Virus record (IMG/VR): IMGVR_UViG_3300025890_002524
Coordinates: 1 to 33,418 of that record
DNA from: a virus
Strand: one strand, 5' to 3'
DNA: 33,418 nucleotides
This document shows positions 1-33,418 of the stretch, one piece after another (positions within the stretch are counted from its first letter, which is position 1; each line of letters starts with the position of its first letter). A program made the position numbers and the translations under genes. Under the pieces are notes generated by a model, which saw only the letters and a list, made by a program, of their open reading frames with translations, was not told the DNA's origin and searched no databases.

Positions 1-55
1 TTTTTTCTTCAAATGCTTCGTCTTCAAGCTCTTCTAAATATCTATAATCCACCAT
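1..55 (-). CDS. 5' end of an unidentified phage gene (partial)
   Basis: Only the first 18 codons are inside the window. The ATG at 55-53 follows a strong Shine-Dalgarno AGGAG at a normal distance, and the visible peptide begins MVDYRYLEELEDEAFEE, acidic and probably helical. The gene continues past the left edge. It is the next gene downstream of the 78-residue phage protein, separated from it by 39 bases that hold two short sequence elements also seen elsewhere in the window. Too little is visible to name it; small acidic proteins of this kind are common in T4-like genomes. Confidence 0.6.
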   Translation of the reverse strand, partial: MVDYRYLEELEDEAFEEK

Positions 56-66
56 TAACTTACTCC

Positions 67-94
67 TAAAGCTACGAACAAAATGGTATATAAG
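67..94 (-). promoter_or_regulatory. Intergenic gap with two recurring short elements
   Basis: In the 39-base gap upstream of the leftmost gene the minus strand reads CTTATATAC (94-86) directly after the preceding stop codon, then TTCGTAGCTTTA (78-67) just before AGGAG. CTTATATAC recurs twice at 29220-29204, and the 12-mer recurs exactly at 31479-31468, both also in gaps upstream of start codons. This is what is seen; a promoter or operator role is inference. It does not match the T4 late promoter TATAAATA. Confidence 0.3.
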
Positions 95-331
95 TCAAGA
101 CCTAATTTTCCATTTTGATATTAATTTTACAAACTCTTCTACTGAATAAGACTGATTCTTTTCATCTACTATTTTGACTGTTTCTACTAAATGTGATTCA
201 CTCATAACTATTGTATTTAATGCTTTAAAACCAGCTCCTGTATAAAATGTTCCAAAGGATTCTTCTCCCAAAGTATTCTCATCCCAAATGGCGCTTTTGG
301 AATCTCCCTCTAATAATATATAGTATGTCAT
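95..331 (-). CDS. Small conserved-type phage protein, 78 aa, function unknown
   Basis: A 78-residue soluble protein starting MTYYILLEGDSKS. It has no signal peptide, membrane segment or Cys pair. The N-terminal half is strand-rich and the C-terminal half (VEEFVKLISKWK) looks helical. It resembles, from memory, short hypothetical proteins of T4-like marine phages that begin TYYI and contain a GxGFKAL stretch, but I cannot assign a role. The ATG overlaps the TGA of the upstream epimerase (ATGA), with GAAGAA as a weak SD inside that gene. It marks the return from sugar genes to ordinary phage genes at the left end of the window. Confidence 0.7.
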   Translation of the reverse strand: MTYYILLEGDSKSAIWDENTLGEESFGTFYTGAGFKALNTIVMSESHLVETVKIVDEKNQSYSVEEFVKLISKWKIRS

Positions 332-1209
332 TTCTTCAAAATGTTATTTTTTACATAGTCTATCACATCACCTTTTGGATTCCAACCTAACATAGTATAA
401 GCCTTTTTATCAGTATTTAATGTATGCCTCATCTCACCAGGTCTCTCTTCAATATACTTTGTAGGATAATCACCAAAAGCCTTAGCTATCTGATTTACTG
501 AGTAGTTCTCACCTCTACCCAACTCAAATGTTTCTCCATCAACACTAGCATGAAACTCATTTGGAATTAGTAAAGACCTACCACATTTAATCAGACCATC
601 TACTATATCATCTACATGAGTAAAGTCTCTTCGTTGTTCTCCATCACCTGTAATAGTTAAAGGTTGGTTACTATTATACAGTCTTTCAAAGATACCGATA
701 AGCGTACAATAAGCCCCTTCAGTAAGCTGGTATTTACCATAAACATTATAGAACCTACAGATAGATATTGGTGTCTCATAAACCTTCGAATACATTTTAC
801 ACAACTCTTCACCATAAAATTTGGACAATGTATACGGATTAGAATAGATGTCACCAACAACAGATGATGAACCAGCATACACTACGGGTACATTCTTACT
901 TCTAGCATAATCTAATACATGTATCATACTATTTACATTATTTTTCATAGTATGTAATGGATTCTGTATTGATGGTAGTATCCTAGCTTTAGCTGCTAAA
1001 TGATATATAATGTCTGGCTTTTCCATCTTTACATATTCTAAAGGATGTTCTTGTAAATCAACATTGTGATATTCACAAAAAGAATGTTCGTTCTCTTTTT
1101 TACCTGTAGAATAGTTATCTACAGATATCACTTCATGTTCTTGTTGATGTAGTTTTTCTATCAGATTCGAACCTACAAATCCTACTCCTCCTGTAACTAA
1201 GACTCGCAT
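328..1209 (-). CDS. NAD-dependent nucleotide-sugar epimerase (extended SDR)
   Basis: This 293-residue protein has the length and motifs of extended short-chain dehydrogenases acting on nucleotide sugars. The Rossmann motif GGVGFVG is at 7-13, DNYSTGK is at 31-37, and the catalytic YxxxK is Y126-K130. Near 112-120 it reads AGSSSVVGD, the SSSV(Y/V)G form of UDP-hexose 4-epimerases, and not the TDE form of dTDP-glucose 4,6-dehydratases. I therefore favour a 4-epimerase over an RmlB-type dehydratase. The pattern RRDFTHVDDIVDG (193-205) is typical of the family. The ATG is preceded by AAAGGAG inside the 3' end of the GT2 fusion gene, overlapping it by 13 bases. It probably supplies or interconverts an NDP-hexose for the deoxysugar genes just upstream. 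Confidence 0.85.
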   Translation of the reverse strand: MRVLVTGGVGFVGSNLIEKLHQQEHEVISVDNYSTGKKENEHSFCEYHNVDLQEHPLEYVKMEKPDIIYHLAAKARILPSIQNPLHTMKNNVNSMIHVLDYARSKNVPVVYAGSSSVVGDIYSNPYTLSKFYGEELCKMYSKVYETPISICRFYNVYGKYQLTEGAYCTLIGIFERLYNSNQPLTITGDGEQRRDFTHVDDIVDGLIKCGRSLLIPNEFHASVDGETFELGRGENYSVNQIAKAFGDYPTKYIEERPGEMRHTLNTDKKAYTMLGWNPKGDVIDYVKNNILKK

Positions 1210-2948
1210 ATTATTAACTCCTTTTCGTATGTATTCAATGAATTTATATGAAACTTAAATATATCATACTCCATTACACCAACTTCACCACTTTGCTGTA
1301 TTATCTCTGATAAATTTACAATTGTCTGAAAGTTGCTGGCGTTTAGCATACGACAATCAAACTCGATAATTATATCATTACCCAAATCCGATGGCTTTGA
1401 GTTGCCATACATAAATATCTTTTCATCTAAGTTAAATTGGGTATCTTGTTGTTCTTCTTTTCTATACTCACTCATATAATCCGAGCCAAAGTCTAAGTAT
1501 ATCTTACTACACCAAGGTTCTAACTCCCTCAATAAGTTCTTATCACAATTATAAGCTACAAACCCTATATCATATTTAGGTGGTACTATCGGTTTTAACC
1601 ATTCATCATGTTTTACCATGTGTCCCCACTTACGAATGAAGTTACGAGTTGACCTAAGATTCTGAGCTAACCACTCTGATGATTCTCTACCCTTCATGAA
1701 GACTTGACCTGCTGGATTCCTCATAGCACCATCCTTGAACCTACTACCTCTACAAGTCATATGGTATACGAACCCTTTCCAAGTCTGTATCGTATCATAA
1801 CCAGCTAATACAAACCGATTGAATATATCAGAGTCTTCCTTGGATTGTGGAGCGTATAAAGGATCATGCCCACCTATGGCTTGAAAGTCATCCTTGTATA
1901 TTGCCCAAGGTGCAAATATTCCACTACTTGTTTCGAAGTCATCGTTCTTAGTCTCTTCTAAACGATTATAGACAAAGGTTAATAACTCTTGTTCTTTAAA
2001 CTCTTCAGGCTCTATACCAAAATCTTCAAGTATCTTTTCAGGACCATCTGGATGTAGTGGTGGTTCTATTCTTGTAGCAGATACAACCTTACCCCTCTCT
2101 AAATGCTTCAGTACTTCCACATCCATATTTGGACAAGCATACATATCAGCATGATATATCATCACAATATCATTGGTAGCCATATCTACTAACTTATCAT
2201 ACAGTATGGTATGTCCTAACCTATCGGGCCCATCGTTTCTCATTATCTGTACGTTCTCGTCTTTTCTCATTATCTTATTCATCCAATCCCAAGTACCATC
2301 ATCTGAGAAATCATCAGCCCAACAAATCTCATGTTTGTATCCTAAGTTCTTTCTGATACTATTATAAGACCATTGTAGATACTTTAGATTGTTTCTACTT
2401 GGTTGTATAAAACTTATCTTTTTCATATTTTCTTTCCATAACCTTTGTAACTCTGTGTAATAGTAGTCTGGTTTAACTTTAGCATTATGTTTGTCTATGG
2501 TATATAACTCTTCTATATCATATACGCTTTCCAAATCAATAAGACTTAGTTCACCACTCTTTGTTCTAATAATATTTATCGAGACCAAATCGTAAAAGAA
2601 CATTTTTTTTTCATTTACCAAAGATAATACCTTTTGATAGAAATCATCGGGAACTTTATCAAACTCTGAACCTATTAACTCTCCAAGCTCACAGACATAA
2701 CCAACTATGTCATCCCCATCTACTATTAATGATTGTAGTGCTGGTGCAACCTCATCAAAGAACCCAGCTTCAAGAGCTTTTACAAAGTTCTCTCTACGAC
2801 AATAGTCCTTATCAAATATCTTATAATAAACATCATCCCCCTTTAAAACCATTCTACCATGATTTACACCATCAACAACCCTACCAGCTTTGTTTAGTAT
2901 TACACCAAGAGAACCTAAATCTATATCTTTTAAATTTATTCTATTCAT
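1197..2948 (-). CDS. Kinase-like domain fused to a GT2 glycosyltransferase
   Basis: About 583 residues in at least three parts. Roughly 1-165 look like a small protein-kinase-like fold: KGDDVYYKIF resembles a strand with the ATP-binding Lys, and FYDLVSINII followed by LSLIDLES resembles the catalytic D-x-x-N and D-x-E motifs of antibiotic or Kdo kinases. Residues ~175-430 are a GT-A (family 2) glycosyltransferase with SRNNLKYLQ, CWADDFSDDGT and a DxD-like YHADMY. The last ~140 residues are unassigned. ATG 2948 is preferred over a TTG two codons earlier; its SD is weak and the start overlaps the upstream epimerase stop. It probably transfers a sugar, with the kinase-like part phosphorylating sugar or acceptor, but the missing catalytic His-Gly-Asp triad leaves kinase activity open. 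Confidence 0.7.
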   Translation of the reverse strand: MNRINLKDIDLGSLGVILNKAGRVVDGVNHGRMVLKGDDVYYKIFDKDYCRRENFVKALEAGFFDEVAPALQSLIVDGDDIVGYVCELGELIGSEFDKVPDDFYQKVLSLVNEKKMFFYDLVSINIIRTKSGELSLIDLESVYDIEELYTIDKHNAKVKPDYYYTELQRLWKENMKKISFIQPSRNNLKYLQWSYNSIRKNLGYKHEICWADDFSDDGTWDWMNKIMRKDENVQIMRNDGPDRLGHTILYDKLVDMATNDIVMIYHADMYACPNMDVEVLKHLERGKVVSATRIEPPLHPDGPEKILEDFGIEPEEFKEQELLTFVYNRLEETKNDDFETSSGIFAPWAIYKDDFQAIGGHDPLYAPQSKEDSDIFNRFVLAGYDTIQTWKGFVYHMTCRGSRFKDGAMRNPAGQVFMKGRESSEWLAQNLRSTRNFIRKWGHMVKHDEWLKPIVPPKYDIGFVAYNCDKNLLRELEPWCSKIYLDFGSDYMSEYRKEEQQDTQFNLDEKIFMYGNSKPSDLGNDIIIEFDCRMLNASNFQTIVNLSEIIQQSGEVGVMEYDIFKFHINSLNTYEKELIICES

Positions 2949-3480
2949 ATCCAAATTCTTTATACTCCATGTCTTTAGAGGATAAAGTCACCTCATCTTT
3001 GTCACTCACATTCCAGTTAATATCTATGTTCTTATCATTCCAAATAAATCCTCTGTAATCTTCTGGCATATAATATTGGTCTGTTTTGTAATAAACTATT
3101 GTATCATCTTTTAATGTTTTGTATCCGTGAGCAAATCCTCTTGGTATCCATAACTGATGTTTGTTTTCTTCGCTTAAATCAGCAGATACCCATTGTTTAA
3201 AGGTATCAGAGTCTTCTCTAACATCAACTACCACATCTAATATAGAACCCTTAATACAACTGACAAGCTTAGCTTGATAATACTTTTCCTGATAATGCAT
3301 CCCCCTTACTGTGTTCTTCTTTGAATTGTATGCTACATTATCTTGTACAAAATTATTTGGAAAGTCTAAAGAGCTCCATCTTTTAGAATTATAACCTTCA
3401 TAAAGATAACCTCTATTGTCATAAAATACATCTGGTATAATTAAAAATACACCCTTTATTGCCAATTCTTGAATTTTCAT
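2941..3480 (-). CDS. rfbC: dTDP-4-dehydrorhamnose 3,5-epimerase (RmlC-type)
   Basis: This 179-residue cupin matches RmlC/RfbC in length and motifs: FYDNRGYLYE near 19-28, RGMHYQ with the catalytic base H62, the conserved run DVVVDVREDS at 82-91, WIPRGFAHGY (H118), a YKTDQYY tyrosine region (131-137), and GFIWND near 144-149. The family epimerises C3 and C5, or C5 only, of NDP-4-keto-6-deoxyhexoses and acts in the cytoplasm. It sits between the 2,3-dehydratase and the GT2 fusion with an excellent SD (AGGAG). Beside a 2,3-dehydratase it more likely plays the 5-epimerase role of TylCVII-like enzymes than plain rhamnose synthesis, since no RmlA, RmlB or typical RmlD set accompanies it. That role is inferred; the family call is firm. 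Confidence 0.93.
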   Translation of the reverse strand: MKIQELAIKGVFLIIPDVFYDNRGYLYEGYNSKRWSSLDFPNNFVQDNVAYNSKKNTVRGMHYQEKYYQAKLVSCIKGSILDVVVDVREDSDTFKQWVSADLSEENKHQLWIPRGFAHGYKTLKDDTIVYYKTDQYYMPEDYRGFIWNDKNIDINWNVSDKDEVTLSSKDMEYKEFGYE

Positions 3481-3489
3481 GTTAATCTC

Positions 3490-4227
3490 CTACAAATATG
3501 ATATTATGCTTCTCAAATGAGGATTCATAATATTATCTACTTTTAATAACTCTTTTAATTGATACATACTCAACCATATAAAGTTATCTGGTATTTTTGA
3601 AACATCATTCGTTTCTACAAGCATATTTTTTACTCTCTTTTTGTAAAACCTTCCACCATCTTCTGGATACCAATGTTCGAACTTAACTATACCTTTTTGT
3701 TCATTACCATCAAAGTATTCTGAGAATAAAGGTTTTCTACCACTATGAAGTTTATTTAAATTATCATAAGTTACCTGAAGAGTAGGAGACAATAAAACCT
3801 CACCATAATTGCCTGGTTCAAACTTAGCCTCTATGAGATAAAGTGGAGTTCCTTTTGTATCTAATTGTCTAACCAACCCAACAACACTAGCTTCAGTTCC
3901 TTGGTCTACCATTGGTTGATTCCAACCTTTACCGGACTCTCTAATATTGGTTTTAGTCTTAACACCTATAACTTTGAAAAATCCACCAGTTTTGTGTTCA
4001 AAGTTTCCGGTTTTATCATTGATACCCCAACCATCATTTACATCATTCAAATTAATCTCTGTAACTTCTGCTGGTAAATTGTCTTTTATATTCTGCAACC
4101 AATTTAAAACATCACTAATACTTCCATCTGAATTTATACATTCTAAAAAATGGTCTAGTCTTTGTTCCACATTATCATCTATTTCTTCTATCAGATTTAA
4201 TATCTGACTCTTTAATTCAATCGACAT
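3490..4227 (-). CDS. NDP-hexose 2,3-dehydratase family protein (single-repeat form)
   Basis: This 245-residue protein resembles the NDP-4-keto-6-deoxyglucose 2,3-dehydratases of antibiotic pathways (TylCVI, StrV, Gra-Orf27 type). It has GNFEHKTGGFFKVIGV, GWNQPMVDQGT, VGLVRQ, AKFEPGN and LLSPTLQVT in the family's order, then a tail ending in W-L-x-M-Y-Q-L-K-E-L-L like the family C-terminus. Known members are about 450-480 residues with two tandem copies of this unit; here there is only one, so the enzyme may work as a homodimer or have another activity. The family eliminates water across C2-C3 to begin 2-deoxysugar formation. SD AAGGAG precedes ATG 4227, and the gene overlaps the SDR upstream by 11 bases. 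Confidence 0.83.
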   Translation of the reverse strand: MSIELKSQILNLIEEIDDNVEQRLDHFLECINSDGSISDVLNWLQNIKDNLPAEVTEINLNDVNDGWGINDKTGNFEHKTGGFFKVIGVKTKTNIRESGKGWNQPMVDQGTEASVVGLVRQLDTKGTPLYLIEAKFEPGNYGEVLLSPTLQVTYDNLNKLHSGRKPLFSEYFDGNEQKGIVKFEHWYPEDGGRFYKKRVKNMLVETNDVSKIPDNFIWLSMYQLKELLKVDNIMNPHLRSIISYL

Positions 4228-4930
4228 ACTTCTCCTTATATATTTTTATATTATCTTCGGATGTTTTATTTGTGTTGATATCAGTTTTTACATATTCCAC
4301 CTCATAATGTATATCACCAAAATCTATTTTTTTACCAAATATATTTACAACCTCTTCGATAGTTATATCACCATTAGATCTTAAAACCTTTGTACCATTC
4401 TGATTAGCATTAACCGCGTCTAAAATATCTTCGTATAAAATATAATTCATAATCGTATTCTTTGTTACAGCCACATCATCTCCACTTATTATTTTTTGAA
4501 ATGTATTCTTTTTCATTTCCTTTCCTAATAATCCAGATGGTCTTAATATTAAATATTCATCACAAAGCTCTTTTACAATTATTTCTGATAATCTTTTGGT
4601 TACTCCATAGGGTGAATCTTTCGCCTCATCAATAGATGATATATAGACAAATTTTTTATGTGGAATACTTATTAAATCTCTTGTTAAAAAAACATTATCT
4701 TTAAATAAATCTAACCCAACATTACTCCAATTAGAATGCTGAACAGAACCAGCACAATGTATTATCAAATCATATGATTTGTATGCATATCCAGAACCAT
4801 CTGGCGCCCAATTCTTTTCTTTTGGAAAATCTTTCACATTACTTCCTCTAACAAATTCGTCACACTCTGAAAATTGTTTTGAAAGCCATTTTCCTAATCC
4901 ACTATTTACACCCGTAATTAAAACTTTCAT
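4217..4930 (-). CDS. SDR-family NAD(P)-dependent reductase/epimerase, likely 4-ketoreductase
   Basis: A 237-residue Rossmann protein with GVNSGLG (GxxxGxG, residues 7-13), an HCAGSVQ stretch (58-64), VYISSI (95-100) and catalytic Y108-x3-K112 in YGVTK. ILRPSGLLGKEM after this resembles nucleotide-sugar epimerases and dTDP-4-dehydrorhamnose reductases, but the protein is short (these are usually about 290-330), with a reduced substrate domain. Lying immediately upstream of the 2,3-dehydratase and the RmlC-type epimerase, the simplest role is reduction of a 4-keto-deoxysugar nucleotide; an epimerase is the alternative. The start overlaps the previous stop (ATGA), with AGAGGA as SD. The family is clear, the exact step is inferred. 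Confidence 0.82.
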   Translation of the reverse strand: MKVLITGVNSGLGKWLSKQFSECDEFVRGSNVKDFPKEKNWAPDGSGYAYKSYDLIIHCAGSVQHSNWSNVGLDLFKDNVFLTRDLISIPHKKFVYISSIDEAKDSPYGVTKRLSEIIVKELCDEYLILRPSGLLGKEMKKNTFQKIISGDDVAVTKNTIMNYILYEDILDAVNANQNGTKVLRSNGDITIEEVVNIFGKKIDFGDIHYEVEYVKTDINTNKTSEDNIKIYKEKYVD

Positions 4931-5169
4931 TTTTTATCCTCTGGAAAAACTTCTATACATAGAACATTACTATCGTTAATAATTAACATTCTACCATCAA
5001 CAGTAGACATCTTAGTATATTGTCCTTGTTTTATTGTTTCTGGCATTATACCAGAAAAGGTTCTTTTTATCCCATCTTTAAAATGTATAATTTGAGTTAC
5101 TGACTCACATTCTAAAAAATAACTTGTACTTATAGATGGTTTTAAATCAGTTTTATTTGATTCATTCAT
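4927..5169 (-). CDS. Small phage-type protein, 80 aa, unknown
   Basis: An 80-residue soluble protein with no enzyme motif. The first ~20 residues are polar and probably disordered. The rest (TQIIHFKDGIKRTFSGI, then QYTKMSTVDGRMLIIND) reads as alternating short beta strands, like a small barrel. Proteins of this look are frequent as hypotheticals in T4-like marine phages. It has an excellent GGAGGA SD and is translationally coupled on both sides (4-base overlaps), so it is a genuine gene although it sits among sugar enzymes. It may be a regulatory or binding protein; no function is assigned. Confidence 0.7.
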   Translation of the reverse strand: MNESNKTDLKPSISTSYFLECESVTQIIHFKDGIKRTFSGIMPETIKQGQYTKMSTVDGRMLIINDSNVLCIEVFPEDKK

Positions 5170-5813
5170 ACTATTCCTCCATAATATCCACCAATCTTAA
5201 AGGGTATCTTCATATTAATTGATGTATGTTCACTTGGTTTATATCTTGATTTGGGTATAACTCTAAAATCAAAACTTACTCTTGTTATAGATGTTTTATT
5301 TATTTTATTCCCATGTGTTAAAAAACTACCACGCCATTCAGTGCATTCTCCGTAATCAGATTCAAATGGTGTATAATCCCCCTTATCTTCTTCTGTTTCA
5401 GCCCATAATGTATTTGTTCCATACGATTCAGTTAGAGGAACAAAGTAATTTAATTCTCTGACTTCTTTAGCCCATTTTTCATTTCTGTAATGTTTATCCT
5501 TATGAAATTCTCCAACAGCTATGTTATTAGGTAAATGTATTCTTATATCTGGAAGTTCTTGATAAATTATCTCTTCTCCAAACCTTGGCTTTATAACATC
5601 TTCTAAAAATTTTAAATATAAATCTTTGATAGAAGAATCCTCTCTCCATCTTTTGTAATAAATTTGATTCCAATGCATATACATATCTTCTTCTCTTGTC
5701 AAAACAGGATATTTTTTTTCGTTATGCAAAGTTGTTAAATCATCAGTATTTAACCACCTACAAAATAAAGATTTAAAATCATATTTTTTTATATCATAAT
5801 TGAATTTAAACAT
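5166..5813 (-). CDS. StrG-like 2-oxoglutarate/Fe(II)-dependent oxygenase
   Basis: A 215-residue protein with the facial triad of 2OG-Fe(II) oxygenases: H104-x-D106 in GEFHKDKHY, distal H167 in FLTHGNK, and R178 in TRVSFDFR as the likely 2-oxoglutarate-binding Arg. The surrounding pattern (ELNYFVPLTE, NTLWAE, W-R-G-S-F-L-T-H-G-N) resembles the StrG protein of streptomycin clusters and related phage and bacterial proteins. Such enzymes hydroxylate or oxidise small molecules or sugars in the cytosol. The start ATG 5813 has AAGGAG and overlaps the radical SAM gene by 8 bases, so the pair may act in sequence on the same glycan precursor. Substrate unknown. The metal-site reading is strong; the StrG relation is from memory. 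Confidence 0.75.
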   Translation of the reverse strand: MFKFNYDIKKYDFKSLFCRWLNTDDLTTLHNEKKYPVLTREEDMYMHWNQIYYKRWREDSSIKDLYLKFLEDVIKPRFGEEIIYQELPDIRIHLPNNIAVGEFHKDKHYRNEKWAKEVRELNYFVPLTESYGTNTLWAETEEDKGDYTPFESDYGECTEWRGSFLTHGNKINKTSITRVSFDFRVIPKSRYKPSEHTSINMKIPFKIGGYYGGIV

Positions 5814-7344
5814 AATTTTCTCCTTGCAAATCGTGTATTTCGCCTGTATTTTTATCGGTTATTTGCATCTTTTGTCTATTTTTTATGTGGTGTGCTAAAT
5901 TACAATCTTCCCAAGCCTTCTGTCTTAACTCTTCAAGTTTTTGAGGTGGTATTGATGTATTTATCATATTTGCCTTAGTCCATTGCATTTTATCAATATC
6001 GTAGTCTTTCGGAAGTTGTCCATTATTCATAACCTGATCGAACATTGGTGTTCCTGGCAATGGCATAACCAAAAAGAAGTTTGAAGCATCCAATCCATAA
6101 GTCATATTTTTTTTAGCAAAATCTACAGTTTGCTTTATTTCTTTCTCTGTTTCATCTGGAAAACCTACCATATAATTTGCTGCTACTCTCATACCTACTC
6201 TTTTTATTTCTTTTACTAAATTCTTAACATCAAAATCTTCAACTTTCCATTTATTAGAACACCATTTTTTTACTATTCTATGATTAGCTGATTCAAACGG
6301 TAGTACAATATCCCTAAACCCAGCCTCAGCTAATAATTCAATCACTTCTATATCTGGTTTACCTTTTTTAGTAAGATGAATTACATTAACGCCATTTACA
6401 TCTAATATTTCTAAACCTAACCCTATAATCTTTTTTAACATTTTTATGGCTCTTCTCTTCATACCAAATATCGAATCATCCTCAACAAATACTTGTTTAG
6501 CTCCTATAACATCTCTCAAATATATTAACTCATCCAAAACTCTCTCATCTGATTTTATTCGGAATCTACCTATCTCTCCACTCAATGAACCCTTAGTCTC
6601 ATCTGCTATATGACAATACGAACAAGCAAAGGGACACCCTAAAGAGGTCATCATGGATACATATCTTAATTCCTCATCATCTTCAAAGTGACCACCATGT
6701 GGTCTACCAATTTCCCAATATCTTTCATTGGGTAATAAATCCCAAGCTGGCATCGGTAGCTCATCTAAATTCATAATCACTCTCCCTAAATGAGAAGTGT
6801 TAATGGTTTTTTCATTTTTTCTGAATAATATTTTTGGAACTGAACTCCAATCTCTGCTACCACTTCTATAAACTTTCATGATTTCTTGAATAGTAAGTTC
6901 TGACTCTGAAGTACATACCATGTCAAAACCAGCATCTAAAAATACATCATATCTAGCTCTAGCATTTACACCACCAGAGAATAATATCTTTTCAGGAAAA
7001 TGTTTTTTTATTAAACGACAACAATGTAGAACCATAGTTTCTTGTAAAGAAAAAATTGATGTAATCCCAATAAAGTCAAAGTCTTTTGCCACATTCAAAA
7101 TTCTTTCATCTGTAACTCCAGTTCTTAACAATCCAGTTTCTAGTTTTGTAGGATTGAAAAAGAATTTGTTAAAATCATCATCGTCATTACCGACACAAGC
7201 ATCGTAAACCTCTACATCAACACCTATATCTCTCAAAGCTCCGCCCAACATTGGATATGCTAGTGAACCATTGGGTTTGCATAAAGTATCAGACCAATTT
7301 TGTTCCGGTGGGTATAAAAGTAAAACTCTTGGTTCGTTCAACAC
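5806..7344 (-). CDS. B12-binding-domain radical SAM enzyme
   Basis: This 512-residue protein has an N-terminal cobalamin-binding-type Rossmann domain (~5-165; VLLLYPPEQ, FDFIGITS, ILFSGGVNAR) followed by a radical SAM barrel. The [4Fe-4S] motif is C237-x3-C241-x2-C244 (LGCPFACSYC), and later VEDDSIF, LPFESAN, NYMVGFPDET and LPGTPMFD match class B methylthiotransferase or BchE-like members. The B12 DxHxxG motif is not evident, as in many of this subgroup, so cobalamin may bind base-off without His or not at all. The start is GTG 7344 just after the previous stop (TTG 7341 is possible), with GGGGAA upstream. Likely a C-methylation, ring contraction or hydroxyl removal on a sugar or lipid intermediate; exact reaction unknown. 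Confidence 0.88.
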   Translation of the reverse strand: MLNEPRVLLLYPPEQNWSDTLCKPNGSLAYPMLGGALRDIGVDVEVYDACVGNDDDDFNKFFFNPTKLETGLLRTGVTDERILNVAKDFDFIGITSIFSLQETMVLHCCRLIKKHFPEKILFSGGVNARARYDVFLDAGFDMVCTSESELTIQEIMKVYRSGSRDWSSVPKILFRKNEKTINTSHLGRVIMNLDELPMPAWDLLPNERYWEIGRPHGGHFEDDEELRYVSMMTSLGCPFACSYCHIADETKGSLSGEIGRFRIKSDERVLDELIYLRDVIGAKQVFVEDDSIFGMKRRAIKMLKKIIGLGLEILDVNGVNVIHLTKKGKPDIEVIELLAEAGFRDIVLPFESANHRIVKKWCSNKWKVEDFDVKNLVKEIKRVGMRVAANYMVGFPDETEKEIKQTVDFAKKNMTYGLDASNFFLVMPLPGTPMFDQVMNNGQLPKDYDIDKMQWTKANMINTSIPPQKLEELRQKAWEDCNLAHHIKNRQKMQITDKNTGEIHDLQGENYV

Positions 7345-8151
7345 TTATTCTAGTTCCCCTTCGTAGTTACCCTTCAAATATTCTATGAAAGATTCCGGTT
7401 GTTGTGATAATTGTTCTCTTACATCTTTATCTATTAAATGATTCTCATCCATAATTTCTGTTAACTCTACATTAAGTTCTTTTGCTTTTTTTCTATCAAC
7501 TCTGGTAATTCTATCTCTGGAACCAGCGTAATGGTGGTAAACTAAATCATCGTATATCCCAAAATATAATGAATGCAAATTAATTTTATTAGACCTTTCT
7601 AAAGCGTACCAATCTACATTACTTTCTTTAAACCATTTAATAAGTAAACCCCACCAGTTTGAGTGCCCATCCTCTGACATCTCTCCCATTGCTAAATCCA
7701 ATCTTTGGTTTAAATACTCTCCACGAAAAGCATAGAATGCTGGATGCGGTGCTCTGTAATTCAAATCCCATTCATGTTGTGGTTCGTGAATAGCAATGAA
7801 CTTCTTATCTTGTACTTTGTTAACGAACTCATCAGTTATATCATCAATAAAAAAAGCGTCTGAATCAATTCTAATAACAATATCTTCAGGTTTTAAATTT
7901 TGTTTTATAACAGGAAAAATATGTCTATTACCGTCTGTTGGGTGGTAGTTACCACCTTTATGTATATGCCTACCTTTTTCACGAACTTCAAAATAATCGT
8001 AACAGTCTTTTCTTTTTTCATATACATCGGGATTCATATGTGAAAATATAGCATAACTTTTATATGGTACTTTTATATGTTTTTTAAACGACTCAACTTG
8101 TAAATCAACCCAATAATCATTTTTAAAGTGTAAAGTATATATATGTATCAT
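7345..8151 (-). CDS. Putative GT-A fold glycosyltransferase
   Basis: About 268 residues from ATG 8151, which follows the previous stop by one base and has GGTGGAAG as SD; an in-frame ATG nine codons upstream (8178) lies inside the previous gene and is less likely. It opens MIHIYTLHFKNDYW, has a DxD metal-binding motif in RIDSDAFFI near residue 117, and two Trp/His-rich stretches (HEPQHEW, NWWGLLIKWF) suited to sugar binding. No membrane segment is seen, so it would act in the cytoplasm on a lipid- or protein-linked acceptor. The family is not named with certainty; the DxD-centred layout and glycosyltransferase neighbours support the call. Confidence 0.68.
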   Translation of the reverse strand: MIHIYTLHFKNDYWVDLQVESFKKHIKVPYKSYAIFSHMNPDVYEKRKDCYDYFEVREKGRHIHKGGNYHPTDGNRHIFPVIKQNLKPEDIVIRIDSDAFFIDDITDEFVNKVQDKKFIAIHEPQHEWDLNYRAPHPAFYAFRGEYLNQRLDLAMGEMSEDGHSNWWGLLIKWFKESNVDWYALERSNKINLHSLYFGIYDDLVYHHYAGSRDRITRVDRKKAKELNVELTEIMDENHLIDKDVREQLSQQPESFIEYLKGNYEGELE

Positions 8152-8152
8152 A

Positions 8153-8944
8153 TTAAAATCTTCCACCCTCTGGCGCATTGCCTCTAGGATATTGTTTTAG
8201 TTTTTCTAAGTTATCGATTCCAGGATAAGTATCACCCATATATTCACAATCTTTATAAATTGCTCTGACTAAATCATGGTCTATACTTTCCTTTAAACTT
8301 TCAATCATAATTATAGGCAATCCTAATTTATGTGCGTGGTGATAAGACTCATCGTGGTGGTCAAAAAATCCATACTCTTCCCAATTATCATACAAAGTAG
8401 AATATTTATTCATTCCTTGAGAGTCTGAAAAGTAAAAATATTCCAAACATCTAGGTCGATGCGTCATAAAATTTGCATTCCACGGAAAGTAGATACTGCC
8501 ATCTCTAGGATAATGTTCTAACACCAAATCTGACATAAATGCTTCATCAAACCTCGATGATATTACCCAATCATATTCAAAATTATTTTCTTTTTCAAAT
8601 TCTGATTTTAATTGTATAACTTGTTTAAATCCATACCACCTACTAACTTTGTGGTTGAACCTTGTACACCACTTATCTTTTGTAGATTGTTTTTTCATTT
8701 CAGGTTTAAAATCAATTTGCTCTGAATATTTTGATTTTTTTGGTTTATATATCTCATCAAGTCTATCTTCATAATCAGTAGACCAACTGAATATAAATAC
8801 ATCAACATTATCATTAACATCAAATAAATGTTTTTTATAATGTTCATATCCTATCCTATAATCAATATCTCGTTCCCATGTATAAGACCTTTTATTAGTA
8901 TATAAAAACCCAACAGGTCCAGATAAGCACAATGCTGTTCTCAT
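8153..8944 (-). CDS. Putative glycosyltransferase-like protein
   Basis: A 263-residue protein beginning MRTALCLSGPVGFLY, with NVDVFIFSWSTD near 47-58 and YDWVISSRFDEAF at about 124-136. The opening strand CLSGP, the (D/N)VF-x-x-(S/T)W strand and the SSRFD stretch occur in a poorly characterised group of capsule or O-antigen-associated proteins that look like GT-A enzymes. It is rich in Trp, Tyr and His, with no membrane segments. Strong SD AGGAG; overlap of 4 bases with the GT61 gene upstream and 1-base spacing to the next glycosyltransferase suggest joint expression. A modifying enzyme other than a glycosyltransferase cannot be excluded. Confidence 0.5.
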   Translation of the reverse strand: MRTALCLSGPVGFLYTNKRSYTWERDIDYRIGYEHYKKHLFDVNDNVDVFIFSWSTDYEDRLDEIYKPKKSKYSEQIDFKPEMKKQSTKDKWCTRFNHKVSRWYGFKQVIQLKSEFEKENNFEYDWVISSRFDEAFMSDLVLEHYPRDGSIYFPWNANFMTHRPRCLEYFYFSDSQGMNKYSTLYDNWEEYGFFDHHDESYHHAHKLGLPIIMIESLKESIDHDLVRAIYKDCEYMGDTYPGIDNLEKLKQYPRGNAPEGGRF

Positions 8945-10011
8945 AAAATTTCTCCTAACTTATATTTTAATTTATTAATATCCACATCCCAAGGAGAGTT
9001 CATCCCACCTGAGATTGATAAAGCATTTTCATCGCTTGATTCCTCTACACGACCTACAAATTTGGTATCTTCAAACATATGTAAATTTGTATGATTCAAT
9101 GCATATTCTAAACGTTTATTTATAACAAAAAAATCTGGACTATTAATAGATATCACATTTGTTTCTGGCATACAAAAAATAGCATTTGACATTCCACCAC
9201 CACTTGTTCCAGCCACGTATTTAGCACCCTTAAACATTCCAATTTTATCTTTCATAGAAAGATTTTCACAAAATATCTCTTTGAAGCCATATTGTTTAAA
9301 TAATTCTACAACCTCATCTTCATTAACACACATTCTTTTTTGTGTATAATCAGTTCCAATATTTTCTGTTTTTTCTATTGTCCATGTTCTTCTTGAAATA
9401 TATATCCTTTCTTCATTATATACAGAACCCTTCATTGAACCTAATATTGAAATAATAGCACTGTGTGGTGGTTCTAAGGACATTCTGTTATGAGTCAAAG
9501 ACGAACCAATTATTAGCTTTTTGTATTTAGTATTCTTATTCAAAAAGACTAAATTATTTTTAGTAATACCCAACAAACTTAAAGTTTCGTATACAAATGG
9601 ATATAAATCTTCATTACCCTTTGGAGTACTCACCAACAATTTTAAATCATCAATTTCTTTTTTCAACTCAAAATACGAATAAAGATAAGGAACTGTATCA
9701 TAAATCCAATGAAAATAATTAGCACAATTATAAACAAAATAAAACAATGGTGTTTCTTCTACATTTTCAACATTAGTATTATTACAATTCCAATCCATAG
9801 TTTCTTCATATATCGTACCTCTGCCAAGTGACATAAATCTTTCTATCGTAGGAAGAAGAAGTTCATTATCTGATTTAATTAATGGTTGAGGATAATGTTC
9901 ACTAATACCTTCAATTATACAATCGTTAAAATAACCTACTTTTATACCTCTCTCATTTGATATAGTGCTAATCTCAGCTTTATCTGATTCATCCCAATAT
10001 TTAATTTTCAT
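8941..10011 (-). CDS. GT61-family (DUF563) glycosyltransferase
   Basis: This 356-residue protein shows the signature layout of family 61: NYFHWIYDTVPYLY near 118-131, the phosphate-binding-like IYISRR near 202-207, the EDEVVELFKQYGF helix, LSMKDKIGMF, and AGTSGGGMSNAIF near 270-282 close to the nucleotide-sugar site. Family 61 enzymes transfer pentoses or hexosamines; bacterial members act in capsule and O-antigen assembly. No signal peptide or membrane segment, as expected for a phage-made cytosolic enzyme. The start has a strong GAGGAG SD and overlaps the nucleotidyltransferase upstream by 11 bases. Confidence 0.82.
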   Translation of the reverse strand: MKIKYWDESDKAEISTISNERGIKVGYFNDCIIEGISEHYPQPLIKSDNELLLPTIERFMSLGRGTIYEETMDWNCNNTNVENVEETPLFYFVYNCANYFHWIYDTVPYLYSYFELKKEIDDLKLLVSTPKGNEDLYPFVYETLSLLGITKNNLVFLNKNTKYKKLIIGSSLTHNRMSLEPPHSAIISILGSMKGSVYNEERIYISRRTWTIEKTENIGTDYTQKRMCVNEDEVVELFKQYGFKEIFCENLSMKDKIGMFKGAKYVAGTSGGGMSNAIFCMPETNVISINSPDFFVINKRLEYALNHTNLHMFEDTKFVGRVEESSDENALSISGGMNSPWDVDINKLKYKLGEIL

Positions 10012-10720
10012 ATTTCTTTAGCTCCTCTGGTGTTCCCCAACAATGATATTTTTCAACATCAAATATTTTTATATCTAATTCTGATAATGTATTAAATATA
10101 TTATCAATATAAAATTCACCATTACTTTTAATATTACCATCATATATTCTTCTCACACCATCTAAAAAATACTTAGCTTTTTTAAAATAAAAAGTTCCAA
10201 CAATGGCATGATTATTATATGAATCATCAAACACCTTTTGTTTAACATAAGTTTTTACTAGTATTTCATTATAAACATCCAACCAACTATATGAATTTGG
10301 ATTACTAGCAAAGGATTTATTATTTATCGTAGTCCAAACTATAATATCGGAGTTTAAACTATTATACTTATCCTCATCCCATTCTAAACCATAATCACAA
10401 GAACTAATTAATAGTGGTTCGTCTAAATTTATTTTAGCACCAATAATACCAATTTCAGCAGTACAAGCTTGACCTTCCGTAACCCCATCGATAAGAACAA
10501 TTTTTGAATTTGGATACCTATTATACAATATATCATCTATATTGTATTTTTCCACATGCTTTTTAAGACACACAAAAACATAATTATCACAATCCGGTAA
10601 ACATTTTACAGCTTCACAAATCATATAATCACTATTAACTCTAATTAATGGTTTTGGAACTTCGTAACCGCCCCTCATAAACCTATCACCTCTGCCAGCT
10701 AATGTTATTAAATTTACCAT
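10001..10720 (-). CDS. Sugar-phosphate nucleotidyltransferase-like protein
   Basis: A 239-residue GT-A/NTP-transferase-like protein opening MVNLITLAGRGDRFMRGGYEVPKPLIRV, a G-x-G-x-R variant of the NTP-binding loop followed by the K-P substrate motif. ISSCDYG near 105-111 holds the metal-binding Asp, and it ends with CWGTPEELKKYE like many hexose-1-P nucleotidyltransferases. It is a paralogue of the protein at 11449-12285, sharing the opening and the terminal GTPEE motif, and the two flank a phosphatase and a GDPD-like gene. It likely activates a sugar or polyol phosphate as a CDP or other NDP derivative. It has a weak SD and overlaps the upstream stop. Confidence 0.82.
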   Translation of the reverse strand: MVNLITLAGRGDRFMRGGYEVPKPLIRVNSDYMICEAVKCLPDCDNYVFVCLKKHVEKYNIDDILYNRYPNSKIVLIDGVTEGQACTAEIGIIGAKINLDEPLLISSCDYGLEWDEDKYNSLNSDIIVWTTINNKSFASNPNSYSWLDVYNEILVKTYVKQKVFDDSYNNHAIVGTFYFKKAKYFLDGVRRIYDGNIKSNGEFYIDNIFNTLSELDIKIFDVEKYHCWGTPEELKKYEN

Positions 10721-11151
10721 ACACCTACATAATCAGAACAAATTCCGTAGACATCTGTTCCTTTCCAATTTTTCAATTCTTTTTTATTCAACAAAGGTAT
10801 TATACATTTATCATCAACTTTAGTTAAATTATGAGCCCATATATGTCCATCACTTATTATTGTATAATCTTCATTCTGATGATAAAAAATCCTCATCTCT
10901 GTATTTATTAATTCACTTAGCGATGTAAAATCTTTACAATGTACCCATAACTTATCTTTTCTGTCCAATAACCATTGTAAATCTACATCATATTGTCCAT
11001 AATCATGCCCAAATAAAAAATTATCTTTTTCATATCTAATATCAACTTCAACATTATATCCTAAATCAATAGCTTGTTGGATGTACGATTTTGTATTTTC
11101 TTTTTCAATAGCTACTCCATCTACATTACCTCTATGTGATATTAAAATCAT
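10714..11151 (-). CDS. Short GDPD-like phosphodiesterase domain protein
   Basis: A 145-residue protein with the core motifs of glycerophosphodiester phosphodiesterases: H6-R7-G8, E18-N19-T20, E35-V-D37 and G-H49-D50 in the usual order, followed by WVHCK. Family TIM barrels are usually about 240 residues; this one appears shortened, with the last barrel strands (IWAHN, VYGICSDYVG) compressed, so activity is uncertain. GDPD enzymes cleave glycerophosphodiesters to glycerol-3-phosphate. Sandwiched between a HAD phosphatase and a nucleotidyltransferase, it may help release or edit a polyol-phosphate decoration. ATGA overlap with the upstream gene. Similar short members are, from memory, found in bacterial capsule loci. 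Confidence 0.75.
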   Translation of the reverse strand: MILISHRGNVDGVAIEKENTKSYIQQAIDLGYNVEVDIRYEKDNFLFGHDYGQYDVDLQWLLDRKDKLWVHCKDFTSLSELINTEMRIFYHQNEDYTIISDGHIWAHNLTKVDDKCIIPLLNKKELKNWKGTDVYGICSDYVGVW

Positions 11152-11477
11152 AATTCTTCTATTCTTTTTGTTTTATCGCATATTAACAAATCATAATTTG
11201 GTTTATCACCAACACTTAGTTTGTGATATTTACAGCCCCATTTATTTAATTGGCTTTCAGTCAAAGAATAATAATTTAAATTTGTGATAGAACCCCTAGC
11301 AGTCCAATATACAATTGTATTACCCTCATCATAAAGTTTATTAATTTTATCTATATTATTTTGGTTAGGAATAGCTTCCTCATAAACTCTTTCGTTTTCA
11401 TAAAAACATATAGTCTCATCGATATCAACGTATATTTTAAAATTATCATTATTTAATTTGTGTGATATTCTTTTCAT
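11148..11477 (-). CDS. HAD-superfamily phosphatase (capsule-type, small)
   Basis: A 109-residue minimal HAD hydrolase: motif I is D18-x-D20-x-T22 (YVDIDETIC), motif II is the Thr in YWTARG, and the Lys/acidic end motifs are in GDKPNYDLLICDK. There is no cap domain, as in KdsC-like and capsular phosphatases acting on sugar phosphates. It overlaps the nucleotidyltransferase upstream by 29 bases and the GDPD-like gene downstream by 4. In such loci it dephosphorylates a sugar or polyol phosphate before or after nucleotidyl transfer. SD GGAAAGG is close to ATG 11477. Confidence 0.85.
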   Translation of the reverse strand: MKRISHKLNNDNFKIYVDIDETICFYENERVYEEAIPNQNNIDKINKLYDEGNTIVYWTARGSITNLNYYSLTESQLNKWGCKYHKLSVGDKPNYDLLICDKTKRIEEL

Positions 11478-12285
11478 AACCTTTCCAATAATTATAAGAT
11501 TTTAATAAATCTTTTTCCGATTTAACTTGTGTTCCTGAAATTATAGTATTCCAAGCTTCATAATTTTTAACTTCTTCTGGTGTTCCAAATACTGTAACAT
11601 AATCAGTATCGAATACTCTTACATCTAACCCATCGTTTACTAACAGATTATAAACTAAAGTAACATAATATTCACCATTAGTATGCTTTACTTCATTTTT
11701 TACAGCATTTTGAAAATATTTTTTAACATAAGAACCTTTACTAAAATAATATGTTCCTGTTGATGCATGTTCTTCCCAATGATTATCAGTATATGGTTCT
11801 TTTTCTTTTATCTCTATTAAAGAATCACCCTCTGTTTTACAATAAGCCATATATGTCGAACTAAGTCTGTGTGGGTGGAATCCAGAATGAGTTAATATAC
11901 AACCATCTACATTATTTTTATTAACATAATTTTTAAATTCTCTATAATTCCACAAATAAGGATTATCACAATAACAAACAATTACTTCCTCATCATCGTG
12001 TATACTATCTAAGTGTGGTATAACAGTGAATACAGGTCCTTTTGTATGTTGTGGTACTGACAATATTGTACACCCTCTTTTTATTCCCTGTAAATAAGAT
12101 TCTGTATCATCTGTTCTTAAATGTCTTTCATTGCAGATAAAAATCATCTCATCGTCTTCACCAAACATATTAACAATTCTATCGATTATCTTTTGTCCAG
12201 CAACCTCTATAAATGGTTTTGGAACATTATACCCAGCATCCACAAACCTCTGACCTAAGCCAGCCATTGGTATTATCACCTTCAT
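11449..12285 (-). CDS. Sugar nucleotidyltransferase
   Basis: This 278-residue protein has the NTP-transferase opening MKVIIPMAGLGQRF, followed by the YNVPKPFIEV substrate/Lys motif, CYCDNPYLW near 108-116 with the metal Asp, a THTGxF-like THSGFHPHR stretch, ASTGTYYF, and a closing FGTPEEVKNYEAW. It lacks the LbH repeat domain of GlmU-like enzymes. It is paralogous to 10001-10720 but keeps the better G-x-G-x-R loop, so it is the likelier active enzyme of the two. It probably makes an NDP-sugar for this cluster. SD AAGGAG; coupled to the kinase/aldolase gene by an ATGA overlap. Confidence 0.88.
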   Translation of the reverse strand: MKVIIPMAGLGQRFVDAGYNVPKPFIEVAGQKIIDRIVNMFGEDDEMIFICNERHLRTDDTESYLQGIKRGCTILSVPQHTKGPVFTVIPHLDSIHDDEEVIVCYCDNPYLWNYREFKNYVNKNNVDGCILTHSGFHPHRLSSTYMAYCKTEGDSLIEIKEKEPYTDNHWEEHASTGTYYFSKGSYVKKYFQNAVKNEVKHTNGEYYVTLVYNLLVNDGLDVRVFDTDYVTVFGTPEEVKNYEAWNTIISGTQVKSEKDLLKSYNYWKGYEKNITQIK

Positions 12286-13649
12286 ACTAAACTCCTTCTA
12301 TATTTTTCAGCTTCCATATTTCTAATTTTACTAACCTCATCAGAAGTTAAATACTTAGGTGTTAAACCCACCTCTTTTTGTATATGTAAAATATAATCAT
12401 TTATAGGTTTGTTCTCTTCAACCAATGCCACAGCGTCTGGAAATATAAATTTATCCGAATCAAAATTATTGAATAAATTAGAATAAACAGTAAATGTTTT
12501 TGAATTTTGTATTAACCACTCTTTACATAATTTATTAATCTTCAAACTCATATCTAAGACTTCTTTAAATGTATCTCCACAGCAAATTAAACCATGATTC
12601 TCTAACAACACCACTTTATTATCTGATTTTGTAAATATAGACGCTAGTTCTTTTCCTGGAGAAGCATAAGGTATATAATCAAATTTATCTAAAACATCAT
12701 TTAAGATTTCTTGAGAATCTTGAGAACATAAAATAGTATTAAGATATATTGGATGAGTATGCAAAACAACTGATTCATCGAGTTTTAAATGAAAGCCTAT
12801 TTCCATAGACGGCCTTTTCTGTTGTTCATTTATAGGTATACCATTCAAATCACAAACAGAATATCCGTTTAATATTGATATGTCTGACATAGTATGTCCT
12901 GATGATGTTATTATTATCTTATCATCAAATTTAAATGACAAATTACCACCGGCACCTTGAATCAACTCGTACTCAAAAGATAAACTTCTACAAGTCATTA
13001 AAAAACTTTTATGTAAATCATAAAATTGTTTTACTTTTTTGAATAAATGTTCATTAAATTCATTCACAACTTTGTAATTTAAATCAACAGTTCCATACTT
13101 CTTTTTACTAAAATTTACTATAATATCAGCGTTTTTCATTTGGGGTTGAATGTATTTCTTATCATCTAACTCTCTGTCTTTTATAGTTTTAAGAACTTGA
13201 GCTTCTGTATATCCCCTACTCTGTATGTCTCTACTAAGTTTCCAATCTTTTGTCAACTCATCATCTGTATTGACAAAAATATTTAAGTCTGCTAACTCAC
13301 AAATTTCTTTATCATACAGCGCATGTAAACCTTCGTTAACAATTATATCATGCGAATCTATTACACAATTCTTCGTAAATTTACCTGTGTTGTGATTATA
13401 AACATCTCTTTTTATATGCTTTCCATTGATAAGGTCTATAATTTGTTTTCTACCTACATTTATATTATTCGCGGTTGGATTTAAGTGTGTAAACTTTTTC
13501 CAATTATCATCATGCCTTTCCCATTTATGTAAATCATCCCCACATAAATGTAAAACTTTTTTATCTAACTCAGATAAAACTAAAACTAATATTTTAGCAA
13601 TAGTTGTTTTTCCTACACCAGAACTACCAGAGATATTTATTATTTTCAT
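12282..13649 (-). CDS. Uridine-kinase-like domain fused to a class II aldolase/adducin domain
   Basis: This 455-residue fusion begins with a P-loop kinase of the uridine kinase/phosphoribulokinase superfamily (~1-190): Walker A GSSGVGKTT at 8-16, GDDLHKW, NEGLHALY, and SRDIQSRGYT with IQPQMKNADI near the end. Residues ~200-440 are a class II aldolase/adducin domain: QGAGGNLSF, PSMEIGFH with the catalytic-type Glu, the Zn ligands of HTHP, and LENHGLI with the third His. Known relatives include L-fuculose- and L-rhamnulose-phosphate aldolases and MtnB. A kinase that phosphorylates a keto or polyol sugar and an aldolase or dehydratase that uses it would form a two-step enzyme. ATGA overlap with the carbamoyltransferase. 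The domains are clear, the substrate is unknown. Confidence 0.83.
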   Translation of the reverse strand: MKIINISGSSGVGKTTIAKILVLVLSELDKKVLHLCGDDLHKWERHDDNWKKFTHLNPTANNINVGRKQIIDLINGKHIKRDVYNHNTGKFTKNCVIDSHDIIVNEGLHALYDKEICELADLNIFVNTDDELTKDWKLSRDIQSRGYTEAQVLKTIKDRELDDKKYIQPQMKNADIIVNFSKKKYGTVDLNYKVVNEFNEHLFKKVKQFYDLHKSFLMTCRSLSFEYELIQGAGGNLSFKFDDKIIITSSGHTMSDISILNGYSVCDLNGIPINEQQKRPSMEIGFHLKLDESVVLHTHPIYLNTILCSQDSQEILNDVLDKFDYIPYASPGKELASIFTKSDNKVVLLENHGLICCGDTFKEVLDMSLKINKLCKEWLIQNSKTFTVYSNLFNNFDSDKFIFPDAVALVEENKPINDYILHIQKEVGLTPKYLTSDEVSKIRNMEAEKYRRSLV

Positions 13650-15292
13650 TTTCTCTTTTCCACTAAAATTCCATATTCATAGAAATACAAATAGTCTATA
13701 TTAGTTCCCATAAAACAATTTATAGCATGTTCTGGAGTTTCAACAATTGGTTCTCTGTCATTAAAACTAGTGTTCAAAACAATTGGCACTCCAGTTTTGT
13801 CTTCGAATTTCTTAATAAATTTATAGTACCATTCATTATCATTTTCAGTTACAGTCTGCAATCTAGCCGTACCATTTAAGTGAACCACTGCTGGAACTTT
13901 ATCTTTTGCTTCCTCTTTCCAATCTAATACTGTTGTCATATAAGGACTATCCACATCTTTATAAAACCAATCCTTAACATTTTCTCTTAGTATAGATGGA
14001 GCGAATGGCCTGTACCATTGTCTGTGTTTGACTTTTTCGTTTATTATATCTTTCATATCAGGCCATCTTGGATCACATAATATGCTTCTGTTACCTAACG
14101 CTCTCCTACCTGACTCCGAGCCGCCACCAAATACTGAAATTATGTTTTTTGAAGTCAATAAATCTACTACCATTTCATCTGAAACATTTGTTTCGACATT
14201 TATTTTATCAGAAACTTTATCAATTTCAGAACGTATTTCTTTTTCATCATATGCTCTTCCTAAATATGGTGATGTATTATCTTTCCATTCAATTCTAGGA
14301 TTTCTAAATATTTGATGATAAATAAATTGAGAGCCACCTATAGATAATCCACCGTCATAGGGTACAGGACAAATATAAATTTGTTCTATTTCAGGAAACC
14401 ATTTATACATCTTCCCTACCATTACTGAATTTAAAACAACTCCACCAGACATACATATATATTTAGGTTTACGTTCTTCGATAATAGGAGTCATAATCTC
14501 TTTACAGACAACTTCAGTAGCTCTTTGTAAACCAGCCGCTACATCAAAAGCATCTTGTTCACTTCTTTCAGCAATTGGCTTGTATTTATCTACATTTTTT
14601 TGTGTAGCAGATGAAGGACCACCACCGCCTGCCATAAATGCATTATAAAAGTCTTTCCAGTATTTATCAGAGTCACCTACAGCAGCCATAGCCATAACAC
14701 TCCCAGCTGCTAAACCATGTGGGTGTCCAGATGACAATCCAAATATTTTACCTGTGTAAATTCTCCACGGAGAACCTATAGTTAGAGTTTCCATTGGTAT
14801 TCTTTTAATTGGAGTAATATCTAAACCCTTACCATCCCAAAAAGTAAATGCAGAAGAGAATGTTTCAGTTTCTCCAAATTCACTTTCAATATTCATCCAA
14901 TCATTTTTTTCAGTTCCACTCCCATCAACAGTGATTATCAAAGCTTCGTCATAATTGCTTGAAAAGAAAGCATTAGCCGCGTGAGATTGGTGATGACCGA
15001 CAATAAAATATTTACCATCATTTTTTTCTATCAAAGATTTCATCTTAGTATCGGGTTCTTTTTTAGCTAATATTTCTGGATAAGTTTTTCTAGCTCTCGG
15101 ACAACCATTAACAAAATACTTCGCATCATTAACATCTTCTTCTGGCAACATCTGCAAAGCCATTTCTAAACCATCACCCAACGGTTCTTTTTCTCTTATA
15201 AATCTCTCTAACTCTTCATGTATTATTGGAACACCATTTTCTAAAACACAATAAGAAACATCATGTCCTGATTGAAACCCTATTATTTTCAT
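13646..15292 (-). CDS. NodU/CmcH/TobZ-type carbamoyltransferase
   Basis: This 548-residue protein has the two-domain form of O-carbamoyltransferases. An N-terminal Kae1-like ATPase/transferase fold has GFQSGHDVSYCVLENG (5-20), HHQSHAANAFF with metal-binding His residues, ITVDGSGTE and, later, MSGGVVLNSV. A C-terminal YrdC-like part has GGGSESGRRALGNRSIL, WYRPFAPSIL, LNGTARLQTV and VLNTSFNDREPIVETPEHAI. The family uses carbamoyl phosphate and ATP to make a carbamoyl-adenylate and transfers the carbamoyl group to a sugar hydroxyl (Nod factors, tobramycin, cephamycin). It follows the largest gap in the window, with a fair AAAGG SD. It probably carbamoylates a sugar of the glycan. A role with the Mom-like enzyme is less likely, since Mom makes a different group. 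Confidence 0.94.
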   Translation of the reverse strand: MKIIGFQSGHDVSYCVLENGVPIIHEELERFIREKEPLGDGLEMALQMLPEEDVNDAKYFVNGCPRARKTYPEILAKKEPDTKMKSLIEKNDGKYFIVGHHQSHAANAFFSSNYDEALIITVDGSGTEKNDWMNIESEFGETETFSSAFTFWDGKGLDITPIKRIPMETLTIGSPWRIYTGKIFGLSSGHPHGLAAGSVMAMAAVGDSDKYWKDFYNAFMAGGGGPSSATQKNVDKYKPIAERSEQDAFDVAAGLQRATEVVCKEIMTPIIEERKPKYICMSGGVVLNSVMVGKMYKWFPEIEQIYICPVPYDGGLSIGGSQFIYHQIFRNPRIEWKDNTSPYLGRAYDEKEIRSEIDKVSDKINVETNVSDEMVVDLLTSKNIISVFGGGSESGRRALGNRSILCDPRWPDMKDIINEKVKHRQWYRPFAPSILRENVKDWFYKDVDSPYMTTVLDWKEEAKDKVPAVVHLNGTARLQTVTENDNEWYYKFIKKFEDKTGVPIVLNTSFNDREPIVETPEHAINCFMGTNIDYLYFYEYGILVEKRK

Positions 15293-15320
15293 ATAATTAA
15301 CCTTTACCTTTCAAATAAAT

Positions 15321-15351
15321 ATTAAAATTCAAACCCAAATACAATTTTAAT
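15321..15351. other. AT-only inverted repeat in the longest intergenic gap
   Basis: ATTAAAATT at 15321-15329 is matched by AATTTTAAT at 15343-15351 across a 13-base loop. The repeat spans the stop codon (15349-15347) of the glycosyltransferase and lies upstream of the carbamoyltransferase start. The stem is nine A-T pairs, so it is weak, and there is no GC core or U-run of a standard terminator. It could be a partial terminator or processing site, or chance in AT-rich DNA. Confidence 0.25.
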
Positions 15352-16297
15352 TTGTACTTTTCCAATTACCAAACCAAGCTTCTTCTGTATAGCTTTGTTT
15401 AAATCTTTTGTCCATTGTATCAACACACAATTTGTAAAACTTTTCAGTCTTCAACTTTTCAGTCACTCTTTTTGCCTCGTCTAAATCTCCAACTTTAACC
15501 GTAGTTAGTGGATGTAGTATTTCTTGAGTATCTAATCCCTCGTATCCAATGCAAGGTATTCCGTGAAATCCACAATTCATAGCAAATGTACCAGCCGCAT
15601 GTGTTCTCATTAGATGAACTCCTATACTAAAATCACTCAGCTTATCAATCCAATCTCTCCAACTCATATAGGGCAGATAGTTTATATCTTCAATCATACT
15701 TTCTTGTTCTTGTTTTCTACCCATTGATGGACAGCTGATAGGATAATCTGTCTCTCTAGCTACCATGTAAGAATCAAACCCACCATACCAACTAACAAAA
15801 TTACCACCAATTATTACCTTTGAATTTTCATAAAACTTTGGGCTTGGTAAATCACCATAACTATCAATTAGTTTTTCTCTTCTAGTAGTTAACCCATCAG
15901 TAATCATAAGACTTCTCATTACCCTCACATCTTTACAGCCCAATCCAAGATAATAACTTACATCAGATTCATTATGACAATAAACCCAATCAGCACTAAC
16001 TACAGTATTGTAATAATGAAATTGTTGTTCTACAGAATAGTCTTGAAAGAACCAATGGGGACCTTCTTGCATTACGGACACTTTGTCACAGCAACTTCTG
16101 AATAAATTTAAATCTATGTTTGGATTATTCTTTGGTATTATAACTATACCTAAATCAAACTTTTCATTTGGAATATTATTTATGTTGTAGTGTGGAGCAT
16201 CCAATGCCATCATCCAAGCATACTCCGTCCTAGCGTTAGGGAAGTCTCTTGGTATCTTGCCATTGACTTGACTCTCTGAAAAGAATACTACATTCAT
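15347..16297 (-). CDS. Putative GT-B type glycosyltransferase
   Basis: About 316 residues from ATG 16297, directly after the previous stop with an AAGGTGGGG SD; the longer GTG form lies within the upstream gene. It opens MNVVFFSESQVNGKIPRDFPNARTE in a Rossmann-like half, and in the C-terminal half has VIIGGNFVSWYGG, MSWRDWIDKLSDFSIGVHL and FAMNCGFHGIPCIGYEGLDTQ, the usual place of the nucleotide-sugar site in GT-B enzymes (an E-rich end of the second domain). It resembles CgeB or family-1-like transferases but no family is certain. It lies between the amidotransferase and the carbamoyltransferase. Confidence 0.62.
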   Translation of the reverse strand: MNVVFFSESQVNGKIPRDFPNARTEYAWMMALDAPHYNINNIPNEKFDLGIVIIPKNNPNIDLNLFRSCCDKVSVMQEGPHWFFQDYSVEQQFHYYNTVVSADWVYCHNESDVSYYLGLGCKDVRVMRSLMITDGLTTRREKLIDSYGDLPSPKFYENSKVIIGGNFVSWYGGFDSYMVARETDYPISCPSMGRKQEQESMIEDINYLPYMSWRDWIDKLSDFSIGVHLMRTHAAGTFAMNCGFHGIPCIGYEGLDTQEILHPLTTVKVGDLDEAKRVTEKLKTEKFYKLCVDTMDKRFKQSYTEEAWFGNWKSTN

Positions 16298-16298
16298 A

Positions 16299-17639
16299 CT
16301 AAAACCCCACCTTCTCACCTATAGCAAGGGGATAGTTATTTTTTATACAGTAATTGTGTAGAACAGATTTATAGTATTTATTTTTTAAATCAGACGTAAG
16401 CCATAAAAACTCTTGAATAACTTTTTTATCTAAGAACGGATATCTAGCCTCAATTCCGTACATGCCAGACACATATTCCTCTTTAGCTATATAGGATTCC
16501 ATACTACTGTAGTAAAAACTGAGCCAAGGAAATATAGATGATAAGTCTTTTGGAAATATCCCACCAAAATTACTGTGTGGAGCAAACTTTTGACCATTAA
16601 ATCCATAGTCAGCATATACTTCATCAGGACCTATACCTGATAGATACACTTTTCTATTATCTTGATTAGCCGCATTACATACCAAGGACATCCACGCAGA
16701 ACCTCTGTCATCCCAAAGTAAAGCTCTTTCTTTATAATCAGTAGAGGAAGATTCTATTGTCCATCTAAATTCCTCTGTGCCTGATTTTATTTGATTTCGA
16801 TGTATTTCACGAATCTCATTTGATTTATATAGATTTTCTAAAGAAGCATTTTCTGAATTGTTAATTAATTTATGTCTTTCATTCAAAATATTTAAATTTT
16901 CTGTATTACCATTGACAGTATAAGCTTTAAACTCCACATTCTGTTCAATTAATTCAGCACATATCACTCCGCTATCATAACCTGAACTTAAACCTATAAA
17001 TATTTTTTGAGTTGTATCAGAAGTTCTTTTAAAAATTGAATCCGTATAAGCTTTGTCCCAATCATCAAAATGATTTTTACTTTGATTCAAATCAAATTCA
17101 CATACTGTAAATTCATCTATCAAAGAACCATCAGAAATTTTGAAAGTCATAGCAGTATTTGGTTTAGCTTTTTTCACATTCTTATGATTAATCTTATCAA
17201 GTGCTGTTCTATATGACGAACATCCAAAATCACCATCTTCATTTGAATAAAATAAAGGTTTTGTTTTGAATGGGTCTGTTACCATAACTATTAAGTCTCT
17301 GTTAAAATCCATTAATAAAATAGCAAACTCTCCATCCAATTTCTTTACAAATTCAATTCCATATTCTTTATATAAGTCTATTAAACAATAACCATCGCTC
17401 TTATAATCACCAAATTGTTTATAATTATAAATTTCTCCATTATATAGACAAACAATACCATCATCATGGAATGGTTGGCTAGTAAACTCTCCGGTCATAC
17501 TTAAAAGATTATGTATAAAAGTAAAGTTATTAACATCATCTTTGACAATACAAGTATCATCAGGACCCCTAAACTTCAAATAATAGTTTATTTCGTCAAC
17601 ATTTTCTATATCTTTATTGGTACATAATATGCTACACAT
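16299..17639 (-). CDS. Asparagine-synthase-like glutamine amidotransferase
   Basis: About 446 residues. The ATG at 17639 is chosen over the one at 17654 because it puts Cys at position 2, the N-terminal nucleophile of class II glutamine amidotransferases, and because GAGGAG lies seven bases before it. The glutaminase domain (1-~165) shows FRGPDD, LYNGEIYN and DGEFAILL. The synthetase domain (~190-446) has the PP-loop GLSSGYDSG in place of SGG(L/V)DS, GIGPDEVYADYG, and EARYPFLDKKV. AsnB enzymes are about 500-630 residues, so this is a compact form, like those that amidate uronic acids in O-antigens or act in antibiotic pathways. It likely makes a sugar amide or an amine donor. It overlaps the preceding gene by 8 bases. 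Confidence 0.88.
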   Translation of the reverse strand: MCSILCTNKDIENVDEINYYLKFRGPDDTCIVKDDVNNFTFIHNLLSMTGEFTSQPFHDDGIVCLYNGEIYNYKQFGDYKSDGYCLIDLYKEYGIEFVKKLDGEFAILLMDFNRDLIVMVTDPFKTKPLFYSNEDGDFGCSSYRTALDKINHKNVKKAKPNTAMTFKISDGSLIDEFTVCEFDLNQSKNHFDDWDKAYTDSIFKRTSDTTQKIFIGLSSGYDSGVICAELIEQNVEFKAYTVNGNTENLNILNERHKLINNSENASLENLYKSNEIREIHRNQIKSGTEEFRWTIESSSTDYKERALLWDDRGSAWMSLVCNAANQDNRKVYLSGIGPDEVYADYGFNGQKFAPHSNFGGIFPKDLSSIFPWLSFYYSSMESYIAKEEYVSGMYGIEARYPFLDKKVIQEFLWLTSDLKNKYYKSVLHNYCIKNNYPLAIGEKVGF

Positions 17640-18408
17640 TATATAACTCCTCATAAGTTCTCTTCATCCAATAACTAGCATCTCTTCTCATTGGATTACC
17701 TGGTATGGCATTAAAATGATAAACCCAACCGGCTTCTGAAAAATAAAGTTTATCATCCATCCAATGTTGAAGTTCATTATCTAGTAAAAGTACATTCTTT
17801 CTCCACAAATCTTGTAGATTGTAACATGGTGGTAAGATTTTTAAATCTATTTTATGTTTATTTAACATAAAATTCAATATGGTTTGGTCTGTACCAGCTT
17901 GAATTTCGGTGATAGCTATTTTTATATCTATATGATTTTCTTCATAATATTTTTTCATTTCGTTAAAAAATGGTTTGTGATTTTTATTAATAATTTGAAA
18001 CCCACCATTGATATATCTATGAAGATTGATTCTATTTCCACCAAACAACCTGTTACCAAAATTTTCAATGCTTCTCAAAACCCATTCATAATCCCCATCA
18101 TTCATTACTCCACAGTACTTACCATCTGTTTCATTGAAGAAATTAGGACAATCAGGATGCACGATAGTATCAGCATCAATCATTAGAACTTGGTCATAAT
18201 CTATTTTATTACCATCCAAAAAGTCAAATAGATGGTATCTTTGCCAAGTTATCTTCATATATTCTACAGGATAAAGTAAATCTTCCCATACTAATAATTC
18301 ACAATTATTCTTATCACAAAAATGTTTCCAACTCTTAACAGAATATTCGTAAGATTTGTTTCTATTATCATCTAAATTAATATTTGGCATAAAAACTATA
18401 TTTTTCAT
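17632..18408 (-). CDS. GT-A fold glycosyltransferase (GT8-like)
   Basis: A 258-residue protein from ATG 18408 (SD in GGGGGGT; the stop of the upstream gene overlaps as ATGA; an ATG six codons earlier is less likely). It shows a N-terminal donor-binding strand NIVFMPNINLD, ITWQRYHLFDFL, and the DxD motif in VLMIDADTIVHPDCPNFF, then NGGFQIINKNHKPFFNEM and a GTDQTILNFML stretch typical of GT8-like and related galactosyl/glucosyltransferases. The end holds WVYHFNAIPGNPMRRD with a late His, as in metal-dependent retaining GT-A enzymes. Cytosolic, no membrane segment. The family is moderately supported and the donor is unknown. Confidence 0.78.
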   Translation of the reverse strand: MKNIVFMPNINLDDNRNKSYEYSVKSWKHFCDKNNCELLVWEDLLYPVEYMKITWQRYHLFDFLDGNKIDYDQVLMIDADTIVHPDCPNFFNETDGKYCGVMNDGDYEWVLRSIENFGNRLFGGNRINLHRYINGGFQIINKNHKPFFNEMKKYYEENHIDIKIAITEIQAGTDQTILNFMLNKHKIDLKILPPCYNLQDLWRKNVLLLDNELQHWMDDKLYFSEAGWVYHFNAIPGNPMRRDASYWMKRTYEELYNV

Positions 18409-20078
18409 ATAAATTTTACCCCCCATTGTTCTTCTGTTAATTTATTAAACGGATACCCTTTATGACTTTTCATTTCAAAAAACTTTCTTATACCATCCCA
18501 ATCTGATTTATCTCTATCAGTATGTTTGTTCTTTCTACTAAAATAAAATCTTGGTTCTAAAAAGTTGTAACCACCAATGTTAAAACTATAATTTTCAATT
18601 AAATCATCATCGCCTTGAGCATCAAATATTCTAAACTTACCACGATTAGGTTCAAATATCTCAACCCCATTACTTCTAATAAAATTAGTATCACCGCCGA
18701 ATATCTGATTCCTAGCTTCAGTAGATATTATAATATCTATATCATCATTCTGTCTAATACCCATTAGGGCTAATATACCAGACTGACATATTGTAAACTC
18801 ACCAGTTGGTATTGATATATCACTTGTACCCTTTACATTATGTATTAATGGTTTTACTCTTTGTAAATTATCACTTTTTCTAACTTCATCATATATCTGA
18901 CTCCTTTTCATGTAAAATGGAATATACTTCTTACCTTTTATTAATCTACCAATCATAGCACAAGCTCTATGATAACTATGTTTTATAAAACCATTATCAA
19001 ATTCTACTGGATTTTCTTTAAGAAAAGCTTCTAACTCATTATCATTCATTAATTCTAAATTAGAATAATATTCTTCTGTCATCTTATCCCACCCTAATTT
19101 ATGGTGGTCTCCAACATCTTTTCTAAATTCAGCTAGTATACAATTAAAATATTGCCAGTTATCAGGAATCAATTTATCTTTAACTGTCTGTACATTACCC
19201 GGTATAGAATAAAACATATAAACATCTCTAACAGTTTTCAAACTTTGATTTTGTGTAATAATTTCTTTACCACCAGTTCCCCCAGCGAACTCCATATTTA
19301 AAAAATATTCTAAACTAATTGGTTCATATTTCATATTAACTTTCTTACTTCTGTCTTTTCTCCATTGTTTCATAAGTTGAAACCATTTGTTATCATCAAT
19401 ATCTATGGACATATATTTAAATTTTAAATCTGTTTTCCAAACTGAGTAAGGAAAACTTAATTGGTCTCTTCTGCTATTGTATCTGTATTCCACCCACCAT
19501 TTTTCCATAGCCTCTATTACATCAGCCTCATTATGTCTTCTAAAAATTACTGTGGTTCTAGCTAAACCATTATTCTTAGGATAACCATCTGCCAAGTACT
19601 TTTTTGTCTGATTGAAAATTATGTTCATATCATCTTTATATTTTTTTCTAGGATGATTATCACCTAACCACTTTATAAAATCAGCTTCTTGGTATATACA
19701 ACTTCTCCTATTCAAATTACCAGTCTTTGTCATACCACATATTGAATGGTCTAATACTGAAAGGTTTTGTTCAGACAAATGCTCATTCACTACATCATCT
19801 ATATTATTAGTAATTAGTACATCTGCATCCACACACACACTAATATCGTATTCTTTAAAATGTCTATGAGGTAATATCTTATATAACCTATTATCTCTAG
19901 CACCATCCACATAATATCTTGTCACTAATCTAACTTCCCAAACATCAGATTTAATATTTGGATTGTCTGTAAAACAAACTAAATCCCAACCATCTAACCT
20001 ACATTTAGGTGTATGAAGAAAGAAATCAGAATTGTCAGCATAACCAAACATTGATGTATAAATAACTTTATTGTTCAT
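18405..20078 (-). CDS. Glycosyltransferase (TOD1/MUCI70-like) fused to a LicD-like domain
   Basis: This 557-residue protein starts with a DUF616/TOD1-MUCI70-like GT-A unit (~1-240): KVIYTSMFGYADN, WDLVCFTDNP, VDGARDNRLYKILPH, DxD in VCVDADVLITNN, and RRDQLSFPY. A middle segment (~360-400) has NGFIKHSYHRACAMIGRLI, a pattern I recognise from phage/plasmid proteins but cannot name. The last ~130 residues read QSGILALMGIRQNDDIDIII then KHTDRDKSDWDGIRKF, which follows the G-x-L-(x)-G-x-R...DDIDI pattern of LicD-like nucleotidyltransferase folds that attach phosphocholine. So it may both transfer a sugar and decorate it with a phosphoester. SD AGGAG. The domain limits and the LicD relation are by eye. 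Confidence 0.65.
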   Translation of the reverse strand: MNNKVIYTSMFGYADNSDFFLHTPKCRLDGWDLVCFTDNPNIKSDVWEVRLVTRYYVDGARDNRLYKILPHRHFKEYDISVCVDADVLITNNIDDVVNEHLSEQNLSVLDHSICGMTKTGNLNRRSCIYQEADFIKWLGDNHPRKKYKDDMNIIFNQTKKYLADGYPKNNGLARTTVIFRRHNEADVIEAMEKWWVEYRYNSRRDQLSFPYSVWKTDLKFKYMSIDIDDNKWFQLMKQWRKDRSKKVNMKYEPISLEYFLNMEFAGGTGGKEIITQNQSLKTVRDVYMFYSIPGNVQTVKDKLIPDNWQYFNCILAEFRKDVGDHHKLGWDKMTEEYYSNLELMNDNELEAFLKENPVEFDNGFIKHSYHRACAMIGRLIKGKKYIPFYMKRSQIYDEVRKSDNLQRVKPLIHNVKGTSDISIPTGEFTICQSGILALMGIRQNDDIDIIISTEARNQIFGGDTNFIRSNGVEIFEPNRGKFRIFDAQGDDDLIENYSFNIGGYNFLEPRFYFSRKNKHTDRDKSDWDGIRKFFEMKSHKGYPFNKLTEEQWGVKFI

Positions 20079-21846
20079 TTATCAAATCTCCTACAATATT
20101 TTCAGCAGTATCTACACAAGTACCTATTTTGCCAGAAAATATAGTAATTAAATTATCTTTATCAAATTTATAAATAGTAGGTCTAGCATCATCATGTTCT
20201 CTGTCTTTTAGAACTGTTCTGATTGTATACATCGAACCTATATGCTCTAATGTATCAAAGTCATCAAAAAAGTTTTTGCCTGATTCAATAAATTTATTTA
20301 TGTTTGTAACTAAGGGATTTTTTATAACTCCACTATTTAAATATTTCTTCAAGGTTTTATTTTTAACGATTGGTTTTTTACCAATATTTGTTTCATGAAT
20401 AGCATGGACTACATTGCCCATAACATGATATCCTGTATCCCCATAAGGATCTATACACATGAAAGGCCCATCCATTACTACAAAAGATTTGTTCTTATAC
20501 TTATCCGACAACCTAACAACCGGCTTTTCACACAACTCAAATTGTAAATCTTCTTTTTCAGTTGAAAGGTGATTTTTTAAAGAATAAGTAGCATTTACAG
20601 TTAAAGTGCTGTCTAAATCCCCAACGCCAAAATCAGTATTCAAATTAACTTTTACAAGGTATTTACCAAGTAAGTCCCAACAGATTTCCTTTAGTTTATT
20701 AGAATCAAATAATGTTTCTTTTACTTCTAAACACAATTGCAGAGCCTCATCATTGGTTAAATCAACATCCACTTCTTTATACTCTAATTGTAAATCATCT
20801 AAAAATTTTATATATGTATCTTTGTCAACTAAACTTTTATCTTTTGCTATACAATAGTAGTTTTCTACTTTATTTAAAATACTTTCACTATAATACTTTA
20901 AAAATCCATCTTGTCCTTCTTTAGATGAAATAGCAGTCTCGTGACTTCTAGGGTAGTGATATCCTCTATGTAGTCTATACTGATTTATGCCAGATGCTGA
21001 GTTAAATATGTCACCAGCCTTTTCATAAAGATTAACAAAGTAACCATTTTTAGATAACATCCACGCACAAGTTACCCCAAATATACCACCACCGACTACA
21101 TTTACACTTTCGAATAATTCTTTTCTAAGTCTATCTATTAATCTAGCACAGAACAATGTCCTATCTTTGTTTTCTAAATAATCATCATTGTTAAAAACAT
21201 ACTTAAACATCTTCATCAGAGCGTCTTTATCATCACCATCGTGCATTAGATTAATACCATTAATTTCGTGCAAATTTTCTTTTGCCAGTCTATCATAACA
21301 AAAATTTACTTTCTTACCGCCTAATTTGATAGAAAAACTTAATGTTCTTTTTGTGTCTATTTTTTTAATATCAGAAAATTCTTCACCCAATATACTGTGT
21401 AGTAAATAGAAATCATGCCAAGCTAAGTTATAAAGATTAGACATAATAAATTTACCATAATCAGACCTACCCTTCTTTAACCAATTAACAGTTATTTTAT
21501 TTTCAGTAGGGTATTCTATTTCTTTTAGTTTGTCTCTGAACATAAAAACATCATTAACGTAAAGTTTAACATTATAAAGTTCTGCTGTGTAATACAAATC
21601 AAAAGAAGTCTGATAATCTAATGTTAAAGACTTTTCACAGAAAACATTTACTCCAGCTTCTAAACAATACTTTACAATATCGTAATGAGTCTGATTAGGT
21701 GTAGCTACAACAACCCAATCAACTTCATTTAGCCTATCTTTATAGCTTTCTTTTGAAGTGCATGTAAACACTACCTCTCCAAAATTTTCTAACTTAGGGA
21801 GTAGTATCTTACCCCAATAACCATAACCTATTAAACCAATTTTCAT
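20068..21846 (-). CDS. Gfo/Idh/MocA dehydrogenase fused to FAD-dependent oxidoreductase
   Basis: 592 residues in two enzymes. Residues ~1-240 are a Gfo/Idh/MocA Rossmann protein: KIGLIGYGYWGK (GxGxxG), WVVVATPNQTHYD, and VFCEKSLTL, where EKP of the family is EKS but the catalytic Lys is kept. The second half opens with a second dinucleotide-binding motif NVVGGGIFGVTCAW, then NQYRLHRGYHYPRS, MDGPFMCIDPYG and HIGSMYTIRTVL, typical of the DAO-type FAD oxidoreductases that occur in polysaccharide loci. Sugar 3-ketoreductases such as KijD10 and SpnN are Gfo/Idh/MocA members, so the first half is a candidate for the step after 2,3-dehydration. The start is ATG 21846 by TGATG overlap; GTG 21849 is also possible. 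The two reactions are inferred. Confidence 0.83.
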   Translation of the reverse strand: MKIGLIGYGYWGKILLPKLENFGEVVFTCTSKESYKDRLNEVDWVVVATPNQTHYDIVKYCLEAGVNVFCEKSLTLDYQTSFDLYYTAELYNVKLYVNDVFMFRDKLKEIEYPTENKITVNWLKKGRSDYGKFIMSNLYNLAWHDFYLLHSILGEEFSDIKKIDTKRTLSFSIKLGGKKVNFCYDRLAKENLHEINGINLMHDGDDKDALMKMFKYVFNNDDYLENKDRTLFCARLIDRLRKELFESVNVVGGGIFGVTCAWMLSKNGYFVNLYEKAGDIFNSASGINQYRLHRGYHYPRSHETAISSKEGQDGFLKYYSESILNKVENYYCIAKDKSLVDKDTYIKFLDDLQLEYKEVDVDLTNDEALQLCLEVKETLFDSNKLKEICWDLLGKYLVKVNLNTDFGVGDLDSTLTVNATYSLKNHLSTEKEDLQFELCEKPVVRLSDKYKNKSFVVMDGPFMCIDPYGDTGYHVMGNVVHAIHETNIGKKPIVKNKTLKKYLNSGVIKNPLVTNINKFIESGKNFFDDFDTLEHIGSMYTIRTVLKDREHDDARPTIYKFDKDNLITIFSGKIGTCVDTAENIVGDLINEQ

Positions 21847-23036
21847 CACGAAAAAATCATTACATCAGGAACATGTGTTATAAATTTACCACCATTTTCT
21901 ACGAACTCTCTCTGTTTGTTTATGATAACATCTTTAAAATTCCAAGCTCCTAAATAAGCATAATCATAATCTTTCATATCAATACTATCAGGAGAAACAA
22001 CAGGAATATGTGCGCCGGGTGAGTATGTATTCTGTTTATCTATCGTAGTGTCTGTTATCACATCTATCATACTACTATCTATACCACAATAATTAAATAC
22101 AGTGGTTGATTTTGCTGTAGCACCTATACTCATTATTTTTTTACCATCGCTCTTCAAATCTTTCAGTAACTTTATCAACTTCTTCTTTGAGTTAGCTACC
22201 CTCTCAGCAAATATTTCATAAGTCTGAAAGTTATTTATACCAAATACAGACTCTTCGTTTAGATTAAACTTTACACTATCTCCTATTGTGATACCATCAA
22301 AGTGACAAGCATAAATTCTATTAGAACCACCATGTACTGATAAATTATCTACTTTAAATATTTGCAATCCATTTCTTCTCAACAAATTGTCTAACGCAGT
22401 TACTGAAAATATATGAGGATGTTCATCATATATTTGGTCATACGAACCTCTCTCTAATATTCTAAGTAGTGATGGGTCTTCAAATACAAAAACACCATTT
22501 GGTTTTAGAATATTCTTTACAGCTTTAAACGTATCATCTAAGTCGTGTATGTGACAGATACAATTAGCTGCATAGATTAAATCCATGTACCCATCTTCCT
22601 TTACAATCTTATCAGCTAAATCAGTTGTCCAAAAATCTACATGAGTTTTGTATCCCATATTCTCAGTAACCTCTGCAAAGTTTCCACATGGCTCTACGCA
22701 CAATGAATTTTCTTTATCAAAGTTCTCTATAAAAGGACCTGAGTTAGAGCCTATCTCTAAAACTTTACTTGGTTTGAATTTCATCTTCAACATCTCAGCA
22801 GTATTTTTAAAATGTTCTATCATTGGAAAAGAATTAGAGGTATTATAAGGATAGTCCTCATTAAATATTTTCTCTGGTTCTACAAACTCTTTGATCGATA
22901 CTAACTTTGTTTCCTCATCCCAACACACTTTTAAATCAAATAGAAACTCATCTTTAAAGTCCTCTTCTTTTAAAAATGCATTTGCTATTGGATGTCTACC
23001 TAAATCTAAAAATTCTTTTTTTACATTACTTGACAT
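21846..23036 (-). CDS. Sugar C-methyltransferase, TylCIII/TcaB9-type (SAM-dependent)
   Basis: About 396 residues; ATG 23036 is chosen because a strong GGGAGGG SD lies just before it. It matches the NDP-hexose C-3 methyltransferase architecture. The N-terminal segment has FLDLGRHPIANAFL but lacks most Cys ligands of the usual Zn domain. The SAM domain has VLEIGSNSGPFI and VFEDPSLL with the acidic ILERGSYDQIYDEHP active-site region. The C-terminal domain has IGATAKSTTVFNYCGI and SPGAHIPVVSPDS, hallmarks of Methyltransf_14. The shortened Zn region may mean loss of metal. The family transfers a methyl group to C3 of NDP-4-keto-2,6-dideoxyhexoses (mycarose type), which fits the 2,3-dehydratase here; simpler relatives exist, so the substrate is inferred. 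Confidence 0.85.
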   Translation of the reverse strand: MSSNVKKEFLDLGRHPIANAFLKEEDFKDEFLFDLKVCWDEETKLVSIKEFVEPEKIFNEDYPYNTSNSFPMIEHFKNTAEMLKMKFKPSKVLEIGSNSGPFIENFDKENSLCVEPCGNFAEVTENMGYKTHVDFWTTDLADKIVKEDGYMDLIYAANCICHIHDLDDTFKAVKNILKPNGVFVFEDPSLLRILERGSYDQIYDEHPHIFSVTALDNLLRRNGLQIFKVDNLSVHGGSNRIYACHFDGITIGDSVKFNLNEESVFGINNFQTYEIFAERVANSKKKLIKLLKDLKSDGKKIMSIGATAKSTTVFNYCGIDSSMIDVITDTTIDKQNTYSPGAHIPVVSPDSIDMKDYDYAYLGAWNFKDVIINKQREFVENGGKFITHVPDVMIFS

Positions 23037-24514
23037 ACTAATCCCTCCCAATCCTTTAATTCTATATATAATGTCTTTGGAAATTTAGTTCCCAACGGCA
23101 TTCCCAAATAAGTTTCTAATTTTAGTATACCATTTTTTATATACTCATCAATTGCTTTCTTGACTTCAGGAAATAAACCATAGTCATCAAAAGCAATTAT
23201 GGTTCCCTTTCCAAATTTTAAACTGTTTTCTATATCACTCTTAATATGAACATAATCATGAACACAATCTATAAAAACAACATCAACTGACTCAAAATTC
23301 CAAGGTTGATTGTAAACATCCATCGTTACAAATTCTATATTATCTCTGTCATAATTCAATCTATTTGATTTTATATGCCTCTCTGATAAATTGTCTACAG
23401 CGATTACTTTTTTAAACAAAAAACTCAATGTTCTAGAAGAATGTCCCAAAGAAGAACCAATTTCTAAAATCTTCATATCTTTATATTTGTCATCTCTAAA
23501 GTAATCAATAAAGTCTACTTTCCATTTCAATGATGTAGTTGTCTTTGAAGTGAACTTATCAGGCAAACCCTTAATCAAGTCCACTTTGAAGTCATCATCA
23601 TCAATTAAATATTTATAATTCTCTTTATTGAGATAAATTTCGTTGTCTACTTTATTTTGATTTAATGGAAATACTCTTTGAACCTGATATACCTTTGAGC
23701 TACCTGCAACACAATCTAAGACTCCACAATGATTTCCTATATTAAATTTAGCTTTCGTTCTAATATACAACTGAGTTCTAACATCCATATTCCTCATATC
23801 TAAGCATCCGTTGAACTCAAAAGGAAACTCATCTTTTGGTTTATAAGTGTAGTAGAAATAAGGAATATCATTTTTATCTAAAAAGTAAGATAAAATTTCT
23901 TTATTAGTTTCTTCATCGTACCTACCATCTTGACTTTCGTATCTACCAGTAATTAACAATCCACCAAACTCATTATCACCAACATATTTTTTTATTATAG
24001 ATTCACCTTTCTCAATTTCTTCATCTGAAAAATGTAAATTTGGCGAACAATCTTTGTATTCATTTGGTTCAAACTGCCAGAATTTTAAAATTTGTTTTAC
24101 AATTGGTATATCTTTTTTATCTCTATCATAAACTCTGTAATGGTCATGAAACACCTCTCCTATCATATAGTCTTTGAACCCATCGACATATGGATTATTT
24201 TTAAAAATGTGCTCTACATTTAAAAAAGGATTTTCGAATGCCCCCCAATTGTGCTTCATACTACCAAACAAACTTTCTAAAAGTTTAGGTGTAGGTAGAT
24301 AAACTTTAGAATTTGGGTATTTTTGCTTTATCAATTTTGGCAGTGAAGAAACGATACCCCAATCTCCTAATCCATGACAAGTTCTCATTACCATGAACTC
24401 TTGATTCTGTAAATATTCATCAGGTATTCTATATCCTTCTGACTCTTCAAAACCAAGCCTATCAACTTCACCAGCAGAGAATAATTTATTATCTACTATT
24501 CTGAAAAATATCAC
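23021..24514 (-). CDS. GT9-like glycosyltransferase domain fused to a class I methyltransferase
   Basis: 497 residues. The N-terminal ~330 contain RTCHGLGDWGIVSSLPKLI, a GT9/heptosyltransferase-like opening, plus GGLLITGRYE and FNIGNHCGVLDCVAGSS, the usual acceptor/donor loop near the second domain. The rest (~350-497) is a Rossmann methyltransferase: MKILEIGSSLGHSS (motif I), VIAVDNL, EFVTMDVYN and VVFIDCVHDYVHIKSDI, resembling Methyltransf_24-like proteins. The start is GTG 24514, overlapping the previous TGA, with GAGGAAG SD; the ORF opens MIFFRIVDN. The probable job is to add a sugar and methylate it or its acceptor. Other roles for the first domain are possible because the GT9 match is distant. 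Confidence 0.7.
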   Translation of the reverse strand: MIFFRIVDNKLFSAGEVDRLGFEESEGYRIPDEYLQNQEFMVMRTCHGLGDWGIVSSLPKLIKQKYPNSKVYLPTPKLLESLFGSMKHNWGAFENPFLNVEHIFKNNPYVDGFKDYMIGEVFHDHYRVYDRDKKDIPIVKQILKFWQFEPNEYKDCSPNLHFSDEEIEKGESIIKKYVGDNEFGGLLITGRYESQDGRYDEETNKEILSYFLDKNDIPYFYYTYKPKDEFPFEFNGCLDMRNMDVRTQLYIRTKAKFNIGNHCGVLDCVAGSSKVYQVQRVFPLNQNKVDNEIYLNKENYKYLIDDDDFKVDLIKGLPDKFTSKTTTSLKWKVDFIDYFRDDKYKDMKILEIGSSLGHSSRTLSFLFKKVIAVDNLSERHIKSNRLNYDRDNIEFVTMDVYNQPWNFESVDVVFIDCVHDYVHIKSDIENSLKFGKGTIIAFDDYGLFPEVKKAIDEYIKNGILKLETYLGMPLGTKFPKTLYIELKDWEGLVCQVM

Positions 24515-25155
24515 ATCTTCCTCACATTCATTTCTTTACTAAAATTTTGATTATAAAATCTATTTTGAGCTTCTTGTTTTTTCATTGTTTTTGGATGATA
24601 CAAACTCAACTCTTCATGTGGTGGTAAGTGTGCATAAGTTTTTACACCTCGTATCAACTCATGTAATGGTCTTTCCCAACGAATTTTACCGTCACGGCGA
24701 AATACTCGTGATTGGTAATCGGGATAATTTACCCAACCATTTTCTGTAACTTTCCAACCCCACCTTTCGATATGTATTTGTTCCATACCATCAATTGTAT
24801 TCACTCGTGGTATCCAAATCAAATCAACTTCGTTTATCTCTAATATTTCTTTAAGTTGTTGTATTAATATTTTATTTGGATATTCATCCGCATCAATATG
24901 AAATACATAATCACCACTTGCTTTTTCTATAACTGAATTTTTATGTTCTGCAAAGTTACCATCAAGTTTTCTTTTGTAAACTATAGCTTTGTTTTCAGAT
25001 AGATATTCTCCCAATACAGCCTCTACCTTTTCATCATCCCCATCAACACAAACTACTATCTCATCTTCATCGTCTATGTTTTTGCTTAGTACATCTAATA
25101 ACTTAATCAGTTCCTCAGCTTCATTGTGAACTGTAATACCATAACTAATTTTCAT
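24511..25155 (-). CDS. GT2-family glycosyltransferase
   Basis: A 214-residue single-domain family 2 enzyme. It opens MKISYGITVHNEAEELIKLL, has VVCVDGDDE near 34-42, the DxD motif in VFHIDADEYP near 89-98, and RWERPLHELI followed by LSLYHP near 165-200, which is the acceptor/catalytic region of GT2 (ED-like Glu/Asp). It is shorter than typical (~250-300) but complete for the GT-A core, with no membrane helices. It is coupled by ATGA-type overlap on both sides, with AAGAG before ATG 25155. Sugar donor unknown. Confidence 0.88.
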   Translation of the reverse strand: MKISYGITVHNEAEELIKLLDVLSKNIDDEDEIVVCVDGDDEKVEAVLGEYLSENKAIVYKRKLDGNFAEHKNSVIEKASGDYVFHIDADEYPNKILIQQLKEILEINEVDLIWIPRVNTIDGMEQIHIERWGWKVTENGWVNYPDYQSRVFRRDGKIRWERPLHELIRGVKTYAHLPPHEELSLYHPKTMKKQEAQNRFYNQNFSKEMNVRKM

Positions 25156-25585
25156 TTCTTAACTCTTGCACAAATTGTGTTGGTAATCTTAAATCTTCTA
25201 ATGTTACTGAACTCTTTCTAGCCTTATCGTAATTATAACTTCTGTAGATACCATATTTGTTTATTATAGTTCTCATCTTTTTGTAAATTTGTCTAGCAGT
25301 ACCATCTAATTGAACTCTGTATATCTTTTTCTTCTCATCAACTATCTCTGTTACACCAGCTTGTTCTAAAAGGGTTTTCATCTGTACTAATGTTGGTTGA
25401 TTAGATACCTCTAACTGAATACCATGAACTAAATACTGACTTGATGGATTTTTAGCTCTGTTTCTTAACTTTGGGTCTAACACTAATATAGTTCTACGAA
25501 GTTTTCTACCATCTCTATTTTCATAGACGAAAGATACTATATCACCAGGACTTACTTTATTCCAACTGTAAGGTAGTTTAGCCAT
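25145..25585 (-). CDS. Phage-type protein of unknown function, 146 aa
   Basis: A 146-residue basic protein with no clear enzyme motif. The first ~45 residues (SPGDIVSFVYENRDGRKLRRTILVLDP) look like a small beta barrel of the SH3 or PemK-like type. The rest is mixed and highly basic, with RNRAKNPSSQY and RSYNYDKARKSSVTLEDLRLP. It resembles in style core hypothetical proteins of T4-like phages more than sugar enzymes, and sits with the zinc-ribbon gene between glycosyltransferases. It overlaps its neighbours by 8 and 11 bases. The weak SD suggests lower or coupled translation. Function not assigned. Confidence 0.68.
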   Translation of the reverse strand: MAKLPYSWNKVSPGDIVSFVYENRDGRKLRRTILVLDPKLRNRAKNPSSQYLVHGIQLEVSNQPTLVQMKTLLEQAGVTEIVDEKKKIYRVQLDGTARQIYKKMRTIINKYGIYRSYNYDKARKSSVTLEDLRLPTQFVQELRNEN

Positions 25586-26033
25586 TGTCTTTTATTATCC
25601 CCATAGATTTACACGCTTCCATAAATTCAAACTGACCAAATTTTTCAGAGTTCTCTACATCTAATCTTTTCTCATGCCCATCATACTTTTCTCTATCCTC
25701 TTCAGGTATATCTATAACCTTAGCGTAGTGCCAATACCAATCAGAAAGTTGTCCATCAGGATATATAATACCTTTTTCACCCATATTGATTACAGATGGG
25801 AACCATACAATACCCCTTTCCTCATCCATTATCTTTAAGTCGTTCATTAGTTCGCTGTGACTCTTTGTGTACTCTTCTAGCTTGTCACTATCGAAAGCTA
25901 GATAAGAATTAGAAGTCATACCGCATTGAAAGCACATATAAGATTCAAATGGTTTATCTTCTATTACTGTTTGTTCTACAAAACAATTATCATATAAATC
26001 ATTACATAGAGGACATTTTGATTTTTGTTCCAT
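25578..26033 (-). CDS. Zinc-ribbon protein of unknown function, 151 aa
   Basis: The N-terminus carries CPLCNDLYDNC (Cys 7, 10, 16) and YMCFQCGM further on (Cys 34 and 37), so two CxxC pairs form a likely zinc ribbon. The remainder is acidic and Trp-rich, with no recognised catalytic site (RGIVWFPSVIN, DWYWHYAKVIDIP, QFEFMEACKSMGI). Phage zinc-ribbon proteins of this size often bind DNA or other proteins. It overlaps the next gene by 8 bases and lies one base after the GT4 gene, with AAGAAGG as SD. A role in DNA or in glycan regulation cannot be decided. Confidence 0.7.
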   Translation of the reverse strand: MEQKSKCPLCNDLYDNCFVEQTVIEDKPFESYMCFQCGMTSNSYLAFDSDKLEEYTKSHSELMNDLKIMDEERGIVWFPSVINMGEKGIIYPDGQLSDWYWHYAKVIDIPEEDREKYDGHEKRLDVENSEKFGQFEFMEACKSMGIIKDNG

Positions 26034-26034
26034 A

Positions 26035-27369
26035 TTAAACCTTCTTTAGTTTCGGTAATTTTATTTCTTTAGGTTTATCACCACCAACTTTTTTTAGCTT
26101 TGGTAACTTCAAATCAACTTGTTGTGGTTGTTCTTCAAACTTTGGTAAGTACCTATCTAATATTTTACCAAAGTCTTTAGTCATCTTATTCATAGAAAAG
26201 TTTACTCTATTATACATAGATTGTTTCTTAGCCATCATCACATATTTTCTGTTGTTCTTGAGTACATCTTTCATAACTTGTGAAGCGTACTGATAATTTA
26301 CAGTAAACCACTTAGCACCATCAACTAACATCTCTTTAGGTAGGGATGATTTATGTACATCTGTCATTACACCTGGTAAAAGAATTGAATTGTTTTTGTT
26401 TAAGAAATCTATATGCCCACTCCAATTAGGAGCGATGACTATTTTTTCTGATAGACTAGCTTCTAATAAAGGACGACCAAACCCTTCACCATGAGTAAAA
26501 GTAATGTGAGCCTTTACCTTTGGGTGATTATACATCTGATTCATTTCCTCATCAGTCAAATCACCATGTAAAAAATAAACAGGAGGTAGTGTACCTTTTA
26601 CAGAACTTTTAATCTCTTCTATCTTACCCATAATTTCATTCCTATCTATAATAGAAAAGGTAGCACCACTTGTTTTCATTACAAACGCTGGTGGATTAGG
26701 TTTGTTCTTAAAAGTTTCTAAGAATGTTTTTAATAACATACCTGTATCTTTTCTATCTTGACCTAAATTACCCTGCAACCAATGTCCTGTATAAAGAAAT
26801 ATAAACCTTTCTTTAATGATATCCATTTCAGATTTCAAATCATCTGATATATCTTTTGTCTTTTTGTAGATATTTACATCAGCACCTTCAAATAAAACTT
26901 CTATCGGAGTAGTACACTTTAACTCTCCAGTTTTCTGTTTAGATTGTTCGTTTATTTCTTCATAAGTAACCGATTCAAATATACCCTTTACAAATTTAGA
27001 TGGAACAATATTGATATTCATTCTATTCATTCCTTGAATCCACTCAGCTTTAGGTGCTGTATTTTCTATACCAGCAGTCACACCTATATTATATTTAGCT
27101 ATAGGAGTAAATTCATTAGGTACACTTATTTGTATATGAACTTCAGGTTGTCTTGGTAACTCGTTGTTAGATAATATTCTACTAAGTATTTCCACATCCT
27201 CTGGTTTACTTTCATCTAAAGCATTCATTGGACAATTGCCCCAGCGAAGTGAATTAATCTTTATATCAAACTTATCCATAGCTATTAAACTTCTACATAA
27301 ATCTCTACTATGTGAACCATACCCACTTCTTGTAGCAACTGGTCCTGTAATTAACATTAATGGTTTCAT
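26035..27369 (-). CDS. GT4-family glycosyltransferase
   Basis: A 444-residue GT-B enzyme. The first domain opens LMLITGPVATRSGYGSHSRDLCR, with NIVPSKFVKGIF later. The second has LYTGHWLQ, and THGEGFGRPLLEASLSEK near 290-307, where the E-x7-E motif (EGFGRPLLE) of retaining GT4 enzymes lies. The last ~20 residues repeat KLPKLKKV twice, a basic tail that may bind nucleic acid, membrane or protein; it is unusual for the family. SD TAGGAG before ATG 27369; a short gap of 8 bases separates it from the upstream GT4 gene. The target is unknown. Confidence 0.87.
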   Translation of the reverse strand: MKPLMLITGPVATRSGYGSHSRDLCRSLIAMDKFDIKINSLRWGNCPMNALDESKPEDVEILSRILSNNELPRQPEVHIQISVPNEFTPIAKYNIGVTAGIENTAPKAEWIQGMNRMNINIVPSKFVKGIFESVTYEEINEQSKQKTGELKCTTPIEVLFEGADVNIYKKTKDISDDLKSEMDIIKERFIFLYTGHWLQGNLGQDRKDTGMLLKTFLETFKNKPNPPAFVMKTSGATFSIIDRNEIMGKIEEIKSSVKGTLPPVYFLHGDLTDEEMNQMYNHPKVKAHITFTHGEGFGRPLLEASLSEKIVIAPNWSGHIDFLNKNNSILLPGVMTDVHKSSLPKEMLVDGAKWFTVNYQYASQVMKDVLKNNRKYVMMAKKQSMYNRVNFSMNKMTKDFGKILDRYLPKFEEQPQQVDLKLPKLKKVGGDKPKEIKLPKLKKV

Positions 27370-27377
27370 TATAACTC

Positions 27378-28772
27378 CTATGCTTTAAACATTGTAAATC
27401 GTTTGCGGGGTGTCCACTTCTCAAATGTAGTATCCATATGTTCTATGAATAAATTAGACATAGCGGTGGCTGACATACTAGCATCATCACTCATAACAAA
27501 CTCATGACCTAACTTACCACATCTTTTTCTTTCATCGTCTCCCATATCATACCACTCTTTTAGAGCATCAGCAAAGTCCTCTGAACGAGGTCTATCATCA
27601 TAGATATATGGTGTTGGTATTGAACCTTGTAGACTTCTATTAGACGGCCATACCGGCTTTACCCATTCACCATGAGTCAAATCTTCGTTGTCTTTCCACT
27701 TCTTATCATCGTGTAATGAATGAATCCAACTATAGTCTTTGTAAGTTATAAACTCATCTTTGTACCTAAAACCACATTGGTCTTGCAATCCACCTGTGAC
27801 ATTAACTGATATTGGTGTCCCACACATCAGAGCTTCACAAGTTCCTAACCCAAATCCTTCATTGGAAGCCATATTCATACCGACATCTGCTATATTATAT
27901 AGGAAACAAAGTTCTTTATCACTTAACTTTTGATGTGAAAATATAACATCATAGTCTGGACAAACTTGCTTTACAACCTCTGGTAAATCTGTACCATTTT
28001 CATCTCTTGGTTGGGTGTGCATTATAAGAACACATTTTTTAGCTTCTTCTTTTGGTAATTGGTCACAGAATTGTTTGTAAGCCATTACAACATCACCTGG
28101 TAGTTTTCTTCTGATGTTTCTATTGTTCCAAAATACTATGTATTTATAATCCTTATTGCCAGTTACATTTCTTTTGAATTTTAGTAAATCACCCCACTCT
28201 TTATGAGAGGAGTCGATAGGATAAAAATTATTCTCATTTATGCCATGTGGTACGTAAGTATTATCCCAATCTGTTCTTGGTGTTATCTGACAAACATTAT
28301 CTACAATATTAACTGTTTGCTTAGATATGTTCATAATCAAATCACAGCTTTCGTAAAATGGTTCGTTCCATCTTGGATAAGGTAAGTCATCCCAAATGTT
28401 GTAGTAAAATATTGGTGTGGTTCTTCTTAACTCATGTTCCATCTGATATAGCCAACCCCAAAACCTTGGGTCTGTATAGTGAAGTATAGCATCTACCCCA
28501 CCTTCAACTTGGATAATCTGCCTAATCATATCAGGATTACCATAGCCACTTGTTGGGTATATTTTTAAATAAGCATCTTCTACACCACTATCCTTTCTCA
28601 CAGACTCGTTCATATCTATAACCTTACCCTCATCAGGATGTTTTATAGCACCACCAACTTGTACCCAATCATAATGTTTGAGAGTCCCTAAAACAAACTC
28701 TCTTGACATTGTACCTACACCAGATGACATTCTTAAATCATCTGATAATAATAAAATCTTTTTCTTAGCCAT
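27378..28772 (-). CDS. GT4-family glycosyltransferase
   Basis: A 464-residue GT-B glycosyltransferase. N-terminal KKKILLLSDDLRMSSGVGTMSREF is the acceptor-domain opening; HYTDPRFWGWLYQME and YYNIWDDLPYPRW are aromatic substrate-side stretches; FWNNRNIRRKLPG begins the donor domain, and ASNEGFGLGTCEALMCGTP near 307-325 is the E-x7-E nucleotide-sugar motif. It forms a pair with the GT4 gene downstream, and its start overlaps the small 77-residue phage gene, with AAGGGG as SD. Pairs like this occur in phage genomes away from sugar islands, so it may be older phage content than the deoxysugar set. Confidence 0.88.
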   Translation of the reverse strand: MAKKKILLLSDDLRMSSGVGTMSREFVLGTLKHYDWVQVGGAIKHPDEGKVIDMNESVRKDSGVEDAYLKIYPTSGYGNPDMIRQIIQVEGGVDAILHYTDPRFWGWLYQMEHELRRTTPIFYYNIWDDLPYPRWNEPFYESCDLIMNISKQTVNIVDNVCQITPRTDWDNTYVPHGINENNFYPIDSSHKEWGDLLKFKRNVTGNKDYKYIVFWNNRNIRRKLPGDVVMAYKQFCDQLPKEEAKKCVLIMHTQPRDENGTDLPEVVKQVCPDYDVIFSHQKLSDKELCFLYNIADVGMNMASNEGFGLGTCEALMCGTPISVNVTGGLQDQCGFRYKDEFITYKDYSWIHSLHDDKKWKDNEDLTHGEWVKPVWPSNRSLQGSIPTPYIYDDRPRSEDFADALKEWYDMGDDERKRCGKLGHEFVMSDDASMSATAMSNLFIEHMDTTFEKWTPRKRFTMFKA

Positions 28773-28998
28773 TTATAACCCCTTTAGAACCACCATTGAT
28801 AGTAAAATATTTATTTAAGATAGATAGCTTATCATCATATTCAGCCATAATCTCTAACTCTTTTTCTATCGTATCCATAATATCTGCATGTTCAGCAACA
28901 CCCACACCATTTTCTAATAAATTTTCTACATTTATTCTATGTTTTTCAATATGTGCTTTAAAGTGTAGTTCACTAGCTTTAATTAAATCAGTTCTCAT
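28765..28998 (-). CDS. Small helical phage protein, 77 aa, unknown
   Basis: A 77-residue, almost wholly helical acidic protein (MRTDLIKASELHFKAHIEK, then EHADIMDTIEKELEIMAEYDDKL), with a heptad-like pattern that suggests a coiled coil. No enzyme motif. It has a good GGGAG SD and overlaps the preceding RHH-like gene by ATGA and the GT4 gene by 8 bases. Proteins of this size and opening are common as hypotheticals in T4-like phages. It could be a small structural or DNA-associated protein. Confidence 0.72.
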   Translation of the reverse strand: MRTDLIKASELHFKAHIEKHRINVENLLENGVGVAEHADIMDTIEKELEIMAEYDDKLSILNKYFTINGGSKGVING

Positions 28999-29183
28999 AA
29001 TGCACTCCCACTTGGTTTAAGATTTTGCCATTCGTTAATTTGTTTTCTAAATGTATCATCATGAACATACAAGTCCATTGAACGATTGATTAGCTTTTGT
29101 AATGTAAAGTTATCATCTAAATTGCTTATTTTAAACTTCTTGTATAGATTGTCTAATAACTTTACGGATGTTAGTTTTAACAT
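28995..29183 (-). CDS. Small ribbon-helix-helix-like protein, 62 aa
   Basis: 62 residues: a short strand KLTSVKLLD, then a helix DNLYKKFKISNL and a second helix FTLQKLINRSMDLYV with the LQKL(I/V)NRS pattern typical of small phage proteins predicted to be ribbon-helix-helix DNA binders. RHH proteins bind as dimers to direct repeats. Three 8-base TATATAC-type repeats lie immediately upstream of its GGAGG SD, so it may control its own transcription. The RHH reading is from pattern only and the MetJ-like operator idea is inference. Confidence 0.62.
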   Translation of the reverse strand: MLKLTSVKLLDNLYKKFKISNLDDNFTLQKLINRSMDLYVHDDTFRKQINEWQNLKPSGSAL

Positions 29184-29195
29184 AACATTTCCTCC

Positions 29196-29220
29196 GTATA
29201 TATGTATATAAGTATATAAG
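29196..29220 (-). promoter_or_regulatory. Three tandem 8-base AT repeats upstream of the RHH-like gene
   Basis: On the plus strand GTATATAT, GTATATAA, GTATATAA follow each other from 29196 to 29219, closing with G at 29220. In the gene's direction this reads CTTATATACTTATATAC and onward, ending six bases before the GGAGG. CTTATATAC also occurs at 94-86. Candidate operator or promoter; AT-rich DNA makes chance repeats likely. Confidence 0.4.
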
Positions 29221-29222
29221 AA

Positions 29223-29624
29223 CTAACTTATTATACAATATTTTTTTTCTTTTTTCTGAGCTTCTTTTAGTGTGCTTTCCGTTCCTTTGGATGTGGTATC
29301 TTTAGGTATGAATGCTGCTACAACATCACTATATTCTACTATCTTTTTGTTCCTATCGTGATAATGCCAACTAGCATATGGTCTTCCGTATTTATAACTT
29401 TCGAGGACACAATGTTGATTGTAAGCGTAATGTGATGGTGGAAATTCTGAATAGTTTATATCAAACTCTAAAGCATATTTCTTAGCGTATCCATCAGCAC
29501 CATCTCTTTGTCCACCACTTACTATCTCTAACTCTTCGCCATACTTCTGCTTTAGTTTGAATACAAACTCTTGTATACGCCTTTTATTTGTATACTTTCT
29601 ACTTCCTACTATTGCTACTCTCAT
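29223..29624 (-). CDS. SLOG/DUF2493-family nucleotide-binding-like protein
   Basis: 133 residues from ATG 29624, chosen because GAGGA sits six bases upstream and the family begins here with MRVAIVGSRKY; a longer 157-residue form reaches into the preceding gene. The Rossmann-like core shows VGSRKY, EIVSGGQRDGADGYA (the SGG...GAD phosphate-binding pattern), FPPSHYA and DVVAAFIPKDTTSKGTESTL, as in SLOG proteins (relatives of DprA, LOG and YAcAr-type domains) that bind nucleotides or nucleotide-derived ligands. It overlaps the upstream gene by 26 bases. It may take part in nucleotide metabolism or anti-defence; no reaction can be given. Confidence 0.8.
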   Translation of the reverse strand: MRVAIVGSRKYTNKRRIQEFVFKLKQKYGEELEIVSGGQRDGADGYAKKYALEFDINYSEFPPSHYAYNQHCVLESYKYGRPYASWHYHDRNKKIVEYSDVVAAFIPKDTTSKGTESTLKEAQKKEKKYCIIS

Positions 29625-30030
29625 AATCATTCCTCTTTTGAACTCTTGGTGGTTTCTCTGTAGTACAAAACTTAGCTGCTCTATGAAACTCATCAATAGC
29701 TTTTAGTATCTGAGTATTATTGTCGTAGATATACTGAAATCTAACCCTTTGTTTTGGATTCACATTTTCTCTACTGACTATATCATACCAGATAAAATCA
29801 TTTGGGTGTAACCTACCATCTACTTTTATCTTTGTCTTGAAGTGTAAATTGGATTCATAGTCTAATAAAAATCTTTTTATGTCTTGTGGTGATACAGTTC
29901 CATCTTTATACCAAAAAGTAATATAATACTTTACATCATCGTTATGCACGCTCTCTAATTTATCAATAATATCTTTCTCATTATCTTTGTTTATAAAATC
30001 AGAAAGGTTCATTCTTAAACTTATTTTCAT
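29599..30030 (-). CDS. Phage protein of unknown function, 143 aa
   Basis: 143 residues with no recognised domain. It has YYITFWYKDGTVSPQDI (34-50), WYDIVSR and RVRFQYIYDNN as strands with a C-terminal helix (ILKAIDEFHRAAKF) and a basic tail. It begins with an AGGAG SD coupled to the nuclease gene by TAATG overlap and runs 26 bases into the SLOG gene. Its place beside a RecB/Cas4-like nuclease suggests a DNA-metabolism accessory, but this is only context. Confidence 0.7.
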   Translation of the reverse strand: MKISLRMNLSDFINKDNEKDIIDKLESVHNDDVKYYITFWYKDGTVSPQDIKRFLLDYESNLHFKTKIKVDGRLHPNDFIWYDIVSRENVNPKQRVRFQYIYDNNTQILKAIDEFHRAAKFCTTEKPPRVQKRNDYESSNSRK

Positions 30031-30896
30031 TACTTTACTCCTACATCACAAAATTCTGTTTGATTAAAATCACAATATTTGCAATTTTTCTTAGATGCCT
30101 CTTTTCTATAAATATGTTCAGTTCGATATTCTCCATCGTCATTAAACCCATCTTTTATAAATTCATCTAACCTATTCACAACTTGATTGATTGATGGCTT
30201 ACCATTTGCTGGTACAAACTTTTGAACCCTCTTTTGAGGGAAGTCTAAGTTCTCATACAGCTTTCTCTTCACAATAAAGTATTCCACTTCTATTCTATCC
30301 ATAGGATGATTGAATTGTTTTGAGTAGAATTGCTTGTATAATAGTAATTGGTCTGTCTTATTCTTATCAGCCTTCATCCATTTGTTCCAACCCATAGTAG
30401 ATGTCTTAATATCGTATATCTTAATTACATCTCTAACTGTATCTTTGATTACTATATCTATATAACCTATAAACTTTATATTGTTTGGTAAGTCATAGTT
30501 TAATGGAACCTCTATACCAACAAGCTCGTAACCTTTCTTACTGAAGTATTGAGCTCTTCTCTTCTTAATAAACTTTAGTATCTCCACACCATGACCATAA
30601 AACTCAACCATGTCCTTTTCAGTACAGAACATCTCACCACCATTATTTTTTAGTACATTCTCAAAGTTTCTTTTCATTCTTGTAAGTAACATATCCTCTA
30701 ATGGTAGAGCCTCAGCCATCTTTGCTGTATCATTATACATTACTGTTAGAAAGGTTTGTATAACTTCGTGCATTGATGTACCAAAAAGTGTATGTATACT
30801 ATCAGAAAACTCTCTGTTCCCATCTATGTATGCAGTTTTCCATCTGTGAGGACATTGAGCCCACATAGAATACTGACTATAACTTATTTTCTTCAT
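30030..30896 (-). CDS. PD-(D/E)XK nuclease, Cas4/RecB-like with likely Fe-S cluster
   Basis: 288 residues from ATG 30896. This start is preferred over a GTG four codons upstream since it overlaps the stop of the 39-codon gene (TGATG) and places Cys 15 in YSMWAQCPHRW. The core has FGTSMHEVIQTF, GYIDIVI (catalytic Asp), IYDIKTS (D-x-K) and DQLLLYKQF. The C-terminus gives C272-x2-C275-x7-C283, so with C15 there are four Cys, as in Cas4, AddB and RecB-type nucleases that bind [4Fe-4S]. Such phage nucleases act in recombination, host DNA breakdown or end processing. No helicase domain is fused to it. Confidence 0.87.
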   Translation of the reverse strand: MKKISYSQYSMWAQCPHRWKTAYIDGNREFSDSIHTLFGTSMHEVIQTFLTVMYNDTAKMAEALPLEDMLLTRMKRNFENVLKNNGGEMFCTEKDMVEFYGHGVEILKFIKKRRAQYFSKKGYELVGIEVPLNYDLPNNIKFIGYIDIVIKDTVRDVIKIYDIKTSTMGWNKWMKADKNKTDQLLLYKQFYSKQFNHPMDRIEVEYFIVKRKLYENLDFPQKRVQKFVPANGKPSINQVVNRLDEFIKDGFNDDGEYRTEHIYRKEASKKNCKYCDFNQTEFCDVGVK

Positions 30897-31015
30897 CAAT
30901 CTATCCACTTTCCGTGATTAATTAAATGGTATACTCTATGTGTAAACATCTCCCATACCAAACCAACTAAGGTATCTGATTCATAGACACCAGCTTTACA
31001 AATATAACTATACAC
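30896..31015 (-). CDS. 39-residue phage micro-gene
   Basis: A 39-codon ORF from GTG 31015 to TGA 30896. It starts inside the stop of the Nmad1 gene (TAGTG) and ends inside the ATG of the nuclease gene (TGATG), so it fills the gap exactly. The peptide includes YICKAGVYESDTLVGLVWEMF and closes HLINHGKWID; it is short, amphipathic and single-Cys. The tight coupling at both ends, in a genome where this is the rule, is the argument for it being real. GGGGTAAG is a reasonable SD. No function known. Confidence 0.65.
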   Translation of the reverse strand: MYSYICKAGVYESDTLVGLVWEMFTHRVYHLINHGKWID

Positions 31016-31446
31016 TACTTACCCCACTTACCATTCTTTACAATAGTGGCCATAATACCATAGTTACTCACATCTAAGTAAGCATCTTCCATCGGTTCAC
31101 CATCTACTGCATTTTGTTTATTACCCATCAATAAGGTTTTTAATCTTTGTATCTTATCATTCATCCTAAACCATAAACCTGTAAGAGATAGGTGTATTTC
31201 CTCTTCAGTTTGTAACTGAGTTCCGACACTTATATTGCCAGGGCCGTAGTCATGTTGCTTATGTAGAAACAATTCGTATTGTTCCTTCTGTAATCTCCTA
31301 AACTCTTTCGTCATCTCCGGCCACTCCTTCTCCATCTGAGCTACAATGCTATCAGATTCTATTGGCGTAGGCTTTTGTGGTGCATAATCACCCATTACTG
31401 ATTCTGTTACTGATTCGTATGTTGATGTTTCTTTTATATTACTCAT
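31015..31446 (-). CDS. Nmad1/DUF1599 nucleotide-modification-associated protein
   Basis: 143 residues from ATG 31446 (SD GGAG; a TTG four codons earlier is less likely). After a Ser/Thr/Pro-rich leader of about 45 residues it contains YELFLHKQHDYGPGNI, WFRMNDKIQRLKTLL and EDAYLDVSNYGIMATIV, which matches the Nmad1 (DUF1599) family found beside DNA-modification enzymes in phages. It is thought to be related to nucleotide-handling all-alpha proteins; its reaction is not established. It stands directly downstream of the Mom-like gene, which supports a joint role in phage DNA hypermodification. The motif match is good; the function is inferred. Confidence 0.78.
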   Translation of the reverse strand: MSNIKETSTYESVTESVMGDYAPQKPTPIESDSIVAQMEKEWPEMTKEFRRLQKEQYELFLHKQHDYGPGNISVGTQLQTEEEIHLSLTGLWFRMNDKIQRLKTLLMGNKQNAVDGEPMEDAYLDVSNYGIMATIVKNGKWGK

Positions 31447-31467
31447 ATAACTCTCCAATTTACAATA

Positions 31468-31479
31468 TAAAGCTACGAA
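31468..31479 (-). promoter_or_regulatory. 12-base element upstream of Nmad1 shared with the left end
   Basis: TTCGTAGCTTTA (minus strand) is identical to 78-67. It covers the stop codon of the Mom-like gene and lies 21 bases before the ATG of the Nmad1 gene. The only two copies I found lie in gaps upstream of start codons. A regulatory role is a guess. Confidence 0.25.
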
Positions 31480-32114
31480 TTATTTTTGATAATGTCAAGC
31501 TTTTTTATTTTTCTTTTAATTATTTTATTTAGATAGTATACATAAATATGCTTTGGTTTTGTCTTCTTCCAAAATATATTCTCATCACCAGCTTTATATC
31601 TACGATTAAGTTCCCTACCATAAGGTCTTTTTATCTGATTAAGTGACCGACTATGTGTTTCTTTTCCATCTACCATCAGTATCCTACCACCAGCAGTTTC
31701 ACCCCAATACTCAAAGTTAGTAGCTTTGTATATCACACCTGTATGTCCGTGGTGCTCATCAGCAAATGATACTACAACTTCCATATCTGTATTTTGTTTT
31801 AACCACCTAAAAGTTTGTCCTATGAAATAACTTTCTGTGTTCTTAGGTGTATCATCAATACATACTAATCTTCTAAGCTCTAAACACTTAGTTGGATTGA
31901 TTGGATTGTACTTTTTAGCCGTGTCTGGCATAGATGGATAAGCATACATAGCTGCTCCAATCATTTTAGGTAAACCAAAGTTACCTTCACCATACAATCC
32001 AAAATGGTATATGGATTGAACACCATTTGTATTATGTGAGTAGTGATGTTTTTCTACGAAAGGTACTAATGATTTTCTTGGTATTGATTCGACTGTGAAG
32101 TTGGTAACAGACAC
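31473..32114 (-). CDS. Mom-like GNAT-fold DNA adenine modification protein
   Basis: 213 residues starting at GTG 32114 in TAGTG overlap with the gp62-like gene. It opens with HHYSH (23-27), then LELRRLVCIDD (78-88), TPKNTESYFIG (89-99) and VVSFADEHHGHTGVIYKATNF (114-134, shortened here in motifs) in the order of the Mom family, whose phage Mu member converts adenine to N6-methylcarbamoyl-adenine in DNA and blocks restriction. The basic C-terminus (RPYGRELNRRYKAG) suits DNA contact. Placed among replication genes with an Nmad1 partner, it probably protects phage DNA. Alternative: a related GNAT acting on another nucleic-acid base. Family from memory. Confidence 0.72.
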   Translation of the reverse strand: MSVTNFTVESIPRKSLVPFVEKHHYSHNTNGVQSIYHFGLYGEGNFGLPKMIGAAMYAYPSMPDTAKKYNPINPTKCLELRRLVCIDDTPKNTESYFIGQTFRWLKQNTDMEVVVSFADEHHGHTGVIYKATNFEYWGETAGGRILMVDGKETHSRSLNQIKRPYGRELNRRYKAGDENIFWKKTKPKHIYVYYLNKIIKRKIKKLDIIKNNS

Positions 32115-32563
32115 TATATAAGTCCGAGCTTCCTTACTTCTTTTTTCTCCACACCATACTTAAACATGATGTCTGCTAATTCTGATTGTCCACCAGCTGA
32201 TATACGATACATCTCTACTGCTTCGTTAGCTTCTTTAATACTACATTGTAAATGTTTACCGACTATTTCGTAAACCCATATAGGATACTTCATTTTTTTA
32301 TCTCCTTTGATATATCTTAACCATTGTTTTTTCTTTGGTAAGATGCTTGTATAAACTTTATATAAATTCTTTGGTTCGATGGGATACTTTTGTACCTCAT
32401 TAACCAAGTCTGTCCATTCTGATTTCATAGATAGAAATCTATTTATCATATAGTTTGACCAAGACTTTTTATCCTCATCAGATATATCATCCCAATAGTT
32501 AGGATTCTGTACCGATGTGATTTGATTTACATGGTCAAATAAACTTTTCTTTTTAACTGTCAT
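32114..32563 (-). CDS. gp62-like clamp-loader small subunit
   Basis: 149 residues; SLFDHVNQIT, WSNYMINRFLSM, NEVQKYPI and YKVYTSILPKKKQWLRYIKG fit the marine T4-like clamp-loader A subunit, the gp62 partner of gp44. T4 gp62 itself is about 187 residues, and this short form is usual in marine relatives as I recall. It would form the gp44/gp62 complex that loads the sliding clamp gp45. In T4 gp44 and gp62 are adjacent; here a small zinc-ribbon gene is inserted between them. The start has little SD and overlaps the stop of that gene by 11 bases, so translation is likely coupled. Confidence 0.72.
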   Translation of the reverse strand: MTVKKKSLFDHVNQITSVQNPNYWDDISDEDKKSWSNYMINRFLSMKSEWTDLVNEVQKYPIEPKNLYKVYTSILPKKKQWLRYIKGDKKMKYPIWVYEIVGKHLQCSIKEANEAVEMYRISAGGQSELADIMFKYGVEKKEVRKLGLI

Positions 32564-32801
32564 TTTTAGGCATCATTGATTCTGGTACTTTACCACAGTT
32601 ACCACAACTGAATACTTCGATTGGTACTAATGCTTCTTGTCCTGTTGGTGATACGATTGGTGATATTCTTCTTATGAAATAAGATTTAATAAAAGAATAG
32701 TTCCCACAATCATCACACTTGATTGATTCTGTATCTTCTATACTTATTTCTTGTTGTGGTGGTTGTCCACCTGGTAATGGTTTCATTGGTTTCGTACTCA
32801 T
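32553..32801 (-). CDS. Small zinc-ribbon protein, 82 aa
   Basis: 82 residues with two CxxC pairs, C29-x2-C32 and C66-x2-C69, that make a zinc ribbon after a Pro/Gln-rich leader (MKPLPGGQPPQQE). The section between, IRRISPIVSPTGQEALVPIEVF, looks like beta strands. Small proteins of this form occur near replication genes in T4-like phages but have no known role; DNA or polymerase contact is a guess. SD AGGAG is very good, and it overlaps the clamp-loader gene by 4 bases. Confidence 0.75.
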   Translation of the reverse strand: MSTKPMKPLPGGQPPQQEISIEDTESIKCDDCGNYSFIKSYFIRRISPIVSPTGQEALVPIEVFSCGNCGKVPESMMPKNDS

Positions 32802-33418
32802 TTTATTACTCCTAATAATTCTATTATCATAGCCATAGCATTTATTTCCTTATCAACTACCTGACTATCCGATAACTGATACTTAGCTATAATCAAAATA
32901 CATTCTGCTATATGTCCTGTACCATATGAATCTACCTCATCATACATTAACTTATATAGTTCAGCAAAGTCTGTTACCTGACTATCAGCCAATAACTTTC
33001 TTGCACTTTTGAATGCATCCTTCTTACTTTCTTTTTTAATTATTTCCATTAACTTCATCTTGTAGTCACTCTCAACCAAAGATTGTTTATCTACAACCAA
33101 CATACCATCTACAACTTGTCTTTGACAAGAGTTTATAACCCTACGAATATCAGGATAACCAGCATTTACCAAACCAGCTATATCATCCATCTTAGAAGCA
33201 ACACCCTCTTCTTTTAGGATGTTAGTCATATGAATAGCAACTTCTTTCTTTGATGGTGGTATTACCTGAAATGATTGACAGCGACTTTGTATCGGGTCAA
33301 TTATTCTTTCTACAAAGTTACAAGTTAGAATGAACCTACAGTGTTTAGAGAAAGTCTCCATAAGGTTACGTAAAGCGGCTTGAGCGTTAGGTGTGATGTA
33401 ATCACACTCATCTAAGAT
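32798..33418 (-). CDS. Clamp-loader AAA+ ATPase (gp44-like), C-terminal part
   Basis: The 206 visible residues continue past the right edge. They open with the Walker B strand ILDECDYIT at 33418-33392, then sensor 1 in FILTCNF, the SRC motif in DPIQSRCQSF with its trans-acting Arg, and the lid/collar region (GYPDIRRVINSCQRQ, then helices to the end). This is the large subunit of phage clamp loader, homologous to T4 gp44 and RFC small subunits; five-subunit loaders open the ring-shaped clamp with ATP. The internal ATG at 33361 is not the start since the reading frame stays open upstream. Walker A lies outside the window. Confidence 0.92.
   Translation of the reverse strand: MLDECDYITPNAQAALRNLMETFSKHCRFILTCNFVERIIDPIQSRCQSFQVIPPSKKEVAIHMTNILKEEGVASKMDDIAGLVNAGYPDIRRVINSCQRQVVDGMLVVDKQSLVESDYKMKLMEIIKKESKKDAFKSARKLLADSQVTDFAELYKLMYDEVDSYGTGHIAECILIIAKYQLSDSQVVDKEINAMAMIIELLGVIK

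Follow-up and report, generated by a model that had tools for sequence, protein, structure and literature searches.

A kinase-aldolase fusion protein of a T4-like phage and its gene cassette, a possible route to activated pentuloses

The viral contig analysed here, which is 33,418 bases long and is called the window as a whole, carries a T4-like clamp-loader gene at one of its ends. It encodes a protein of 455 amino acids that joins a kinase to a class II aldolase, and the question is which pathway such a protein serves. Its ORF is one uninterrupted frame on the minus strand (12282..13649), with the start ATG at 13649 and the stop ending at 12282. A sequence-only reading had described a uridine-kinase-like domain and an aldolase domain, both intact, which could yield a phosphorylated triose or another unusual precursor for nucleotidyltransferases (NTases) following directly. 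The motifs named there were all found, at residues 8-16 (GSSGVGKTT), 232-238 (GAGGNLS), 297-300 (HTHP) and 350-353 (ENHG). An AlphaFold2 model, computed with 37 related fusions as input, showed two domains in one confident fold (pLDDT 92.7, pTM 0.89), and a fold search with this model returned phosphoribulokinase (PRK), uridine kinase, pantothenate kinase and class II aldolases, with no fold that altered the reading. The fused two-domain ORF was present in viral contigs as 69 ORFs comprising 51 distinct sequences, the window included; relatives were 35-71% identical to the window protein and had kept the catalytic residues (Walker A, zinc histidines and base glutamate).

The kinase domain comprises residues 1-183 (13101..13649, minus strand), with Walker A at 8-16 and with D38, H41, R45, Y84, H86, E106, K137, R140, R145 and R159 as further residues of interest. 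The Pfam PRK/uridine kinase family PF00485 matched residues 3-179 with an E-value of 3.7e-41 and 141.5 bits (cut-off 22), and its catalytic residues, the Walker A motif G8xSGxGKT16 and D38, were conserved across the 51 distinct fusions. Within this family the phosphoribulokinase profile NF005655 scored 176 bits, and up to 206 bits in bacterial kinases of the cassette described below, both under its cut-off of 236. The uridine kinase profiles TIGR00235 and NF004018 gave 91 bits against a cut-off of 220 and 87 against 180, respectively. Identity as a uridine kinase was ruled out by these scores (91 against 176 bits), and the earlier label was replaced. Structural comparison likewise placed the kinase part closest to phosphoribulokinases and the second part closest to FucA-type aldolases. 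The Calvin-cycle PRK was the best profile and structural match of the kinase (VIA, Z 23.9, rmsd 1.9 over 200 residues). Residues H41, R45, K137, R140 and R145 are common to PRK and the cassette kinases; unlike PRK, the phage kinase does not have the C-terminal part and is fused to an aldolase. Among 138 cassette kinases, D38, H41, R45, Y84, H86, K137, R140, D141, R145, R159 and Q170 were invariant and are also found in PRK, while G37, W43, W50, T54 and H55 were invariant or nearly so and differed in the three PRKs compared, indicating that the cassette kinases form a separate PRK subfamily. Position 106 was serine or cysteine in many of the bacterial cassette kinases.

The zinc class II aldolase domain spans residues 207-388 (12486..13031, minus strand), with H297, H299 and H352 as zinc ligands, and here the earlier assignment was borne out by a Pfam Aldolase_II match at 219-378 (PF00596, E 1.5e-22, 80.8 bits, gathering cut-off 22.2). 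The three histidines align with H92, H94 and H155 of FucA, E283 aligns with E73, and N236, S250-G251 and S281 align with the FucA phosphate loop; in FucA these residues are the zinc ligands, the catalytic base and the phosphate-binding site, respectively. All of them were 98-100% conserved across the 51 distinct fusions. On alignment no catalytic residue was missing in either domain. The ribulose-1-phosphate aldolase profile NF053831 gave 35.9 bits (cut-off 300). The domain shares the fold of FucA (2opi, Z 19.2, rmsd 2.5 over 172 residues), but differs from FucA and other class II aldolases in its fusion to a kinase and in a C-terminal extension common to the aldolases of bacterial cassettes. 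In the window this extension is the C-terminal tail at residues 404-455 (12285..12440, minus strand), which ends in NMEAEKYRRSL and on alignment matches the tail NWDAE(K/Q)YRxSL of the bacterial proteins.

Downstream of the fusion, four genes on the minus strand complete a block at 10001-13649, which alone among the genes of the window recurs as a block in many viral loci. NTase 1, of the MobA-like/sugar-1-phosphate nucleotidyltransferase fold (11449..12285), overlaps the fusion by 4 nt and is 36-37% identical to the first half of a bacterial dual NTase. It is followed by a small HAD phosphatase (11148..11477; phrog_1238, weakly EcbF-BcbF), by a GDPD/PI-PLC-like phosphodiesterase with a shortened barrel (10714..11151; invariant H6, R7, N9, E35, D37, H49, D50 and K73) and by NTase 2 (10001..10720), which corresponds to the second half of that bacterial dual protein. 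In the GDPD-like protein H6, E35, D37, H49 and K73 were invariant in 24 sequences; its best fold match was the GDPD 1o1z, weak at an E-value of 5e-3, and no Pfam family matched. The phage HAD belongs to another HAD subfamily than that of the bacterial cassettes and is absent from many viral ones. A GT61 glycosyltransferase (8941..10011, minus strand), a candidate acceptor-side enzyme, was found in only 7 viral loci and was therefore placed outside the core.

A kinase profile search yielded 76 viral loci and 147 relatives in prokaryote genomes, of which 80 were kept. In the viral set, counted as 79 entries with the window entered twice (as itself and as L001), the kinase was accompanied by an aldolase in 74, an NTase in 73 and a GDPD-like gene in 72. 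The corresponding genome loci, some of them cut by contig ends, had an aldolase in 75 of 80, an NTase in 72, an HAD in 71 and a GDPD-like gene in 67, together with a GT2 of the dolichyl-P-mannose-synthase kind in 68 and a recognisable GtrA in 42. A further scan, seeded with NTase 1 and with 80 of its 263 relatives kept, recovered the same set. The fusion itself was absent from all 80 cellular loci: there the kinase is the C-terminal part of a membrane protein of about 700 residues that is weakly GT87-like, the aldolase is a separate gene nearby, and NTase 1 and NTase 2 form one dual protein in most bacteria. Phage and bacterial proteins were 35-37% identical in the kinase, 23-29% in the aldolase including its C-terminal tail and 26% in the GDPD-like protein. 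A search with the whole window protein gave one close relative, none was found in prokaryote genome contigs, where domain-wise profiles were needed to detect relatives, and among phage and plasmid records there was no full-length match in phages and one plasmid with both genes nearby. In the phage contig L066 the six functions are separate genes near a terminase-like ORF. Conservation of this gene set in viral and cellular loci agrees with the earlier proposal that both domains are active in one pathway feeding downstream NTases; the HAD and GDPD-like members of the set and the other fusion partner of the bacterial kinase had been missed.

The cassette was found in phages, in many bacterial phyla and in at least one archaeal genome, but its occurrence was sporadic, i.e. 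in 1 of 25 Yersinia genomes, 5 of 398 Pseudomonadota (long kinase form) and 2 of 200 genomes in the family of L099, as expected for a mobile glycan locus. A DNA-level scan of 5,426 E. coli genomes located it on only two plasmids. One of these, NZ_CP145712 (IncR), carries the entire bacterial cassette (L003, 6022-14984) near an IS26-like transposase, and a second E. coli strain also has it. Variants of the gene set were seen as well. In L072 a beta-phosphoglucomutase-like HAD is fused to a nucleotidyltransferase in a 453-aa protein of the same cassette (8401-9762), and in two genomes from the phylum of L135 the dual NTase has about 240 extra C-terminal residues (L258, 7799-10075; L259, 6591-8891). 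A Pseudomonas aeruginosa plasmid has two NTase-like genes, a phosphodiesterase and an HAD with neither kinase nor aldolase (L008, 5998-8831), so the activating core may serve other precursors. The bacterial cassettes resemble Gtr serotype-conversion islands (GtrA, GtrB and a specific glycosyltransferase) in that they usually contain a GT2 and often GtrA, have membrane glycosyltransferase-like proteins and occur sporadically. Classical gtr islands use host UDP-glucose as donor source, whereas the bacterial cassettes are predicted to encode a whole donor pathway. In the open-access literature searched, neither the fusion nor the cassette was found to be described. The analysis ties the orphan phage fusion to a conserved, apparently undescribed set of five or six enzymes.

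A link to ribulose-1,5-bisphosphate (RuBP) was provided by the phosphatase. In all 11 cellular loci tested (ten bacterial and the archaeal L088), the top NCBIfam match of the cassette HAD was RuBP 5-phosphatase (NF053830), with 137-195 bits, and the HAD of phage L066 gave the same top match with 110 bits; all these scores were under the cut-off of 330. Since kinase and HAD scored below their family cut-offs, their specificity may have shifted. In haloarchaea the product of RuBP 5-phosphatase is ribulose-1-phosphate, observed in cyclized form, and a FucA-like zinc enzyme was shown biochemically to split it into DHAP and glycolaldehyde (PMC9700705). A PRK-type kinase, an RuBP-phosphatase-type HAD and a FucA-type aldolase would thus form consecutive steps from ribulose-5-phosphate over RuBP and ribulose-1-phosphate to an aldol step. 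The haloarchaeal non-carboxylating pentose bisphosphate pathway is alike in applying an HAD phosphatase and a FucA-like zinc aldolase to ribulose bisphosphate and ribulose-1-phosphate (PMC9700705); it differs in that its RuBP comes from ribose-1,5-bisphosphate isomerase rather than PRK and in being catabolic, while the cassette is linked to NTases, a GDPD-like enzyme and glycosyltransferases and its proteins score under the family cut-offs.

With NTases and, in bacteria, genes for lipid-carrier transfer alongside, the pentulose phosphate is, we infer, activated and not catabolised. At chances just short of even, the fusion would provide the opening steps of a sugar-donor pathway encoded in the glycan gene cluster of a T4-like phage, and the cassette would supply a nucleotide-activated pentulose of the xylulose or ribulose type for surface glycans. 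The kinase would convert a pentulose-5-phosphate (ribulose- or xylulose-5-phosphate) to the 1,5-bisphosphate, and an HAD, the phage's own or that of the host, would remove the 5-phosphate to leave a pentulose-1-phosphate able to close into a furanose. The aldolase would make, cleave or re-configure the ketose-1-phosphate through DHAP and glycolaldehyde, and the NTases would activate the product for glycosyltransferases. In bacteria a lipid carrier might then take up the sugar for flipping and transfer, as in a Gtr serotype-conversion island making its own donor.

Since the anomeric centre of a ketose lies at C2, a ketose-1-phosphate cannot itself act as a glycosyl donor, and a shift of the phosphate from O1 to the anomeric O2 would explain the presence of two NTases and a GDPD-like enzyme. 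Speculatively, NTase 1 might form an NDP-1-pentulose, the GDPD-like enzyme might move the phosphate to the adjacent anomeric C2 by way of a 1,2-cyclic phosphate opened to the 2-phosphate, and NTase 2 might form an NDP-2-ketose, the true ketofuranosyl donor. A 1,2-cyclic phosphate formed through the neighbouring hydroxyl is the usual course in the GDPD superfamily. That this sequence (phosphorylation of a pentulose-5-phosphate, 5-dephosphorylation, aldolase, coupling at O1, cyclic-phosphate transfer to O2 and re-coupling) might be a general route to nucleotide-activated ketofuranoses is considered unlikely, if conceivable. Glycans of bacteria and phages would obtain xylulose or ribulose residues by such a route. 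Xylulofuranose has been reported in several bacterial polysaccharides (PMC8707391) and in chlorovirus glycans (PMC9614988). Neither a pathway to NDP-xylulose nor an activated xylulose donor was found in the open-access literature searched, and the cassette enzymes are concrete candidates for this missing piece of glycobiology.

The cyanophages S-SM2 and Bellamy and at least 26 viral contigs of the NTase scan have a version of the gene set that lacks the kinase and in which the aldolase stands alone. The LPS clusters of S-SM2 and Bellamy are like the cassette in their dual NTase, GT61, class II aldolase, HAD and GDPD-like genes, the GT61 lying downstream of the dual NTase, but they have no PRK-type kinase. 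Photosystem reaction-centre genes, a mark of cyanophages, were present in 12 of the 28 records without the kinase and in none of the 39 that carry it (Fisher p 5e-6), a count made up of events that are not independent, as the kinase-less cassettes probably represent one cyanophage lineage. A cyanophage would not need the kinase, as the phosphoribulokinase of its cyanobacterial host already produces RuBP. The pattern agrees with RuBP as the missing product and is not independent proof of it; a phage may drop an enzyme where the host supplies its product. Six matches in the cyanobacterial phylum were uninformative as a second test of RuBP, since they had no photosystem genes; the four of them that were read further (L258, L259, L260 and L262) carry the kinase.

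A heptose-like route is possible, though we consider it unlikely. The aldolase would join DHAP to an aldehyde to give a sugar phosphate, the kinase would add an anomeric phosphate, the HAD would take off the other phosphate and the NTases would give an NDP-aldose, with the GDPD-like protein as a side enzyme. This order of steps is that of the GmhA/HddA/GmhB/HddC pathway, two NTases are at hand, and GT2 enzymes of the dolichyl-P-mannose-synthase kind, like GtrA, usually work on aldoses. PRK-type kinases, however, use primary alcohols rather than anomeric hydroxyls as substrates, RuBP 5-phosphatase is the closest match of the bacterial HAD, and the route would account neither for the lack of the kinase in cyanophages nor for the constant presence of a GDPD-like gene.

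The phosphorylated triose of the sequence-only reading, or a small polyol, converted by an NTase to a CDP-glycerol-like donor, appears improbable. DHAP is the expected partner of the aldolase, GDPD-like enzymes act on glycerol phosphodiesters and the NTases follow the fusion directly, but host DHAP is available to a phage with no kinase, phosphatase or aldolase of its own, and a reductase is not constant in the cassette. The transfer genes of bacterial cassettes (GT2 of the dolichyl-P-mannose-synthase kind, often GtrA) point to a lipid-carried sugar instead, and the kinship of the phosphatase points to a pentulose.

Auxiliary carbon metabolism, in which ribulose-5-phosphate would pass through RuBP and ribulose-1-phosphate to DHAP and glycolaldehyde for the energy or nucleotide supply of the phage, is regarded as highly improbable. 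Closely similar reactions occur in the haloarchaeal pathway (PMC9700705), but the fusion or kinase was nearly always found beside NTases and a GDPD-like gene in glycan clusters of phages and bacteria, and the bacterial kinase is fused to a membrane protein.

In the kinase tree the viral fusions formed a single clade (SH-aLRT 98), adjoined mostly by kinases of Bacteroidota and including two unfused kinases, one with the aldolase as a separate ORF (L014) and one for which no aldolase was found (L046). These two might suggest a chance fusion or assembly artefact of domains with no functional link, but this has next to no probability and is already refuted by the recurrence of 51 distinct fused sequences from many samples in one clade and by the linkage of the same two enzymes as separate genes in bacteria. 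As judged from alignment and tree, kinase and aldolase have intact catalytic residues and were fused once, in one viral lineage.

Several other genes of the window were identified around the cassette. A NodU-like carbamoyltransferase lies directly upstream of the fusion (13646-15292) and a glutamine-amidotransferase/asparagine-synthase-like protein farther upstream (16299-17654). A radical SAM protein with a B12-binding-type domain (5806-7344) is encoded within the glycan cluster, and a Gfo/Idh/MocA-type oxidoreductase is fused to a DAO-type FAD oxidoreductase in a protein of 593 aa (20068-21849). The regions 2941-4930 and 21846-23051 contain an NDP-hexose 2,3-dehydratase (3490-4227, Pfam E 3e-50), an RmlC-type epimerase above its NCBIfam cut-off, an RmlD-like reductase and a C-methyltransferase (Methyltransf_14), a predicted set for a 2,6-dideoxy-3-C-methyl sugar in a phage. 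Sugars of this kind are known from antibiotics. A Mom-family protein is encoded at 31473-32114 (Pfam E 2e-43), a family that modifies adenine in phage DNA and counters restriction.
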